Part shown: piece after piece, positions 1 to 64,000 of the stretch
Layout of the letters: each line of letters begins with the position of its first letter
How positions within the stretch are numbered: position 1 is the first letter of the stretch
Source: Prevotella sp.
GTDB taxonomy: Bacteria; Bacteroidota; Bacteroidia; Bacteroidales; Bacteroidaceae
Length of the DNA stretch: 64,000 nt
Assembly (NCBI GenBank): GCA_017561825.1
Contig: JAFZBK010000049.1
Location: 31,752-95,751 of the forward strand
Direction: 5' to 3'
The notes under the pieces: model-generated
Seen by the model: only the letters and a program-made list of their open reading frames with translations
What the model was told of the DNA's origin: nothing
Database searches by the model: none
Program-made: the position numbers and the translations under genes

Positions 1-3000
1 TGAACATTACCCAGAGTTCAGCTCAGCCTGGACAGGGCTTCAAGGTGAACATCCGTGGTATGGGTACCATTGGTGAGAGTTCTCCGTTGCTGATTATCGA
101 TGGTATCTATGCAGGTACAGCCGATAACGGTCTGAACGGTTTGAACCCGAACGACATTGAGAGCATCGACGTGTTGAAGGATGCTGCTTCGGCTGCCATC
201 TACGGTGCCCGTGCTGCCAATGGTGTAATCCTCGTTACCACCAAGCAGGGTAAGGCTGGTACGCTTTCTGTCCAGTACGACGGCTTCGTTGGCTGGTCGA
301 ATGCTTACAAGGTGCCTGGTATGGTGAATGCTCAGCAGTACATGCAGATTATCAATGAGACCAACTTCAACACCTATGGTACGATTACCAACTGGTCAAG
401 TCTCGTTCCGCAGCGTATCCTTGACAAGGTGAACAACGGATGGGAAGGTACTGACTGGTTCAAGGAGTATGAGAATAAGAACGCCCTGCAGTTCAGTCAT
501 GCTGTGACATTGTCTGGCGGTAGCGAGCGCTCCAAGTTCTCTTTGGGCTTGAACTACAGTTCTAACGAAGGTATCATGGGTGGAGACAACGCCTCCAACT
601 ACAAGCGCTATGGCGGACGTATCAACTCTGAGCACGTTGTGTGGAAGGCTGCTGATCATGATGTTGTCACCATCGGTGAGAATGTATCTTACTGGTATCA
701 CAGAGGTCATGTGCTTGCTGAGAGCAACGGTTACTGGAATGTGATGCAGTCAGCTTATATTGCTTCTCCGCTCGTAGAGCCTTATGATGAGAATGGCAAT
801 CTGACCAGCTATGCTACAAACCACTTTGGTTATAGTGACATGGTCTATGTTCAGCCGTTGAACAGTTTCCTTAATGGTGAATATGGTTCTCTGAACAAGA
901 GTCGTGATTTCGGTGTAGGCGCAACCATTTACTGGATTATCGAGCCGATCAAGAACCTGAGGTATCGTGGACAGTTCAATACAGGCTACAGTAGCGATAA
1001 CTACCGTCAGATAGGTCTGCCTTATAGCAAGACTTCCACGCGTTCATCTTCCGCTTACACGCTTAGCATGAGCCAGAATCAGAGTAGTAGTTTCTCTTTG
1101 GAGAACACGCTTTCTTATATCCTGCCGAAACTTGGTAAGAATACCATTGACGTACTGGTTGGTCAGTCAATCGAACGCTCCAACTGGAGTACGGGTATGA
1201 ACATGAACTTCGAGGTTACTGAGGATAATCTGAATACGATGATCCTCAATGGTTGGGATTACAATATTCCTGCCAACTATGAGAAGGTACAGACCCACAG
1301 TGGTTATGACAACCCGATGCAGGGTAGCATCGCTTCGTTCTTTGGACGTATGAACTGGAACTATGACGAGAAGTACATGGCAACGGCTATCATCCGTGCT
1401 GATGGTTCCAGCAACTTTGCACGCGGCAAGCGCTGGGGTTACTTCCCCTCATTCTCTGCTGGTTGGGTGATTACCAACGAACCTTTTATGGAAGGAACAC
1501 GCAGTTGGATGGATTTCTTGAAGCTCCGTGCTTCTTGGGGACAGAATGGTAACTGTAACATCCCGAACTTCTATTATCTGTCAAACATCAAGTTCTCTCC
1601 GACAAATTATGCCGACTATGGTTATAAGTTCTCCAGCGATATGTTCAATACCGTAAACCGTAACGTTTATCAGACTGGTGCATACGCTTCTAACGTTCCT
1701 AATCCCGATGTGACTTGGGAAACTTCTGAGCAGATCAACCTCGGTCTTGATGCACGTTTCATCAATGGCAAGCTCGGTTTGAACTTCGACTGGTATGTAA
1801 AGAAGACAAAGGACTGGTTGGTGAAGGCTCCGATGAACCAGGTACTTGGTTATGAGGAGGCTGCATACGTGAATGCCGGTGACGTAAAGAACACTGGTTT
1901 CGAGGTTGCTCTTAGCTGGCGCGACAGAATCGGACGCGACTTCAACTACTTCGCCAACGTGAATGTAGCTACCAATAAGAACGAGGTAACTCGTCTGGCC
2001 AACAACGCAGGTTATATCAACGGTGAGGATAAGGCTATCTTCGAGAACTCTTCTTGGGCTTCTCGCGTAGAGGTAGGTCACCCCATCGGTTACTTCTCTG
2101 GTATGTCATACAGCGGCATCTGGCAGAATCAGGCTCAGATTGACGCAGCTCGCAAAGCAGGAAAGGCCGTTATTGACGGTGCTCAGCCTGGTGACTGCAT
2201 CTGGGATGACTGGAATGGTGATGGACAGATCTCTCTCTCAGAGGATCGTCACGAGATCGGTAACCCGCATCCGGATGTAACCCTTGGTGTAAGCCTTGGC
2301 TTTGATTGGAGAGGCTTCGACTTTGGCGTGACAGGTTCAGGTGCTTTCGGCATGCAGGTAATGCAGTGCTACCGTACCGCTCTCTTGGCTAGTCCATACG
2401 ACAACTACACAGTTGACGCATTTGATCGTTGGCACGGAGAGGGCACCAGCAACAAGTATCCTCGTCTTACTGTAGGTTCTATTAACGACCAGTGGGTATC
2501 TACCCGCTATATGCAGGATGCCGACTACTTTAAGATCCAGAACGTAACATTGGGTTATGACTTTGCCCGTCTGTGGAAGCAGGAGTATTTCTCCAAGTTC
2601 CGCATCTACGTTCAGGCTCAGAACCTCTACACCTTCACCAAGTACACAGGTGTTGATCCTGAAATCGGTTCATCTGGCGGTAAGGACTCTTGGGCACGTG
2701 GTATTGACGTAGGTCTCTATCCTACAGCACGTACTTTCATTATTGGTGCCAGCATCAATTTCAAGGATAAGAAAGACAAGGTTGCTACTGTAGCTCCGAA
2801 GGTGGTTTATCAGGTGGACAACAGCGAGATCGATCGTCTGAATGGAGAGATCAACCGTCTCCGTGCACAGATGAACCAGCCAGCTCCTGCTGCTAAGGAG
2901 AAGGTGGTTGTTAAGGAGTCTGTCCTGACCTATCCGTATTTTGTCAATTTCGACCTCAACGTAACCGACGTGGTGAACCGTGAGAAGGTGAACCTGAAGA

Positions 3001-3257
3001 ATATCGCTGAGATGATTAAGGAAGCACCTGCTGGAACGAAGTTCAATGTAGTTGGCTATGCTGACAAGGCAACAGGAACCGCCGAGCACAACGCATGGCT
3101 GGCAGAGCATCGCGCCCAGAACGTTTACGATGTACTCGTTAAGGAATTCGGTGTACCGGCAAGCAGTCTCATACTCGACTCCAAGGGCGGTGTGGGCGAC
3201 ATGTTCTACAACAGCAATGAGCTGAGCCGTGCCGTCATCATCTCTGAGGTTAAGTAA
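1..3257 (+). CDS. SusC/RagA TonB-dependent outer-membrane transporter with C-terminal OmpA-like domain, 5' partial
   Basis: The reading frame is open from base 3, so the start lies outside the window. The first visible residues are the plug domain (LLIIDGIY, then the conserved NDIESIDVLKDAASAAIYGARAA), followed by a long 22-strand-type barrel. SusC proteins import oligosaccharides or peptides with a SusD lid, powered by TonB. Unusually, the barrel (ending near nt 2770, SINFKDK) is followed by a charged linker and a roughly 105-residue OmpA-like peptidoglycan-binding domain (nt 2935-3254). That domain keeps GYADKATG and the RAQNV helix, which hold the Asp and Arg that bind diaminopimelate in OmpA. 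SusD follows 41 bp downstream. The family call is certain; the substrate is unknown. Confidence 0.95.
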   Translation, partial: NITQSSAQPGQGFKVNIRGMGTIGESSPLLIIDGIYAGTADNGLNGLNPNDIESIDVLKDAASAAIYGARAANGVILVTTKQGKAGTLSVQYDGFVGWSNAYKVPGMVNAQQYMQIINETNFNTYGTITNWSSLVPQRILDKVNNGWEGTDWFKEYENKNALQFSHAVTLSGGSERSKFSLGLNYSSNEGIMGGDNASNYKRYGGRINSEHVVWKAADHDVVTIGENVSYWYHRGHVLAESNGYWNVMQSAYIASPLVEPYDENGNLTSYATNHFGYSDMVYVQPLNSFLNGEYGSLNKSRDFGVGATIYWIIEPIKNLRYRGQFNTGYSSDNYRQIGLPYSKTSTRSSSAYTLSMSQNQSSSFSLENTLSYILPKLGKNTIDVLVGQSIERSNWSTGMNMNFEVTEDNLNTMILNGWDYNIPANYEKVQTHSGYDNPMQGSIASFFGRMNWNYDEKYMATAIIRADGSSNFARGKRWGYFPSFSAGWVITNEPFMEGTRSWMDFLKLRASWGQNGNCNIPNFYYLSNIKFSPTNYADYGYKFSSDMFNTVNRNVYQTGAYASNVPNPDVTWETSEQINLGLDARFINGKLGLNFDWYVKKTKDWLVKAPMNQVLGYEEAAYVNAGDVKNTGFEVALSWRDRIGRDFNYFANVNVATNKNEVTRLANNAGYINGEDKAIFENSSWASRVEVGHPIGYFSGMSYSGIWQNQAQIDAARKAGKAVIDGAQPGDCIWDDWNGDGQISLSEDRHEIGNPHPDVTLGVSLGFDWRGFDFGVTGSGAFGMQVMQCYRTALLASPYDNYTVDAFDRWHGEGTSNKYPRLTVGSINDQWVSTRYMQDADYFKIQNVTLGYDFARLWKQEYFSKFRIYVQAQNLYTFTKYTGVDPEIGSSGGKDSWARGIDVGLYPTARTFIIGASINFKDKKDKVATVAPKVVYQVDNSEIDRLNGEINRLRAQMNQPAPAAKEKVVVKESVLTYPYFVNFDLNVTDVVNREKVNLKNIAEMIKEAPAGTKFNVVGYADKATGTAEHNAWLAEHRAQNVYDVLVKEFGVPASSLILDSKGGVGDMFYNSNELSRAVIISEVK

Positions 3258-3298
3258 ACTTATTAACAATAAACGTATAAACTCAGAATATATAAGAT

Positions 3299-5149
3299 AT
3301 GAAAAAGATATATTTAATGGCAATCGCGGTTCTTTTCGCAGTTGGACTCACCTCTTGCGAGGACTTCCTCGATTCCTCGAATTATACAGGAGCAACGAAT
3401 GAGAACTACCCTGCTACGGCTGGTGACTTGACAAAAGAGCTGGCTGCCCTGTATGGTGTGATGAACCAGATGAGTACGGATCCCCTCCAGACTCCTTGGT
3501 TCGTGAACTACATTATGTCTGATGAGGGTAATGGTGCCGGTGGTACTGGTGACGTTGAGGCACACGCTATCGGTCACCTGATGACCAACAAAGAGACTCT
3601 CTTTGATAGTGCATGGAAGAATGTTTATGTAGGTATTTCACGTGCAAGCGCCATTATCTATGGTGTGGACGCTTTCGACTGGACTGGTCAGGAGAAAACC
3701 CGTAACCAGCTTCTTGGTGAGGCTTACTTCATGCGTGGTTTGTTCTACCTCTGGGGCGTACAGTTCTGGGGTGACATCCCTGCATACTGGGCTATCGCAG
3801 CTCCGGATCCTTGTCCTCAGCTGAGCGCAGAGAACGAGATCATGCCGCATATCCTGGCCGACTTCACCAGTGCTGCCAACTTGATGAGTCACGGTATGAC
3901 AACACGTGGCGACGGTCATGCAACCAAGGGTGCTGCCGAAGGTATGTTGGCTCGTGCCTATATGTTCTACGAAGGCTTCTATAAGAAAGCCGGTGAGCTG
4001 GCTTCAGCTTCTCTTCCTGATGTTCCTTTCGACTTCGAGCAGGAAGCTGCCGGTTCTTCACTGAGCAAATCTCAGGTGGTTTCTTATCTGGAGGATGCTA
4101 TCAACAACGGTGGTTACAAACTCGTTGAGGACTTCCGTCTGTTGTGGCAATATACCAACGAGCTGACTATTCAGGACTATGCTTATGTAGCTGACCTGAA
4201 AGAGGCTGGTAAGGTATGGGCTGGTAACGGCAACGAAGAGGAGATGTTCCAGGTTCAGTATATGAACTGTAACTCTTGGGATGGAACCATCGGTATGGGC
4301 TTCTGTAACCAGGTTGAGCTGTATTGCGGTCTGCGTTGCGATGCTGATGAGAACAGTAATGTTAACGGTGGTAAGGAGACCTTCCCGTTCGGACAGGGCT
4401 GGGGCCAGGGTACCATCAACGCTACCCTTTGGGATGATTGGAGTGATGCCGACCCACGTAAGAAGGCTACCATTCTGAATGGTCCGGAAGAGCTGCAGGC
4501 TTACTACTTCACAACCTCTTGCTCAGAGGATGCTGGTTTGTATAACAAGAAATGGATGTGCGTTACTTGTATGGATACCGACTTCGACGGTCAGTCTAAC
4601 TATGCATGGTGGGGCGTATGGCGTGCCAAGAACACGGATACATCCTCTCCTAACGGTAACTCCTTCCAGGGCGACCACTTCTCAGATCTCGTATTGCTCC
4701 GTTTGGCTGACGTCATGCTGATGCATTCAGAGCTGACAGGTACGGCTGATCAGATGAATAAGGTACGTGCTCGTGCCGGTCTGGCTGCTACCACTTATTC
4801 ATGGCAGAACATCAAGAATGAGCGCCGTTGGGAGCTCGCAGGTGAGGGTCTGCGTTACAACGACCTCCGTCGTTGGTCTGGTAAGGATGGTGGTGCCTCC
4901 TGTGAAGCTGCAACTGCCCTCCAGAAACAGGAAGGCTCTCGTGTGAACTACACAGGAACATGGACAACCATGAGTCATGGTAAGGGCGTAGGCGGTAGCA
5001 GCTGGGCTCAGCGCTATGCTGATACAGACGGCTTCCTGCCCAAGCCTCCTTCACAGATTGCTATCATCAACGATCCTGAGATCCTGAGTCAGAACAAGGG
5101 ATGGTATGATGGTACGAAGTGGAGTATGTCAGGTACACCTATCTATTAA
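3299..5149 (+). CDS. SusD/RagB family nutrient-binding lipoprotein
   Basis: Protein of 616 aa with a lipoprotein signal peptide (MKKIYLMAIAVLFAVGLTSC, lipobox Cys at 20). It then shows the SusD hallmarks: an N-terminal helical region with an RNQLLGEAYFMRGLFYL-type TPR motif, and a C-terminal part with ERRWELAGEGLRYNDLRRW and FLPKPPSQI. It should sit on the outer face of the outer membrane and cap the SusC-OmpA transporter encoded just upstream. The pair and the next gene are closely spaced on one strand and are probably cotranscribed. No glycoside hydrolase is visible nearby, so the ligand cannot be named. Confidence 0.95.
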   Translation: MKKIYLMAIAVLFAVGLTSCEDFLDSSNYTGATNENYPATAGDLTKELAALYGVMNQMSTDPLQTPWFVNYIMSDEGNGAGGTGDVEAHAIGHLMTNKETLFDSAWKNVYVGISRASAIIYGVDAFDWTGQEKTRNQLLGEAYFMRGLFYLWGVQFWGDIPAYWAIAAPDPCPQLSAENEIMPHILADFTSAANLMSHGMTTRGDGHATKGAAEGMLARAYMFYEGFYKKAGELASASLPDVPFDFEQEAAGSSLSKSQVVSYLEDAINNGGYKLVEDFRLLWQYTNELTIQDYAYVADLKEAGKVWAGNGNEEEMFQVQYMNCNSWDGTIGMGFCNQVELYCGLRCDADENSNVNGGKETFPFGQGWGQGTINATLWDDWSDADPRKKATILNGPEELQAYYFTTSCSEDAGLYNKKWMCVTCMDTDFDGQSNYAWWGVWRAKNTDTSSPNGNSFQGDHFSDLVLLRLADVMLMHSELTGTADQMNKVRARAGLAATTYSWQNIKNERRWELAGEGLRYNDLRRWSGKDGGASCEAATALQKQEGSRVNYTGTWTTMSHGKGVGGSSWAQRYADTDGFLPKPPSQIAIINDPEILSQNKGWYDGTKWSMSGTPIY

Positions 5150-5162
5150 TAAAGAGTCAATC

Positions 5163-5183
5163 ATTAAGAATTAAGAGAATAAG
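5163..5183 (+). repeat. 7-bp-periodic array before the lipoprotein gene
   Basis: ATTAAGA units at 5163 and 5170 and a degenerate third unit at 5177, between the SusD stop and the ATG at 5188. This is the + strand example of the 7-bp spacer family. Confidence 0.6.
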
Positions 5184-5187
5184 CAAT

Positions 5188-6663
5188 ATGAAAAAATCAA
5201 TTATATGCTTGATCGTTGCGGCTGGTATGGCTGTCTCTTGTGATCCTATCAAGGACGAGAAGGATTTTGATATCTATAGCGTGTCAGCGAGTGAGATTGA
5301 GAATGCCATCTCTATCACCCAGACGGATGCCAACGGCAACCCAGCAGCTGATGGTAATTACTTTACCTATACAACGAATCCGGCAATACCGGTAACGATC
5401 TTCAATTATATGAGTGACGGCTCTGAGAATATGTTGGCACATGGCATGAGCGGCTCATTCGTGATTAAGCCGAAACGTGGCTCTGATCCTAACCAGACAT
5501 ACTATATCCGTTTCGTCGATTCTAATAACAATCCTGTTGATATCCAGAGGTCTTGCAATGTCTATGTGCAGCAGGAGCTGGATCCGGAAATCCGTCTGCT
5601 TGCCTCTGATGTATATGGTAAGAAGATCTGGAAATGGGATACTTCTATTACAGGAACCTTCTGGGGTAACATGGGTTACTGCGGTGGCTCTGGTGATGCC
5701 ATTGGTATTGATGGCGGTGGTGCCCAGTGGTGGGGTATGTCTTCTGACGCTGACTTCCCCGAGCAGCTCCAGCACTCTCACGATGGTGCATACCATGGAG
5801 AGGGTCTGAACGCTTGGATGGAGTTCTCTGATGAAGGTATCATTACCTGCTACAACGAGAATGGTGAAGTATATCAGTCAGGTCCGTTCTCTGTAGAAGG
5901 CTGGAATCCCAACGGAGAATGGAGAAAGGGTCTCTTGAAGACTACATCTATCCTGTGGCCGTATCAGGTTAACTGGGCTAGCAATGGATTTGACGCGATT
6001 CCTGGTGAGTATGAGATCGTTTATCTCACTGCCGACAAGATGACGCTCGTTTATCCTGATGGTGGTGACTACGGCGGTCTTGGCAACTGGGGTGAGGCTA
6101 CCTACTGGCACTTCAAGAGTAACTCAGATATTGAAGGCATGGCATTAGGTTATGGTAAGACAGCCAAGAAGAGTTGGACATGGGATACATCTATCACTGG
6201 TGCTGTTTGGGGTAACATGGGTTACTGCGGCGGTGCAGGTGCTGATGTAGGTACTGCTGGTAACGGTCAGTGGTGGGGTATTGACAGCTCTGCCGAGTTC
6301 AATAACCAGTTGCAGCACTCTGAAGGTGGTGTGAATCATGGAGATGGCCACCTTGATGCTTACATGACATTCGATGCTGATGGAATAGTGACGAGCTATG
6401 GCGCAGATGGTTCAGTTGTTCACTCGGGTGCCTACGAGTTCGCTCCTGTAAATGGAAATGAATGGAAGGTGGCTGATCTTAATACTTCTGCAGGTGCTAT
6501 TCTGTGGCCGTATGAGATCAACTCCGGCGGTAACATGCCTACAACGTTCGAGGTTGTTTATCTGACTAATGACAAGATGACACTCGTTTATCCTGCCGGT
6601 GGAGACTTCGGTAGCCTCGGCGGTTGGGGTGAAGCAACGTTCTGGCACTTCAAGGCAAAGTAA
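5188..6663 (+). CDS. Surface lipoprotein with tandem duplicated domain (SusE/F position)
   Basis: I start this gene at 5188, where MKKSIICLIVAAGMAVSC gives a clean lipoprotein signal; an upstream in-frame ATG at 5119 would overlap SusD and place 23 non-signal residues in front. The 491 aa product has an N-terminal part of about 140 residues. Two copies of a domain of about 180 residues follow, at residues 145-326 and 327-491. Shared motifs are WDTSITG, WGNMGYCGG, QWWG, LQHS, ILWPY, DKMTLVYP and GGWGEATxWHFK. The position after SusCD is the SusE/SusF slot, so a surface glycan-binding role is plausible, but I do not recognise the domain family. Confidence 0.85.
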   Translation: MKKSIICLIVAAGMAVSCDPIKDEKDFDIYSVSASEIENAISITQTDANGNPAADGNYFTYTTNPAIPVTIFNYMSDGSENMLAHGMSGSFVIKPKRGSDPNQTYYIRFVDSNNNPVDIQRSCNVYVQQELDPEIRLLASDVYGKKIWKWDTSITGTFWGNMGYCGGSGDAIGIDGGGAQWWGMSSDADFPEQLQHSHDGAYHGEGLNAWMEFSDEGIITCYNENGEVYQSGPFSVEGWNPNGEWRKGLLKTTSILWPYQVNWASNGFDAIPGEYEIVYLTADKMTLVYPDGGDYGGLGNWGEATYWHFKSNSDIEGMALGYGKTAKKSWTWDTSITGAVWGNMGYCGGAGADVGTAGNGQWWGIDSSAEFNNQLQHSEGGVNHGDGHLDAYMTFDADGIVTSYGADGSVVHSGAYEFAPVNGNEWKVADLNTSAGAILWPYEINSGGNMPTTFEVVYLTNDKMTLVYPAGGDFGSLGGWGEATFWHFKAK

Positions 6664-6734
6664 GCTCTCCCTAACGAAAGCTTACTCTACCTAAGGTTTA
6701 GTATTCTCTCTCTTAGGTATTAGTTTCAATACGA

Positions 6735-6776
6735 CCGTCCCGTAGCGTTTGTTCGCTGCGGGGCGGTTTATTATTT
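6735..6776 (+). terminator. Rho-independent terminator of the SusCD operon
   Basis: Stem of 13 bp (6735-6747 with 6754-6766, two G-T pairs), loop TTTGTT, then TTTATTATTT. It closes the first operon. Confidence 0.85.
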
Positions 6777-6783
6777 CACGATG

Positions 6784-6849
6784 TTCCCACGTTGGGAATG
6801 AAATGTTCCCACGTTGGGAATAAAGTGTTCCCATGTTGGGAACAAATGG
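6784..6849. repeat. 22-bp tandem array of palindromic units (TTCCCACGTTGGGAA core)
   Basis: Three units start at 6784, 6806 and 6828, exactly 22 bp apart. Each has a near-perfect palindromic core of about 16 bp (TTCCCACGTTGGGAA, third copy TTCCCATGTTGGGAA) followed by a short A-rich linker. The same core in the same 22-bp register recurs at 54010-54047. Confidence 0.9.
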
Positions 6850-6915
6850 AATCCTGCTCAGATTTACAAAGAAAGCACTTAAAGTTACCCTTTGAACCTT
6901 TGGCCGTTTAAAGAA

Positions 6916-6996
6916 TTAATCGTATCTCTGGCTTCGCCGAAGATACTTTCGCTCACTTAATCGTACTTTGGCTACGCCGAAGATACTCTCACTCGG
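6916..6996. repeat. 41-bp direct duplication with hairpin potential
   Basis: TTAATCGTA begins at 6916 and again at 6957, 41 bp apart. Both copies contain CGCCGAAGATAC, and the first can fold through GTATCT/AGATAC. It lies between the 22-bp array and the next promoter in a gene-free stretch of about 390 bp. Confidence 0.7.
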
Positions 6997-7018
6997 AATT
7001 AAAAATAAATAGATTTAT

Positions 7019-7049
7019 TTTGTACTTCTCTCGTTTATTCGTATCTTTG
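7019..7049 (+). promoter_or_regulatory. Bacteroidota-type promoter for the membrane protein/CxNCH lipoprotein operon
   Basis: TTTG at 7019-7022, 19-nt spacer, TATCTTTG at 7042-7049, matching TTTG-N19-TAnnTTTG exactly. The ATG at 7058 is only 8 nt after the -7 box, so the transcript should be leaderless or nearly so. Confidence 0.8.
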
Positions 7050-7057
7050 CAAGGTAT

Positions 7058-8536
7058 ATGAGAAAGGGATTAAGGAGATATGGAAACTGGGTGCTGTCGG
7101 TACTTGTTGGTATCGGCGTATTCCTGTTTTGGTATATCCTCTACCCCCACGCATTGTCGTATCAGGAACAGTATCAACTGTTCTTATGGACAGGTGATTA
7201 TTTCATGGAACGGATCAGTGTGCCTGGGGGCTTGGCCGACTGGCTCGGCGAGTTCATCGTGCAGTTCTATTATGTGGAATGGCTGGGTGCATTACTCCTG
7301 GCATTGCTGTTTGTTGTCTTGCAGCGATTGACCGCAAGACTGCTGCCCAAGAAATGGTGGCTGCTGAGTGTGGTGCCAGTATTGTTGGTTCTATGGCTGA
7401 TGGGCGACGTGAACGTACTGCTGTCATTACCCGTTGCAATCATCCTGGCTTTGGCATTGGCTTGCATCCGACTGCCCAAGCGCCTTTCCTGGCTCGATAT
7501 CCTGATTATTCCCATCGCCTATTGGCTGATTGGACCGGCGGTTTGGATATACATCATCGTTCGTGTATTACAACTGGGATGGAAGCATCTGTGGTCGGCG
7601 GTATGGTTCTTGGCGGTGCTGTTGATGGCGTATGCCTGGCTGTTGCCGCAATGGCCTTTGCAGCAGGTAATGACAGGTCTGAACTATTGTCGTACCCCGC
7701 TAACCTATCCCCAATGGAAAGGTTACGACAAGGATATGTATGAGTTGATCCGTCAGGACTATCTGGTACGAAACGAACGATGGGATGAGATCGTGAAGCG
7801 GGCGAAGGAATATCAGGTGAGAACACCTTTCAGTTCTGTCTGCGTCAATCTGGCCTTGTCGCAAAAGCGTCAGTTGGCAGATCGGATGTTCGACTTCTAC
7901 CAAAGTGGTGATGATGCGCTGATCATGCCACGTATTCGCGACCTGACCTCGATGCTGCCTTCGGCTGAGGCCTTCTGGCATTTGGGTATGGTGAACTCGT
8001 CATTGCGTTATTTCTTTGATACGCAGGAGTCGATCCTGAATGGGAGAATGAGCGGTCGTTGTACGAAGCGCATCGCAGAATGTATGATCGTGAACGGTCA
8101 TTACAAGACTGCCGAGAAGCATCTTCATCTACTCAAGCAGAGTTTGTTCTATCGTGGATGGGCGAAAGAGGCTGAGGCGCTGATGAAAGATGAGGCTAAG
8201 ATCAATGCACACCCCGTGTATGGTAAGCTGCGCAAGCTAAGATATAAGGATGATTTCCTTTATAGTCATGAGGAACTTGACAAGATGTTCGGACTGCTCT
8301 TCATGAATAACCAGGAGAACAAGATGGCGCTCGATTACTTCATGGCAGAGATGCTCTTGAAGGGAAATCTCCAGGGCTTCCAACAGAATATGGGCGTGGT
8401 GCAGCAGATGGGCGGTTATCGCATGATGCCACTGGGCTATCAGGATGTGATGCGCTGCATTCAAGCTCAGGGGAACGTGCCAGGCTCCCCATACGCCAAG
8501 TATGTGCAGCGGATGGCAGAAAGGAGGGGAGAATGA
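7058..8536 (+). CDS. Polytopic membrane protein with TPR-like C-terminal half (probable DUF6057 family), copy 1
   Basis: Protein of 492 aa. A hydrophobic N-terminal half holds about six membrane segments up to residue 215, with the conserved stretch YQEQYQLFLW and PGG..DWLGEFIVQFYY after the first. The C-terminal half is soluble and rich in helical pairs (AECMIVNGHYKTAEKHLHLL, NQENKMALDYFMAEMLL), resembling TPR repeats. Its stop overlaps the next ATG by 4 bp (ATGA), implying translational coupling to the CxNCH lipoprotein. Two paralogues with the same partner lie at 10710 and 15411. I recall this family as DUF6057, without a known function. A role as membrane scaffold or redox partner for the lipoprotein is inference only. 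Confidence 0.85.
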   Translation: MRKGLRRYGNWVLSVLVGIGVFLFWYILYPHALSYQEQYQLFLWTGDYFMERISVPGGLADWLGEFIVQFYYVEWLGALLLALLFVVLQRLTARLLPKKWWLLSVVPVLLVLWLMGDVNVLLSLPVAIILALALACIRLPKRLSWLDILIIPIAYWLIGPAVWIYIIVRVLQLGWKHLWSAVWFLAVLLMAYAWLLPQWPLQQVMTGLNYCRTPLTYPQWKGYDKDMYELIRQDYLVRNERWDEIVKRAKEYQVRTPFSSVCVNLALSQKRQLADRMFDFYQSGDDALIMPRIRDLTSMLPSAEAFWHLGMVNSSLRYFFDTQESILNGRMSGRCTKRIAECMIVNGHYKTAEKHLHLLKQSLFYRGWAKEAEALMKDEAKINAHPVYGKLRKLRYKDDFLYSHEELDKMFGLLFMNNQENKMALDYFMAEMLLKGNLQGFQQNMGVVQQMGGYRMMPLGYQDVMRCIQAQGNVPGSPYAKYVQRMAERRGE

Positions 8537-10020
8537 AAAGAAGGGTTTTAACCAAACTAGTATCACTAGTATTGCTAGTACCACTAGTGCAACTAGCTCT
8601 GTTAGGTTGTGTCAGCAGCCCGGATAATCCTGTAAAGGTAAATGCGCTGCCTGAAATCTATCCTGATTATATCGGTGTGACCATTCCTGCTGGTATCGCT
8701 CCGCTTGACTTCAACTTTGTCGATGAGGATATCGATGGCATGGATGTGGTGGTTAAGGGTAGCAAAGGCGGAGAGATTCATGCCAATGGTGCGTGGGCTG
8801 ATTTCAATATAGACGACTGGCATGCGCTGACTGAACAGAATGCCGGAGGTGAACTGACATTCACGGTATGTGTCAAGAAAGACGGTCAGTGGAAGCAATA
8901 TCAGGACTTTAAGATATACGTGAGTCAGTACCGTCTTGATGAGTATGGTGTTACTTACCGTCGTATCGCTCCAGGCTATGAGGTGGGTGGTGATATCGGT
9001 ATTTATCAGCGAGATATCCATAGCTTCAAGGAGTCGGTTATCTTGGCAGAGAATATTGTTCCAGGACAATGTATGAACTGTCATGTGGCCAACCGCGCCA
9101 ATCCCAACACGTTTAACATGCAACTACGAGGCTCAAGTGGCGGAACGTTAATATACAAGGATGGTAAGCAGTCGTATCTGACAACCAAGACTGACAGTAC
9201 GGTTGCCAATACCAGCTATTCGTATTGGCATCCTGATGGCGACTATTGCGCCTTCTCTACCAATTCCATCCACCAGAGTTTCTTTGTGGGCACAGGTCAG
9301 CGCATCGAGGTGTATGATACGTTCAGTAATGTGCTTGTCTTGGATACGAGAACCAACGAGCTTGTTCTTTGTCCGCTGTTGCAGACTGATGATTGGGAGA
9401 CCTATCCTGCTTTCTCTGCCGATGGGAAGACACTGTTCTATTGTACGGCCAAGCCTTTCAGGGTGCCCGCCGAATGGGACAAGGTGAAGTACAGTCTGTG
9501 CAAGATCTCGTTTGATGCCAAGACAGGTACTTATGGCACTCAGGTTGATACGTTGCTGAATGCCCGTGAGTTGGATAAGAGCTTTACGTATCCACGACCG
9601 TCGTACGATGGCAAGTGGCTGATGTATAATGTCACGAACTGCGGTAATTTCCCAGTGAATCATCCCGAGGCAGACCTTTGGCTGATGAATCTGAAAACGG
9701 GGGAGACGCATCCTTTGACGGAGGCGAACAGTGATGATACGGAGAGTTACCATAGCTGGAGCCTAAACAGTCGTTGGTTCGTGTTCTCCAGTCGTAGGGA
9801 GAATGGCGTCTATAGCATGCCGTATATTGCCTTCATAGACGAGAACGGTCGTGCCGGCAAGCCTTTTCTACTACCTCAGCGCAACCCGAGGAAATACTAT
9901 CTGGAAGAGATGGATTCCTATAACAGCATCGATTTCACTGAGAGTAAGGTAAGGTTTGATGCCCATGAGACCTATCGAAAAGTGTTTGACAATCAAAGAA
10001 TACAAGTAACAATAAGATAA
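8533..10020 (+). CDS. Propeller lipoprotein with single CxNCH haem-c-like motif, copy 1
   Basis: Protein of 495 aa with a lipoprotein signal (LALLGC, Cys26). An N-terminal beta domain carries the family motif YPDYIGVTIPAGIAPLDF. A CMNCH motif follows at residues 180-184 and fits covalent haem-c attachment. The C-terminal half has TolB/PD40-like blades (AFSTN, FSADGKTLFYC, WSLNSRWFVFSSRRENG). The exported location suits cytochrome c maturation in the periplasm, but only one CxxCH is present and the distal ligand is unclear. Codons 9-22, inside the signal peptide, are built from a 9-bp CTAG repeat. Zinc or disulfide use of the two Cys remains possible. Confidence 0.85.
   Translation: MKRRVLTKLVSLVLLVPLVQLALLGCVSSPDNPVKVNALPEIYPDYIGVTIPAGIAPLDFNFVDEDIDGMDVVVKGSKGGEIHANGAWADFNIDDWHALTEQNAGGELTFTVCVKKDGQWKQYQDFKIYVSQYRLDEYGVTYRRIAPGYEVGGDIGIYQRDIHSFKESVILAENIVPGQCMNCHVANRANPNTFNMQLRGSSGGTLIYKDGKQSYLTTKTDSTVANTSYSYWHPDGDYCAFSTNSIHQSFFVGTGQRIEVYDTFSNVLVLDTRTNELVLCPLLQTDDWETYPAFSADGKTLFYCTAKPFRVPAEWDKVKYSLCKISFDAKTGTYGTQVDTLLNARELDKSFTYPRPSYDGKWLMYNVTNCGNFPVNHPEADLWLMNLKTGETHPLTEANSDDTESYHSWSLNSRWFVFSSRRENGVYSMPYIAFIDENGRAGKPFLLPQRNPRKYYLEEMDSYNSIDFTESKVRFDAHETYRKVFDNQRIQVTIR
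8557..8596. repeat. 9-bp-periodic CTAG array inside the signal-peptide coding region
   Basis: CTAG occurs at 8557, 8566, 8575, 8584 and 8593, exactly 9 bp apart, within ACTAGTNNN units. In this frame the array encodes repeated Leu-Val, which is compatible with a signal peptide core. Confidence 0.95.
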
Positions 10021-10022
10021 CA

Positions 10023-10688
10023 ATGAAAAAGATTCTATTATGTTTCACGACCGTGGCAGCTGCAATGATGATGTTCGGTTGCCAGTCGTCAGGTGATGGT
10101 ATGTGCCATATCACCGGTGTGGTGAAAGGCGAGCAGTACGAGGGCAAGCGTATCTTCCTTGTACCCATGAACGGTCCTAAGACCACGGAGTATGTGGATT
10201 CCATGGAAATAACCAATGGGATGTTCTCCTTCAAAAAAGACTTCAGCAAGGATACCATACAGATGTATCAGATTTTGATGGACTATCACTATCGTATGGG
10301 CTTACAGCCTTTGTTGTTGGTGGGTGAACCCGGAGAGGTAAAGGTGGTGATTGATAGTGTGAGCAGCGCAGGCGGAACACCGCAGAACGACTCGCTGCAG
10401 CAGTGGAAGATACGTACAGAGATGCATAACCTGCAACTGGCAAAGATGCGCAGGAATGTCGAAGAACTCAAACAAAAGGGTGATACGGTGCAGGCGAAGT
10501 ATATTGATCAGCGGGCAGACAGCTTCCATCTGGTCTATAAGAACTACACCCGTCAGTTGGCGAAGAACATGAAGAAGGGTGTTCTCCATGATTTCCTGAA
10601 GCAGCGTTTCCCCTTGACCTATAAGCGTAAGTATCCCGACGGACGAGTTGTCACGTTCAACGCAGATACGAATGAAGAGATAAAATGA
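10023..10688 (+). CDS. Lipoprotein with DUF4369-like N-terminal domain and no thioredoxin domain
   Basis: Protein of 221 aa with a lipobox (MMMFGC). Residues 25-120 resemble the DUF4369 domain that usually precedes a thioredoxin/AhpC fold in Bacteroidota disulfide reductases (CHITGVVKG, GKRIFLVPM, YVDSMEITNGMFSFKK, LLLVGEPGEVKVVID). The rest is a charged helical tail (residues 130-221), and no CxxC thioredoxin is present. It starts 2 bp after copy 1 of the CxNCH lipoprotein and ends 21 bp before the second membrane protein, so it is part of the same operon. Its role there is unknown. The DUF4369 assignment rests on pattern memory. Confidence 0.75.
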   Translation: MKKILLCFTTVAAAMMMFGCQSSGDGMCHITGVVKGEQYEGKRIFLVPMNGPKTTEYVDSMEITNGMFSFKKDFSKDTIQMYQILMDYHYRMGLQPLLLVGEPGEVKVVIDSVSSAGGTPQNDSLQQWKIRTEMHNLQLAKMRRNVEELKQKGDTVQAKYIDQRADSFHLVYKNYTRQLAKNMKKGVLHDFLKQRFPLTYKRKYPDGRVVTFNADTNEEIK

Positions 10689-10709
10689 GGTTATAAGTAA
10701 AAGTGAAAC

Positions 10710-12464
10710 GTGAATAATAAGCTGTCGCTTTATAAGCATTCCTATTGGTTGCTGACCTTGGTGTTTGGCATAGCGGTGTTTCTCTTTTGGAGATTCCGCT
10801 ATCCGTTTGCGCTGACCTATCAGGAGCAGTTGCAACTGTTCTTGTTTGACGGCGATTACTTCTGTAGTCGTATGGCCGAACCTGGGGGCTTTGCTAGGTA
10901 TATTGCTGAGTTCTTGGTGCAGTTCTATAATGGTGTCACCATCGGTGCCCTGATCCTGGCTGTGCTCTTCATGCTCATCCAACGCCTCACCTGGCGAGTG
11001 ATGAACTCTCACCTCTCACTTCTCACCTCTCACTTCTATCCATTGAGCTTCCTCCCCGCCCTGATGCTGTGGTTTGCCATGGGCGATGAGAGCGTGATGC
11101 TGACGTATGCGGTGGCTTTGATCTTGGCGCTAGCTGCAGCTTTAGGCTTAGCAAAACTAGTTAAACTAGTAAAATTAGAACAACTAGGTAAACTAGCTAT
11201 CTTAGCCAAACTAGGCTTTTTTTTAGTGCCTATTCCTTTGCTCTATTGGCTCATCGGTCCTATGGTGCTGTTGGTGGCTGCATTGATGCTACCTTTAATA
11301 GTGGCGGCAGTGGAAGTTATCTATGCCTTGCAACTGATCTTACTGAGCGCATACTATCTGCCTTTCCCGAAGTCAAGAGTGGTGTTGGGCATCAGTTATT
11401 ACCGTTTCCCAGAGGTGCTGCCCTACATACTGATGGCGATTCCCGTTGTTATCATCCTGCTTGTTTGGCTTTGCAGGAAGTTCCATACGGTTCTTGAGAA
11501 GCAGAAAAAGTGGTTATATGTGGCAGAACTCGTCGTGTTGACGTTAGCTGCTGTACTGATCATCCCTCGCGGCTATGACGCCAAGAAATATGAGCTGATA
11601 GAATACGACTATCTGGTACGTACCAATCAGTGGAATACCATCATCGCCAAGGCTGAGAAACAAATGCCCGACCTGCCGATGAGTGTGAGTGCTACGAATT
11701 TGGCGCTGGGTATGACGAACCAGTTAGGGGAGCGGGCGTTCGACTTCTATCAGCGTGGCTCAGAAGGTTTGCTACCGAAGTTCGAGCGGAACTTCGCCAC
11801 GGCACAGCTGACGGGTGAGATCTATTTCAACTTAGGACTGATAAATACGGCCCAACGCTTTGCCTTTGAGGCCATGGAGGCAATACCTAATTATAATAAG
11901 AGTGCCCGTGTGGTGAAACGTCTGGCAGAAACGAATCTTATCAACGGTCAGTACAAGGTGGCCGAGAAATACCTGAAGATGCTGGAGAAGACAGTTTTCT
12001 ACCGACCGTGGGCAAAGCGTACCTTGGCGATGCTGGGTGATGAGAAACAGATCAATAGTCATCCGCTCTATGGCACTTTGCGCCAGTATCGTCTGCAGGA
12101 GGACTTCCTTTTCAGCGAGCAGGAACTCGACAAGATATGCGGCAGGTTGTTTGTTCAAAACTCACAGAACCAGATGGCAGCACAGTATCTGCTGCTGATG
12201 CCCCTGCTTGACAGGGATATCCCTCGCTTTATGTCGTATGTCCCAGTGGTGCAGGAAAAGGCTCAATATAATCCGCGCAGCTGTCAGGAGGCCCTGTCCT
12301 TTGCGTTCATGCAGCAACGTCAGCAACCGCCTCGCGGACTTATCAGTGATATGATCCTGCAGAAGATGAATGATTTCAGCAGGATATACAGCAACAACAA
12401 GCAATCGCCTGAACTGGCAAGATTCAAGAATACAGTGTGGTACTATTTAACGGTAGGAAAATGA
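10710..12464 (+). CDS. Polytopic membrane protein with TPR-like C-terminal half (probable DUF6057 family), copy 2
   Basis: Protein of 584 aa starting at GTG 10710; an in-frame stop lies two codons upstream, so no earlier start exists. It shares with copy 1 the N-terminal YQEQLQLFLFDGDYF and PGGFARYIAEFLVQFYN, and the helical C-terminal half (NLINGQYKVAEKYLKML, FLFSEQELDKICGRLFVQN). It is longer because the membrane half has extra segments to about residue 290. Two low-complexity inserts lie in that half: a 7-bp CTCACYT array (residues about 100-108) and a 9-bp CTAG array (residues 150-168, a LVKLVKL-type stretch). Its stop overlaps the next gene by 4 bp. Confidence 0.85.
   Translation: MNNKLSLYKHSYWLLTLVFGIAVFLFWRFRYPFALTYQEQLQLFLFDGDYFCSRMAEPGGFARYIAEFLVQFYNGVTIGALILAVLFMLIQRLTWRVMNSHLSLLTSHFYPLSFLPALMLWFAMGDESVMLTYAVALILALAAALGLAKLVKLVKLEQLGKLAILAKLGFFLVPIPLLYWLIGPMVLLVAALMLPLIVAAVEVIYALQLILLSAYYLPFPKSRVVLGISYYRFPEVLPYILMAIPVVIILLVWLCRKFHTVLEKQKKWLYVAELVVLTLAAVLIIPRGYDAKKYELIEYDYLVRTNQWNTIIAKAEKQMPDLPMSVSATNLALGMTNQLGERAFDFYQRGSEGLLPKFERNFATAQLTGEIYFNLGLINTAQRFAFEAMEAIPNYNKSARVVKRLAETNLINGQYKVAEKYLKMLEKTVFYRPWAKRTLAMLGDEKQINSHPLYGTLRQYRLQEDFLFSEQELDKICGRLFVQNSQNQMAAQYLLLMPLLDRDIPRFMSYVPVVQEKAQYNPRSCQEALSFAFMQQRQQPPRGLISDMILQKMNDFSRIYSNNKQSPELARFKNTVWYYLTVGK
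11008..11035. repeat. 7-bp-periodic CTCACYT array inside a coding region
   Basis: CTCAC at 11008, 11015, 11022 and 11029, exactly 7 bp apart, within the membrane half of copy 2. A sister array of the same unit lies in the intergenic region at 63368. Confidence 0.9.
11157..11214. repeat. 9-bp-periodic CTAG array inside a coding region
   Basis: CTAG (or TTAG at 11175 and 11202) occurs at 11157, 11166, 11175, 11184, 11193, 11202 and 11211: seven units with a strict 9-bp period. It encodes an extra Leu/Lys-rich membrane-proximal stretch. Confidence 0.95.
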
Positions 12465-13939
12465 GGAAGGTTCGAGAGATACAGTTTTTGCTAGTTTTAC
12501 TAGTATCACTAGTATTACTAGGTTGCACCAGTCAGGTGCAAAACCCTATCAAGGTGGATCAGTTGCCTAAGATCTTCCCTGATTACATCGGTGTAACCAT
12601 TCCTGCCGAGATTGCACCGCTGAACTTCAACAGCATAGATGAGGATATCGATGTCATGGATGTGGTGGTAAAAGGCTCCAAGGGGGGCGAACTACACGTC
12701 CAAGGCGATGTGGCTGATTTCGATATCGACGACTGGCATGCGCTTACCCAGCGGAATAAGGGCGGTCAGCTGACCTTCACCGTCTGCATCCGGAAGGAAG
12801 GACAGTGGACGCAATACAAGGATTTTGTGGTGATGGTCAGTGAATATGCCCTTGATGAATGGGGACTCACCTACCGTCGTATAGCCCCGGGCTATGAGGT
12901 GTTCAGTAAGATGGGACTCTATCAGCGCGACCTGTCTAACTTCAATGAGTATCCTATCATTGAGAATACACAGGTGCCGGGTATGTGTGTCAACTGTCAT
13001 GCTGCTCATCAGACCGATCCTCAGCAGTTCGTCTTCCACGTTCGTGGCGGTCATGGTGCCACGATGTTCCAGATCAACGGTCTGCGTGAGTGGCTGAAAG
13101 CTGGTAATGACCAGTTAGGTGGCTCGATGGTCTATCCCTATTGGCATCCCAGCGGGAAGTATTGCGCGTTCTCTACCAACCAGACTCGTCAGGGTTTCCA
13201 TGTGGCTCCTAATGAACGCATCGAGGTGTTTGATTTGTCATCAGACGTGTTTGTATATAACCCTGCCACACATGAGATCCTGACGGATACTCTCTTGCGG
13301 ACCAAGGATTGGAGCGAGAACGTTCCTGTGTTCTCTCCTGACGGTCGTACGTTGTATTATATGACTTGTAAGCAACAGGATTATCCTGCTCATTATAAGG
13401 ATGAGAAGTATAATCTTTGTAAGATCGACTTCGATCCGGAAACGGGAACGTTCGGCGAGAAGGTGGATACGATCTTCAATGCGGTGGCCATGGGGAAAAG
13501 TTTGACATGGCCCCGTCCTTCCTATGATGGGAAGTATATCCTTTTCACACTGATGGATTACGGCTACTTCTCCATCTGGCATGAAGAGAGCGACCAGTGG
13601 TTGCTCGACTTGCAAACAGGGGAGGCTCGGGAACTGAAGGAGATCAACAGTCCGAAGGCTGACAGTTATCATAACTGGAACCTGAACTCGCATTGGATTG
13701 TCTTTACCAGTAGGAGAGGGGATGGATATTACAGTCGTCTTTACTTGGCGAGTGTTGATGAACAAGGGCGTTTCTCAAAGCCGTTCCTCCTGCCACAACG
13801 TCATCCCAAAGCGTATGATGAGGAGAGTATCTATTCCTTTAATACTCCCGACTTCACCAAGACGAAGGTGGACTTCAATGCTTATCAGGCGGGTAAGGAG
13901 ATTGTATCCGACCAGCGAGTGGAAACAAAAGTGAAATGA
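12461..13939 (+). CDS. Propeller lipoprotein with single CxNCH haem-c-like motif, copy 2
   Basis: I start at ATG 12461, which overlaps the preceding stop as ATGA and gives a lipoprotein signal with Cys22 (LVLLGC). The 492 aa product is collinear with copy 1: FPDYIGVTIPAEIAPLNF, DDWHALTQ, YRRIAPGYEV, then CVNCH at residues 176-180, and propeller blades (HPSGKYCAFSTN, FSPDGRTLYYM, WNLNSHWIVFTSRRGDG). It is therefore an exported outer-membrane or periplasmic lipoprotein with a possible haem-c site. A CTAG array again builds the signal-peptide core. The gene ends at a convergent hairpin shared with copy 3. Confidence 0.85.
   Translation: MRKVREIQFLLVLLVSLVLLGCTSQVQNPIKVDQLPKIFPDYIGVTIPAEIAPLNFNSIDEDIDVMDVVVKGSKGGELHVQGDVADFDIDDWHALTQRNKGGQLTFTVCIRKEGQWTQYKDFVVMVSEYALDEWGLTYRRIAPGYEVFSKMGLYQRDLSNFNEYPIIENTQVPGMCVNCHAAHQTDPQQFVFHVRGGHGATMFQINGLREWLKAGNDQLGGSMVYPYWHPSGKYCAFSTNQTRQGFHVAPNERIEVFDLSSDVFVYNPATHEILTDTLLRTKDWSENVPVFSPDGRTLYYMTCKQQDYPAHYKDEKYNLCKIDFDPETGTFGEKVDTIFNAVAMGKSLTWPRPSYDGKYILFTLMDYGYFSIWHEESDQWLLDLQTGEARELKEINSPKADSYHNWNLNSHWIVFTSRRGDGYYSRLYLASVDEQGRFSKPFLLPQRHPKAYDEESIYSFNTPDFTKTKVDFNAYQAGKEIVSDQRVETKVK
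12491..12521. repeat. 9-bp-periodic CTAG array inside the signal-peptide coding region
   Basis: CTAG at 12491, 12500, 12509 and 12518, 9 bp apart, at the position equivalent to the array in copy 1. Confidence 0.95.
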
Positions 13940-13941
13940 TG

Positions 13942-13963
13942 ATGGCGGCCAATGGGCCGCCAT
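13942..13963. terminator. Bidirectional hairpin between convergent lipoprotein genes
   Basis: ATGGCGGCC (13942-13950) pairs perfectly with GGCCGCCAT (13955-13963) in the 26 bp between two convergent stops. The T tracts are weak on both sides. Confidence 0.7.
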
Positions 13964-13965
13964 TG

Positions 13966-15414
13966 TTATTTGAAAGGTATTGCTTCCTGCTTCATTACTT
14001 TCGCTACATCGTTCGCATCGAAGGGAACCTTTCCCTTTCCTAATTCCGGGGCATTGAACGATTTCAGGTTGTTATCGTAGAACGTTGGATGTTTCTGTGG
14101 CAGACAGAAGGGTTTGTGCGCCTTGCCGTTCTTGTCGATATAGCAGAAATAGGGTTTTCCATATAATCCGTCATCACGCTTGGAGGCAAACACGAACCAA
14201 CGACTGTTACTGCTCCATGAATGATAGGTGTCGCTCTTCTCGCTGTTTACGATGGCAAGGGTGTCAATAGCGCCTGTCTGCAAATCCATCATTTGCAGAT
14301 CTGCCTCAGGATGCCAGATGGGGAAGGTACCGTAGTCGGCCACCGTATAAAGCAGATATCTTCCGTCAGGACTGATTCGCGGATGACAGACGGACTGTTT
14401 GGTATGCTGTTGTGACACATCAGCTAACTGAATGACTTCTTCAATCTCTGTGCCGATAGTGCCTGTCTGCTCGTCAAAGGGAATCCTTACAAGACAGTAT
14501 TGCAGTTTCTGAATGTCTTGTGGCAGACTCACTGTATCGGCACTACAATAATAGATGTACTTGCCATCGGGCGAGAAGGTGGGGAAGGTCTCGAACTTCA
14601 GACTGTCACACAACAAAGGTGAAGAGATGATCCGATGCTCCTGCATGTCGGCTACATAGACATTTGATGTGGCATCATAGACCTCCAATCGCTTGCTGGC
14701 AACACTATGGAAGGCAGGGATAATCTTCTGGGTGGAGTAGGTGATGTACCGTCCACTAGGACTGAAACAGAAATAGACACTGCCAGGGATGTTGAGTTTA
14801 CTGAGCGTGCCGTTCTGGTTCAGGATGGCACCGCCTCCGTCACCTCTGACATACATCATCGACAACTGCGGATCTTGATGGGCAAAGGTATGACAGTTCA
14901 TGCAGCGGTTCCCTAACTGCTCATAATGACCGATGGCATTGACGTTGAAGTTCTCCACACAACGCTGCTGGATCTGCAGTCGGTTGAAGATCTCGTAGTC
15001 GGGCTCGATAAGACGGTAGGTGAGATAAGGATCGATCTTGTCCTTGACAATGGTCCAGGTGAACGGTTTGTATTCAATCCATTGATCGTTGATGAGTGCT
15101 GTCACCGATACTGTCAGTTCCTTACCAGCGTTCTTTTCCATCAGTTCTTTCCATTCGCTCATATCGAACGTTACCTCATTACCTTTGGCATTGATGGTGA
15201 TATCTCCTGTCTGAACCTGAATGGCTTCGCATTCTGCACGAAGCAGGAAGTTCAGCGGAGCGATGTTCTCTGGGATGGTGACATCGCAATAATCAGGATA
15301 GATAGGAGGCAGCTCATCGCTCTGCTGCACATCCCTTGGGGTGGGGGTGCAGGATGCGAAAGTTGCTAATACAACAAGCATCACTAGTTTGATATATTCA
15401 TTGAGCTTTCTCAT
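13966..15414 (-). CDS. Propeller lipoprotein with single CxNCH haem-c-like motif, copy 3
   Basis: Protein of 482 aa with a lipoprotein signal (MRKLNEYIKLVMLVVLATFASC). It shares YPDYCDVTIPENIAPLNF with the other two copies, then has CMNCH at residues 171-175 and propeller blades (FSPSGRYITYST, FSPDGKYIYYCS, ISPDGRYLLYTV, WSSNSRWFVFASKRDDG). Its ATG overlaps the stop of the upstream membrane protein by 4 bp, exactly as in the other pairs. It is more divergent than copies 1 and 2 are from each other and lies on the opposite strand, so it is not a fresh tandem copy. Confidence 0.85.
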   Translation of the reverse strand: MRKLNEYIKLVMLVVLATFASCTPTPRDVQQSDELPPIYPDYCDVTIPENIAPLNFLLRAECEAIQVQTGDITINAKGNEVTFDMSEWKELMEKNAGKELTVSVTALINDQWIEYKPFTWTIVKDKIDPYLTYRLIEPDYEIFNRLQIQQRCVENFNVNAIGHYEQLGNRCMNCHTFAHQDPQLSMMYVRGDGGGAILNQNGTLSKLNIPGSVYFCFSPSGRYITYSTQKIIPAFHSVASKRLEVYDATSNVYVADMQEHRIISSPLLCDSLKFETFPTFSPDGKYIYYCSADTVSLPQDIQKLQYCLVRIPFDEQTGTIGTEIEEVIQLADVSQQHTKQSVCHPRISPDGRYLLYTVADYGTFPIWHPEADLQMMDLQTGAIDTLAIVNSEKSDTYHSWSSNSRWFVFASKRDDGLYGKPYFCYIDKNGKAHKPFCLPQKHPTFYDNNLKSFNAPELGKGKVPFDANDVAKVMKQEAIPFK

Positions 15415-16814
15415 ACCTTAGGCGCATTTGATTTGTCAAAGTAATACCAGTAGGAGCCTTTGAAGCGGGGATGACCTCGTTGGTTGTTGTACTCAACGAA
15501 ACGATGCATCACCTCTTTGTTCACAATGTATCTCTCCCATTCTTCTTGCGGGGCATTGGTACCGGCCAGCCAGATGCATAGTGCTTCTTGGTAGAGTGTC
15601 TTCAGACGTGGCTTTCCTGTATTGATGCAGTAGCGGTCGTAATCGCGCTTGAAGTTTTCGATATCTTTCAGGAGCAGGTTACTGCAGAGGATATAGTCTA
15701 AGGCGATGATGTTGTCGGGATGACTGTCCAACAACTGCATCATCAGGAAATGGGCATTGTCTGAAACCGTGATGGTGTCGTGATGGTTGATGAACTTGGT
15801 CTTCTCCTCATACAGCTGCTTGCTGTTCTTCCTAATGTTTTTTGCCCAAGAACGATAGACCCATGTCTTGTCGAGGATTCGCAGGTACTTGTTGGCGGCC
15901 AGGGTGTCCTGACTAACGATGTTGCATTCGGCCAATCGTCTGATCATACGCACATTCCTGTTCTGTGGAGAGAATACGTTCGACATCATGGCTGCACGCT
16001 CCGTGAAGGTCATGTCACCCAATACCCAATACAGCTCATTCATATTCTTGATGGTGAGCATGGGTGTCTCAGGACCGATTTGATAGAAGGTGCCGAGTTC
16101 GTTGTTACTGAATCGCATCAGGTAGTCGGGCAGTTGTCCTTGCCGAGCACGTACCAGGTTATAGAAGAACTTCATCTCTTGGGTAGGGTTCTTGTCGTTC
16201 TCTACCATGTCAATGACTTTCTGGTAATGACCGAAATAGTATTCATTATCCACAGCGAACTGCTTTTCCAAGAAGAAGTCGGGGACTCTCAGTTTTCCCC
16301 ATTGAGGAAGTCCGAACAGCCAGTAGCCGATGACTGCGGCGAGGATGATAACAATCCCGTTCAGCCATTTCTTCTTTCCCCACAGCCATGTGGCGCCATA
16401 CAGCGTGATAAGAAGACCGGCTGCTGAGATAATGTTCCACAGCCGGTAGCTGTGATGAAAGCTGAAAACGGCACCTAAGGTCATGAGTAGGATGGCAATC
16501 ACAAATGTCCAAATCCTTTTCATGCCACAGCGTTCAAGTAATCTGCGCGCCGCATCTCCCAATATCAGTAAGGCCAAAGTGAGGATGATGGCTCCCAGAT
16601 ACAGGTAATAATATAACTGTGTAAGGAAGTCACCAATGAGTCTGGCCAGCCATCCGCAAGGGGCTAAATACTGACAGATATGCTCCCGAGAGAGTAGGAA
16701 GATCTGGTTCTGCTCCTGGTAAAAGAAATGGTAGGAATAGTAAAACTGGAAGAAAGCCCAGCATACTACTCCCCAAATGATTACTAATACAAATGGACCA
16801 TATTTCTTTACCAT
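15411..16814 (-). CDS. Polytopic membrane protein with helical C-terminal half (probable DUF6057 family), copy 3
   Basis: Protein of 467 aa with the family N-terminus (FFQFYYSYHFFYQEQNQIFLL, then LARLIGDFLTQLYYYLYLG), about five to six membrane segments to residue 175, and a helical soluble half (RRLAECNIVSQDTLAANKYLRILDKTWVYRSWA). It starts only 23 bp after the argF' stop, with no TAnnTTTG box in the gap, so transcription probably reads in from the arginine/proline operon. It is coupled by ATGA to the CxNCH lipoprotein gene. Function unknown. Confidence 0.85.
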   Translation of the reverse strand: MVKKYGPFVLVIIWGVVCWAFFQFYYSYHFFYQEQNQIFLLSREHICQYLAPCGWLARLIGDFLTQLYYYLYLGAIILTLALLILGDAARRLLERCGMKRIWTFVIAILLMTLGAVFSFHHSYRLWNIISAAGLLITLYGATWLWGKKKWLNGIVIILAAVIGYWLFGLPQWGKLRVPDFFLEKQFAVDNEYYFGHYQKVIDMVENDKNPTQEMKFFYNLVRARQGQLPDYLMRFSNNELGTFYQIGPETPMLTIKNMNELYWVLGDMTFTERAAMMSNVFSPQNRNVRMIRRLAECNIVSQDTLAANKYLRILDKTWVYRSWAKNIRKNSKQLYEEKTKFINHHDTITVSDNAHFLMMQLLDSHPDNIIALDYILCSNLLLKDIENFKRDYDRYCINTGKPRLKTLYQEALCIWLAGTNAPQEEWERYIVNKEVMHRFVEYNNQRGHPRFKGSYWYYFDKSNAPKV

Positions 16815-16837
16815 TTCCTCCTATATAATATAGGGTA

Positions 16838-17800
16838 TTACAAACTTTGGAGCATGCGCTTAAGTACTACGGAACAGGAGATCTCGCGATTGGCTGCTTC
16901 GGGAATGACGATGGAGTTCTCGCTCTCAATCACGTCATCGGTGACAATCAAGCCACGACGTACAGGTAGGCAATGCATGAACTTCGCATTGTTTGTCCAT
17001 GACATATGTTCTGTATCTACTGTCCATGACATATCTTTTGAGGTGATCTTACCGTAGTCGGCAGGATTGGAAACACCAGGGTTACTCCAGTTCTTGGCAT
17101 AGATGAAATCGGCTCCCTCAAAGGCTTTCCGCTGATCATACTCCATACGAGCATTCCCCACGAACTGCGGATCAAGCTCATATCCCTCAGGATGGGTGAT
17201 AACGAAATCCACATCGGCGGCATTCATCCATTGTGCAAAGCTGTTAGGAACAGCCTGCGGCAATGCTCTGCAGTGAGGAGCCCAGGTTAATACGACTTTC
17301 GGACGCTCTACTTTCTTATGTTCCTCGATAGTAATCAGGTCGGCAAAGGCCTGCAGGGGATGCACAGTGGCAGTCTCCATGGCGAAGACAGGACGACCGC
17401 TGTATTTGATGAACTGGTTCAACACCGTTTCGGCATAGTCGTATTCACGGTCGGTGAGTCCGGCAAAACTTCTGATACCAATCAGATCACAATAGCAACC
17501 CATCACGGGGATAGCCTCCAACAGGTGCTCACTCTTGTCACCATCCATGATGACACCGCGTTCCGTTTCCAGTTTCCAAGCACCGGCATTCACATCGAGC
17601 ACGATAACATTCATGCCGAGGTTCATGGCAGCCTTCTGGGTAGAAAGACGGGTGCGCAGGGAGTTATTAAAGAAGATCATCATCAGGGTTTTGTTCTTAC
17701 CCAGATGCTGGAACTTATAACGGTCGTTCTTGATCTCTTGTGCTTCGGCGAGTGCTTGGTGCAGGTCACCGATATCTTGTACGTTGATAAAACTCTTCAT
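16838..17800 (-). CDS. argF': N-succinylornithine carbamoyltransferase (ArgF')
   Basis: Protein of 320 aa from ATG 17800; an in-frame TTG at 17809 is less likely. It transfers the carbamoyl group to an N-acylated ornithine, the Bacteroidota variant of the OTCase step in arginine synthesis. Motifs are the carbamoyl-phosphate loop FFNNSLRTR (residues 43-51), HPLQAFADL and HCLPVRRG. The match to the Bacteroides fragilis enzyme is close along the whole length as I recall it. Residue 90 is Ser, where the B. fragilis succinyl enzyme has Pro and acetyl-specific enzymes have Glu, so a succinylated substrate is expected. It follows proA by 30 bp filled with a 7-bp repeat. Confidence 0.93.
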   Translation of the reverse strand: MKSFINVQDIGDLHQALAEAQEIKNDRYKFQHLGKNKTLMMIFFNNSLRTRLSTQKAAMNLGMNVIVLDVNAGAWKLETERGVIMDGDKSEHLLEAIPVMGCYCDLIGIRSFAGLTDREYDYAETVLNQFIKYSGRPVFAMETATVHPLQAFADLITIEEHKKVERPKVVLTWAPHCRALPQAVPNSFAQWMNAADVDFVITHPEGYELDPQFVGNARMEYDQRKAFEGADFIYAKNWSNPGVSNPADYGKITSKDMSWTVDTEHMSWTNNAKFMHCLPVRRGLIVTDDVIESENSIVIPEAANREISCSVVLKRMLQSL

Positions 17801-17805
17801 AATTT

Positions 17806-17833
17806 TCAATTCTCAATTGTCAATTTTCAATTA
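17806..17833. repeat. 7-bp-periodic TCAATTN array in the proA-argF' gap
   Basis: TCAATT at 17806, 17813, 17820 and 17827. The four units fill the gap between the proA stop (17831) and the argF' ATG (17800). Confidence 0.95.
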
Positions 17834-19072
17834 AGGTCTAACCTGTCCTTCGCCCTCGATGAGCCATTTATAGGTAGTGATCTCTTCCAAGGCCATTGGA
17901 CCGCGAGGACCGAGTTTCTGGGTGGAGATGCCGATCTCTGCACCAAGTCCGAACTGGGCACCATCGGTAAAGGAGGTCGGAGCGTTCCAATAAACGCATG
18001 CAGCATCTACATGTGATTGGAACTTACGGGCAGTTGCTTCGTTCATGGTGATGATGGCCTCGCTATGACCAGAGCCGTTCGCGTCGATATGGGCGAGTGC
18101 CTCTTCGAGAGAAGCCACGGTCTTGATGGCGAGTTTGTAATCCATGAACTCTGTGCCGTAACTCTCTGGAGTAGCATGTTCCAACAGAGGATACTTACCT
18201 TCGAGGGTAGCATAAGCTTTTTCGTCGGCATAGATGATGACGTTTTTCTCAGCCATCGGCATTACTAGTTCTACTATATCTACTAGTCTTTCCTCATGAA
18301 TGAGCAGACAATCCAACGCATTACATACCGATACACGACGGGTCTTGGCGTTGTTGATAATGGCCTTGCCCATTTCCAGATCACCTTCCTTGTCGAAATA
18401 GGTGTTCACCACACCGGCACCTGTCTCGATAACAGGGATGCGGGCCGTATCGCGGACGAAGTCAATGAGCTTACGACCGCCACGGGGAATGCACAAATCC
18501 ACATAACCCACCGCATTCAGCATCTCGCCAGTGGCTTCATGAGTGGCAGGTAGCAGGGCTACCACATCAGGATTAACACCATATTTCTCTAAGATCTCAT
18601 GGATCAATGCCACCTCCTCACGGTTTGAGCAGTCAGCATCCTTTCCACCTTTCAATACACAGGCATTACCACTCTTGAAGCAGAGTGAGAAGACATCGAA
18701 GGTAACGTTGGGACGTGCCTCGTAGATCATGCCGATAACACCAAAGGGAACACTGATACGACACAGGCGTAGTCCGTTGGGCAACGTCTTCTGCTTGGTG
18801 ATGTGTCCGAGGGGAGAGGGTAGGGTGGCCACGTTACGCATATCGGCAGCGATACCCTCCAGACGACTATCCGTCAGTTGCAGTCGGTCGTACAGCGGGT
18901 TACTCTTCTCCATTTTGGCCAGATCCTGCGCATTAGCCTCCAGGATCCTCACCTTATTATATATGATCGCATCGGCAACGGCATTCAGGATATCGTTGCG
19001 CTGATCGTCGCTCAGCAGGGCCAGACTCTTGCTGGCGCGCTTCACTCGTTCGAATGTTTCTTTCAGTTGCAT
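17831..19072 (-). CDS. proA: Gamma-glutamyl phosphate reductase
   Basis: Protein of 413 aa, the usual length. It reduces glutamyl-5-phosphate to the semialdehyde with NADPH, the second step of proline synthesis. Seen are [34 protein letters not shown], the catalytic Cys region [15 protein letters not shown], and the C-terminal [31 protein letters not shown]. Its start overlaps the proB stop by 10 bp. A short CTAG array (18265-18286) lies in the coding region of an [13 protein letters not shown] segment. Confidence 0.96.
18265..18286. repeat. Short 9-bp-periodic CTAG array inside proA
   Basis: CTAG at 18265, CTAT at 18274 and CTAG at 18283, 9 bp apart. It is the shortest member of the family and falls in frame in proA. 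Confidence 0.7.
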
Positions 19073-19833
19073 GGTGTAAACTCTGTATGTGGGGTTTCGT
19101 CTTTACGCTCGATTAAATCAACAAGGATATTCTCACGCTCACCATTGGCGATGATGACGCGGATGCCCGACTGCGATACCTTGCTGGCAGTGGTATATTT
19201 CGAGTGCATGCCACCGCGACCGAAGGCGCTCTTCTCAGGTTGGATGTATTCGCTGAGGTCGCGACCGGGAGCCACTTCCTTGATCAGTTCTGCATTCGGA
19301 TCATCGGGATGGGTGGTAAAGATGCCATCGATGTTAGACAGAAGAATCAGCGTATCGGCTTTCATCATCTGGGCGATGAGGCCTGACAGTTCGTCGTTAT
19401 CGGTGAACATCAACTCTGTGACGCTCACGGTGTCGTTTTCATTCACGATGGGCAGCACGTCATTTTCAAGCATGACCGTCATACACGCCCTTTGGTTACG
19501 GTATTGTTCACCAGGCTGGAAGTTCTCTTTCATGGTCAATACTTGTCCTACATGGATACCGAACTCGCGGAACAGATCATAGTAGAGACCAACGAGTTTC
19601 ACCTGTCCGACAGCAGAGAACAACTGTCGCTGCTCCACAGAATCCAATGAGTGGTCAACCTTCAGTTCTCCCCGTCCGGAAGCCATGGCACCTGAGGATA
19701 CGAGGATGACCTCAATATCCTGCTTACGTAGCCATGCTATCTGGTCAACCAGTGCCGACATGCGTGTCACATCCAGCTTGCCGTCTGGACGTGTCAGGAC
19801 GTTCGAACCTACCTTTATAACTATTCTTCTCAT
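19063..19833 (-). CDS. proB: Glutamate 5-kinase, short form without PUA domain
   Basis: Protein of 256 aa. It phosphorylates glutamate to start proline synthesis. Amino-acid kinase motifs are [51 protein letters not shown] and LLSNIDGIF. The sequence ends right after the kinase fold, so the C-terminal PUA domain of the E. coli enzyme (367 aa) is missing; this can alter tetramer assembly and proline feedback. It overlaps proA downstream by 10 bp and yraN upstream by 4 bp, so all three are one transcript. Confidence 0.95.
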
Positions 19834-20189
19834 AATAATGCTACATCTATGATGTGGTCTATTTCTGGCTTGTAACCTATGTTGCCGACGATACTGATGA
19901 TATCGAAGCGCACATGACTACTGAAACGGTGCGACTTGGTGTAGTGGTTGATGGCCGAAAGAAGACTCCGACGTTTTTTGTAGTCGATGGCCTCTTCGGG
20001 ATTACCATACAAACGGTTGCGACGGGTCTTTACTTCTACGATGACCAGTGTGCTACCTTCCTTTGCCACGATGTCGAGATCATGATGCCCCGATTTCCAG
20101 TCGCGTTCGATAATCACATAGCCTTTCTCTTGGAGGTAAGCTGCAGCCAGGTTTTCGCCCCACTTGCCGAGTTCGTTGTGAGCAGCCAT
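19830..20189 (-). CDS. YraN/UPF0102 family predicted endonuclease-fold protein
   Basis: Protein of 119 aa. It has the UPF0102 pattern LGKWGENLAAAYLQEKGY, then a restriction-endonuclease-like core HHDLDIVAKEG..LVIVEVKTR (D, EVK). The family usually has E in place of the first D of DLD. Its cellular role is not settled. Its ATG directly abuts the stop of the upstream acyl-CoA synthetase gene and its stop overlaps proB by 4 bp, so it is embedded in the arginine/proline operon. Confidence 0.9.
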   Translation of the reverse strand: MAAHNELGKWGENLAAAYLQEKGYVIIERDWKSGHHDLDIVAKEGSTLVIVEVKTRRNRLYGNPEEAIDYKKRRSLLSAINHYTKSHRFSSHVRFDIISIVGNIGYKPEIDHIIDVALL

Positions 20190-21869
20190 TTACTTCTTGC
20201 TGTCCTTGTTACGAATCTCTACACGACGAATCTTACCACTGATCGTCTTGGGCAGTTCATCGACAAACTCGATAATACGGGGGTACTTATAGGGAGCCGT
20301 TTCTTTCTTAACGTGCTGCTGGAGTTCCTTGATAAGGTCTTCTCCAGCCTTATCCTTCCACTCCTTACCGAGTACGACAGTAGCTTTCACCACCATGCCG
20401 CGGATATCGTCGGGCACACCAGTGATGGCGCACTCCACAACAGCGGGATGAGTCATCAGCGCACTCTCTACCTCAAAGGGACCGATACGGTAGCCAGACG
20501 ACTTGATCACATCGTCAATACGACCCTCGAACCAATAGTAGCCGTCCTCATCACGCCAGGCCATGTCACCTGTATGGTAGATACCATCGTGCCATGCCTC
20601 ACGGGTTAACTCTTCATCGCGGTAGTAATACTTAAACAGACCGATAGGCTTGCGGTCACCTACACGTACTACAATCTCGCCCTTCTCACCATCCTCACAA
20701 GGAGTGCCGTCGGCACGGAGCAGGTCGATGTCGTATTGAGCGTTGGGGATTCCCATGGAACCGGGCTTGGGTGTCATCCAAGGGAAGGTACCCAGAGTCA
20801 TGGTGGTTTCCGTTTGTCCGAAACCCTCCATGATGTTAAGACCAATCTTCTCCTTAAGCTTGTCGAACACGGCGGGATTAAGTGCCTCGCCAGCAGTACA
20901 GCAGTATTCAAGTGAAGACAGATCGTACTTGCTCAGATCCTCGCGGATCATGAAACGGTAGATGGTTGGCGGGGCACAGAACGATGTCACGTGGTATTTC
21001 TCAATCTGACGCAGCAACGTGTCAGCATTGAATTTCTCATGGTCGAACACAAAGACCGTTGCACCGGCAAACCACTGTCCGTAGAACTTTCCCCATACAG
21101 CCTTTCCCCATCCCGTGTCAGCTACAGTCAGATGAAGAGAACCCTCATGCAGGTTATGCCAAAACACGCCCGTTGAGAGATGCCCCATGGCATAGAGGTA
21201 GTCGTGAGCCACCATTTTCGGCTCACCGCTGGTACCACTGGTGAAATACATCAGCATGGTATCATCGTTGGTGTTAACGAAGGCGGGCTTGACGAACTTC
21301 GGAGCATTCTGCCATTCGTTCTGCCAGGAGTGCCAAGGACTAGAACAACTAGCACTACTAGTATTACTAGCTTCTTCTACCTTAATTAGCACCTTAATGG
21401 TCGGGCTCTCAGGCATAGCTGCCTCCACCTGACTCATCACGTAGGCATCATCTACACAGATGATACCTTTCACGCTGGCGCGGGTATTGCGATAAACGAT
21501 GTCGTGCTTGGTAAGCATGTGGGTCGCAGGGATGACGATGGCACCCAGCTTATGCAGGGCCAACATGACAACCCACCATTCGTAACGGCGCTTCAGAATC
21601 AGTATCACGGGGTCGTTCTTGCCGATGCCCAGTGACATCAGGTAACTGGCGGCCTGGTCGGTCTGCTCCTTCAGTTGACCGAAGGTGGTACGAATCTCCT
21701 CACCCTGATCATTTGTCCAAAGGATGGCCAGCTTTTCAGGAGCTTCAGCAGCCCATGCGTCCATCACGTCGTAGGCGAAATTGAAGTTCTCAGGGATGAT
21801 GAACTCCAGGTTCTTATTATAATCTTCTACAGAAGTAAATTTTGTCTGCTTTAAAAATCTCTCAATCAT
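20190..21869 (-). CDS. AMP-forming acyl-CoA synthetase (acetyl/medium-chain type)
   Basis: Protein of 559 aa of the ANL superfamily; it activates a carboxylate with ATP to the acyl-CoA. Motifs are MYFTSGTSGEPKMV (P-loop), EGFGQTETTM, YHTGDMAWRDEDGYYWFEGRIDD, and the catalytic Lys in KTISGKIRR. The architecture resembles medium-chain acyl-CoA ligases more than the 650 aa Acs. A 9-bp CTAG array at codons 167-177 encodes a Ser/Thr/Ala-rich insert (EASNTSSASCSS) in a surface loop. It sits in the arg/pro run after an XRE-cupin regulator gene, a neighbourhood I recall from Bacteroides. Confidence 0.9.
   Translation of the reverse strand: MIERFLKQTKFTSVEDYNKNLEFIIPENFNFAYDVMDAWAAEAPEKLAILWTNDQGEEIRTTFGQLKEQTDQAASYLMSLGIGKNDPVILILKRRYEWWVVMLALHKLGAIVIPATHMLTKHDIVYRNTRASVKGIICVDDAYVMSQVEAAMPESPTIKVLIKVEEASNTSSASCSSPWHSWQNEWQNAPKFVKPAFVNTNDDTMLMYFTSGTSGEPKMVAHDYLYAMGHLSTGVFWHNLHEGSLHLTVADTGWGKAVWGKFYGQWFAGATVFVFDHEKFNADTLLRQIEKYHVTSFCAPPTIYRFMIREDLSKYDLSSLEYCCTAGEALNPAVFDKLKEKIGLNIMEGFGQTETTMTLGTFPWMTPKPGSMGIPNAQYDIDLLRADGTPCEDGEKGEIVVRVGDRKPIGLFKYYYRDEELTREAWHDGIYHTGDMAWRDEDGYYWFEGRIDDVIKSSGYRIGPFEVESALMTHPAVVECAITGVPDDIRGMVVKATVVLGKEWKDKAGEDLIKELQQHVKKETAPYKYPRIIEFVDELPKTISGKIRRVEIRNKDSKK
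21340..21370. repeat. 9-bp-periodic CTAG array inside the acyl-CoA synthetase gene
   Basis: CTAG at 21340, 21349, 21358 and 21367. On the coding strand it specifies the Ser/Thr/Ala-rich loop at residues 167-177. Confidence 0.95.
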
Positions 21870-21902
21870 AACTTCAATTCTTCAATTTTTCATTCTTCCA
21901 TT

Positions 21903-22460
21903 CTACTCCACCGTAAAGGCGAGGAATTTAACGGCCTTGTCGCCTACTGCCAACATGCCATGAGGCTTTGACGAATCGAAATAGATGCTGTCCCCTTCCT
22001 CAAGAATCATCGTCTTACCACCGATATACAATTCCATGGCGCCTTCAAGCACGAGGTTGAACTCCTGTCCGGGGTGTGAGTTCTTATAGATGGTACGAGC
22101 ACCTGGCTTCGGCTCAACGGTAACGATGAACACATCAGCCTTGTGGTTTACGAAGCCGCTTACCAAACTCTGGTACTTGTAGGCTTTTGTGCGCTCAACC
22201 GACATGCCTTGTCCTTTGCGTACCACGAAGTACGACTTCATATGTGGGGCCTCGGCAAACATCAGTTCCTCGGCGGAGATCCCATACTTGTGAGCGATCT
22301 TCATCAGGTTTGAGATGGTGATATCCAACTCGCCAGCCTCGATCTTTTCATACTTCTCTGCACTGATGCCGATGGTTTCCGCCATCTCATCGATAGAGAT
22401 ATCGAGCACGTCACGGAGTCCGCGCAGTCGTTCACCTATTTGTTTCAGTTGTTCTTCCAT
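21903..22460 (-). CDS. XRE-family regulator with C-terminal cupin sensor
   Basis: Protein of 185 aa. Residues 7-62 form an HTH_3 domain (IGERLRGLRDVLDISIDEMAETIGISAEKYEKIEAG). Residues 110-183 form a cupin (PGARTIYKNSHPGQEFNLVLEGAMELYIGGKTMILEEGDSIYFDSSKPHGM). Such regulators often sense a small metabolite in the cupin. It lies between proC and the acyl-CoA synthetase in the same direction, so it may control that synthetase; this is inference. A 29-bp gap made of 7-bp repeats precedes it. Confidence 0.92.
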   Translation of the reverse strand: MEEQLKQIGERLRGLRDVLDISIDEMAETIGISAEKYEKIEAGELDITISNLMKIAHKYGISAEELMFAEAPHMKSYFVVRKGQGMSVERTKAYKYQSLVSGFVNHKADVFIVTVEPKPGARTIYKNSHPGQEFNLVLEGAMELYIGGKTMILEEGDSIYFDSSKPHGMLAVGDKAVKFLAFTVE

Positions 22461-22463
22461 ATT

Positions 22464-22491
22464 TCAATTTTCAATTATCAATTTTCAATTT
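22464..22491. repeat. 7-bp-periodic TCAATTN array in the proC-xre gap
   Basis: TCAATT at 22464, 22471, 22478 and 22485. It fills the gap between the proC stop (22490) and the xre ATG (22460). Confidence 0.95.
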
Positions 22492-23272
22492 ATTTCGCTC
22501 CTGCCTTCAGTCCACGGATAACGGCTGAGGTGAAGCCTGCGTGCTCCATCTCGTTAAGCCCCTTGATGGTAACACCGCCAGGTGTGGTTACCAAGTCGAT
22601 GGCAGCCTCTGGATGCATGCCACTTGCTTCTAACAGTTCAACAGCACCCTTCATGGTCTGCATCACGATCTTCTTGGCATCATCAGCCTTAAAACCTAAT
22701 TCCACGCCACCTTCACTGGCAGCACGGATATAACGCATGGCGTATGCAATACCACAACTGGCCAGTGTGGTTCCTGCGGCTAGATGCTGCTCGTCAGTGA
22801 TCAGCGTGTTACCCATCTCGTTGAAGATATCTACAACGATTTGCGTATCCTTCTCAGAGGCTCCCACGGGAACGATGAAGGTCATCGAGGCCATCTCAGC
22901 AATGGCGATATTGGGGATGACAAGGAAGAGGGGAGGACAGTTCTCGCCCAGCCACTCCTTGATGCTTGCTGACGATACACCAGCAGCAATCACGATCAGC
23001 AGTTGCTTCTGAGGATCCAGTCCTGACTTGATATCTTTCAGCACATGTTCCACCAGCCAGGGCTTCACCACCACACATACCACATCGGCTGATTCGGCAG
23101 CCAGCTGGTTATCGGTGGTAACAGCCAGTCCCATCTGGGCGAACTTGTCAATCACCTTCTGTGACGGATCGGCAACGGTGATATCCTCGTTGCGGAAATA
23201 CTCGCCTTTGATCAATCCTTCAACGGTGGCACCTCCCATGGCACCAGCGCCAATCACTGCAATCTTACTCAT
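22490..23272 (-). CDS. proC: Pyrroline-5-carboxylate reductase
   Basis: Protein of 260 aa, family length. It reduces pyrroline-5-carboxylate to proline. An N-terminal Rossmann motif (VIGAGAMGGATVEGL) and the C-terminal ProC signature (AIDLVTTPGGVTIKGLNEMEHAGFTSAVIRGL) are both present. It lies 25 bp after argD on the same strand. Together with proB and proA downstream, the whole proline route from glutamate is in this operon. Confidence 0.95.
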   Translation of the reverse strand: MSKIAVIGAGAMGGATVEGLIKGEYFRNEDITVADPSQKVIDKFAQMGLAVTTDNQLAAESADVVCVVVKPWLVEHVLKDIKSGLDPQKQLLIVIAAGVSSASIKEWLGENCPPLFLVIPNIAIAEMASMTFIVPVGASEKDTQIVVDIFNEMGNTLITDEQHLAAGTTLASCGIAYAMRYIRAASEGGVELGFKADDAKKIVMQTMKGAVELLEASGMHPEAAIDLVTTPGGVTIKGLNEMEHAGFTSAVIRGLKAGAK

Positions 23273-23297
23273 ATCTTCTGTCTCCTTCTATCTTCAT

Positions 23298-24431
23298 CTA
23301 ATTCCTTAAAACTACTTTGAGCTTCTCAATGAACTCATCTGCCTCAGCCTGTGTTAGACAAAGCGGTGGCAGCAATCGTAGAATATTCGTTCCAGCACAA
23401 CCTGTAAAGCAGTGCTGCTCGTAAATCAGCGGTTTCCTGATTTCCTGATGAGGCACGTCAAGGTCGATGCCAATCATGAGGCCACGACCACGCACGTCCT
23501 TAATCCTTTCACTATTTAATTCTTTAATAGCGTTGATGAGATAATCGCCAACAACACGGGCATTATCCACCAGGTGCTCCTCTTCAAAGACATCAAGCAC
23601 GGCCAACGCAGCGGCACAAGCCAGATGATTTCCACCGAACGTGGTTCCCAACTGTCCATAGACCGGTTGGAAAGCGGGTGATATCAAAACTGCTCCCATG
23701 GGGAAGCCATTTGCGATACCCTTGGCTACGGTGATGATGTCAGGACGGATGCCCAACCATTGGTGAGCAAAGAATTTTCCGCTACGACCGTAACCACACT
23801 GGATCTCATCGCAGATCAGGATGGTGCCGTGTTTCTTGCAGGCAGCTGACAGTCCTTGTGCGAACTCTTCTGTGGCTAGTTGAATGCCGCCCACACCTTG
23901 GATGCACTCCAGGATCACGGTGCACACATCACCCTTGGCCAGCTCAGTCTCCCACGCCTTCAGATCGTTCAGCGGCAGGTAGGTTACGTGCTTATTGGCA
24001 TTGATAGGCGCAATAATCTTGGGATTGTTCGTCACCTCTACAGCCAATGATGTACGACCATGGAATGCTTTCTCGCAAGAAAGAACACGGGTACGACCGT
24101 TGGTGAACGAAGCGAGTTTCAGCGCGTTCTCGTTCGCCTCAGCACCCGAATTGATCAGGAACAGCTGGTAATCATCATATCCACTGATCCTGCCCAGTCG
24201 TTCTGCTAGTTCAACCTGCAGTTTGTTCACCACAGAGTTTGAATAGAACCCGAGCTTGTTGAGCTGTTCATTCACCTTGTTGATATAATGGGGGTGAGCA
24301 TGACCGATGCTAATGACCGCATGACCGCCATAGAGGTCAAGGTATTCCTGACCTTTGTCATCCCATACCTTACAACCTTTTCCCTTCACGATGTTCACAT
24401 CGAACAGGGGATATACGTCAAATAGTTTCAT
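23298..24431 (-). CDS. argD: Acetyl/succinylornithine aminotransferase
   Basis: Protein of 377 aa, class III PLP aminotransferase. It converts N-acylglutamate semialdehyde to N-acylornithine. Motifs are NSGAEANENALKLA, DEIQCGYGRSGKFFAHQW, and the PLP lysine in VAKGIANGFPMGAV. It heads the leftward arg/pro operon and has its own -7 box. In Bacteroides I recall argD directly following argC; here argC ends at 53857, facing away from argD, so the ancestral order appears to be broken by an inversion. Confidence 0.94.
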   Translation of the reverse strand: MKLFDVYPLFDVNIVKGKGCKVWDDKGQEYLDLYGGHAVISIGHAHPHYINKVNEQLNKLGFYSNSVVNKLQVELAERLGRISGYDDYQLFLINSGAEANENALKLASFTNGRTRVLSCEKAFHGRTSLAVEVTNNPKIIAPINANKHVTYLPLNDLKAWETELAKGDVCTVILECIQGVGGIQLATEEFAQGLSAACKKHGTILICDEIQCGYGRSGKFFAHQWLGIRPDIITVAKGIANGFPMGAVLISPAFQPVYGQLGTTFGGNHLACAAALAVLDVFEEEHLVDNARVVGDYLINAIKELNSERIKDVRGRGLMIGIDLDVPHQEIRKPLIYEQHCFTGCAGTNILRLLPPLCLTQAEADEFIEKLKVVLRN

Positions 24432-24453
24432 ACCTTTGAATGATAATCGGTTG

Positions 24454-24461
24454 CAAAGGTA
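24454..24461 (-). promoter_or_regulatory. -7 promoter box of argD
   Basis: TACCTTTG on the minus strand, 22 nt before the argD ATG. I see no clear TTTG at the expected upstream distance, so only the -7 element is called. Confidence 0.6.
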
Positions 24462-24552
24462 CGGTAAAAAACTGACAAATCGTCACTTTCCGCTATCTTT
24501 TTGCATAAAAACGCACACAACAAGAAACATTAAACAACAATACCATAAATAG

Positions 24553-24618
24553 TTCCAAGCATAGAAACACAATGTTTCTGGGCTTGGAACACAGTGTTTC
24601 TGGGCTTGGTACTATATT
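24553..24618. repeat. 22-bp tandem array of palindromic units (GTTTCTGGGCTTGG core)
   Basis: Units start at 24553, 24575 and 24597, exactly 22 bp apart. Units 2 and 3 share TTTCTGGGCTTGG; unit 1 is close to its reverse complement (CCAAGCATAGAAAC). The linker pattern (ACACAATG, ACACAGTG) resembles that of the TTCCCACGTTGGGAA arrays, though the core differs. It lies about 120 bp upstream of argD, at one presumed inversion end. Confidence 0.88.
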
Positions 24619-24640
24619 TATCAACCTGTTTGGTAAATAC

Positions 24641-27541
24641 TTACTTGAATGTATATGCCTTCAATAAGATGGATCCAGTTGATGTAAGATCAAGATTGGT
24701 ACTGGTTACTTCCTTTTTGGAAGACACCTGTGTTAACTCAGCAGAAGCCTCTGTAACAAGGAGTTTCTCCTGTCCGTATCCGTCCCATTCGTAGTAGTCG
24801 TATGTAGGCCAACTGGCTGAGCCATAGACTGGCACCTTGCTACATTTGATCTTCACCTTCGTGAAATAGTTACCACTACTCAAGGTGTTGTAATTCTTTA
24901 TATAAGTATGTTCATACTCTATGTCGGTTATGTCTTTGAAGGAATAGAAAGCTCCATTGTAATCTCTTTCAGACAGTTTGAATTTGAGGACATCTGTTGT
25001 TGATTCATTCTTGTTGACGACGGTTACTGAATAGCCGACATCTTCTTTTGTTACAGTGATGTTCTCTTTGGGATTCTCGAAGCTTCGGTTAAAATAGAGA
25101 TTTCCAAATTTGAAACTCCGTATATTTACATAAACGGAATCGAGTAGTTCTACAACGTTACCTTGCCCAGGTTCCGGATCATCACCACCTGTTCCTGCTT
25201 GATAGACGGGCACTTTAGCTTCAACTTTCTGCCCTCCTTCTGTCTTGCCTTCCAAGAAGACATAGTCACTTCGACTGTCTTTGCTCTCGTTTTCGCTCAC
25301 CGTCACCGAAATGGTCTTGTCGCTCAACTTTGCTGTGATGAACTTGGCAGTCGTGAACACCTTTATATTAGTAAGGTTAGTGTCGGTAATCTTCACGGTC
25401 TTCTTCCCACCTTTCGCATCGAACTCCAATTTATCTGGACTTAGTTTCACAAGGGGTACTACATCCTGCTTTACTGTGACGGTCTTTTCCAGTTTGATGC
25501 TCTTGTCCTTGTTGACGGTAGTGAAAGTAATGTCGGCAGTGCGCAATGAGGAGCTTTCATTCTTGCTGATCTTCATCACGTAGTCGTTGTCTTCCCACTT
25601 CCCCGTAAACCAGGACTTGACACCCTTGCCAAAATCGGTTTTTGCGGTAGTCTCATATTTATCCTCTGTATGATCCAGGTTGTCAGTGACGGTGAAACGC
25701 TTCTCAATAGCATCGCCAGTCACTTCTATCTTGTCAGGATCGACATACATCACTGCTGGTATGGTATAGGTCTTTGACGGTGATGCCAACAGTTCGTAGT
25801 TGAACAACGGCAGCGTAACAATGGGGTAGATGGTCAGCTCCTTACCGCCGTGGAGGTTCTTGAAGGTCTGGCTCCACTTGTTGAATGAGGCCTTCTCGCC
25901 ATCGTCGCTGTACATGGTTTTGTAAAGGCTTCTCGCTGCGCGTTTGCCACTCTTGGTATAATAGGCAGCAAAGCCCACCTTGTTTCCTAATGTCTTACGT
26001 GTCAGGGCGGCTTGAGCAGTCAAGGTGTTCTTCTCTTCATCGTAAGATAGCTTCGTGTTTGAGAACTTGGGTACCAGACCGCCCTCGAAGTCTATCGTAG
26101 CCGCCTTGGCGGGTGTAGAGAAGCTATCGTAGAGTGTCTTGGTGTATTTCAGTTCTTTGATGTTGGCCAGCTGTGCCTCGAAATCACACTTGAAGAACCG
26201 CCCGAACTTTAAAGAGCCATCGCGGTTAAGATAATCATAGAGGGCTGTAGGCTTTGCCATTAATGCTGCAGGAAGTGCTGACGGAACGGTGGCAAGCAGG
26301 TAGTCTGTCATGCTTAGCTCGGCAGCGACGGCAGCCTTCATTCCCGCATCGAAGCGAAGGCCTATCTTGCCTATTTCTTTCTTAACCAAACTGAGGTAAA
26401 AAGCGAAATATGGACCTATCGTGGCTGACACTTCACCGCTGAGGGCAGTGGAAGCTTCAGCACCTAGTGTTTGGAAGCCAGAATCGCATCTAGGGGGGCG
26501 TTTCTCGTCGAAGAAGCTGTCGTTATACTGCACTATTAGATGACTGCTCGACACGTGCTTGCGGTGGATGTCGAGGTCCACCTTGCCAGATGCGCCAATG
26601 CTGAATCCCCCTTCCCACTCGATGGCAAACGGTGTATCGGGAATCCATTTCCATCCGTTGAGCAGATAGGTGTGTAGGTCTATTGATCCGCCCACCTCGC
26701 CAGAGAGCTTAAGATCGAACCTGGAGGTGGTCTCCACACGCTGGACAATGTCGAGGTTCCTGTCAAATGGCCATCTGATGGCCATGAATGCGCGGATATT
26801 CACCTTGTGTGACACGGCCATGTCTATTGACCCACTGCCCTTGAACTTATCGTAGCTGATGGCTCCGTTGCCCAGATCTTGCTTGTAGGATACTTCGGGA
26901 ATCTCAAATTCTGCTATTGTTGGACTCTCCTCACCACGCTTACGGACCTTGTTACTGCCCTTGGGCGCACCTACTACCGCAGCCTTGAACACCACCTGAT
27001 CGAAAAGTTCCGTCAGTTCAGGCACTTCACAGGTAACGGTGATGTTCTTTGAGCCGGTCTTTACACTTTTAACCACTCCATAGAAGCCACCGGGAAGGAA
27101 GTCGCGACTCTTGGTGGTTACGATCTTGTCACCTTTCTTGGGAACAAACGATGACGGTGTAGTGGTTTTCAGTTTCAAAACCTTTACCGAGTCGCTGCCT
27201 ATAACGTAATCCCACAGCTTACTTTCCGTGGTGTGGGCTACATCTTTCTTATAGACCGTTTCAGGAGTGACAAAAGTAACGCTGTCGATGGCACTTAGTG
27301 GAATGCGGAACACGCTGTCGAGTGCATATATCTCCTGTACCACATAGTCCTTCTGCGTCTTTCCCAAGGTATCAACCTTACTATATTCTATCCGGTCAAT
27401 ATCGCTGAAGAAGAAACCATGGAATCCGCCATCGTTTCGGTAGATGTACAACGCATCTTGTTTCTGCTGAGCATTGGCGGTCTGTGCAGACAGGGTCGCA
27501 AGCATGAACGCCAATGCATATAAGGTACGTATTATTCTCAT
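24641..27541 (-). CDS. Large secreted protein with BACON-like domains, paralogue A
   Basis: Protein of 966 aa with an SPI-type signal peptide (ending ANAQQ). An N-terminal module of about 90 residues (DALYIYRNDGGF, IDRIEYSKVDTLGKTQKDYVVQEIYALDSVFRIPLSAIDSVTF) is almost identical to that of the next gene. Residues 600-697 and 700-785 look like BACON/Ig-type domains (SPDKLEFDAKGGKKTVKI, VPVYQAG). A linker TGGDDPEPGQG then leads to a C-terminal beta domain. The middle is beta-rich and unrecognised. It starts 6 bp after the paralogue ends. Surface carbohydrate or mucin binding is plausible from BACON but unproven. Confidence 0.8.
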   Translation of the reverse strand: MRIIRTLYALAFMLATLSAQTANAQQKQDALYIYRNDGGFHGFFFSDIDRIEYSKVDTLGKTQKDYVVQEIYALDSVFRIPLSAIDSVTFVTPETVYKKDVAHTTESKLWDYVIGSDSVKVLKLKTTTPSSFVPKKGDKIVTTKSRDFLPGGFYGVVKSVKTGSKNITVTCEVPELTELFDQVVFKAAVVGAPKGSNKVRKRGEESPTIAEFEIPEVSYKQDLGNGAISYDKFKGSGSIDMAVSHKVNIRAFMAIRWPFDRNLDIVQRVETTSRFDLKLSGEVGGSIDLHTYLLNGWKWIPDTPFAIEWEGGFSIGASGKVDLDIHRKHVSSSHLIVQYNDSFFDEKRPPRCDSGFQTLGAEASTALSGEVSATIGPYFAFYLSLVKKEIGKIGLRFDAGMKAAVAAELSMTDYLLATVPSALPAALMAKPTALYDYLNRDGSLKFGRFFKCDFEAQLANIKELKYTKTLYDSFSTPAKAATIDFEGGLVPKFSNTKLSYDEEKNTLTAQAALTRKTLGNKVGFAAYYTKSGKRAARSLYKTMYSDDGEKASFNKWSQTFKNLHGGKELTIYPIVTLPLFNYELLASPSKTYTIPAVMYVDPDKIEVTGDAIEKRFTVTDNLDHTEDKYETTAKTDFGKGVKSWFTGKWEDNDYVMKISKNESSSLRTADITFTTVNKDKSIKLEKTVTVKQDVVPLVKLSPDKLEFDAKGGKKTVKITDTNLTNIKVFTTAKFITAKLSDKTISVTVSENESKDSRSDYVFLEGKTEGGQKVEAKVPVYQAGTGGDDPEPGQGNVVELLDSVYVNIRSFKFGNLYFNRSFENPKENITVTKEDVGYSVTVVNKNESTTDVLKFKLSERDYNGAFYSFKDITDIEYEHTYIKNYNTLSSGNYFTKVKIKCSKVPVYGSASWPTYDYYEWDGYGQEKLLVTEASAELTQVSSKKEVTSTNLDLTSTGSILLKAYTFK

Positions 27542-27547
27542 GGCATT

Positions 27548-30334
27548 TTACTTAGCTTTTTTATAGGTGTTCCAGCCTATCTGGAGTTCCCTGTAAGCAT
27601 CTTGTTTCCATACGCCATCAACATATCCGGACGACTTGATGAGCTTGATAGGTGGATCTGTAGTGTACGCATTCGTAGAACCGTCACTATTGGTATAGCG
27701 GATATTGAGACTGGCCTCCATAACCACTTCCCCGTTCTCTTCTTCCGAATAACTATTCACTACGAAGTTTCCTTTGCGGTTTATCTTGGTACTTTTAGTA
27801 TCCCATATCTCAGTATAAGTACCATCGCTGCCAAAGGTGTACTCCACATAATAATTATCCTTCTTGTTCTCGTAAATCCACTTACCCAGGAACTTCATAT
27901 CCTTCTTGGTAGCAATGGGCACTCCTTGTGTAACAGTCACAGGTTTGCCTCCAATGAGGTACCATTCGCTCTCAGGCGGAACTTGACCATCAACTTTCTT
28001 ATAAGCATAGAAATCTACATAGCCCGTTCGTTTCTTTTTGTCAAAGTGGGGCTGTGCTGTGATTTTGCAAGCCATGCCATCCCATTTTACTTTAATCCAG
28101 TCCTTACTACCATCATCGCGTACTCTGGCACGAATATTGGTAAAAGGAACTGCATCCCAGTCGATACTCACGGTAACATCTTGCGTGCTCTGTGCAGAGG
28201 TGTATTCAAGTTCATACCTGTCAAGAGAGATATCATACTCTTCTTCTTCACCCTGAACAATCACAATATCCTTTTCCATGAGTACCGTTTTCCCATCATA
28301 TGTTTTTCCTGTGATATGGATCTTGCCTTGGCGGCCCTTCAACTCTTTTGGCAAGGTAAAACAGGTAAGTTGCAAACTACCCTCTTCGCGTGTCCAGAAC
28401 GGTTTTATCCAATCATCGCTGGTGGTAAATGTCATGTCGGGTATGTTCGTCAGTACGTCAACAAACGTCTCACCGTACTCAGTCCCCACCGTAACCTTTT
28501 TTGCCACCTCTATCATCGGGTCGCCAAGGTCAAAGTAGATGGGCTGTACGTCGGTAACGACGAAGGGGTTGGTAATGTCGATGATTTTCATCTTCGGCAT
28601 GGCCATATAACCAACACCAGGATCCAAATTATTGAAGCTATGCGAATAGCTTTTATACTCTTGTTTCCTGTAGTTCTTACTATACCACCATGATGCCGCC
28701 TCCTTGTTATTCTGTGTTTTGAATACAGAGAATCCTACTTTGACGGGCATGAGCACATTTCTTGAGAGTTGCGAGGTGAACTTCACGATCGAAGGCGCCT
28801 TTTCGTTTACCGTCATTTTGATGTTCTTGAAATCAGGAGCAAGTGCAAAACCTATATCAAGCAGTGGTAACTCTCCCTTGTAGGGCCCAAAGGTGGTCTT
28901 AAATAGCTTTGCGTATGCCTGTCCGTCCAAATAATAGGATAGGATGGCAACATCGTCATGGTCGAAAGCATCATACACCCTGTCCTCATAAGTCTTCCAC
29001 AGATTACTGGATATGCTGAGGGCAGCCTTTCCTAAATTGACTGATAGTTTCCTACCTAAATCGCCGCGTAAGCCAAGCTGTAGGTCGTTTTCCTTTACGA
29101 CAGGGTTGTTGAACTTCAATTCTCCCTTGATGTACCCTCCAGAGCTGAACGAGTATGCACCAGTTGATGTTGTAAACTCAGGAGTGTCTGAAGTGCCCGT
29201 CCGTACTTTTGTCCTATTGAAGACCCCTTCCGACAGCGGACGTTTCATGTATGTTATATTCTCAGCAAAGGTGCCAGTACCCGACCACTTGAATGTAGTC
29301 TTCACTTGTCCCTGTGCCTCCAGGAAAGTCCCTGCAGAGAAGTCGAACACCAAGGGGTGCTTGCCGTTCTCATCCTTTTCTCCGAAGAACTTGACAATGG
29401 AGGTCTTATTAGTGGCCATTTTGATAGGAATGTCAACATGGGCGGTCAATGACCCTGAAACCTCTCCGTCAACGCTGATTCCACTAGTCATTTTGAGGAA
29501 CGTACTGGTTTTCACGCCCTCAACGGCATCAAGGAAAAGGAAGGCGCGTGCTTCTACTTTTGGAGTAAGCACGAAGTTGATCTTACCCTCGCCATCGATG
29601 GAGATTGAGGCATTGCCGCCCATTCCCTCTATCAGGCTCTGTGAACCCGCGATGTTTAGGGTCTGCTTGATCTCTCCGAAGTCCCACTTGGTCTTGTATT
29701 CAACATCAGAACCATCGGTAATACCCCTGGTTTCCTTGGCCGAGGAATCATCATCTCCCGAGGTTGCAGCCCCTTTCATGATTAACCGATCATATACATC
29801 CGTGAGTTGTAGTGCTGAAGTCTTCACAGTGTAGTTGCCTGCACTGGTTTTCGTCACACTTGTCACTTTACCTCCGAAGCCATTGGGGATGTACTTGCTG
29901 GGTTCCTCGATGAGGAGTTTGTCACCTTTCTTGGGTATCAGCTTCTCCGGGGTGTTCTTGGAAAGACGGATCCAATTGATGGTGTCGGAGGCAATGATGT
30001 ATTTGGAAATACTTTTGTCGGGACGAACCACATCCTTCTTATACACGGTCTTGGGTGTGACGAAGGCAACAGAATCGATAGCACTGATCGGAATTCTCCA
30101 AACGGAGTCGAGGGCGTAAATCTCCTGCACCACATAGTCCTTTTGTGTCTTTCCCAGCGTATCCACCTTGCTGTAGGCGATATGGTCGATGTCACCGTAG
30201 AAGAAAGCATCGAACTTCCCGTCATTGCGGAAGATATAGAGTGCATCTTGCGATGCTTGGGCGCTGGCGGTCTGTACTGACAGGCATGCAAACACTACCG
30301 CCATGGCATACACTAAGGTGCGTATCGGTTTCAT
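27548..30334 (-). CDS. Large secreted protein with BACON-like domain, paralogue B
   Basis: Protein of 928 aa with a signal peptide (ending ASAQA) and the same roughly 90-residue N-terminal module as paralogue A. Residues 700-801 form a BACON-like domain (YDISLDRYELEYTSAQSTQDVTVSI ending KPVTVTQG). The C-terminal 120 residues (FLGKWIYENKKDNYYVEYTFGSDGTYTEIW) resemble a lipocalin-like beta barrel. The similarity of the N-termini and the adjacent position point to tandem duplication followed by divergence in the middle. Its ATG overlaps the stop of the 163 aa gene upstream. Confidence 0.8.
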   Translation of the reverse strand: MKPIRTLVYAMAVVFACLSVQTASAQASQDALYIFRNDGKFDAFFYGDIDHIAYSKVDTLGKTQKDYVVQEIYALDSVWRIPISAIDSVAFVTPKTVYKKDVVRPDKSISKYIIASDTINWIRLSKNTPEKLIPKKGDKLLIEEPSKYIPNGFGGKVTSVTKTSAGNYTVKTSALQLTDVYDRLIMKGAATSGDDDSSAKETRGITDGSDVEYKTKWDFGEIKQTLNIAGSQSLIEGMGGNASISIDGEGKINFVLTPKVEARAFLFLDAVEGVKTSTFLKMTSGISVDGEVSGSLTAHVDIPIKMATNKTSIVKFFGEKDENGKHPLVFDFSAGTFLEAQGQVKTTFKWSGTGTFAENITYMKRPLSEGVFNRTKVRTGTSDTPEFTTSTGAYSFSSGGYIKGELKFNNPVVKENDLQLGLRGDLGRKLSVNLGKAALSISSNLWKTYEDRVYDAFDHDDVAILSYYLDGQAYAKLFKTTFGPYKGELPLLDIGFALAPDFKNIKMTVNEKAPSIVKFTSQLSRNVLMPVKVGFSVFKTQNNKEAASWWYSKNYRKQEYKSYSHSFNNLDPGVGYMAMPKMKIIDITNPFVVTDVQPIYFDLGDPMIEVAKKVTVGTEYGETFVDVLTNIPDMTFTTSDDWIKPFWTREEGSLQLTCFTLPKELKGRQGKIHITGKTYDGKTVLMEKDIVIVQGEEEEYDISLDRYELEYTSAQSTQDVTVSIDWDAVPFTNIRARVRDDGSKDWIKVKWDGMACKITAQPHFDKKKRTGYVDFYAYKKVDGQVPPESEWYLIGGKPVTVTQGVPIATKKDMKFLGKWIYENKKDNYYVEYTFGSDGTYTEIWDTKSTKINRKGNFVVNSYSEEENGEVVMEASLNIRYTNSDGSTNAYTTDPPIKLIKSSGYVDGVWKQDAYRELQIGWNTYKKAK

Positions 30335-30822
30335 GGCTTTGCAATCTTATAGGTGATGGTTCCAGCTTTAACAACATATACCCCAGAAGGGAGCTGTGAG
30401 AGACTAAGACGGAAGGTTCCTGTACGAACTGCCTTCAATTGTTGAACAGGTTTGCCATCGAGTGTATAGACTCCAACAGAACTATTGGCTTTGAGGTTGG
30501 TAATCACAAGCACACCGTCTTCGAAGTTGAGTCCAGTCTGTTCATCCTTCAACTCGTCAACGCCTGTGGGATCTATCTTCTTGTAGGTAAATCGTACTAC
30601 GTCAGAGAGGGCGAAGGTGGCTGAGGTTTTCGAGCCTTTCACTTTGAGGTTCTTCCCTTCGAACGTCACCTTAGGTTTGTCAGTGAGTGCGAACCGGTGC
30701 TCCACATGGTCCTTTGTCAGCACAATAAGCGTGTTGACGGCACTGGCAGCCTTTACACTTACTGGTATAAGCATAAGCAGGAATACCAGCAAGATAATGG
30801 TTTTCTTTCTTCTTGTTTTCAT
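30331..30822 (-). CDS. Small secreted protein with T9SS-like C-terminal tail
   Basis: Protein of 163 aa with a signal peptide (MKTRRKKTIILLVFLLMLIPVSVKAA). A short beta region follows (LIVLTKDHVEHRFALTDKPKVTF, SDVVRFTYKKIDPTGVDEL), then a tail of the type-A secretion-sorting pattern (GVYTLDGKPVQQLK..LSQLPSGVYVVKAGTITYKIAKP). It is the first gene of the three-gene run and overlaps the next by 4 bp. In effect it is little more than a sorting tail with a small N-terminal module, so a role as surface peptide or adaptor is possible. Confidence 0.75.
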   Translation of the reverse strand: MKTRRKKTIILLVFLLMLIPVSVKAASAVNTLIVLTKDHVEHRFALTDKPKVTFEGKNLKVKGSKTSATFALSDVVRFTYKKIDPTGVDELKDEQTGLNFEDGVLVITNLKANSSVGVYTLDGKPVQQLKAVRTGTFRLSLSQLPSGVYVVKAGTITYKIAKP

Positions 30823-30873
30823 ATTTTCCTTGTTTTAGGTTAGTAGATATATGTCTTGGTATATAATACGTTG

Positions 30874-30905
30874 CAAATATAATAAAAAATCCCTGAAGCA
30901 CCAAG
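30874..30905 (-). promoter_or_regulatory. Promoter of the 163 aa/BACON operon
   Basis: On the minus strand CTTG (30905-30902), 20-nt spacer, TATATTTG (30881-30874). The -33 element lies in the loop of the terminator of the upstream operon. Confidence 0.65.
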
Positions 30906-30920
30906 TGTTCAGGGATTTTA
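30884..30920 (-). terminator. Terminator of the fasciclin/SusCD operon
   Basis: A stem of AAATCCCTGAA-type pairing with TTCAGGGATTT, followed on the minus strand by TTTTTTATTAT. It lies 24 bp after the last SusD stop. Confidence 0.85.
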
Positions 30921-30943
30921 TTTTTGAATTGTTAGATGATTTT

Positions 30944-32830
30944 CTACTGAAGACCGATCTGACCGTTCCACTGGAGGTACCAGTTACGCTGGTCTGTCAG
31001 GTCTTTCCTGATCTCACCACGCATAGCACCGCTGTTATCCTTGCCGCGACGAGCATACACCTTTTCTGCAAGGAACTGTCCGGGATTCGGCTGACGGAAG
31101 GCGAAGCGCATGATGTCATAGAAACGTGTTCCTTCGAAAGCAAGCTCCAGACCGTTCTCGTTGAGCAGCAGACTATCAACGAAGGCCTTCTGCGTTTGGG
31201 TCAGCTCTGGTGTGTCCTTTTGGATGATATATGCGCCTTCAATGGGGTTGCCCTCTTCATCGAGTATAGGCTGACGCTCGATATCCGGCAAACGGTAGAA
31301 CTCGTTCAATGGTGTCCAACCAGAGCCACGGGTATGGATACCGATGGTGTTGTGGTTGGCGCTGCTACTGTTACCACGTGAAGCATACTCCTGAACCGTT
31401 ACGATGCCATAACGAGTCTCGGGGAAGTCGAGCTGACTGATCCACAAGGAGTCGCTCTCAGAACAATAGGGATAGACAGACTCTCTATATACCTCGTTGT
31501 TCAGACCTGTTGAGAGGATGCTGAAAGCTGCGCGGGGGAAACCAGCTCCATTGAGTGCTTCTGCCAGTCGCAGATAGACCATGGCACGACGGTAGATATG
31601 GATATGCTGGAAGGATTGCTTGTCGATATACGACACTTCGAAGCGCTCACCTGTCATACGGTCAGTTCTCTCTCCCCAACTATAGCTCCAGTAGAAACGC
31701 AGGTCGCCTGAACGGTAGTTCGGAAGATCGGCAGGCGAATAGTAGGTGGAGGTACCAGTAGTACTCACACAGCAGTTGGCCTGACTTGCTGACAGGTTAA
31801 TCATACTGTTTGAGGGAACGATGCTGACATGGTAATCGTTGTCCTCGCTAGAGTAGAACAAGTTACGCAGTTCACTGTAGTTACCTTCTGCAGGGATGGA
31901 GTCACCTGCGATGATGGTGATGAGCTCTGTGTTCTGTCCATAATTCTCCGAACTATAGTCACCACCGCTGATCATACCATAGGTACTATCCCAAGTAGAT
32001 GATCCAGGCATCCACGAATAGAAACTCATGCCAATGGGGTAGGCAGAGTTGTCACCGTTACGTTGTGAGATGTATTTGTAGTAACGCATGGCAGCTTCGC
32101 GGTAGGTGGCCTGATTGCCTGTTACACTGGCCAGCCAGAGGTTCAGGTCGCCCAAAACAACGTTTACAGGGAAGAAGAGCAGTCTGGAAGCGCCGTTCCT
32201 GAGGTCTCTGATGTTTCCGTATTCAGGATACTCATTGCCCCAACGGTCAGTCAGGGGAGCGAGATCGTTAATGAAATACTGGCATACAGCCTGCAGGTCA
32301 TAACGGGGGTAGTCCTGCTCAGCTTCAAGTTTACTGAGGATAGGCTCCGTTACGAAGGGAACAGAACCGTAGTTGAGCACTAGCTGGAGGTAGGTCCAGG
32401 CGCGGATGGCCTTCACAGCAACATACTCCCTCATGAAGAGATACTCATTACGGTTGTTCTTCATGGCCGTATCAACATTGGCAATAAAGTAGTTACAGTT
32501 GTTGATGATGGCGTAGTAGTCGCGCGGCTGATTGTACATATTGTCATCGCCCATGTTGAAAAGAGCCATGTCACGTAAGTCGCTATTGGCAGTATTGGTG
32601 ATATCGACAAGATCGCCGCGCACCTCACCGAGCAGAACGGTACGGTCGCCAATGGCCTGCAGCTTATTCAAAATACCGGTGACACTATAGATAGTATCGG
32701 TAGCATTGTGCAGGTGGTTCTTTTCTGAGAAGATCACATGCTCAGACTCCTGGTTGAAGAAATCGGAGCAGGAAGCCAAACCACAGATGACGCTGAAAGC
32801 GAAAATGAATTTATATATCTTAGTCATCAT
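30944..32830 (-). CDS. SusD/RagB family lipoprotein, last gene of fasciclin operon
   Basis: Protein of about 628 aa. I place the start at ATG 32830 (or 32827); an in-frame TTG at 32839 lies inside the 7-bp repeat. It has a lipoprotein signal (VICGLASC) and SusD features: an EYVAVKAIRAWTYLQLVLNYGSVPFVTEP helix, a central starch-lid type region, and a C-terminal NGLELAFEGTRFYDIMRF. It pairs with the SusC 30 bp upstream. The ligand is unknown and no degradative enzymes are encoded with it. Confidence 0.94.
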   Translation of the reverse strand: MMTKIYKFIFAFSVICGLASCSDFFNQESEHVIFSEKNHLHNATDTIYSVTGILNKLQAIGDRTVLLGEVRGDLVDITNTANSDLRDMALFNMGDDNMYNQPRDYYAIINNCNYFIANVDTAMKNNRNEYLFMREYVAVKAIRAWTYLQLVLNYGSVPFVTEPILSKLEAEQDYPRYDLQAVCQYFINDLAPLTDRWGNEYPEYGNIRDLRNGASRLLFFPVNVVLGDLNLWLASVTGNQATYREAAMRYYKYISQRNGDNSAYPIGMSFYSWMPGSSTWDSTYGMISGGDYSSENYGQNTELITIIAGDSIPAEGNYSELRNLFYSSEDNDYHVSIVPSNSMINLSASQANCCVSTTGTSTYYSPADLPNYRSGDLRFYWSYSWGERTDRMTGERFEVSYIDKQSFQHIHIYRRAMVYLRLAEALNGAGFPRAAFSILSTGLNNEVYRESVYPYCSESDSLWISQLDFPETRYGIVTVQEYASRGNSSSANHNTIGIHTRGSGWTPLNEFYRLPDIERQPILDEEGNPIEGAYIIQKDTPELTQTQKAFVDSLLLNENGLELAFEGTRFYDIMRFAFRQPNPGQFLAEKVYARRGKDNSGAMRGEIRKDLTDQRNWYLQWNGQIGLQ

Positions 32831-32835
32831 AATTG

Positions 32836-32863
32836 TCAATTTTCAATTATCAATTTTCAATTA
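32836..32863. repeat. 7-bp-periodic TCAATTN array in the SusC-SusD gap
   Basis: TCAATT at 32836, 32843, 32850 and 32857. It spans the full gap between the SusC stop (32861) and the SusD ATG. Confidence 0.95.
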
Positions 32864-35800
32864 GAGTTTAATCTTAATTCCGGCCACAATGGAGCGACTT
32901 TGACTCAGTTGCCCCAAGTCGATACCTTGTCCGATAACATTAGATGTCATAGTGAACTCAGGATCGCTGCCGAGATACTTCGTCAGGGTGAAGACATTGT
33001 TGGCTTGTACCCAGAACTGCAGACCTTGCAGGTACTCGTTGCGGAGTGGCAGGTCGTAGCTGAGAGTCACGGTCTTCAGACGAAGATAGCTGCCGTCCTC
33101 AATCCAACGGTCGCTGAAACGAGAGTTTCCAAGCGGATCCTGGAAGGTAATCTGCGGGATGTCTGTCACCTGTCCTTCCACCTGCCAGCGGCGTAACATC
33201 GCTGTGGTCTGATTCATGAAGCGGCTACCGCTTTCCAGCTGTGAGCGCTGATAGTTATAGACATCATTGCCTAAAGAGTAGTTGAAGCGGAGATCCAATG
33301 TCAGATGCTTATAGGCCAGTGTCGTGAAGATGTTTCCGTAGAGGTCGGGATTCGGATCACCGATAATCGTACGGTCTGCCTCTGTAATCTGATGATCACC
33401 GTTGAGGTCGGCAAAGTGAATGTCACCAGCCTTGTAGTAGTTGCGGTCAATACCGTTCTCTTTGAGTACGAACAGACCAGCAGCCTCAGCCTCAGCTGTT
33501 GTGGAGAAGACGCCAAGTGACTTGTATCCGTAGAACAGGTTGGCAGCTTGTCCAATCTGGGTGCGGATGGTTGCTCCATAGATATCATTGTCGATATAGT
33601 TTACACCATCGGGCAACTGCGTAATCTCATTCTTGTAATGACCCACACTGGCTCCTACCTCCCACTGGAAGTCCTTCATGGCCAAAACCTTGACAGCTGC
33701 AGAAGCATCGAAACCAATATTCTTCAGCTTACCATCGTTGGTCCAGTTCTGATCCAGACCGCTGAGGAAGCCCAATGACTGACGGGTAAGCAGGTTGTCG
33801 GTGGTTGAGCGGAAGCCGTTCAGACCGATGCTCAATCGGTTGTTGAAGAGACTGGACTCAAGACCGACATTGATACGACGGGTTGTCTCCCACTGGATCT
33901 TGGTGTTACCAATGCCTTCGAAACTGATTCCTGCAATGGTGTTGAGGAACTGCGAAGCACTGAAGAAGCTGCGGGCAGCATAATAGTCAATATCATCATT
34001 ACCGCTGACATCGAAACCAGCAGACAGTTTCAAGAAGTTGACGGCCTTCACTTTTGCCATCCACGGCTCGTTGCTGATCAACCAAGCGGCCTGTATGCCC
34101 GGGAAGATACCCCAAGGAGCGTCGAAGACGCGGATGTCACCACCATCACGACCAAAACGGGATGAACCCTCAACCGTGAGGTTTGCCTGCAGGAAGTAGC
34201 GGCCCAGATAATCGTATTCAGCCTGTGCGTACCAAGCCAGCGAGTTCCAGTTGTCACTGGTACCGAAGTCGTTGGTATTGGTAAGACTTGACTTCAGGAA
34301 CGGCTGCTTGTCATTACCTGTATTGTAACCAAGTAGAGAAGTCATGGAATAGCTCTCCCAGTTGATGCGAGCACCACCAAAGACATGGATGAAGTGTGCA
34401 TTATAGCGGTTCTGCCAGTCCAGGCGGGTATCGCTCAATACGGAGTTCTGCTTCGAAGCCAGTGAGCGCACCTCGTTGTCACGATAGTCGCCGATACTGC
34501 TTACGTAGTACGAAGGTGTACCGTTGACAGGAATGTAGAATGCCTCGTTCGTGTTCACCAGGTTGTAGCTGAAGTGCTCAGAGAGGGTGAGGTTACGTGT
34601 AAGGCGGAACTTCGGCGTAACGGTCAGGTTCAGCATGGAGTTCTCCAAACGGTTCTTGTTCTCAGCCTCTGAATACTCATTAATGGCTGCTGGGTTACCC
34701 AACTTCCAGTTGTAGTTCTTGTAGTTGGCCAGCGCCTCTGAGAGATACGACTCTTGTTCGATGTCGTAGTGGTTGTCAGACAAACGTCCCATACCGTAGC
34801 TGTAAGGACTCATGAACGGGCTCTTTATATAAGCGAGGAATCCAGGCGCTGTAGGCGTACCCTCATCGTAGCTGGCAGGTGCGCCATCGTTACGGATATC
34901 ACGGGTGATATTACCGAATGAAGCATCGAAGCGGATATTGAAACGGTCGCTCAACGTGATATCAGTATTGAAACGGATATTCAGTCGGCCCATGTCATTA
35001 TACTTCAATGTGCTCTGCTGGTTGACGTAACCTACTGAGAGGTTATAGTTAGCCACAGCATCACCACCTTCGATATTAATTCCGTAGTTCTGGGTCATGG
35101 CCGTACGATACACATAGTCCTTCCAGTCTGTATTCTGGTGGTACTGTGTGTAATAGTAGTAGTCAGGATCCTCTTTCAGGAACTTGAATGTACGGTTGCG
35201 CGTATTGGTGGTCTTCAGCAACTCAGAGGTGTAGCTTCTGTACTGCTCGGCATCCATCACGGAGATGAACTTCGGCTCGAGGGTTACACCGGCAGAGATG
35301 TTGGCCGTAATACGGGTAGCCATCGACTTGCTACGGTGTGTCTGAATCAGGATGACACCGTTAGCACCCTTGGCACCATACAAGGCTGTACCGTTTCTGA
35401 TCACGGTCACCTTTTCGATGTCCGACGGGTTGATGGTCGAGAGGATGTCGTTGAAGAAACCCTCGTGGAGCATGGTACGTCCGTACTGCTGGTCGATGAT
35501 GACATCGTCAACCACCACCAGTGGTTGTGCATTGACATTAAGTGAGTTGAGACCTTGTACGAACATCACATTACCAACACCGGGTGTACCGTTGCGGCTG
35601 ATGCTATAGACCTGAGCGCCCAGGTGCTTCTGTACTTCGTCCTTGATGTTCACCGAATTGGTATAGGTGAAGTCATCGGTAGAATAGTCATTGCGAACAT
35701 TAATCTCTTTCCCGTACTCCTTGGAGAAGGTTTGGGGGTAGAGCTTAACCTCCTGCTGCTGTTCAGTGTCCTGCAGACCCAAACGTACAGGGTTGAAGTC

Positions 35801-36112
35801 GGGCATGCTGATATACACCGAAGTCGTGAATGTTGGTACATCCAGTTTGAAGGTACCGTTTTCTTCGGTCAGGGTACTGTAGCCTTCCACATTGTCTGCG
35901 CTGACAATGGAACCGGATACAGGCTGTCCTGTGGTGGCACTGACCACACGACCGCGAATCACTCGTGTGGGGTACTGCTTATGCTTCGGTTGCAACTTAC
36001 GTGCAAGGATGGAGATAACGTCTTCGTTTCCTGTTGCATCCTCTTCCTGTGCAGCCAAGCTAACAGGAAAGGCCATCAGTAGTGTAAGTCCAAATAATAT
36101 ATATTTCTTCAT
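32861..36112 (-). CDS. SusC/RagA TonB-dependent transporter, fasciclin operon copy 2
   Basis: Protein of 1083 aa with a signal peptide (MAFPVSLAAQ). A CarboxypepD_reg-like domain occupies about 48-125 (RVIRGRVVSATTGQPVSGSIVSADN), the plug about 150-265 (PLVVVDDVIID, NPSDIEKVTVIRNGTALYGAKGANGVILI), and the barrel extends to the C-terminal NNVFTLTKYLGSDPEF...SRSIVAGIKIKL. The N-terminal region before the plug is somewhat diverged from classical SusC and I see no clear TonB box. It should form the outer-membrane channel for the SusD encoded next, with two fasciclin lipoproteins encoded just upstream. Confidence 0.95.
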   Translation of the reverse strand: MKKYILFGLTLLMAFPVSLAAQEEDATGNEDVISILARKLQPKHKQYPTRVIRGRVVSATTGQPVSGSIVSADNVEGYSTLTEENGTFKLDVPTFTTSVYISMPDFNPVRLGLQDTEQQQEVKLYPQTFSKEYGKEINVRNDYSTDDFTYTNSVNIKDEVQKHLGAQVYSISRNGTPGVGNVMFVQGLNSLNVNAQPLVVVDDVIIDQQYGRTMLHEGFFNDILSTINPSDIEKVTVIRNGTALYGAKGANGVILIQTHRSKSMATRITANISAGVTLEPKFISVMDAEQYRSYTSELLKTTNTRNRTFKFLKEDPDYYYYTQYHQNTDWKDYVYRTAMTQNYGINIEGGDAVANYNLSVGYVNQQSTLKYNDMGRLNIRFNTDITLSDRFNIRFDASFGNITRDIRNDGAPASYDEGTPTAPGFLAYIKSPFMSPYSYGMGRLSDNHYDIEQESYLSEALANYKNYNWKLGNPAAINEYSEAENKNRLENSMLNLTVTPKFRLTRNLTLSEHFSYNLVNTNEAFYIPVNGTPSYYVSSIGDYRDNEVRSLASKQNSVLSDTRLDWQNRYNAHFIHVFGGARINWESYSMTSLLGYNTGNDKQPFLKSSLTNTNDFGTSDNWNSLAWYAQAEYDYLGRYFLQANLTVEGSSRFGRDGGDIRVFDAPWGIFPGIQAAWLISNEPWMAKVKAVNFLKLSAGFDVSGNDDIDYYAARSFFSASQFLNTIAGISFEGIGNTKIQWETTRRINVGLESSLFNNRLSIGLNGFRSTTDNLLTRQSLGFLSGLDQNWTNDGKLKNIGFDASAAVKVLAMKDFQWEVGASVGHYKNEITQLPDGVNYIDNDIYGATIRTQIGQAANLFYGYKSLGVFSTTAEAEAAGLFVLKENGIDRNYYKAGDIHFADLNGDHQITEADRTIIGDPNPDLYGNIFTTLAYKHLTLDLRFNYSLGNDVYNYQRSQLESGSRFMNQTTAMLRRWQVEGQVTDIPQITFQDPLGNSRFSDRWIEDGSYLRLKTVTLSYDLPLRNEYLQGLQFWVQANNVFTLTKYLGSDPEFTMTSNVIGQGIDLGQLSQSRSIVAGIKIKL

Positions 36113-36143
36113 AACTTAACTGTTCTTTATTCATTACTAATTA

Positions 36144-37955
36144 TTAGTACTTCAGCCATTGGAAGATGTCTCCGTCACCATGTGGCGCAATTTCGAATCG
36201 TTCCTCGTTGACATTCGAGATGCCGTGAGGTACTAGCATGACACAGTCGATTCGCATAGTACGCGTGTATTTCTTGGAGCGAATCTCAGGACTTGACACT
36301 TTGGTTGTAACATCAAGTGTAATCTGTGGTACGCTCTCACTCAGACCCCAAGTGGCTGTCGGGAACTTGAAGTCTTCTGCTAAGAGGATGTAATCCACTA
36401 CATTTGGATTGGTTTCTACACCCGACTGGAGAACCTCTGACTCTGTTTCGCCTTCCTGGTTATGATAGTTGATGGTACAGGTCAGCTTGGTAGGAATACG
36501 CTCCTCTTCAGTTGCATTGCTGTCGTTGGCCAAGGCAGGAGCCGTAACCAGATAGATGTCATAGCCGATGTTGGACAGAACAGAGCGGAGGTTGAACGTA
36601 ACAGTATGGTTCTGTGTTGTCTGCATCTGCTTGAACTCTACGAATTCATTGCTCCATACCTTTCCATAGAAGCGGTTGTTGTTCAGAACTTCTCGGATAA
36701 TGGGGTCGATGGTCGGCTCCATTTCACCGGTGGTGCTGTTTTCCTTCTTACTTACCTCCTTGATGTTACTTGTTTCTTCTGCCTCGTAGATTCTCCACTG
36801 GTGGAATGTGTTCAGCTTGTTGATCTTCCAGTCATCACTCTTCATGACCACACCGTTCGAGCACTCCACATTGTCTGTGCCCGTGAAGATGCCTGTTGCA
36901 GAGTATGGCTTTTGGGTGTTGGTAGCCGACTTGCCTCCAAACTGGTAATAATGAAGATTATTGTTACCCCAGTAGCTGTAACGATAAGTGTATCTCTCTG
37001 CGGCACTGGTTGACAAGGCGGAGTCCGTGAGATGGGCATCCGGGTTTAGCGTACGACTGAAGTTAGCACCAAGGACAATGGCGATACGTGGCATGGTGTA
37101 AACCATTGAGTCACGGAAAGCAACATTGTTGTCGTAGTTGAAATAGGGTTCGTATTCTTCAATCAGTTTCTTCCACTCCTTGTTGGTAGGTGCAACCATC
37201 CAGTAGGTACTGTCCTCGTCATTCGTATAAGCCCAGAGCATATCCCAAAGGTCGTTCTGCTGAACGAATACGGAGTCGAGATACACGGTCTTACCATTCT
37301 CCAGACCGCCGGGAACGCTTCGCTCCGGATAAAACTCCTTGCGGTAGAAACGGGAATTATAGAAGAAGCTTGCTACACTGTCAAGGTCGGCATCTTTACG
37401 AAGGTATTCGAATACCGTGGGGAAGTAATGGGCTTTCCCCTGAATGGTAAACAGAACACCGTTGTTATAGTGTCCGTTGGTTGACAGAATAGGACTGTTG
37501 CAGAAACTGCTTGTAGTGAGAACAGTCTTCTTTCCATTCATCAAGGTCAGGGAGTCACTGCACGATTCCGCAATGGAATGGTTATACAATGCGATGTGGT
37601 TCTGGATGAACTCCTTGATAACGGTATTGTCATCCTCATTCACCTTGCCTTTCTCAGCGTTATAAGCGGCGATTAACTCGTCGGCCTCCTGGGCAGAGAA
37701 ATTGTCATTGGTGGGTGCAAAGACCGTAAACACCTGACTGCTGTTCAATGCTTTGTCGTAGCCGCAGGCCTGTACAACCTTGGCGAAGTTGCTCAGGTTG
37801 CTATTCTGTGAAATGGCCTGCCAGAGAGAGGCATCGTTCATGCCTTCCCCTTTCCTGTCATAGTGGTCATCCCACGTGTCAGTACAGGCCGCGAAGGTGA
37901 GGACTGCCAACGCAAGTCCTAACACCTTTTTATATATATTATATCTTTTCATCAT
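36144..37955 (-). CDS. Fasciclin-domain lipoprotein, third in operon
   Basis: Protein of about 603 aa from ATG 37955 (or 37952); an in-frame TTG lies in the repeat upstream. It has a lipoprotein signal (AVLTFAAC). One clear fasciclin domain covers residues 45-180 (LSNFAKVVQACGYDKALNSSQVFTVFAPTNDNF, then NHIALYNHSI). A second, degenerate one follows (residues 205-290, YWMVAPTNKEW), then a beta-rich C-terminus ending WLKY. Fasciclin domains mediate adhesion or protein contacts. The operon position suggests an accessory surface subunit of the adjacent SusCD. Confidence 0.88.
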   Translation of the reverse strand: MMKRYNIYKKVLGLALAVLTFAACTDTWDDHYDRKGEGMNDASLWQAISQNSNLSNFAKVVQACGYDKALNSSQVFTVFAPTNDNFSAQEADELIAAYNAEKGKVNEDDNTVIKEFIQNHIALYNHSIAESCSDSLTLMNGKKTVLTTSSFCNSPILSTNGHYNNGVLFTIQGKAHYFPTVFEYLRKDADLDSVASFFYNSRFYRKEFYPERSVPGGLENGKTVYLDSVFVQQNDLWDMLWAYTNDEDSTYWMVAPTNKEWKKLIEEYEPYFNYDNNVAFRDSMVYTMPRIAIVLGANFSRTLNPDAHLTDSALSTSAAERYTYRYSYWGNNNLHYYQFGGKSATNTQKPYSATGIFTGTDNVECSNGVVMKSDDWKINKLNTFHQWRIYEAEETSNIKEVSKKENSTTGEMEPTIDPIIREVLNNNRFYGKVWSNEFVEFKQMQTTQNHTVTFNLRSVLSNIGYDIYLVTAPALANDSNATEEERIPTKLTCTINYHNQEGETESEVLQSGVETNPNVVDYILLAEDFKFPTATWGLSESVPQITLDVTTKVSSPEIRSKKYTRTMRIDCVMLVPHGISNVNEERFEIAPHGDGDIFQWLKY

Positions 37956-37957
37956 TG

Positions 37958-38006
37958 TCAATTGTCAATTGTCAATTTTCAATTTTCAATTCTCAATTCT
38001 CAATTG
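37958..38006. repeat. 7-bp-periodic TCAATTN array, seven units
   Basis: TCAATT at 37958, 37965, 37972, 37979, 37986, 37993 and 38000, with no slip in register. It is the longest example, filling the 52-bp gap between two fasciclin genes. Confidence 0.96.
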
Positions 38007-38007
38007 T

Positions 38008-40095
38008 TTAGAGGTCATCCTCCATCTCGCCGTCACCGTCAGCACCATAAACACTCTTTGGCACCAGTTCGATAAAGTCGAGCGCGAACTCGTTCTCGCG
38101 TCCTCCCTTACCGTCGGAAGCCACCCTGATTCTTATGTAGTGGTCCTGGTTGCAGTCAAGGAACGACTGGCTGATAATTTTACGCTGACCGATTGCCGCT
38201 ACGATATTATAACCCTTGCTGCCACTGCCCGCGCTGTTATAATAGAAGGAGCGCGGATGGGGATAGACACCGAGGTTCTTCAGCGACTTGTAATATTCGG
38301 CTTTCTCCTCAGCACTCAAGGCATCGTAATCATCAATATTACTGATGAAGTCATCGCCGATATAGTAGTCCGAGTCCAAATCCTTGGTCATGTCAAGGGG
38401 AATACCTTGAGGTACACCGTCAACGTAAATCTGGGCGACGCCACGCGTTGTCTGTGAAGTGTAGCCAAGGCGCACCTGCCATTCTCCGTCGAACGGAATA
38501 GGCGGAAGGCGGAAGGTAAAGTCAAAGTTTCCATAGAGGTCAAACTCATCCCACATGTAGATGTTATACATCGAGACGGGTCTTCTCCACAAGAATTTGC
38601 AGTTGGTGAACGATACACCGTCGAGATAACCTTCAGGGAAGCACCAGTTTCGACCATACTTCTCTTCAACAGCATCAGCTTGCGTAGGGTCACCTAAGAT
38701 GCGCAGACCGTTAGTGATAAATTCGGGGAAGACGGTGTTGAAGTCCATACGGATACGCTGATTATGGATCTTATCCCGCACATCCTTGGTGAAGGCTACG
38801 ATGTCATCGACATAGTAGTAGTGGCCGTTGATGCCATCGTGCTTATATTCATCATCAACTGGCTCAATGCGCTGTCCCAGGAAGTTGAACTTCGCATCGT
38901 TACGACGGTTGATATAGCGCTGGCCTCTCTTACAGCCACCTAAGTATTTGCTGACAGTCACCTTATCCACCTTGAGCATTCTGTGGGGCAGGAGGGTGTA
39001 GTGCCAGTCACAAGGATTGACTTTAGTTTCATCAATACCGATGGCGCCATCAAATCCTGTCAATCCCTGCACATTGGCAACCTCTTGTGGAGTGAGGTCA
39101 TCGGCACCGGCAGCAATCATATTCAGAATGTGATACTGGACAAAGCGACGCAGGGGGTTGACACTGTCTGTTAGGTTCTCGAAGCTATGTCCGGGCGCAT
39201 TGACGTCATTAGGATAGACCTCATCATAGATGGAGCAGGCCAAGTCATACAGCGCATGGAGGTCACCCTTCTGTATGCCGTATTTCGACTCTAACAATTC
39301 GTCTGGTTCAATGAAGAACGTGTAGCCGTATTTCTTGGTGTCAGGAGCCTCATACTTCTTCTTCTGTTGTTCATATCCGCCTGAGGCAGTGTAATATGGC
39401 TCGTAATCCTTCGGATTGTAGTTCTCATCTTCAACCTTCATCACGTCATTGATGACACCTGTAGCCATCAGCGCACTGTAGAAGGTGCTGATCTTGGGGT
39501 TCTCGCGCATCAGGTCGGTGATATAGCTGTTCGACTTCTCAATCACCATGTCGATGGGTTGCATGATACCGTTCTCCACCGAGTCGTCCTTCAATTCGAA
39601 TATGATCTTGGCCAGTCCTTCCAGCACGATGACGGCATTGCTGTCGTTGTCGAAACCGGGTTCGGTTGCCAAATAGCGGTTCAACATGTTCACCGTTGGC
39701 ATTTTATGTCCGACCATGTCATAAGTCGTGTACATATACGACACCAGGTGTGTACGGGCAATGGTGTCACAGTCGGCATCGCTCAACTGAGATACACTGC
39801 TGAGGCCACGTCCCTGCAGGTACTTGTCAACAGCATCGTTGGATGGAGCGAAGCAGGTATAGTGACCATAGGTAGCGAGGAGGTCCATCAGTCCGGCTCT
39901 TTCCACAATCTCTGTGAATTCGCTGTACTGAGGACGGCTCTTCAGGTATTCGCTCATCATCTCACCCGTGAAGGTATAGAAGTATTCGCTGTCAGGCTCG
40001 TCTGAGCAGCTGGTCAGCAACAGCGTATTGAGAGGAGTCATCATGGCGAAGAGCAGTCCTCCCAAAATCCCTTTGAATATATTTTTACGTCTCAT
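38008..40095 (-). CDS. Fasciclin-domain lipoprotein, second in operon
   Basis: Protein of 695 aa with a lipoprotein signal (LNTLLLTSC). The N-terminal fasciclin domain (YSEFTEIVERAGLMDLLATYGHYTCFAPSNDAVDKYL) spans roughly residues 50-190. A second, more divergent region follows. The C-terminal portion of about 230 residues resembles a discoidin/jelly-roll fold (FDFTFRLPPIPFDGEWQVRLGYTSQTTRGVAQIYVDGVPQG, DHYIRIRVAS). The end is unusually acidic (DGDGEMEDDL). Probably a surface accessory protein of the SusCD pair encoded upstream. Confidence 0.88.
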   Translation of the reverse strand: MRRKNIFKGILGGLLFAMMTPLNTLLLTSCSDEPDSEYFYTFTGEMMSEYLKSRPQYSEFTEIVERAGLMDLLATYGHYTCFAPSNDAVDKYLQGRGLSSVSQLSDADCDTIARTHLVSYMYTTYDMVGHKMPTVNMLNRYLATEPGFDNDSNAVIVLEGLAKIIFELKDDSVENGIMQPIDMVIEKSNSYITDLMRENPKISTFYSALMATGVINDVMKVEDENYNPKDYEPYYTASGGYEQQKKKYEAPDTKKYGYTFFIEPDELLESKYGIQKGDLHALYDLACSIYDEVYPNDVNAPGHSFENLTDSVNPLRRFVQYHILNMIAAGADDLTPQEVANVQGLTGFDGAIGIDETKVNPCDWHYTLLPHRMLKVDKVTVSKYLGGCKRGQRYINRRNDAKFNFLGQRIEPVDDEYKHDGINGHYYYVDDIVAFTKDVRDKIHNQRIRMDFNTVFPEFITNGLRILGDPTQADAVEEKYGRNWCFPEGYLDGVSFTNCKFLWRRPVSMYNIYMWDEFDLYGNFDFTFRLPPIPFDGEWQVRLGYTSQTTRGVAQIYVDGVPQGIPLDMTKDLDSDYYIGDDFISNIDDYDALSAEEKAEYYKSLKNLGVYPHPRSFYYNSAGSGSKGYNIVAAIGQRKIISQSFLDCNQDHYIRIRVASDGKGGRENEFALDFIELVPKSVYGADGDGEMEDDL

Positions 40096-40100
40096 ATCTT

Positions 40101-40128
40101 TTCACTTTTCTTTTTTCACTTTTCACTT
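40101..40128. repeat. 7-bp-periodic TTCACTT array in the SusD-fasciclin gap
   Basis: TTCAC at 40101, 40115 and 40122, with a degenerate unit at 40108. It fills the 27-bp gap and follows the same 7-bp rule with a different unit. Confidence 0.85.
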
Positions 40129-41904
40129 CTTCGTCGTCTTTTGGTAACTCTCGTCTTCGCCACTGCTGAAGGCAGGGTTCTGTATCAGATTCAGGTTAAC
40201 CTTCATCTCGTCGAGGTTATATGGCCAATAGATAGCATCCATCTTTGCCAGATGGTTACCAATCAGTCCTGCACCAGTCGTTGCTTTCTGCAAGGCGGCA
40301 GAGGCCAATGTCTGGGTGTTACCATTACGCTGTGAGAGGCGAACGAGATCGAACCACCGCTTGCCCTCGAACATCAGTTCGCGCTGGCGTTCCTGGAGTA
40401 CCAATGCCTCCATGTCGCCCTTGGTGGTATAGTCGCTTCTGCGGAGCGTGTCATTGAGTATGGTCTGACAGAGGGAACGCTTGTTAATAGCATTGACAAG
40501 TGTAAACGCTCTGTCCAAAAGAGACTTGTTGTATTCGCTACTTTCCGAATCAGTACCTTCACGCATCATCTGTGCCAGGGCTTCAGCCTTGAGCAACATG
40601 ATGTCCGTCAGACGATAGATGATCCAGTTGGAACCATTCTGGTTCTGAGAATACTTTGAACCGTAGGATGCTTCCGGAGAACCAGAAGCGACACTGATAT
40701 CAATCGTACTCGTTGTGTACTTATTGATGGCTTTGTCGCCGCTGCTTCCTCTATATAAGCAATTGGTATAGATACGGGAGTCGAGTTTCTTGTTCTTGTC
40801 AGCATATACCTTGCGTTCCGGTCCTGTAGCCTCTATCTGAGAATAGATATAGTCAGAGGGGGCAACCAGACCGACGGTCGAGTTGGAGTTGCCATAGAAG
40901 GAGTTAACGGCTGCATTAGCCGACATACCTTCACCTTCCGGGTTGTCGGAGAACACTAACTGGAAGATGATCTCCTGGTTGACAAGATCTGTATAGTTTC
41001 TGTCCCTACCGAACAAAACGGTATAGGCATCACCGAAATAGTTGGCTGATGTGGAATTGCTGACCAGTGGGAAACCGTTGAAACGTTCAATGTCTTCATC
41101 GTTTGACATGGAACTGGTGGTACGCTTCTGACGGTTCTCCTCATAGATAGCTTTCTTTGAGTCGATCACCATGTCGGCATAGCGCACACAGTTCTGATAG
41201 TCCTTCTTCCAGAGGTAGAGTTCGCAGAGCAGGGCGCGGATGGCATCCTGCGTGATACGACCAGTCTGGTACAATTCCTTGGTAATCGGATAGCGTTTCA
41301 CAGCATAGTTCTGAACACCTTCCAGATCGTAGATCAGTGAGTCGAGCACGTCATTGAACTTCGTGGCGGGCAGATCCATTTCCTGGTCATCATCGGTGAA
41401 GGCCTCTCTTGAGAAAGGCACATCACGGAAGGCGCGGATCAGATAGAAATAGCAGAGGCTGCGTATAGCCACCATCTCGGCGATGTTGGCCTGCAGCTCA
41501 CTTTCCGTATAGGCGGGGTCATCGGCGGCCACGCCAGGAGCGTACTTGATTACGGTATTGCACCGGTTAATAACAGAATAGAAATCACTCCATTTGGTGT
41601 AACTATTCTTGGCATCGATATTCTCCTTCAGGATTTTCTCGAGGCTTCCGTCAGAGCTGACGTTACTGCCCGGACCGATATTATCGCTTCGGAACTCACC
41701 CCAAACCATCATGCGTTTGATAGCTCCTTCCGACTGCAAGCCTGAGTAGCAACCTGCAATGATGGCATCCACGTCGGCTTTCTCATTCCAGAATTTCTCC
41801 AGGATAATCTCATTCTGAGGTTCAATCTCCAAGAAATCAGAACAAGATGTCAGACTGCCCATCACACAGATGGCGAAAATGATTTTATATATCTTGGTAA
41901 TCAT
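40123..41904 (-). CDS. SusD/RagB family lipoprotein, fasciclin operon copy 1
   Basis: Protein of 593 aa with a lipoprotein signal (VMGSLTSC). It has SusD motifs FLEIEPQNEIILEKFWNEKADVDAIIAGCYSGL, the TPR-type MVAIRSLCYFYLIRAFRDVPF, and near the C-terminus LVLQERQRELMFEGKRWFDLVRL and YWPYNLDEM. It should cap the SusC encoded immediately upstream (34-bp gap made of 7-bp repeats). Confidence 0.95.
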   Translation of the reverse strand: MITKIYKIIFAICVMGSLTSCSDFLEIEPQNEIILEKFWNEKADVDAIIAGCYSGLQSEGAIKRMMVWGEFRSDNIGPGSNVSSDGSLEKILKENIDAKNSYTKWSDFYSVINRCNTVIKYAPGVAADDPAYTESELQANIAEMVAIRSLCYFYLIRAFRDVPFSREAFTDDDQEMDLPATKFNDVLDSLIYDLEGVQNYAVKRYPITKELYQTGRITQDAIRALLCELYLWKKDYQNCVRYADMVIDSKKAIYEENRQKRTTSSMSNDEDIERFNGFPLVSNSTSANYFGDAYTVLFGRDRNYTDLVNQEIIFQLVFSDNPEGEGMSANAAVNSFYGNSNSTVGLVAPSDYIYSQIEATGPERKVYADKNKKLDSRIYTNCLYRGSSGDKAINKYTTSTIDISVASGSPEASYGSKYSQNQNGSNWIIYRLTDIMLLKAEALAQMMREGTDSESSEYNKSLLDRAFTLVNAINKRSLCQTILNDTLRRSDYTTKGDMEALVLQERQRELMFEGKRWFDLVRLSQRNGNTQTLASAALQKATTGAGLIGNHLAKMDAIYWPYNLDEMKVNLNLIQNPAFSSGEDESYQKTTKK

Positions 41905-41908
41905 AATT

Positions 41909-41936
41909 CTTAATGCTTAATTCTTAATTCTTCGTT
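41909..41936. repeat. 7-bp-periodic CTTAATN array in the SusC-SusD gap
   Basis: CTTAA at 41909, 41916 and 41923, with the register continuing at 41930. It lies between the SusC stop (41939) and the SusD ATG (41904). Confidence 0.92.
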
Positions 41937-41938
41937 TC

Positions 41939-44900
41939 TTAGAACTCAACAGTAATACCTAATGTATAAGAGCGTGAACGCGGTGTCTGTGCGTTGTCGA
42001 TAGCAGGAGCATAACCGCCGCTTGAGATATCCGGGTCAACACCCGAGTACTTCGTGATAACGAACGGGTTGTTGGCACTGAAATACAAGCTGATTCGGTT
42101 CAAGCCGAGGTGCTTGAGATACTTTCTGTTGATAGCATAGGAGATCTGGGCGTAACCCATACGAAGGTATGATCCGTCCTCAACGAAACGATCGCTGATC
42201 AGCGTGTTGTAGTTCGAGTTGTTACCATACATGGCACGAGGAATCGACGTTACGTCGCCTTCCTTACGCCAACGATAGTTCACAGCCTGACTCTGGTTGT
42301 CGTTACCGATCATGGCTTCTGCGTGCAGACGGGCCCTGTTCAGGATCTTATTGCCTACACGATAGGTGAACTGGGTGTTCAAACGCCAGCTGCCGTAGTT
42401 GAAAGAGAATCCGAAACCACCGGTGAGCTTCGGCAGAGAAGAACCCAGATAGACGATGTCAAGAGCATTGATCTGACCGTCGTGGTTGATATCTTCATAG
42501 ATGGCATCACCACCGTTGAAGCGGTAGTTTCTACCCGTAGCGTCGTTGGTGTAGTTGAACATCATACGTACGGGATCGCCCTTGCCGTCAACGATCAGTT
42601 TGCCATCAGCACTTAATGCCACGGGAGCTGTCTTGCCCTCAGCGAGGAACTGTTCGCGCTCTTCAGGTGACATTCTGCTGAAGGTGCTATAGTTGTACTG
42701 ATAGACACCCTTATAGCGGAAACCGTAGATGGCTCCTAACGGGTTGTGCAGCTGCACACGCTGCAGGGTCTCGTCGTTAGAGAATCCATAGACGGAATTG
42801 AGCTTATCCAAGAGGTTCTCCTCCAATTCCAGCAACTCGTTGCGGTTGTTACCGAAGTTAGCGTTGAAGTCCATTGAGAACTTCTTACCTGCGGTAATCA
42901 GGCGGTTGGCGTTGATATGGAACTCCCAACCGGTATTGCGCATCTTACCGTTGTTGCTATAAGGTATTGATTCGAAACCTGCGTTTGAAGGAATGCTGTA
43001 GTTGGACATCAGCATGTCGGAGGTTGTCTGACTGTAACCCTCGATGGTCAATGTCAGACGTTCGTTGAAGAATCCTAAGTCGATACCGCCGTTCCAGCTC
43101 TCTACGATCTCCCACCTCAGGTCGGTCAATCGGATATTGTTCGGCTTCATGGCCATCATGTCGAGATACTTGCCGGCAGAGTCGTACTTAGAGGTAAAGA
43201 GGTAGTTCTGTCCAGGCTGGTGACCTACACGACCCCAGCTGGGACGGATAGCGAACATCGACAGCCACTTGCGGGTTGGTTTCATCCAAGGCTCGTCGCT
43301 GATGATCCATTTCAGAGATACAGAGGGGAAGAAGCCCCAGCGGTTACCCGGACCGAACTTGGTGGTACCGTCGGCACGCAGCGAAGCATCGGCGATGTAA
43401 CGTCCTTTATAGGCGTAGTGGGCAGATGCTGTGTAGTACATGGAGCGGTTCTGACCGAAGCTTGAGCTCAGGTTCTTGATCATACCGCCACCCTGAGTGG
43501 TGGTAATACCGGTAGGAGCGCCCTGCTTGTCTTCAGACTGTCCCGTAGATGATCCGCTCGTTAACTCGAAACGTCCCATCACCATGAGGGAGTGGTCTTT
43601 GTTCTTGAAGGCCGGAATCAACGTCAGCTGCTGCTTGGTGTTGAACGACACGCTCTTGTTTGAACTGTCAGAGGTTGTGTTGACGCCCTGATCCCAAGAT
43701 ACGGTCTTCAGCTCCTGCGGATAGTACTTGTTCGAGTAGCCATTGTTGATGTTCATATATACGGAACCTCTCCAGTTCAACTGCCAGCTGTCGTAGTCCA
43801 TACCTAACAATTTGTATTGGAGGACCAACTCAGGTGACATGTCGTACGTGCGCTGCTGGTTCTTGGCCAGATAAGCACTGGCAACGGGGTTCACATAACC
43901 TTTCTGGTCGTTGTTGAACCTCGAGCTGGCACTCTGCAGCATCGAATAATAAGAAGAGGTGTTCTCACCCGTAACAGGATCCTGCTCGTAGATGGACATG
44001 TTCGGCATCTTCTTCATGGCGATATCGAGCAGACCGTCAGAGTTACGGTAGTTATTGGTATAGGTAAGCGCGAAGTTGGTACTTACGCGGATACGTTCAC
44101 TTACATCGTAGTCGAGAGCCACACGGGTAGAGAAACGCTGCAGTTTCTGCTTGATCATCGTACCCGTTTCGTTGTCGAAACCGGCACCGATACGGAAGGT
44201 CGCCTTCTCACCACCACCGCTTACGGTAACATAGTGGTTCTGACGGAGACCCCACTGGGTAACAGCATCGCGCCAGTCGGTATTGTTGTTGTACTGCTCA
44301 TATTCCGAGAACGACGGGTCGTAGTTCAATTCAGGGATATCGGCAGCAGCATCGCTCTGCTCAGGATTGAAGTACGACTCTTTCAGCAACATGGTGTAGT
44401 CGTCACCATTCAGCAGCTTGTAACCCTTTGGTTGGTAGGTACCTGTCAGCTTCAGTGAATACTGCAGTCTGGGCTTACCACGGGTACCGCGCTTGGTGGT
44501 TAACTCAATCACACCGTTACCACCCTGTGAACCATAGATAGCTGTTGCGGCAGCATCTTTCAGCACGCGGATATCAGAGATATCTTCAGGGTTGATGTTC
44601 AGCAACTCAGCGAATTTCTCGTTGTTGGCTGTGTTGATGTCGAAGTTAGCGAGATCTACCTGACGCACGTTACCATCAACTACGATCAGCGGGTTGGCAT
44701 CGGTCAGTGAAGAGAGAGATGAAGCACCACGCAGGCGCATCGTGGATCCTGCTCCAAGGTCACCGGAGTTACCGATGATGTCAAGACCGGCGATACGTCC
44801 AACCAAAGCTTCTTCGATAGACATCACGGGAAGTCCTTCGAATTCCTTCGTTGAAATACTCTGGGTAGCATTGGCCACCTCTCGTTGCGGGATCGGCAGA

Positions 44901-45262
44901 CCGGTTCCGCCTACACGCTTCGTAGTTGTCACCACCACCTCGTCGATCAGCATCTCCGACTTCAGGACAATCTGATAGTTCGTCTTGTTGATCGGTTCCG
45001 TGACGGTTTTCGAACCCACGTAGCTAAAGCGGATCTTATCCTTCGGATTCCTGATCCTCATGGTGAAGTTACCGTTCAGGTCGGTAATGGTCGATTCGAT
45101 GATACGTCCGTTACCATCTATTTCGCAGACAGAGGCACCCATCAACGGTCCCAAGTCATCACTTACATTTCCGTGAACGGAGGTAATCGGTTCTGTTTGC
45201 GCGCTGACTACTGTGGCAGCAATCAGGGCGAATAATATAATAGTGAATCTTAGAATTCGCAT
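41939..45262 (-). CDS. SusC/RagA TonB-dependent transporter, fasciclin operon copy 1
   Basis: Protein of 1107 aa. It has a signal peptide (ATVVSAQ), a CarboxypepD_reg-like domain at 27-105 (VHGNVSDDLGPLMGASV), a TonB-box-like DEVVVTTTKR, then the plug (PLIVVDGNVRQ, NPEDISDIRVLKDAAATAIYGSQGGNGVIELTT) and a barrel ending FVITKYSGVDPDIS...RSYTLGITVEF. It is a classical SusC of usual length. It follows the large fasciclin gene by 3 bp, so the two are tightly coupled. Confidence 0.96.
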   Translation of the reverse strand: MRILRFTIILFALIAATVVSAQTEPITSVHGNVSDDLGPLMGASVCEIDGNGRIIESTITDLNGNFTMRIRNPKDKIRFSYVGSKTVTEPINKTNYQIVLKSEMLIDEVVVTTTKRVGGTGLPIPQREVANATQSISTKEFEGLPVMSIEEALVGRIAGLDIIGNSGDLGAGSTMRLRGASSLSSLTDANPLIVVDGNVRQVDLANFDINTANNEKFAELLNINPEDISDIRVLKDAAATAIYGSQGGNGVIELTTKRGTRGKPRLQYSLKLTGTYQPKGYKLLNGDDYTMLLKESYFNPEQSDAAADIPELNYDPSFSEYEQYNNNTDWRDAVTQWGLRQNHYVTVSGGGEKATFRIGAGFDNETGTMIKQKLQRFSTRVALDYDVSERIRVSTNFALTYTNNYRNSDGLLDIAMKKMPNMSIYEQDPVTGENTSSYYSMLQSASSRFNNDQKGYVNPVASAYLAKNQQRTYDMSPELVLQYKLLGMDYDSWQLNWRGSVYMNINNGYSNKYYPQELKTVSWDQGVNTTSDSSNKSVSFNTKQQLTLIPAFKNKDHSLMVMGRFELTSGSSTGQSEDKQGAPTGITTTQGGGMIKNLSSSFGQNRSMYYTASAHYAYKGRYIADASLRADGTTKFGPGNRWGFFPSVSLKWIISDEPWMKPTRKWLSMFAIRPSWGRVGHQPGQNYLFTSKYDSAGKYLDMMAMKPNNIRLTDLRWEIVESWNGGIDLGFFNERLTLTIEGYSQTTSDMLMSNYSIPSNAGFESIPYSNNGKMRNTGWEFHINANRLITAGKKFSMDFNANFGNNRNELLELEENLLDKLNSVYGFSNDETLQRVQLHNPLGAIYGFRYKGVYQYNYSTFSRMSPEEREQFLAEGKTAPVALSADGKLIVDGKGDPVRMMFNYTNDATGRNYRFNGGDAIYEDINHDGQINALDIVYLGSSLPKLTGGFGFSFNYGSWRLNTQFTYRVGNKILNRARLHAEAMIGNDNQSQAVNYRWRKEGDVTSIPRAMYGNNSNYNTLISDRFVEDGSYLRMGYAQISYAINRKYLKHLGLNRISLYFSANNPFVITKYSGVDPDISSGGYAPAIDNAQTPRSRSYTLGITVEF

Positions 45263-45265
45263 GCC

Positions 45266-47959
45266 TTATTTCCTCCTTACATTAACTTTAAGTTGTTCTT
45301 TCCAAGGTGTCATCTTTTCGCTGAGAAGGACACCGTCAATCTGATGGACTACAGCATCGGATGCCATGTAGCATTCACCCGTGGACTTGAACCAGTATTC
45401 ACGACAGATGCGGTTGTAAAGGCCTTCAGTCTTTACGATATGGCGTGTATTGCCGAGCACGTCGCGTACCCACATCTGACCCGGTTCGTTGTTAACAGTA
45501 ACGGGGAAGAATCGTCCAGTTTCGAGATTACGCTTCATGGTTTCGTAGGTGTTCTCATATCTTGGCACCTTCTGACCATCTTCTTTCTCATCATACATTT
45601 CAGGAGCCATGTTGATGAGCACGGCGTGGTCTTGAATGTGGTAGCGCAGGAAGTTGACGATGATACTCTTGATAATCGCCTTGGCCTCCTCTGCAGCCTC
45701 TTCAGACCCCCAGATCTCTTCAGTCTGAGCCTCATAGTCTTCCCATGTGGGCAGCAGACCCTGGTCGATCAGCTCCTGAATAGCACTGTTCGTGGGCACA
45801 TAAATCGTATAGTTATAGTTGTCGAGCAACTTCAGGTTCTTGCTGGATTTCTTCTGCATACCAGCCTCGTAATTGTTCTTGGTTACGGTGGTTGCCATCA
45901 AATCGGCACCGTCGTTATCCAACAACTCTAAGAACGTCGAGAACTCCTCGCGCTCATCCAACGTCAGGTAAATGGATTTCTCTGTTGTCAGAGGCATCTG
46001 GTCGTTAATGACGTACGACTTACCGTTCGTCTTCGTGTAGACATCCTCCGGGTTAGTGGGCAGTACCTTGTTGTGGTTCAGCTGCCAGCCACCGGCAAAT
46101 GCTATACGGCCGTCACCTGTTCGAGTCACGCGGATGGGTGTACCGCCCTTTGACTTGTAGTACTCATGACCGTCCTCTACATCGCCGACGATGATCATCT
46201 GGTCCAACAAGAGCTTCAGACATTTATTGATGACATCGCGACTTGATTCCTCGCTTCTGGGAACACTTTCGTCGATAGTGATTCCACCGTTCTCGTCAAC
46301 GAAGCACTTATAGCGGTAGGCTCTAACTTTCTGGTCTTCACCCTTGGTCTCGTCATAGTAGAACTGTAGTACGTCAGGATATTCCATACCGTCTTTCTCG
46401 TTACCATAGGTAGAAGGATCAACATACCACAACATGGCATTGTTGGTAGGAAGGATCAGACTATACTTCGAGTCCATGGAGAGCAGGTAGGGCAGGAAGT
46501 TCAGCTGCAGAGCAGGTCCTGAATAGTTCGGATCTACTCTTGAGGCTGCCGAGATGGCCCAGTAAATCACATTCATGATTGTCGGGTGGGCCAGAGCAGG
46601 ATAAGATACGGATGCGAACTCTGCTGGAGTGTAAACGCGGTTCACCATATAAACCACGCCGTTGCAGCCAATAAAACAGGAATCGACATCTTCAATGCGG
46701 ATGCCCATTTCAACCTTGGCATCGTTCAGCACCTTGTCGAACTTCGAGGGGATAGCCTCAGAGAACACGTCACGCAAGTTCACGTTGATGAGCTTTGCTA
46801 TCGTGGCCTCGGGGATACTGTCGATGTAACCATATTCTGTCTGGAGGTCCTTACCTTCATTGTGCCACCAGTTTTCTAAAGCCTGGTTGGTAGGAACGAA
46901 CATGGCACCAGCATCATAGTTCATGTTGGCATCGCCTGAGGTGCTGACATATTGGTTCCATCCCGGGTCGAATTTTAGTTTGGCTGAAACAGCCTCGCCG
47001 TTTGGCGTGGAGGTGTTGGCTCCGCCTGCTGAATAGTCGCTGTAGTAGCGGAGGACATAGACAGAGTCCTGATTGTTGTACAAACGGTTATACTCTCTCG
47101 TACCCTCAGCAGTATAATAAGGTGCACTGAAACGGTCGAGCAAGGTTGCCCAGCGCGACATGGCCGGATGCATGTGTACAATCTCTGCCATGTTGGGTGA
47201 CGACTCGATCACGCCGTCCACCTTCTGGATATAGCCGTTCTTACACGTGATGTCACGCTCAATCACCTTCTTGCCGTTCACCCAGGCCTCGTTGATGTCG
47301 TTGGCCTGATGGTTGGTGAGCACGTCAAGGTCTGTACTTGTAACCTTGTTGATCTTCATGTAGGCAGGCAGGAAATGGATCATCGGTGCGGATGTGGCAT
47401 CCTTCAAAACGGGGATGCTTCTGCCGGCTTCCTTGTACTTGGCCCATACCGCTGTGTTCGGCATCTGATCGGGCTTCATGATCTGCACGGAGTCATAAAC
47501 ACTGGTTGCTGTCTCGCGGCGCATGGTGCGGCCCTCAGCAGGATGTGAATCCTCGCCCTGAGGCCTTCCGTTCGACAACAACTCGATCAGATAGGCGTTG
47601 TTGATCATTGAATTGTTAAGCAGAAGTTTCTTCTGCGACACCGAAAGCTGTTCATAACGGTTTACACCCCAGTTGTTCTTGGAGAACCATTGCTGAAAAG
47701 CATCGTCGTTGGCGGCAAACAAAGTCTTCGAACCAGTGTGGCTGAGCACTTCGTGTTGCCCCAAGTCATCAATCAACTTCAGCATGGTGGTGTAGTTGCC
47801 ATCTTCCTCCAGACGCTCATAGATGGAGTTACCCAACCAAGAAGGCTGCCCGGTAAGAATATCATCCTGGCATCCTTGAAGGGCGAAGGCACTCATCAGC
47901 AGTCCGCAGGCAGCAATTGACCATTGATGCCGTTGTTTTGCGATTTGTCTCTTTTCCAT
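45266..47959 (-). CDS. Large multi-domain fasciclin lipoprotein, first gene of operon
   Basis: Protein of 897 aa with a lipoprotein signal (LLMSAFALQGC). Fasciclin-type segments are visible at about residues 50-250 (YTTMLKLIDDLGQHEVLSHTGSKTLFAANDDAFQQWF), 340-640 (AMFVPTNQALENWW, YSLILPTNNAMLWYV) and 690-890 (EEFSTFLELLDNDGADLM, NYTIYVPTNSAIQELI, HQIDGVLL). It heads a seven-gene leftward operon with two SusCD pairs and two more fasciclin proteins. A long 5' leader with an inverted repeat precedes it. Confidence 0.9.
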   Translation of the reverse strand: MEKRQIAKQRHQWSIAACGLLMSAFALQGCQDDILTGQPSWLGNSIYERLEEDGNYTTMLKLIDDLGQHEVLSHTGSKTLFAANDDAFQQWFSKNNWGVNRYEQLSVSQKKLLLNNSMINNAYLIELLSNGRPQGEDSHPAEGRTMRRETATSVYDSVQIMKPDQMPNTAVWAKYKEAGRSIPVLKDATSAPMIHFLPAYMKINKVTSTDLDVLTNHQANDINEAWVNGKKVIERDITCKNGYIQKVDGVIESSPNMAEIVHMHPAMSRWATLLDRFSAPYYTAEGTREYNRLYNNQDSVYVLRYYSDYSAGGANTSTPNGEAVSAKLKFDPGWNQYVSTSGDANMNYDAGAMFVPTNQALENWWHNEGKDLQTEYGYIDSIPEATIAKLINVNLRDVFSEAIPSKFDKVLNDAKVEMGIRIEDVDSCFIGCNGVVYMVNRVYTPAEFASVSYPALAHPTIMNVIYWAISAASRVDPNYSGPALQLNFLPYLLSMDSKYSLILPTNNAMLWYVDPSTYGNEKDGMEYPDVLQFYYDETKGEDQKVRAYRYKCFVDENGGITIDESVPRSEESSRDVINKCLKLLLDQMIIVGDVEDGHEYYKSKGGTPIRVTRTGDGRIAFAGGWQLNHNKVLPTNPEDVYTKTNGKSYVINDQMPLTTEKSIYLTLDEREEFSTFLELLDNDGADLMATTVTKNNYEAGMQKKSSKNLKLLDNYNYTIYVPTNSAIQELIDQGLLPTWEDYEAQTEEIWGSEEAAEEAKAIIKSIIVNFLRYHIQDHAVLINMAPEMYDEKEDGQKVPRYENTYETMKRNLETGRFFPVTVNNEPGQMWVRDVLGNTRHIVKTEGLYNRICREYWFKSTGECYMASDAVVHQIDGVLLSEKMTPWKEQLKVNVRRK

Positions 47960-47992
47960 AAATTGTTATTATAATCGTTTAAAGTTTATTCG

Positions 47993-48022
47993 TTCGATTT
48001 TCATATCTAAAGATATGTCGAA
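47993..48022. promoter_or_regulatory. Inverted repeat in the leader of the fasciclin operon
   Basis: TTCGA (47993-47997) and CATATCT (48002-48008) face AGATATG (48011-48017) and TCGAA (48018-48022). The 7-bp inner stem is perfect and the outer stem pairs across a TTTT bulge. It is either an operator or an RNA hairpin between the predicted transcription start and the ATG at 47959. Confidence 0.6.
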
Positions 48023-48093
48023 TCGGGTGATTTAGGTATGATTGTTGATAATAGTCGTGTGATACGCAGCGTGTATTTTTTACACCATGATTG

Positions 48094-48101
48094 CAAAATT
48101 A
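48094..48101 (-). promoter_or_regulatory. -7 promoter box of the fasciclin/SusCD operon
   Basis: TAATTTTG on the minus strand, matching TAnnTTTG, about 135 nt upstream of the first fasciclin ATG. The -33 element is not clear. The 349-bp region 47960-48308 holds this, the inverted repeat and the divergent box, and no gene. Confidence 0.55.
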
Positions 48102-48208
48102 AAAAAAATCTCCATATTATGTATTGTAGAATGACACTAAAAAGCCCCAATGATACAAAAAATAAAGATTTTGTAACACCAAATAATATTTATTTCACAA
48201 AAAAGCAC

Positions 48209-48216
48209 TACTTTTG
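48209..48216 (+). promoter_or_regulatory. -7 promoter box of the CBM-like secreted protein gene
   Basis: TACTTTTG, matching TAnnTTTG, 92 nt before the ATG at 48309. No convincing TTTG at 19-21 nt upstream. Confidence 0.55.
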
Positions 48217-48308
48217 TATCTGAATGAGCGAATAGTGCCTTTTGGGGCATGAAAGCTTATCATAACTGCAAACCTTTATACATTATTTAATAATTAAAAA
48301 TCAGATTT

Positions 48309-50321
48309 ATGAAAAATTTTTTTACTTTACTAGCTTGTGTCCTGATGGCAGGTTCTGCCTTCGGACAAAAGAATTGGAAAAACCTTGTCGTGAATGGCGA
48401 CTTCGAGGCTGAAGCACCTTCATACGAGGATTATAATGGTATGCCAGCTGAGGCTTGGAACTCATTCTGGGTACATGAGTTCCCCAAAGGTGAGGTTGGA
48501 GAAGAGCAGTACAAAGGAACTGTTACTATTGTTGACGGAGTTGGAAACAATGGTAGTCGATGTGCCAAGGTCGTTGCACGTAGTGACGAACAGGCTATTG
48601 CTGCAGGTAACAGAGTAGAGGCCAATGGCGCTCTTGCTTCTTGGGACTGCCAGTTCTTTATTTATGCTACTGAACCCATGCCAGTTGGTAAGGAAGTACG
48701 CTTGATCATGTGGGTAAAGGGTGATAAGGCCGGCACCATGCAGACCCAGGCACACTATGGCCCAGGAGACTACAACCACTATGTACTATTCGGTGATGTT
48801 AAAGTTACTACTGAATGGCAGAAGGTTACTCTCGAAGGAACTGTAACTGCCGATCAAGCTAAGGAGTCAGATGGTAAGTTCTTCCAGAGTGTTGCATTCA
48901 ATCTGTCAACTGATAAGGAAGGTAATGTGTTCTACTTTGATGATGTCAAACTACAGATGAGAGATCCCAAAGAAGATGATGGTAGTGATGCAGGTGCTTG
49001 GATTAACTTCATGAGAAGAGGTATTTATTCGATGGATCACATCGTTGGTAAAGACAATAGTGGTAATGCTTTTGAATGCACTAACTATACCTTCCAGGAC
49101 CTTACTAAACCTGAAGGGGAGCAGCAGCAGCCAGCACCCGTTGTAGAGGTGCCTGGCGAGCCAGGAGTGTACGCAGTGCATATACCCGTACAGGGATATT
49201 ATTCAGAAGATGTGCCTGATCTTGATGATGAGGGAAACGAGCAGTATGACGAAGAGGGTAACCTCAAGATGAAGTCCGTGTATTATTGGAATGACGGTAC
49301 GTTAGTGCCTGGAATCAACGGTGCTGCTGCAGGCTCTGCCTCACCAGCCAGATGGATGTGCCAGTTCTTTGTTTCTACACTCCATAAGATGGTACCAGGT
49401 GAGAAGTTCAGATTCAAGTTCCGTGCAAAGGCAGATAAGCCTACTTCTCTTGGTACACAGTGTCACTATGGTCCTGGCCAATATCAATCTTACAACACAT
49501 TTGGAGATACTCCTGACTTCCCAATCGGTACAGATTGGACAACGTTTGAGTTAGGTGATTTCGAAAGTAATGATGCAAGTAAGAGAACTATTCCTTCAGG
49601 TGTGGCTAAACCAACTGCTGACTATGGTTGTCAGACCATTACCTTCGACTGTGTTCCTTTGGTAGGTGACGATAATAACTTCTATCTGATCGTTGAAGAA
49701 TTCTCATTTACAGAGAAGTATGTTACCGTCGGTGACCGTACACTGGGTACTCCTGAGGACATCGGTCTAAAGGTGAACATGGATGAAGATGAAATGCCAA
49801 ATACTGTTGACATGGCTAATATGCTGAATACATTCGAGGTTACCGACTTCGACTTCCTGAAGAATCCTAAGGCCGGTGATGGTATTAAGCTTTATAAGAT
49901 TATTCCACCAGATGATCCTGAAGATGATCCTACACCGTCATTCAGCGGTATCCTTCCTTGGACAGATGGTGGATTCGTTGATGCTAATGGCATGTACATT
50001 GACGAGGAGAACGGTATCAGTATCCGTCTGGACGATGAGAGCATTGATGGATCAAAGATTAACGTGATGGTTTGGAACAATCCTGATGCAGGTATCTCAT
50101 TCGAAAATGGTGAGACTGTTCAGACTAAGCTTGCTATCTCTCAGAGCGGTTGGTACTACATCTATAATATTACTCTTTCTAAGGATGGTGTTGTGGATGG
50201 TATCAAGGATATCCAGAAAGACCAGAAGGTTGGTGTTATCTACGACCTGATGGGCCGCAAGGTGAACAAGATGAACAAGGGTATCTATATCGTTAACGGT
50301 AAGAAGTACATTGTGAAGTAA
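48309..50321 (+). CDS. Secreted protein with two CBM4/9-like jelly-roll domains and T9SS-like tail
   Basis: Protein of 670 aa with a signal peptide (MKNFFTLLACVLMAGSAFGQ). Domain 1, about residues 21-220, has the CBM_4_9-like pattern NLVVNGDFEAE, WDCQFFIYATEPMPVGKEVRLIMWVKGDKAGTMQTQAHYGPGDYNHY and VFYFDDVKLQM. Domain 2, about 245-475, repeats it (WMCQFFVSTLHKMVPGEKFRFKFRAKADKPTSLGTQCHYGPGQYQSY). The tail VIYDLMGRKVNKMNKGIYIVNGKKYIVK fits a type-A sorting signal. No catalytic domain is present. It is divergent from the fasciclin operon and has its own terminator; probably a surface glycan-binding protein. Confidence 0.82.
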   Translation: MKNFFTLLACVLMAGSAFGQKNWKNLVVNGDFEAEAPSYEDYNGMPAEAWNSFWVHEFPKGEVGEEQYKGTVTIVDGVGNNGSRCAKVVARSDEQAIAAGNRVEANGALASWDCQFFIYATEPMPVGKEVRLIMWVKGDKAGTMQTQAHYGPGDYNHYVLFGDVKVTTEWQKVTLEGTVTADQAKESDGKFFQSVAFNLSTDKEGNVFYFDDVKLQMRDPKEDDGSDAGAWINFMRRGIYSMDHIVGKDNSGNAFECTNYTFQDLTKPEGEQQQPAPVVEVPGEPGVYAVHIPVQGYYSEDVPDLDDEGNEQYDEEGNLKMKSVYYWNDGTLVPGINGAAAGSASPARWMCQFFVSTLHKMVPGEKFRFKFRAKADKPTSLGTQCHYGPGQYQSYNTFGDTPDFPIGTDWTTFELGDFESNDASKRTIPSGVAKPTADYGCQTITFDCVPLVGDDNNFYLIVEEFSFTEKYVTVGDRTLGTPEDIGLKVNMDEDEMPNTVDMANMLNTFEVTDFDFLKNPKAGDGIKLYKIIPPDDPEDDPTPSFSGILPWTDGGFVDANGMYIDEENGISIRLDDESIDGSKINVMVWNNPDAGISFENGETVQTKLAISQSGWYYIYNITLSKDGVVDGIKDIQKDQKVGVIYDLMGRKVNKMNKGIYIVNGKKYIVK

Positions 50322-50351
50322 AGTCAGTCTTTAAGACTTTCCAATAAAAAT

Positions 50352-50388
50352 GGCGGGTGCTGTTACTACAGCATCCGCCTTTCTTTTT
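50352..50388 (+). terminator. Rho-independent terminator of the CBM-like protein gene
   Basis: GGCGGGTGCTG pairs with CAGCATCCGCC (one G-T) around TTACTA, then TTTCTTTTT. It also insulates the arg operon. Confidence 0.9.
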
Positions 50389-50399
50389 GACTTGTCCTT

Positions 50400-50461
50400 T
50401 TGCATAAATTTGTGTTTTGACTAAATTTTATGCAAGAATAATTTGTGTAATTGCATAAAAA
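50400..50461 (+). promoter_or_regulatory. ArgR-type operator cluster upstream of argR
   Basis: TTGCATAAA at 50400-50408 faces TTTATGCAA at 50427-50435, and a third half-site TTGCATAAA occurs at 50451-50459 between the -33 and -7 elements. The AT-rich palindromes resemble ARG boxes in style, though the exact consensus differs from E. coli. Binding here would repress argR-argG-argC. Confidence 0.65.
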
Positions 50462-50473
50462 GCAGTAATTTTG
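50442..50473 (+). promoter_or_regulatory. Promoter of the argR-argG-argC operon
   Basis: TTTG at 50442-50445, 20-nt spacer, TAATTTTG at 50466-50473; the ATG follows at 50501. The spacer contains a TTGCATAAA half-site. Confidence 0.82.
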
Positions 50474-50500
50474 CAGTCCAAATAGCATAAATATTCTCAG

Positions 50501-50977
50501 ATGAAGATTAAGAACAGTAGAATGGAAGCCCTGAAGATGCTCATTTCCAGCATGGAACTGGGTAGTCAGGAAGAAGTGCTCCGCGCACTGGAGAAAGAAG
50601 GGTTCAAGCTGACACAGGCTACCCTGAGTAGGGATCTGAAGCAGTTGAAGGTAGCAAAGGCCGCTTCGATGAATGGCAAATACGTGTATGTGCTGCCGAA
50701 CGAGACCATGTATAAACGTGTGAGCACACCACGCTCGGCCATGGAGATGTTGCAGACTTCCGGTTTCGTGAGCATTAACTTCTCTGGGAATATGGGAGTG
50801 ATCAAAACCCGTCCGGGCTATGCCAGCAGCATTGCCTATAACATCGACAATAGTGATATTCCTGAAATCATCGGTACCATTGCTGGTGATGACACTATAT
50901 TTATAGTAATAAAACAAGGTACGCGCGAGGAGAATGTCATCGAGAGCCTCAAGATGGTGATTCATGGAATGAAATAA
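50501..50977 (+). CDS. argR: Arginine repressor
   Basis: Protein of 158 aa, family length. The N-terminal winged helix has the recognition motif LTQATLSRDLKQLKVAK. The C-terminal hexamerisation and arginine-binding domain ends with the signature GTIAGDDTIFIVIKQG. It senses arginine and represses biosynthesis. It heads the operon with GNAT, argG and argC, and the palindromic sites at its own promoter indicate autoregulation. Confidence 0.95.
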   Translation: MKIKNSRMEALKMLISSMELGSQEEVLRALEKEGFKLTQATLSRDLKQLKVAKAASMNGKYVYVLPNETMYKRVSTPRSAMEMLQTSGFVSINFSGNMGVIKTRPGYASSIAYNIDNSDIPEIIGTIAGDDTIFIVIKQGTREENVIESLKMVIHGMK

Positions 50978-50991
50978 GCCCAACATGAACA

Positions 50992-51660
50992 ATGATGAAA
51001 CAGATGAGTGAAGAGGTGAAAGAAGAGGAAATCAAGGAAGAAGTGACAAAAGGGGATGTGAGGGTTGAAGACATCCAAGTGATGGTGGCTGACCCGTCGC
51101 ATGAGAAATACGTGGATACCATCCTGGAGACCATCAGCGAAGCGGCCAAGGTGCGCGGAACAGGTATTGCCAAGCGTACACATGAATACCTGGCAACGAA
51201 GATGCGCGAAGCCAAGGCGGTGATTGCTCTCCATGGTGACGAGTTTGCAGGCTTCAGCTATATCGAGACCTGGGGGAACAAGCAGTATGTTACCACCTCA
51301 GGTCTGATTGTACATCCCAAATACCGCGGTCTGCACTTGGCCAAGCGCATCAAGGACATGACCTTTACATTGGCTCGCATCCGCTGGCCGAAAGCCAAGA
51401 TTTTCTCGCTGACAAGTGGAGCCGCTGTGATGCAGATGAACTCACAGCTGGGCTATAAGCCCGTAACATTTGCCGACCTCACCGATGATGAGGCTTTCTG
51501 GCGGGGCTGTGAAGGCTGTGTGAACGTGGATGTACTGCATCGCACAGGTCGTAAATACTGTATCTGCACAGGTATGCTCTTCGATCCTACGGAGCACCTG
51601 CCCGCAAAGATTCCAGAGGAAGTGCTGGAACGCATCAGACAAATAGACAATAATAAATAA
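50992..51660 (+). CDS. GNAT acyltransferase, probable N-succinylglutamate synthase
   Basis: Protein of 222 aa. A charged N-terminal stretch (MSEEVKEEEIKEEV) precedes a GNAT domain with the acyl-CoA loop GLIVHPKYRGLHLAKRIKD, then a C-terminal part with HRTGRKYCICTGMLF. It lies 14 bp after argR and 5 bp before argG. The orthologue in Bacteroides thetaiotaomicron (BT3761, from memory) was reported from fitness data to make N-succinylglutamate, the first step of this arginine route. The Ser90 of ArgF' in the same window agrees with succinylated intermediates. Confidence 0.85.
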   Translation: MMKQMSEEVKEEEIKEEVTKGDVRVEDIQVMVADPSHEKYVDTILETISEAAKVRGTGIAKRTHEYLATKMREAKAVIALHGDEFAGFSYIETWGNKQYVTTSGLIVHPKYRGLHLAKRIKDMTFTLARIRWPKAKIFSLTSGAAVMQMNSQLGYKPVTFADLTDDEAFWRGCEGCVNVDVLHRTGRKYCICTGMLFDPTEHLPAKIPEEVLERIRQIDNNK

Positions 51661-51665
51661 TAGAT

Positions 51666-52871
51666 ATGGAACAGAAGAAAAAAGTGGTTGTCGCCTTTTC
51701 TGGCGGACTGGATACCAGCTACACCGTGATGAAACTGCATAACGATGGTTATGAGGTATATGCTGCATGTGCCAATACAGGCGGATTCAGTGATGAACAA
51801 TTGAAGAAGAATGAGGAGAACGCCTATAAGCTGGGCGCAAAGGCGTATGTCACCCTCGACGTAACACAGGAGTATTATGCCAAGTCGCTGAAGTACATGA
51901 TCTTCGGCAACGTATTGCGTAACAACTGTTACCCCATCTCTGTCAGCTCAGAGCGTATCTTCCAGGCTATCGCCATTGCCCGCTATGCCAAGGAGATCGG
52001 TGCTGATGCCATCGCGCATGGCTCAACAGGTGCCGGTAACGACCAGATCCGTTTCGACATGACCTTTCTCGTGATGGCTCCTGGTGTGGAGATCATTACT
52101 TTAACACGCGACAAGAAGCTGACGCGTAAGGAGGAGGTGGATTACCTGAACGAGCATGGGTTCTTTGCCGACTTCACCAAACTGAAATACTCGTATAACG
52201 TAGGTATCTGGGGAACCAGCATCTGCGGTGGTGAACTGCTCGATCCGTCACAGGGTCTGCCCGAGGAGGCTTACCTGAAGCATGTCACGAATCCTGAAAA
52301 GGAGTCATTATTGAAGATCACTTTCGAGAAGGGTGAGATCAAGGCAGTGAATGGTGAGGTGTTCGATGATAAGATCAAGGCCATCCAGAAGATTGAGGAG
52401 ATTGGTGCCTCTTACGCTATCGGTCGTGATGCGAACGTGGGTGATACTATTATCGGCATCAAGGGTCGTGTAGGCTTCGAAGCTGCCGCACCTAAACTGA
52501 TCATCGAGGCACACCGCCTGCTGGAGAAGTCAACCCTGAGCAAGTGGCAGCAGTACTGGAAGGACCAGGTGGCTAACTGGTACGGCATGTTCCTGCATGA
52601 GAGTCAGTACCTGGAGCCTGTGATGCCCGATATCGAGGCTATGCTCACTTCTTCACAGCGCAACGTTACAGGTACCGCCATCCTGAAGCTCCGTCCCTTC
52701 GGCTTCGAAACAGTAGGTGTAGATAGCGATAACGATCTGACCAAGTCGAAACTGGGTGAGTACGGTGAGACGCAAACGGGCTGGACAGCTGATGAGGCCA
52801 AGGGATTCATCAAGGTTTCAAGCACTCCGCTCCGCGTTTATTACGGAATCCATAAGGACGAGAAGAGATGA
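51666..52871 (+). CDS. argG: Argininosuccinate synthase
   Basis: Protein of 401 aa. It joins citrulline and aspartate with ATP. The N-terminal PP-loop VVVAFSGGLDTSY is present, with further family motifs AIAHGSTGAGNDQIRFD and STLSKWQQYWKDQVANWYGMFLHESQYLEPVMPDIEA. Family members use the same SGGLDTS loop. It overlaps argC by 4 bp and lies in the argR operon. Confidence 0.95.
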   Translation: MEQKKKVVVAFSGGLDTSYTVMKLHNDGYEVYAACANTGGFSDEQLKKNEENAYKLGAKAYVTLDVTQEYYAKSLKYMIFGNVLRNNCYPISVSSERIFQAIAIARYAKEIGADAIAHGSTGAGNDQIRFDMTFLVMAPGVEIITLTRDKKLTRKEEVDYLNEHGFFADFTKLKYSYNVGIWGTSICGGELLDPSQGLPEEAYLKHVTNPEKESLLKITFEKGEIKAVNGEVFDDKIKAIQKIEEIGASYAIGRDANVGDTIIGIKGRVGFEAAAPKLIIEAHRLLEKSTLSKWQQYWKDQVANWYGMFLHESQYLEPVMPDIEAMLTSSQRNVTGTAILKLRPFGFETVGVDSDNDLTKSKLGEYGETQTGWTADEAKGFIKVSSTPLRVYYGIHKDEKR

Positions 52872-53857
52872 TTAAGGTAGGTATTCTTGGCGCAGCAGGC
52901 TATACAGGCGGAGAGTTGATCCGACTGCTGCTGAACCATCCTGAGGCGGAAATTGTGTTTGCCAACTCAGAGAGTAACGCAGGGAATCCTGTGAGTGATG
53001 TGCACGAAGGACTGATTGGTGAGACTGATCTGCAGTTCACCAACGAGATGCCCTTCGACCAAGTGGATGTGGTATTCTTCTGCTTCGGTCACGGCAAGAG
53101 CGAACAGTTCCTGAAAGAGCATACCATTCCTGAACATGTGAAGATTATTGATCTGGCGCAGGACTTTAGGATTAAGAATGAAGGATTAAGAATTAAGAAT
53201 TATGATTTCATCTATGGACTGCCAGAGATTAATCGTGAGGAAATAGCGAAGGCACAGCATGTGGCCAACCCAGGTTGCTTCGCCACCTGCATCCAACTCG
53301 GACTGTTGCCCGCTGCAAAGATGGGACTGCTCACAGAGGATGTGTCGGTTAACGCTATTACGGGTTCAACAGGTGCAGGACAGAAGCCTGGTGCTACCAC
53401 TCATTTCTCATGGCGTAACAACAACCTGAGTATCTACAAGCCGTTCACCCATCAGCATCTTGCAGAGATCTACCAGAGTTTGAACCAGACTGCTCCTTCA
53501 CCCTTAGGTGAGGCCTCCATTGACTTTATCCCTTATCGTGGTGACTTCGCCCGTGGCATCTTCTGTACAGAGGTAGTCAAAACCACTACACCTATCGAGG
53601 AGATTGTGGAATTCTATAAAGAGTTCTACAAAGATGCTGCTTTTACACACTATACAGATAAGTCAATCGACCTGAAACAGGTGGTGAATACCAACAAGGC
53701 TTTGATTCATTGTGAGAAATACGGCAATAAGCTATTGATCACATCCGTCATTGATAACCTGTTGAAGGGTGCTGTAGGTCAGGCTGTGCAGAACATGAAT
53801 ATCATGTTCGGTATCGATGAAACCACAGGATTAAGACTAAAAGCCTCCGCTTTTTAA
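52868..53857 (+). CDS. argC: N-acetyl/succinyl-gamma-glutamyl-phosphate reductase
   Basis: Protein of 329 aa. It reduces acylglutamyl phosphate to the semialdehyde. An N-terminal Rossmann motif VGILGAAGYTGGELIRLLLNHP, the catalytic Cys in HVANPGCFATC, and ITGSTGAGQKPGATTHFSWRNNNLS are seen. Between DLAQDFRIK and NYDFIYGLPEINR is an extra RIKNEGLRIKN-type stretch produced by an ATTAAGA 7-bp array at 53171-53198. No terminator hairpin follows directly; a repeat-rich region does. The ancestral partner argD is 29 kb away on the other strand. Confidence 0.94.
   Translation: MIKVGILGAAGYTGGELIRLLLNHPEAEIVFANSESNAGNPVSDVHEGLIGETDLQFTNEMPFDQVDVVFFCFGHGKSEQFLKEHTIPEHVKIIDLAQDFRIKNEGLRIKNYDFIYGLPEINREEIAKAQHVANPGCFATCIQLGLLPAAKMGLLTEDVSVNAITGSTGAGQKPGATTHFSWRNNNLSIYKPFTHQHLAEIYQSLNQTAPSPLGEASIDFIPYRGDFARGIFCTEVVKTTTPIEEIVEFYKEFYKDAAFTHYTDKSIDLKQVVNTNKALIHCEKYGNKLLITSVIDNLLKGAVGQAVQNMNIMFGIDETTGLRLKASAF
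53171..53198. repeat. 7-bp-periodic ATTAAGA array inside argC
   Basis: ATTAAG at 53171, 53185 and 53192, with a degenerate unit at 53178. The same unit forms an intergenic array at 5163-5183. Confidence 0.88.
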
Positions 53858-54009
53858 AAACTTGCGCAACATACACTCAGAATACTGAAAAGCCCGATAA
53901 ACAAAGGGAAATCTATCAGTTTTAACATACACTAAGGGTACACCAACATACACTATAGGGGCACCAACATACACGCAACATACACGCGAGATTCACAAAC
54001 GAGTTTTTG

Positions 54010-54047
54010 TTCCCACGTTGGGAACATTTTATTCCCATGTTGGGAAC
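54010..54047. repeat. Pair of TTCCCACGTTGGGAAC palindromes in 22-bp register
   Basis: GTTCCCACGTTGGGAAC (54009-54025) and TTCCCATGTTGGGAAC (54032-54047) start 22 bp apart (54010 and 54032). Core and period are identical to the array at 6784-6849. Confidence 0.93.
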
Positions 54048-54060
54048 ATCGAGTAAGAAG

Positions 54061-54155
54061 CCTAGTTGCTATAAGTAAGTGGCCTAGTTAGAGGTGGTAA
54101 TCAGCCTAGTTACTATGAGAAAGTGGCCTAGTTTCTATACGCAAGTATCCTACTT
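54061..54155. repeat. 22-bp tandem array with CCTAGTT heads
   Basis: CCTAGTT at 54061, 54083, 54105 and 54127, and CCTACTT at 54149, each exactly 22 bp from the last. The rest of the unit is degenerate (CTATaaGtAAGTGG in units 1 and 3). Confidence 0.92.
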
Positions 54156-54361
54156 AGCGGTGTATGTCGCGTGTATGTTATAGGGGCTATAGTGAACGTT
54201 TGTGTATGTTGCGTGTATGTTGAAAACACCCATTTCTCTCGTATATAAAGGCGTTTCCAGCGAAATCCGTGTATGTTGCGCCAGTTTTGTGACTTCAAAA
54301 ATCCGATTGTCAGGTTTTGCAGTCAAATATCTATGATATTGGAAAGGGCTCTTTGCGTGAG

Positions 54362-54394
54362 CAAAACAAAACCGGCAGGAGTTCTTCCTGCCGG
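54362..54394 (-). terminator. Rho-independent terminator of the leftward secreted-protein gene
   Basis: On the minus strand CCGGCAGGA pairs with TCCTGCCGG, followed by TTTTGTTTTG. A near copy of the same hairpin ends the paralogous rightward gene at 61227-61266. Confidence 0.9.
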
Positions 54395-54447
54395 TTGCTT
54401 GTTATTGCGTTTGTTATTTCTATTCGATCATTAGGAAATACAATCCG

Positions 54448-56946
54448 TTATTTCTTAACGTATTTCTTTCCGTTCATGATATAGATACCCTTGGGAAGTG
54501 TGTCGAGTGTACCCTTGCCCACCTTTGTACCAGAGAGGTTGTAAATCTCATAGTCTTCAACGTTGTTTTCTTCTGACACAACGTACAACCCCTCGATACT
54601 GGTAGCTATCTCCTGTATTCCATAGCCGTCGTCGATGGCGAAAGAGAGGGCCTTGGCAGGACTTCCATTTCCAACTGGCCTATAGAGATATGCGTAGGTA
54701 GCCCAGATATTCCAGTCTTTAGCGCCAGTCAAGTGATACATATCACCCTTTGTGATTATCCAGTAGTCGTTGCTTCCACTAGCATTCGCACTGCCGTGAA
54801 TAGTGGATTTGTCAATCACTTTGTGGTAGAATGAGCCCACAAAATGGAGATCTGTTTTGTATTTCGCATCAGTATATGTAACATCTGTTGGGTCTTTAAG
54901 AACAACTTGTCCATTCACGGTTTTTTGCCATTCCGTATATTGATCCTTGATGACACCTGGAATAGAATATGATGCTCCATCAATCTCTAATGTGTGGTTC
55001 AATTCGTTGGTATTACCATTACCAACTTCCACTGACATTCCATTAGGATGTTGTGGGAATTTAGATACATAGATGATATAAGGTGTACCTGCTTGAATCA
55101 CATACTTATCCATGTTCTCGTCTTGATCAAGATCGACAGACCTTGAGAACAAGATGCATCCATCAGGATCGCCATTCAACTGTCCGATAAAAGCACACAC
55201 CTTAGCGTCCTCTCCGAAGGCCTGGCGAACCTGACGACCTGTAAGGCTCAGCGGTAAGCAAATAGTATTCCATTTTTCAACGGCAAAGGTGCGCTGATAA
55301 TATACAGTGGCGGGATAATCGTAGTTGTCGTACCATTTAGCTGTAGTATATGGGTCGACATTTTCCGCTACTTGCTCTTGATCGCCTACCATGTAGTGTA
55401 TGGTTTCTTTGGTTTCCCAATCTTCATCCACAAGCAATGCCTGCTTGCCATGCGCATAGAGGTGTACGTTACCGATTACAGTCCAGCCTTTGGCAACTTT
55501 CTGCTTTATACCAATGGTAAGTTCTGTTTCTCCATTAATCTCCACGAATGTCGTAAGGAGGTAAGCTTTAGGATTGTTGTTAAAAACATATCCTGCAGAC
55601 ACACCACTATGACGTGTGATGGTACTTCCGAGATCCTCGTTTAGTATGGGCTTGACAGGCATCTCTTCTGTTGTCTCAGTATAGGTGCCGTCACCATTTG
55701 GTACCCTTCGCGTTACAACAAAGTAGGATACATGGTCATTGGTGTTGTGATTCTCATCATCGTCATAGAGTGCTTGTGCTGTGAGTTTATATAATCCATC
55801 CACCAGATTAGGGATGGTTGCACCGCGTAATGTCTGCGTGAGTGAATTCACCTCATTATAGATTTCAGCAGCATAATACTCACCGAAATTTGCTCTAAAC
55901 TCATCGTGGTTATAACTGTTGCTTGTTGCTACATTTCTTCCAATTTTTTCACGTGTAATATTACGAGTGGACAGTTCAACGCCATTACACATCACATCCT
56001 GGTTTCGCTGGTGCCAATGAATATTATCGCCAGTAAGCTGTCGACCGTCGAGTGTCATACCATTTTCATTAGTCTCAGGGTCATCCCCTTCACCATTCGT
56101 TTCCCAAACCCAGTAAATACCGTCTTTGTTGTCACGACCGAAAGAGGCATCCTGCACGAACACGCCCAAGTCAACCTCACCCCAGGTAACATCGCCCATG
56201 GCATGATCAAAATCAGTTTCAGAAACAATGATAAACTTGGTTGCTTCATTCCGAGTAAATGTCGTCACCAACTTACCTTGGCTATTAACTCTGATGTACA
56301 TGGCACGATAGTTGTTGGTATTCGTGCCATCTCCATTTTGTGACTCAACATTCTGGAAGATATAGGTGGTTACGCTTTGAGTATGGCTTGAAGTTTCACC
56401 TTTATACCGGACATTACGTTTGGTAGAGGTGGACTCAACAAGTTTCCAATTAGGGAAATTGACAACGTTTCTATGGTCGCCCTCCCAATAAGCCCTTTGG
56501 TTGGAGCGGTCGAGATAGATACTCGAGCCTGCATTGTCGTCATTATTGGGTGACATGCGGTCTCCAAGGTAATCGGAAGTTGTATCCGCATTCCGGATAC
56601 GAGTAATGAGTTGGTAATATGGAGCGCTCGTATTGCGATTACTTAGGTAATATAACGTGTTTGCGGTTACACTTTGAAGTTGCATACGCATACCAACAGG
56701 TGAGATAACTGCCTGAACGCCATAATCACCACTTGCACCTACGTATTGCTCTTTATCATTGACGCTCAGTTGGTCTTTCCATTGCACCAAATAGAAAAAT
56801 TCACCAGAGGCGGCCACTGCTTCTGCCGTAGAACCTTTCCAAACAACGAGACCAGTGTTCATATCTACCTGCTGTGCTAACGCCTGCTGACTTGTGAACA
56901 TCGCAGCCAGCACCACTAAACCTTTGAATAAACTATACTTTTTCAT
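54448..56946 (-). CDS. Large secreted protein with T9SS-like tail, module copy L
   Basis: Protein of 832 aa from ATG 56946, which gives the signal peptide MKKYSLFKGLVVLAAMFTSQQALAQ; the in-frame ATG at 56970 would overlap the peptide gene. Along the chain it matches the protein encoded at 58481 (VDMNTGLVVWKGST, DKEQYVGASGDYGVQAVISPVGMRMQ, ASFGRDNKDGIYWVW, KWYDNYDYPATVYYQRTFAVEKWNTICLPLSLTGRQVRQAFG). It ends with the sorting-type tail EIYNLSGTKVG..LPKGIYIMNGKKYVKK. I do not recognise a catalytic domain. It follows the 81 aa peptide gene by 14 bp and is probably surface-anchored or secreted. Confidence 0.82.
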   Translation of the reverse strand: MKKYSLFKGLVVLAAMFTSQQALAQQVDMNTGLVVWKGSTAEAVAASGEFFYLVQWKDQLSVNDKEQYVGASGDYGVQAVISPVGMRMQLQSVTANTLYYLSNRNTSAPYYQLITRIRNADTTSDYLGDRMSPNNDDNAGSSIYLDRSNQRAYWEGDHRNVVNFPNWKLVESTSTKRNVRYKGETSSHTQSVTTYIFQNVESQNGDGTNTNNYRAMYIRVNSQGKLVTTFTRNEATKFIIVSETDFDHAMGDVTWGEVDLGVFVQDASFGRDNKDGIYWVWETNGEGDDPETNENGMTLDGRQLTGDNIHWHQRNQDVMCNGVELSTRNITREKIGRNVATSNSYNHDEFRANFGEYYAAEIYNEVNSLTQTLRGATIPNLVDGLYKLTAQALYDDDENHNTNDHVSYFVVTRRVPNGDGTYTETTEEMPVKPILNEDLGSTITRHSGVSAGYVFNNNPKAYLLTTFVEINGETELTIGIKQKVAKGWTVIGNVHLYAHGKQALLVDEDWETKETIHYMVGDQEQVAENVDPYTTAKWYDNYDYPATVYYQRTFAVEKWNTICLPLSLTGRQVRQAFGEDAKVCAFIGQLNGDPDGCILFSRSVDLDQDENMDKYVIQAGTPYIIYVSKFPQHPNGMSVEVGNGNTNELNHTLEIDGASYSIPGVIKDQYTEWQKTVNGQVVLKDPTDVTYTDAKYKTDLHFVGSFYHKVIDKSTIHGSANASGSNDYWIITKGDMYHLTGAKDWNIWATYAYLYRPVGNGSPAKALSFAIDDGYGIQEIATSIEGLYVVSEENNVEDYEIYNLSGTKVGKGTLDTLPKGIYIMNGKKYVKK

Positions 56947-56960
56947 GTTGTTGCTGATCT

Positions 56961-57206
56961 TTAATCCCATAAACTCTTAATATCACTTTCCCAAATGTCC
57001 TCATCGTCCCAGTCAATATCCACAAACGCATAAGGATTATTAGCCTTAGCGCCATGACCATCTCCTTCTTCAGGATCTCCTTCAATAATACCTATGTTGC
57101 CTCCATGCCCGTAATCAGGATTCCATGATTCGGGCTCCAATAGGTTCTCTGTTGCTAACTGCAGCACCTCTGTGAAAGGTGCACAGTAAATTGTTTTTTT
57201 CTTCAT
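56961..57206 (-). CDS. Small acidic peptide, conserved leader-like N-terminus, module copy L
   Basis: Protein of 81 aa (starting MKKKTIYCAPFTEVLQLATENLL), with no signal peptide or membrane segment. The N-terminal third is nearly identical to the peptide encoded at 58239. The middle has WNPDYGH.GNIG and GDGHGAKANNPYA in both, and the C-terminus is strongly acidic with Trp (DIDWDDEDIW..SLWD). It is preceded by a full promoter and followed 14 bp later by the large secreted protein. The form (conserved front, variable acidic end, own gene before an exported protein) recalls precursor peptides. No modification enzyme is nearby, so function is unknown. Confidence 0.82.
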   Translation of the reverse strand: MKKKTIYCAPFTEVLQLATENLLEPESWNPDYGHGGNIGIIEGDPEEGDGHGAKANNPYAFVDIDWDDEDIWESDIKSLWD

Positions 57207-57268
57207 TTGTTATATGTTTTTGTTATTCTCAGCGTTATGCTATCTTTTTGTGAATAGTTTTCAGAGCA

Positions 57269-57300
57269 CAAAGGTACGGATATTGATTGGTTCTCGCAAA
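57269..57300 (-). promoter_or_regulatory. Promoter of module L
   Basis: Minus strand TTTG (57300-57297), 20-nt spacer, TACCTTTG (57276-57269); the ATG at 57206 follows about 60 nt later. Confidence 0.82.
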
Positions 57301-57402
57301 AAAAATGGGAAAAAAGTAATTGGAGATGCTAATTTTGATGGACAATTTGTCCGAATGCCGTATTATAAAAATATTTTTCCTTAGATTTCAATAGCAGGAA
57401 AG

Positions 57403-57921
57403 TCAGTTCTCCAGTTCCAGCGTCTCCTTGAACTCTACGGGCGTCATGCCTGTGTAATCCTTGAACAAACGTTGGAAGTTACGGAGGGAAGTAAAGCCGG
57501 AGTCGGTAGCAATAGCCTGGATGGTGTAGTTGGGATGGTCTTTCAGCATCTGACAAGCATGATGAATCCGCAGGTGATTGATGTAGGAAGGAAGCGTTGA
57601 GCCGTTGCCGAACTTCTGCATGATGGTGGCTAAACGGTTCTTGTCAACCCCCAAAAGCTGTGTTACTTGATCGCGGTTGAGATCGGCATGCAGGTAGAGT
57701 TTGTCTTCCACCATGCTTTTCTCCAACTGCTGGAACAGATGCCAGTCTCGATCCTGTACGGAAGAGTCTTGTGTGAGCAACTGTACCTGCTTGCCTAATT
57801 CCTTTTCCTTTCTTAGGCGTTTCAGCAGTTTCAGGTTTTTATGTCTGACGATATGGATGTGCCAGGCGATGATACCCAACAGGGCGATAAATAGCAATAT
57901 AATTAGAACGTAGTTCCACAT
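57403..57921 (-). CDS. Membrane-anchored AraC-family regulator without sensor domain
   Basis: Protein of 172 aa. Residues 3-23 form one membrane helix (WNYVLIILLFIALLGIIAWHI), followed by a basic helical linker (HKNLKLLKRLRKEKELGKQ). Residues 70-170 are a complete AraC-type double HTH (LNRDQVTQLLGVDKNRLATIMQKFG, YTIQAIATDSGFTSLRNFQRLFKDYTGMTPVEF). It looks like the C-terminal part of the TPR-TM-AraC regulators of Bacteroidota with the sensor removed, yet it has its own promoter and ATG. Lying between the two divergent modules, it is the obvious candidate to control both. What it senses is unknown. Confidence 0.85.
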   Translation of the reverse strand: MWNYVLIILLFIALLGIIAWHIHIVRHKNLKLLKRLRKEKELGKQVQLLTQDSSVQDRDWHLFQQLEKSMVEDKLYLHADLNRDQVTQLLGVDKNRLATIMQKFGNGSTLPSYINHLRIHHACQMLKDHPNYTIQAIATDSGFTSLRNFQRLFKDYTGMTPVEFKETLELEN

Positions 57922-57946
57922 GATGTGTTTGTTTTGTTATGCGATA

Positions 57947-57980
57947 CAAAGGTAGTAATATAATTAATTATATTAGCAAT
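57947..57980 (-). promoter_or_regulatory. Promoter of the AraC-type gene with embedded 20-bp perfect palindrome
   Basis: Minus strand -7 box TACCTTTG (57954-57947). The upstream flank 57956-57975 is the perfect palindrome TAATATAATTAATTATATTA, which fills the spacer; a weak ATTG lies at 57980-57977. It is likely an operator. Confidence 0.65.
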
Positions 57981-58133
57981 ATACGGAATAAATTATAAAA
58001 CGTTAACGCAACAAATATATAGACCACTAATAATACGAATCAATATGCAATAGTCAAAACACGACCTAATTTGTTCGTTTTTTCGTATTTTGACAAATTG
58101 TCCACCTTATTATAATAAATTCTTCATAAATAA

Positions 58134-58165
58134 CTTGTGAAAATGCACAAATGTTACTATATTTG
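58134..58165 (+). promoter_or_regulatory. Promoter of module R
   Basis: CTTG at 58134-58137, 20-nt spacer, TATATTTG at 58158-58165; the ATG at 58239 follows about 73 nt later. The 317-bp region 57922-58238 contains this and the AraC gene promoter and no gene. Confidence 0.75.
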
Positions 58166-58238
58166 TACTTTGAAGCTATTACTCTAAACTTATATAAGCT
58201 GTATTCATGTTTTCGATCATAACAAAAACAAAACAAAA

Positions 58239-58466
58239 ATGAAAAAGAGAGAAACTGTATACTGTGCACCTGTTACAGAGGTGCTGCAGTTAGCTACAGA
58301 GAACCTGTTAGACCCGAAGTCATGGAACCCTGATTACGGCCATACAGGTAATATTGGGGTTAATGAAGGTGATCCTGAAGGAGATGGTCATGGTGCCAAG
58401 GCAAACAACCCTTATGCATTGTTTGATCTTGATTGGGATGATAACGATTATAGTTTATGGGATTAA
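58239..58466 (+). CDS. Small acidic peptide, conserved leader-like N-terminus, module copy R
   Basis: Protein of 75 aa (starting MKKRETVYCAPVTEVLQLATENLL), a clear paralogue of the 81 aa peptide at 56961. The block from SWNPDYGH through GNIG, EGDPEGDGHGAKANNPYA is conserved, while the acidic tail is shorter (FDLDWDDNDYSLWD). It has one Cys (near residue 9), also present in the other copy. There is no signal peptide. The gap to the large secreted protein is 14 bp, as in module L. Function unknown; conservation of both peptide and spacing argues that it is translated. Confidence 0.82.
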   Translation: MKKRETVYCAPVTEVLQLATENLLDPKSWNPDYGHTGNIGVNEGDPEGDGHGAKANNPYALFDLDWDDNDYSLWD

Positions 58467-58480
58467 AACATTGAAATGAT

Positions 58481-61177
58481 ATGAAAACGAAACGTATTAT
58501 AACAGGATTGATGGTGCTGGCGGCGTTGTTTACGGGACTGCGGACGTTGGCACAAGGGACCCAGACCGAGCATACCGAAAAAGTGGACATGGAAACTGGA
58601 CTCGTTGTGTGGACGGGCTCTACTGTAGAAGAAGTAGTAGTGCAGTCGAGCCAATTGGATGGATCGAACACTAATTATTTCTTCCTCGTAGAATTCAAAG
58701 ACAACCTCAGTGTTACTGACAAGGAACAGTATATGGGTGCTAGAGGTGAATATGGCGTTCAGGGTATTTTGTCGTCTGTGGGTATGCGCATGCAAATCAT
58801 TTCATCCAACAGGGGTGTCGATTTAAGTAATCAGCCAAGAGATAACTGCTATCAGCTTGTGTCTCGAATCGATAATGCAGACACTCAAACTGCCTATTTG
58901 GGTGACCGTATGGGAATTGATTGGGATTATGATGTTAATTCCGGGTATAGTATTTATCTTGACCGCTCAGGCCTTAGGACCTACCACACATCTGGAGACC
59001 CCAATGGAGAACATTATGATCTATGTGATAATTTTCCTAATTGGCAATTCAATAAAGTGACATCATACAAGTATGGCGTCAGGTATAAAGGTGAAGCTGA
59101 CCCGCATCGTGTTGAAGTTACTACTTATACGATCCAAAATGTAGATACACAGAAAAGGAATGGTGGTGAGTGGTGGAATCCACAATATACAGGTGAATAT
59201 CAACCCACTTATATTACTCTTAATAATGGCAGACTGGTTACAACGAGCGATCCTACAAAGGCCACCAAATGGATTATTGTTTCTGAGGAGGATTTCGAAG
59301 ACGCGATGTTAGAAGTAACATGGGGTGAGGTTGATCTTGGTGTATTTGTTATGGATGCTTCTTTCGGCCGCGACAACAAGGACGGTGTTTACTGGGTTTG
59401 GTCAAAAGATGGTGAAGGTAATCCCGCTCAACCTGTAAATGGCAAAACCCCTGATGGTATGAATCTCGATCCTGACGCGGGTAAAATTCATTGGCATCAG
59501 CGCAACCAAGATGTTATGATCAATGGCGTGAATTTGGATGTGGGCAATGCTGGCTACAATGATTCTGGTCAAGCTCTTACCTCCCGTGCAACAATTGGAG
59601 AAAATGTGGCAGGCACGGGTGATCCGGTTCGCCATGGCGATTGTCGTAAGTTTTACGCTCAGTATTATTCAGCTGAGATATACAATGAGGTGAATTCACT
59701 TACACAAACTCTTTATGGTCAAAATATACCCAACCTTATTGATGGATTGTATAAACTGACGGCTCAGGCATTATATTATGATAATGGAACTGGTAAAACC
59801 AACAACGGTGTTGCCTATTTTATCGTAAAGCGTGAGGTGCTTAGTGCAGATGGACAAACAGTTATTGAAAGAACAGAGGAAAGAATGCCCGTTAAGCCCA
59901 TTAATTCTATAGATAATGATATCACTTGTATGAGTGGTGTCTCTGCGGGAAAAGTATTCAATGAAAATCCTGATGCCTACCTTCTTACTACTTTTGTGGA
60001 GATTAGCGGAAATGTAAGGCTCACCATCGGTATCGAACAGACAACGGATGAAGGATGGACAGTGATTGGTAACGTGCATTTCTACGCTCATGGTAAACAG
60101 GCACTAATGATTGATGAAGACTGGGGGACTACGACTGACATGGAATACCGAGTGGGTGATCAACCATTTGAAATCCATGAAGATGTGAGTCCTTATGTCC
60201 ATGCCAAGTGGTACGATAACTATGACTATCCCTCAACGGTTTATTACCAGCGTACCTTCACGGTCAATGCTTGGAACCCCATTTGTATGCCACTGAGTTT
60301 GACAGGTCGGCAGGTACGACAGGCATTTGGTTCAGATGCCTTGGTGTGTGGCTTCCTCGGACAAAGGAATAACGATCCTGACGGCTGTATCTTATTCTCA
60401 AGAGCTCTTGATCTTGACAAGGACGAGAATATGAATAAGATTGTCATAAAGGCAGGATATCCATATATCATATATGTAACAGCAGAACCCCAACGTAAAG
60501 TGCCTCAAGATAAAGGATATTTGGAGGTGGAAGTAGGCAATGGACAGTATAATCACATTGTAAAAATCTTTGGCGACTGTTATATTATACCTGGGGTTAT
60601 TAAAGAACGATACACGGGTTATCTTAATGAAGATTACACAGATCTTTTACCTCCCAAGACTATACAACCCAATGGTCAGGATCCTAATACTGATATTACT
60701 GCTGAGGATGAAGAGCCTGAATATACGAAGGGAAGGTATCCCTATGACTCAAAATATACTAGTACGCAACTCATTTTCAAGGGTTCGTTCTATCACGAAA
60801 AACTTGAACATCAGTATATTCACGGCTCTAGTAATGAGTCTGAGTCTGGTACAAGTGACTATTGGGTGATTACAAAGGGTAACATGTATCACTTGACAGG
60901 TGCTAAAGATTGGAATATCTGGGCTACCTACGCATATCTCTATAGGCCAGTTGAAGATGGAAGCCCTGCCAAGGCCCTCTCTTTCGCCATCGACGACGGC
61001 TATGGAATACAGGAGATTGCTACCAGTATCGAGGGGTTGTACGTTGTGTCAGAAGAGAACAACGTTGAAGACTATGAGATTTACAACCTCTCTGGTACAA
61101 AGGTTGGCAAGGGCACACTCGACACGCTTCCCAAGGGCATCTATATCATGAACGGCAAGAAATTCGTGAAGAGATAA
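58481..61177 (+). CDS. Large secreted protein with T9SS-like tail, module copy R
   Basis: Protein of 898 aa with a signal peptide (MVLAALFTGLRTLAQG). It parallels the protein at 54448 in order and motifs (VDMETGLVVWTGSTVEEV, DKEQYMGARGEYGVQGILSSVGMRMQ, SFGRDNKDGVYWVW, TICMPLSLTG-type WNPICMPLSLTGRQVRQAFG). The last 300 or so bp are far more similar in DNA than the rest, ending EIYNLSGTKVG..LPKGIYIMNGKKFVKR. An insert in the C-terminal third (about residues 740-775, rich in Asp/Thr/Pro) is absent from copy L. No enzyme motif recognised. Confidence 0.82.
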   Translation: MKTKRIITGLMVLAALFTGLRTLAQGTQTEHTEKVDMETGLVVWTGSTVEEVVVQSSQLDGSNTNYFFLVEFKDNLSVTDKEQYMGARGEYGVQGILSSVGMRMQIISSNRGVDLSNQPRDNCYQLVSRIDNADTQTAYLGDRMGIDWDYDVNSGYSIYLDRSGLRTYHTSGDPNGEHYDLCDNFPNWQFNKVTSYKYGVRYKGEADPHRVEVTTYTIQNVDTQKRNGGEWWNPQYTGEYQPTYITLNNGRLVTTSDPTKATKWIIVSEEDFEDAMLEVTWGEVDLGVFVMDASFGRDNKDGVYWVWSKDGEGNPAQPVNGKTPDGMNLDPDAGKIHWHQRNQDVMINGVNLDVGNAGYNDSGQALTSRATIGENVAGTGDPVRHGDCRKFYAQYYSAEIYNEVNSLTQTLYGQNIPNLIDGLYKLTAQALYYDNGTGKTNNGVAYFIVKREVLSADGQTVIERTEERMPVKPINSIDNDITCMSGVSAGKVFNENPDAYLLTTFVEISGNVRLTIGIEQTTDEGWTVIGNVHFYAHGKQALMIDEDWGTTTDMEYRVGDQPFEIHEDVSPYVHAKWYDNYDYPSTVYYQRTFTVNAWNPICMPLSLTGRQVRQAFGSDALVCGFLGQRNNDPDGCILFSRALDLDKDENMNKIVIKAGYPYIIYVTAEPQRKVPQDKGYLEVEVGNGQYNHIVKIFGDCYIIPGVIKERYTGYLNEDYTDLLPPKTIQPNGQDPNTDITAEDEEPEYTKGRYPYDSKYTSTQLIFKGSFYHEKLEHQYIHGSSNESESGTSDYWVITKGNMYHLTGAKDWNIWATYAYLYRPVEDGSPAKALSFAIDDGYGIQEIATSIEGLYVVSEENNVEDYEIYNLSGTKVGKGTLDTLPKGIYIMNGKKFVKR

Positions 61178-61226
61178 ACGGATCCATTTTCTACATGATG
61201 GAATAGAAATACGAACGCAATAACAC

Positions 61227-61266
61227 AAAGCTGGCAGGATGTACTTCCTGCCGGCTTTGTTTTTGT
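61227..61266 (+). terminator. Rho-independent terminator of module R
   Basis: AAAGCTGGCAGGA pairs with TCCTGCCGGCTTT (one G-T), then TTTGTTTTTG. It shares the GGCAGGA/TCCTGCC stem with the module L terminator. Confidence 0.9.
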
Positions 61267-61375
61267 CTCATCAATTCTACGGATCTTAGAATGCAAGATT
61301 TTGTGCTGCTTTACTGTATGCATCTGTTGAAATACACGTTACAACTGATGTAAGTACAGTACTATATGATTTGTA

Positions 61376-61681
61376 TCATGCTACTTCGTAAAAGACTTGT
61401 CCAACCCTGTCAATATGATCTCCGATAGGAGTTCCCTTCTTTTTCTGATAATCCAATAGGTCAACTGAATAAAACAACTCCAAGTCATCTATCTCACAAA
61501 GAATATCCAACAATTGATTATAGTCTAGATCTTTGCCAATGACAGCAAGATCGATATCAGAACCGGCACGATAGTTCCCTTTCGACCTCGAGCCGAAAAT
61601 TATAACCTTTTGTATGTTCGCATGACGACGAAACACACCTTTCAGTTCCTCAATCACAGTATCACTTAATCCAAAATTCAT
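61376..61681 (-). CDS. MNT-type nucleotidyltransferase
   Basis: Protein of 101 aa. It has the minimal nucleotidyltransferase motif VIIFGSRSKGNYRAGSDIDLAVIG (GS and DxD metal ligands) and a third acidic position in FYSVDLLDY. Such proteins act with a HEPN/HI0074 partner, and several pairs of this kind are toxin-antitoxin systems in which the MNT enzyme AMPylates the partner. It overlaps the partner gene by 4 bp (ATGA). Whether this pair is a TA system cannot be told from sequence. Confidence 0.92.
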   Translation of the reverse strand: MNFGLSDTVIEELKGVFRRHANIQKVIIFGSRSKGNYRAGSDIDLAVIGKDLDYNQLLDILCEIDDLELFYSVDLLDYQKKKGTPIGDHIDRVGQVFYEVA

Positions 61682-62124
61682 ACCTGCTGATAATCCACAT
61701 CATGTGACAATTGCCATAACTTCTCATCTAATTGTTTCAATAGTGGAGCATAATCACTATAAATAAGTTTAATGATAGGCATTACTTCCTCTTCATCATA
61801 TACATGACTCAAGGTATTTCTTGACTTTGCCATCTTTCGCCAACCATCGTGATTAACTATCAACCCATCTTCAAAAGCCTTTTTTAAAGCTCCATTGGGT
61901 CCCAACATAAACTCATAGCCTTTGAATTGGAGAAGGTCTTGTAGCACTTTCCACGATAATTCAAATGTGTATTCAAAACGTTGCACCAGACCCTCAAGCT
62001 CTAATTCTGACAGATCATCAATAAACCTGTCAGCCTCGGTCACTTCTAGTAACCTCCCACAAGCTTTGTGAAAGTTAGCATAACGCTGTATCCATCTAAT
62101 ATCCGTTTCTTGTTCCATAATCAT
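61678..62124 (-). CDS. HI0074-family nucleotidyltransferase-binding protein (HEPN-like)
   Basis: Start placed at ATG 62124 (or 62118), because the -7 box at 62138-62145 would put the in-frame ATG at 62148 upstream of transcription. The product of about 148 aa is all-helical: RFEYTFELSWKVLQDLLQFKGYE is the family core and KSRNTLSHVYDEEE contains an R-x4-H element like HEPN RNases. It is the standard partner of the MNT protein encoded next. Confidence 0.9.
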   Translation of the reverse strand: MIMEQETDIRWIQRYANFHKACGRLLEVTEADRFIDDLSELELEGLVQRFEYTFELSWKVLQDLLQFKGYEFMLGPNGALKKAFEDGLIVNHDGWRKMAKSRNTLSHVYDEEEVMPIIKLIYSDYAPLLKQLDEKLWQLSHDVDYQQV

Positions 62125-62137
62125 TGTTTGTTGGTGA

Positions 62138-62145
62138 CAAAGATA
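62138..62145 (-). promoter_or_regulatory. -7 promoter box of the MNT/HI0074 pair
   Basis: TATCTTTG on the minus strand, 13 nt before the ATG at 62124. It decides against the longer reading frame starting at 62148. Confidence 0.6.
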
Positions 62146-62291
62146 CAACCTTTTTACAAAAAAAACAAATAATCACGAACTATTTTCATGCGATAGGTCT
62201 ACATTAACATCTTTAGATTCGCACCATTCTCCCCAATGATTGAGAGAAATATCTTTAACTTTTTTAGACTTACTATTCTCCTTGAAAAAAG

Positions 62292-62352
62292 GAACTCCGT
62301 TTTAACAGGTCGTTTACCAGAACAACTTGGACTCCTGTCCTAAACGGAGTTC
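62292..62352. ncRNA. Long imperfect hairpin in the 62.1-62.5 kb gap
   Basis: GAACTCCGTTT (62292-62302) pairs with AAACGGAGTTC (62342-62352), and CAGG/CCTG pair inside after a small internal loop. The gap of about 340 bp has no gene. The hairpin could be a terminator-like element, a small structured RNA or a remnant of a mobile element; the type given is tentative. Confidence 0.35.
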
Positions 62353-62463
62353 TAAAAGTGCTTCTATTTGAATAAGTCGCTAATCGAAGAACTTTTGGAG
62401 CAGCGAGAGCCATTGTACTTGCACGTTTGGCCGAGTCGTGACAAAAGTCAACGTAGTTAATTC

Positions 62464-63192
62464 TTAACTTCTACTGTTCCCCATGATCCTTAGCAGATGG
62501 ATGAACAGGTTGATGAAATCGAGGTAGAGGCTCAGGGCACCCATCAACGCCACCTTCTGAGCAGTCTCGCCAGTATCCTCTGCCATGGAAAGCATGTTCT
62601 TGATTTTCTGTGTATCCCAGGCGGTGAGACCAACGAAGATCAGTACGCCGAGGTAGTTGAGGATCATGCCGAAACCACTGCTCTTCACAAAGATGTTCAC
62701 GATGGTGGCAATGATCAAGCCAATCAAGGCCATGAAGAGAATACGACCAATCGATGAGAGGTCGGTCTTGGTGAAGTAACCGAAGAACGCCATGGCGGCA
62801 AAGGTGCCAGCGGTGATCAGGAAGACATTCGTAACACTCTCGTAGGTGTAGGCCAGAAAGATAAACGACATCGTGACACCGTTCAATACGGAGTAGAGCA
62901 CGAAGAGTAGGGTGGCGGTGGTCAACGACAACCTGTTAATGGCTGCACTCACGCTCCAAACAAGGACCAACTCGCCAAACAACAAGCATAGGAATAGAAT
63001 CTTGTTGGTCATGATCATCTGAAGGATGGCCGGACTATGTGCCACACCCCAGGCGGTTACACCAGTAATCACCAGGGCTAACGTCATCCATGTATATACT
63101 TTACGCATGAGAACGGGTAGGGTAGTGCTGCTCTCCCATCTTCTGCTTTCTTTCTCATTCAATACTTCTTGCTGTAATCTCTGTAAATCCAT
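62464..63192 (-). CDS. Bax inhibitor-1/YccA family membrane protein
   Basis: Protein of 242 aa with seven hydrophobic segments from about residue 28. Family features are VLMRKVYTWMTLALVITGVTAW, GVTMSFIFLAYTYESV, TFAAMAFFGYFTKTDLSSIGRILFMALIGLIIA and the C-terminal LTAWDTQKIKNM..GALSLYLDFINLFIHLLRIMG. BI-1 proteins are pH-dependent Ca2+ leak channels or membrane-stress proteins; the bacterial role is loosely defined. It is a single gene with a TATTTTTG box upstream. Confidence 0.94.
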   Translation of the reverse strand: MDLQRLQQEVLNEKESRRWESSTTLPVLMRKVYTWMTLALVITGVTAWGVAHSPAILQMIMTNKILFLCLLFGELVLVWSVSAAINRLSLTTATLLFVLYSVLNGVTMSFIFLAYTYESVTNVFLITAGTFAAMAFFGYFTKTDLSSIGRILFMALIGLIIATIVNIFVKSSGFGMILNYLGVLIFVGLTAWDTQKIKNMLSMAEDTGETAQKVALMGALSLYLDFINLFIHLLRIMGNSRS

Positions 63193-63275
63193 TTTCTATT
63201 TCTTTTAAGGGTTTATACTCAATTTCTTTACTGCAATTGTCGTGCCATTGCTCAACACTGCCAGCTTTTCGCCTG

Positions 63276-63283
63276 CAAAAATA
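63276..63283 (-). promoter_or_regulatory. -7 promoter box of the BI-1 gene
   Basis: TATTTTTG on the minus strand, 83 nt before the ATG at 63192; the -33 element is unclear. Confidence 0.5.
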
Positions 63284-63367
63284 CAAAAAAAACATAAAAT
63301 CGTTTTACGTTTTGTGTATTTTATTTTCGAGGAGTGTGGAGGGAGGAGTGTGGAGAGAGAAAAGTTC

Positions 63368-63379
63368 TCACTTCTCACC
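63368..63379. repeat. Short 7-bp-periodic CTCACYT array
   Basis: CTCAC at 63368 and 63375, in the gene-free region before the rRNA promoter. A GGAGTGTGGAG direct repeat lies just to the left. The same CTCACYT unit is found in a gene at 11008. Confidence 0.7.
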
Positions 63380-63486
63380 TCTTGCTTCTATATTATATAT
63401 AATAAGGTGTATCGCCCATTCGTAACTGCTGCTTTCCATAAAAAATGTAAAAATGACACTTTTTCTAGAAAATATTGGAGAAAAGT

Positions 63487-63517
63487 TTTGGAGGTTCGCG
63501 AGAAATTTGTACCTTTG
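63487..63517 (+). promoter_or_regulatory. rRNA operon promoter
   Basis: TTTG at 63487-63490, 19-nt spacer, TACCTTTG at 63510-63517, about 250 nt upstream of 16S. A leader segment with GTTCTTTGAT (63561-63570) resembles the boxA-like element of Bacteroidota rrn leaders. Confidence 0.88.
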
Positions 63518-63712
63518 CATCCGCTTTCGCGCTGAACGGCGGGAAGCAACTCAAAAAAGAGTTCTTTGATAGATTTACATAGACAGAAGTAGTACAAGAA
63601 GCAATGGCAATTTAATACATTGTATTATGAGTTGTCATTGGGTAAAGAAATGAACCGTCAATTTTTTACCAAAACTTGATAAGGATAGTCGTTCTGAGAC
63701 AGATAACATGAA

Positions 63713-63750
63713 CTAGTACCTAGTACCACTAGTGATACTAGTAATACTAG
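63713..63750. repeat. 9-bp-periodic CTAG array in the rRNA leader
   Basis: CTAG at 63713, 63720, 63729, 63738 and 63747 (one 7-bp step, then 9-bp steps). It ends about 15 nt before the mature 16S 5' end. Confidence 0.95.
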
Positions 63751-63765
63751 TAAAGACAATATTTT

Positions 63766-64000
63766 ACCATGTAGAGTTTGATCCTGGCTCAGGATGAACG
63801 CTAGCTACAGGCTTAACACATGCAAGTCGAGGGGCAGCATGGTCGAAGCTTGCTTCGATTGATGGCGACCGGCGCACGGGTGAGTAACGCGTATCCAACC
63901 TTCCCCCCAGTAGGGCATAGCCCGTAGAAATGCGGATTAATACCCTATGCTGTTCAATGAGGACATCTGAGCTGAACGAAAGCTTTGGCGCTGGGGGATG
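63766..64000 (+). rRNA. 16S ribosomal RNA, 5' part
   Basis: The universal start AGAGTTTGATCCTGGCTCAG begins at 63773, and the mature end is placed about 8 nt earlier by analogy. GATGAACGCTAGCTACAGGC, GCAAGTCGAGGGGCAGCATG and CGGCGCACGGGTGAGTAACG follow as in Prevotellaceae. It runs off the window at the V2 region. Confidence 0.98.

Follow-up and report, generated by a model that had tools for sequence, protein, structure and literature searches.

What do the paired genes for a membrane protein and a propeller lipoprotein, present three times in one stretch of a Prevotella sp. genome, do for the cell? The stretch, called the window here, comprises 64,000 nt (GCA_017561825.1, contig JAFZBK010000049.1, forward-strand positions 31,752-95,751), and each of its three pairs joins a DUF6057 membrane protein to a PD40 propeller lipoprotein containing one CxNCH motif. 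We propose, with somewhat more confidence than doubt, that the lipoprotein is a periplasmic mono-haem c propeller, carried by DUF6057 as its dedicated inner-membrane partner, and that it does redox chemistry.

Three gene pairs and their family

The first pair consists of DUF6057 protein A (7058..8536, + strand; Pfam PF19529, E 8.6e-123) and lipoprotein A (8533..10020, +), whose CMNCH, a predicted haem c site, covers residues 180-184 (9070..9084, +). In the second, DUF6057 protein B (10710..12464, +; E 4.6e-173) precedes lipoprotein B (12461..13939, +), with CVNCH at 12986..13000 (+); the longest ORF of lipoprotein B starts from GTG 12437, and the ATG chosen in the earlier note is 12461. The third lies on the opposite strand, with DUF6057 protein C at 15411..16814 (-; E 1.8e-117), lipoprotein C at 13966..15414 (-) and CMNCH at 14890..14904 (-). 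All six ORFs are open, and an ATGA overlap joins each pair. The DUF6057 proteins score 394 to 578 bits against a Pfam cut-off of 29.8, and PD40 is above the Pfam cut-off in all three lipoproteins. The pairs that the earlier note described from the letters are thus real, and the first Cys of CxNCH falls at C180, C176 and C171 as it gave. Two of its generalizations hold for the window and no further: the genome carries five such lipoproteins, only three of them here, and neither the gene order nor the overlap is fixed across the family. DUF6057 lies directly upstream of 110/118 full lipoproteins, and 56 of those 110 pairs have an ATGA, GTGA or TTGA end; of the eight others, L004, L023 and L024 lie where the fetched sequence ends. 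The lipoprotein precedes DUF6057 in L229, L231 and L242, and the genes diverge in L223.

Does the motif bind haem? CxNCH occurs in 125/127 family ORFs (among them five window genes that were retrieved a second time), and the two that lack it are halves of one broken gene, at locus L037. C..CH occurs in 0/314 unrelated ORFs of at least 300 aa from the same loci, so the motif is more than chance. One of the six seed patterns contained the motif, which biases the closest orthologues; CxNCH is also retained in relatives from other classes and in relatives of ~560-950 aa, some of which combine CxNCH, propeller and TPR in a single polypeptide (the windows of remote relatives were picked as remote or weak hits). 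In alignment A2, built from 94/100 length-filtered references plus one from outside the filter, the C, N, C and H are invariant in 95/95 rows with the lipobox Cys, which is the sole Cys outside CxNCH kept in more than 80% of rows. The residue at H407 is His in 93/95 rows and Pro in 2/95; its stretch is matched in 10/13 remote relatives, and there it is His in 10/10, which makes H407 a candidate second axial ligand. Four profile hits (L069-L072) that contain no CxxCH align with just a portion of the propeller, and we assigned them to other proteins; L107 and L136 are fragments that do not reach the motif region. Six plasmid records that matched look like pieces of chromosome, and we do not claim mobility.

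The propeller itself has known relatives. The lipoproteins share PD40 (PF07676) and a weak similarity to TolB chains; against TolB of Tol-Pal (TIGR02800) they reach 20.9 to 29.5 bits, below the cut-off of 343, and unlike TolB they carry CxNCH and a lipobox and are paired with DUF6057. A PDB sequence search returned weak matches (best 2ojh, E 0.0029; TolB, 0.086). Cytochrome cd1 (NirS), NirN/NirF and hydrazine synthase alpha have a c-type haem beside a periplasmic beta-propeller. The likeness lies in that arrangement, the haem here being predicted; the DUF6057 pairs differ in having one CxxCH and a membrane partner of their own, and neither Cytochrom_D1 (PF02239) nor HZS_alpha (PF18582) matches the window lipoproteins at E<=1 in Pfam. 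Among the titles and abstract openings of the literature searched, none belongs to a paper treating the lipoprotein family.

Haem c maturation across genomes

The lipoprotein family occurs in 101/199 sampled genomes of the host's bacterial family, with 1 to 8 paralogues per genome. Among the commensals with the pair are Parabacteroides distasonis (L057-L059) and Segatella copri (L029). CcsA is encoded in 98/101 lipoprotein-positive and 77/98 negative genomes (p 5e-5), a comparison that scored only the best 4-7 candidates from each genome, so that some "negative" genomes may hold the lipoprotein gene, and in which the p-values overstate because the genomes are related. When NrfA-positive genomes are removed, CcsA is found in 69/72 positive versus 42/63 negative genomes (p 8e-6). 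The source genome has ResB- and CcsA-type genes, located after nrfA. Dependence on NrfA was rejected (NrfA in 29/101 positive versus 35/98 negative genomes; p 0.36). The link with maturation holds at the level of whole genomes and not of gene neighbourhood, since a CcsBA gene is found in 0/30 distant lipoprotein windows. The idea that CcsBA serves this family only was likewise rejected: CcsBA also lies by DHOR genes, assigned by Pfam for L196 and as DHOR-like plus imelysin-like by eye for L147.

These observations bear on the alternative that CxNCH is a structural disulfide, a thiol-redox site or a metal site placed before the propeller. It would explain why two or three positive genomes keep the motif yet seem to lack a full maturation system (in G651 and G796 the profiles find no CcsA and no ResB; in G639 they find ResB, at the end of a contig, but not CcsA), and it accords with the absence of CcsBA near the pairs and of any cytochrome c domain above the Pfam cut-off in the window lipoproteins. 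We nevertheless consider it distinctly unlikely, as the His is as invariant as the two Cys in lipoproteins from many families, CcsA co-occurs with them, and a chorismatase-like neighbour, discussed below, is common to CcsBA and cytochromes. The haem c site read from the window is thus supported by its strict conservation in the family and in remote relatives and by the CcsA counts. It largely withstands both refuting conditions of the earlier note, a family found in genomes that cannot mature haem c and a motif that varies, with G651 and G796 speaking against it. Very probably, to judge from these comparisons, the lipoprotein family holds one covalently bound haem.

Where would this haem be? 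The earlier note allowed a surface location. The surface export signal of Bacteroidota is acid-rich, whereas 90/95 rows show no more than one D/E among the five positions that follow the lipobox Cys, so a surface location finds no support; we infer that the propeller faces the periplasm.

DUF6057 as a probable dedicated partner

The window membrane proteins are members of PF19529, a family whose own Pfam label is "unknown function" and which no paper in the literature searched names. Beyond the adjacency described above, DUF6057 is found in 29/30 distant lipoprotein windows, the miss being a 5-kb contig. The trees of the partners correlate at r 0.93, while 500 within-locus shuffles average 0.19 and reach at most 0.51; the match of the trees rests largely on paralogue groups. 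Adjacency and matching trees support the earlier suggestion that the two proteins form a dedicated complex.

Alignment A3 (83/87 rows) shows what DUF6057 conserves. The YQEQ sequence, thought invariant from the window, is common but not universal (QEQ in 69/83 rows); E37 and Q69 are invariant. No His is conserved and no Cys is invariant (best Cys column 51/83), so DUF6057 probably binds neither haem nor metal of its own. A TPR-like half has weak profile support: TPR_12 matches one of the three window proteins at E 0.083, with 13.5 bits against a cut-off of 30.1. The PDB sequence search gave nothing convincing for DUF6057, and a match to CbiQ (E 0.012) was taken as chance. Naive helix counts range from 4 to 8, so any topology is provisional. 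Loop charges alternate + - + - + from the N-terminus in 70 A/B-type rows and run + - + (+0.5) +, then -2.0 after helix five, in 13 C-type rows; these aligned loops are more informative than the alternate-loop positive charge count (2.51 versus 2.25), and the YQEQ loop is predicted to be periplasmic.

We propose that each pair makes up one inner-membrane-associated periplasmic unit. The lipoprotein would comprise an N-terminal domain (Ig-like by eye), the single c-type haem at CxNCH and the TolB-like beta-propeller, and the CcsB/CcsA (system II) proteins of the cell would attach the haem. DUF6057 would contribute membrane helices, the conserved YQEQ loop and, also in the periplasm, a TPR-like half gripping the propeller. 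The haem would perform one-electron redox chemistry on a substrate that the propeller binds, and would most likely trade electrons with the quinone pool at the interface with DUF6057; to our knowledge, DUF6057 has no known quinone motif.

Neighbouring genes and biological meaning

What might the substrate be? The first pair sits in the row SusC-SusD-X-DUF6057-lipoprotein-DUF4369-DUF6057-lipoprotein. Its first gene encodes a SusC/RagA TonB-dependent transporter with a C-terminal OmpA domain (3..3257, +; Pfam/NCBIfam), is cut at the window start and has its longest ORF from 31259 on contig C2. A SusD-like lipoprotein follows (3299..5149, +; profile match), then gene X (5188..6663, +), of unassigned family and with a lipobox by eye, whose ORF opens at GTG 5119 with an in-frame ATG at 5188 and for which Pfam gave nothing at E<=0.01. 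The small DUF4369 protein between the pairs (10023..10688, +; PF14289; lipobox by eye) is a conserved member of the row, present in 33/54 first-pair loci; SusC, SusD and gene X are found in 27, 32 and 34 of these 54, which are mostly of one clade with flanks often cut.

Accordingly, the pair could belong to TonB-dependent uptake, with SusC/SusD importing a ligand and the haem propeller binding, sensing or modifying it in the periplasm ahead of transport or signalling. SusC and SusD each occur in 11/30 distant lipoprotein windows, compared with 1/20 and 0/20 other windows (SusC p 0.016), but both profiles derive from these loci, so that hits near the pairs are favoured. Among the 20 controls, L152 contains a pair and L158-L160 contain fused relatives, and 13 of the 20 were fetched for the chorismatase-like gene; the within-family SusC contrast covers genomes with a printed family. 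Against uptake, neither SusC nor SusD is present in 19/30 distant windows, and none was seen by the genome's other two copies (L152 by profile, L153 by eye). We regard this role as unlikely, if still worth weighing.

A second neighbour lies outside the window. A chorismatase-fold gene is found in 26/29 lipoprotein-positive versus 16/218 negative genomes of the order, with the best 4-7 candidates per genome scored. For the lipoprotein, 32/247 genomes passed E 1e-10; G455, G535 and G588, whose best hits (~1e-30 to 1e-32) are long or fused proteins, were set aside, so that 29 counted as positive. The chorismatase-like gene passed 1e-8 in 49 genomes, of which we counted the 42 below E 1e-20; G535, itself part of the survey, supplied one of the query rows. 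The protein is homologous to the FkbO/Hyg5 chorismatases (TIGR04444; PDB 5ag3, E 1.9e-38, and 4bps), and their C-terminal C-R...E is kept in 25/25 partner proteins; its TIGR04444 score, at best 146 bits among four tested, is below the cut-off of 325. Elsewhere the gene adjoins CcsBA, cytochromes and other CxxCH proteins. As a first set of 20 contexts was picked partly for coordinate coincidence, adjacency was counted on 30 loci: in 16 a haem c-type gene lies within ~1.5 kb, and the other 14 show no neighbour of the named kinds. At L200:6499-10494, a different gene that lies close to a chorismatase-like gene encodes an HZS_alpha domain.

Two further readings draw on this gene. The mono-haem c propeller on DUF6057 may form an anaerobic redox module with a chorismate-derived small aromatic molecule as substrate or means, made by the cytoplasmic FkbO/Hyg5-like enzyme, serving for example as a shuttle or metal chelator and taken back by SusCD, with other haem c clusters (CcsBA/DHOR, HZS-alpha-like) also drawing on that chorismatase-like gene; the scheme as a whole is quite improbable. 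Alternatively, since NirF and NirN are assembly or cofactor-handling factors for the haem d1 propeller NirS, the lipoprotein might by analogy join the chorismatase-like protein in acting on a different haem protein. The other haem c clusters that share the gene and the multiple paralogues per genome are compatible with such a factor, yet no single client gene is constant, the lipoprotein trees follow those of DUF6057, and 72/101 positive genomes have no NrfA; we think this very improbable.

Finally, gut and rumen Bacteroidales are usually taken as having few c-type haem proteins. The pairs described here represent an overlooked lipoprotein family with its own membrane protein in the Bacteroides/Prevotella group of gut and rumen, found with nutrient-uptake genes and a chorismatase-like enzyme gene. 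Present in about half of the sampled genomes, in up to eight copies, the family would widen Bacteroidales periplasmic redox biology. The lipoprotein would also give one reason for CcsA in NrfA-negative genomes, and the family directs attention to an unstudied enzyme of the chorismatase fold with ties to haem c genes.

Paired genes and the CxNCH motif

The three pairs of the earlier note are present at 7058-16814, each consisting of a gene for a DUF6057 membrane protein followed by one for a PD40 propeller lipoprotein. Contig C2, which carries the window, belongs to a genome that is 88% complete. Two further family lipoproteins are encoded in this genome, both immediately preceded by a DUF6057-like gene that similarity backs (L005, L152); thus it holds five pairs in total. 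The named records nearest to lipoprotein A, from Xylanibacter ruminicola and Prevotella, share 82-83% identity with it and mark the source as Prevotella-like, within the Bacteroidaceae. By eye, arginine and proline biosynthesis genes adjoin the pairs in the window (16838-24431), and in Parabacteroides distasonis (L057) the annotation places argininosuccinate synthase, argC and an aminotransferase next to pairs.

Is the CxxCH that the earlier note took for a haem c site conserved across the family? A single CxNCH occurs in 125 of 127 ORFs of the family, drawn from 49 loci in other genomes and the source genome's own loci (five of these ORFs are repeat fetches of the window's genes); the inclusion of the motif in one of six seed patterns biases this count toward CxNCH in orthologues of the first pair, and less so in neighbouring paralogues. 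The two ORFs lacking it come from a single broken gene, of which each is a half. Across 95 aligned lipoproteins, C180, N182, C183 and H184 (numbering of lipoprotein A) are invariant, the lipobox C26 is the only other Cys kept in more than 80% of rows, and H407 and H377 are kept in 93 and 85 rows, respectively. C..CH occurs in none of 314 unrelated ORFs of at least 300 aa from the same loci. Whole-genome profile searches returned relatives from other classes (L064, L065) as well as relatives of approximately 560-950 aa, their N-terminal anchor or lipobox being read by eye; in two of three long relatives tested by Pfam, TPR repeats follow the CxNCH and propeller. The motif is kept in the listed lipoprotein-type and fused relatives, with the exception of fragments L107 and L136, in which its region is missing. 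Broken-looking lipoprotein copies were also seen, with in-frame stops in genome G651 (L122) and a split gene at L037:7902-9356.

DUF6057 lies directly upstream of 110 of 118 full lipoproteins. Among the other eight, at least three border on the limits of the retrieved sequence, and in L016 and L017 the order is DUF6057-DUF6057-lipoprotein-lipoprotein. Likewise, DUF6057 is found in 29 of 30 lipoprotein windows (from G373, G645 and 28 of the 29 genomes that scored positive in an order survey), the lone miss being a 5-kb contig. The common gene order noted earlier holds for the window's three pairs and varies at L223, L229, L231 and L242. Trees of the partners (87 partners) agree with r 0.93, versus a mean r of 0.19 and a maximum of 0.51 in 500 shuffles of partners within one locus. 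Much of this agreement stems from paralogue groups, the pattern expected from one dedicated partner per paralogue.

Haem c maturation and a chorismatase-like gene

A single row of the source genome (L148:6305-10290, contig C8) holds nrfA, its CxxCH neighbours and genes resembling ResB and CcsA; nrfA is the second of two multi-CxxCH genes there. A survey of 199 genomes of the bacterial family found the lipoprotein in 101, CcsA in 175 and NrfA in 64. CcsA occurs in 98 of the 101 lipoprotein-positive versus 77 of the 98 other genomes (p 5e-5, a statistic that ignores kinship) and, when NrfA-positive genomes are excluded, in 69 of 72 with versus 42 of 63 without the lipoprotein (p 8e-6). Across 247 genomes of the order, it accompanies 29 of 29 positive and 178 of 218 negative genomes (p 0.006). 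The association with maturation genes on which the earlier note would have its haem reading judged is thus borne out in both surveys, but with exceptions: G639, which is lipoprotein-positive, has ResB at a contig end and CcsA missing, and G651 and G796 have neither CcsA nor ResB, yet their lipoproteins retain CxNCH. The latter two could be assembly gaps or genuine counter-examples. Fused CcsBA was found in none of the 30 lipoprotein windows. At L230 (G503, contig C26), a gene with eight CxxCH motifs lies near a lipoprotein-DUF6057 pair.

Among ten windows, an FkbO/Hyg5-like two-domain protein of the RidA superfamily adjoins the distant pairs L162 and L163 and fused relatives L157 and L161. It matches PDB 5ag3 (E 1.9e-38), and the C-terminal C-R...E residues of FkbO/Hyg5 chorismatases are also present in 25 of 25 such sequences. 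The gene (E below 1e-20) occurs in 42 of the 247 genomes: 26 of 29 lipoprotein-positive versus 16 of 218 negative (p 5e-21) and, within 15 families holding both states, 16 of 18 versus 3 of 24, a contrast limited to genomes with a printed family. Of the 30 lipoprotein windows, 5 contain it, against 0.13 expected at a density of one gene in 3.5 Mb; among close loci, 3 of 54 do. For example, it immediately precedes DUF6057-lipoprotein in Segatella copri (L029) and DUF4369-DUF6057-lipoprotein in G373, of the window's genus; in the source genome it is on another contig (L195), with no CxxCH neighbour there. Within approximately 1.5 kb of the 30 best-scoring matches, we found a CxNCH propeller or DUF6057 in 8, CcsBA in 2, another CxxCH propeller in 6 and none of these kinds in 14; other neighbours include DHOR clusters and an HZS_alpha-FGE protein. 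The protein thus seems to be an enzyme whose association with c-type haem proteins extends beyond this family, which lends indirect support to haem on the lipoprotein.

The gene also clusters with fused CcsBA at L196:8604-17890, L198, L199, L208 and L209, together with a DHOR-family gene in all of these except L198 and with Porin_O_P in L196, possibly as an iron or redox cluster. At L200:6499-14297 (G337) and L211:1791-11766 (G499), it clusters with a propeller-cytochrome c protein, CcsBA, an HZS_alpha, FGE-sulfatase and NPCBM protein (Pfam for L200) and, by eye, DhaK/DhaL-like genes.

Genomic row, membrane placement and proposed working

The commonest non-pair families in the 54 loci are gene X (34), DUF4369 (33), SusD (32) and SusC (27), from BLAST clusters in which SusC and SusD may each mix different kinds. 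The resulting row, as in the window, is SusC-SusD-X-DUF6057-lipoprotein-DUF4369-DUF6057-lipoprotein. In distant genomes, SusC and SusD each occur in 11 of 30 lipoprotein windows versus 1 and 0 of 20 others (p 0.016 for SusC). The window SusC (3-3257) carries a C-terminal, peptidoglycan-binding OmpA domain; similar tails were seen by eye in several loci.

Mean net charges of the aligned loops are +1.4, -3.4, +1.3, -1.8, +1.9, 0.0 and +1.4 in 70 A/B-type DUF6057 rows, and +1.9, -2.5, +2.5, +0.5 and +3.3, then -2.0 after helix five, in 13 C-type rows. Under the positive-inside rule for membrane proteins, these charges would place the YQEQ loop, and likewise the C-terminal half of the C-type proteins, on the periplasmic side; because naive helix counts range from 4 to 8, we only infer this placement. 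No His column reaches 60% in the DUF6057 alignment, and one Cys column is kept in 51 of 83 rows.

DUF6057 is a Pfam family without an assigned function, and the pair was not described in the titles and abstract starts that a literature search returned. Propeller-bearing haem c proteins are a known kind; this layout and partner were not found in the same titles and abstract starts. From conservation, pairing, co-occurrence and context, we consider it very likely that the lipoprotein and DUF6057 form a complex, expect with good confidence that haem is attached to the lipoprotein, and think that the pair probably sits on the periplasmic side; a quinone link and any substrate are tentative guesses. 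We propose that DUF6057 at the inner membrane would hold a periplasmic single-haem propeller, that CcsB and CcsA would load its haem, and that this haem may pass single electrons.
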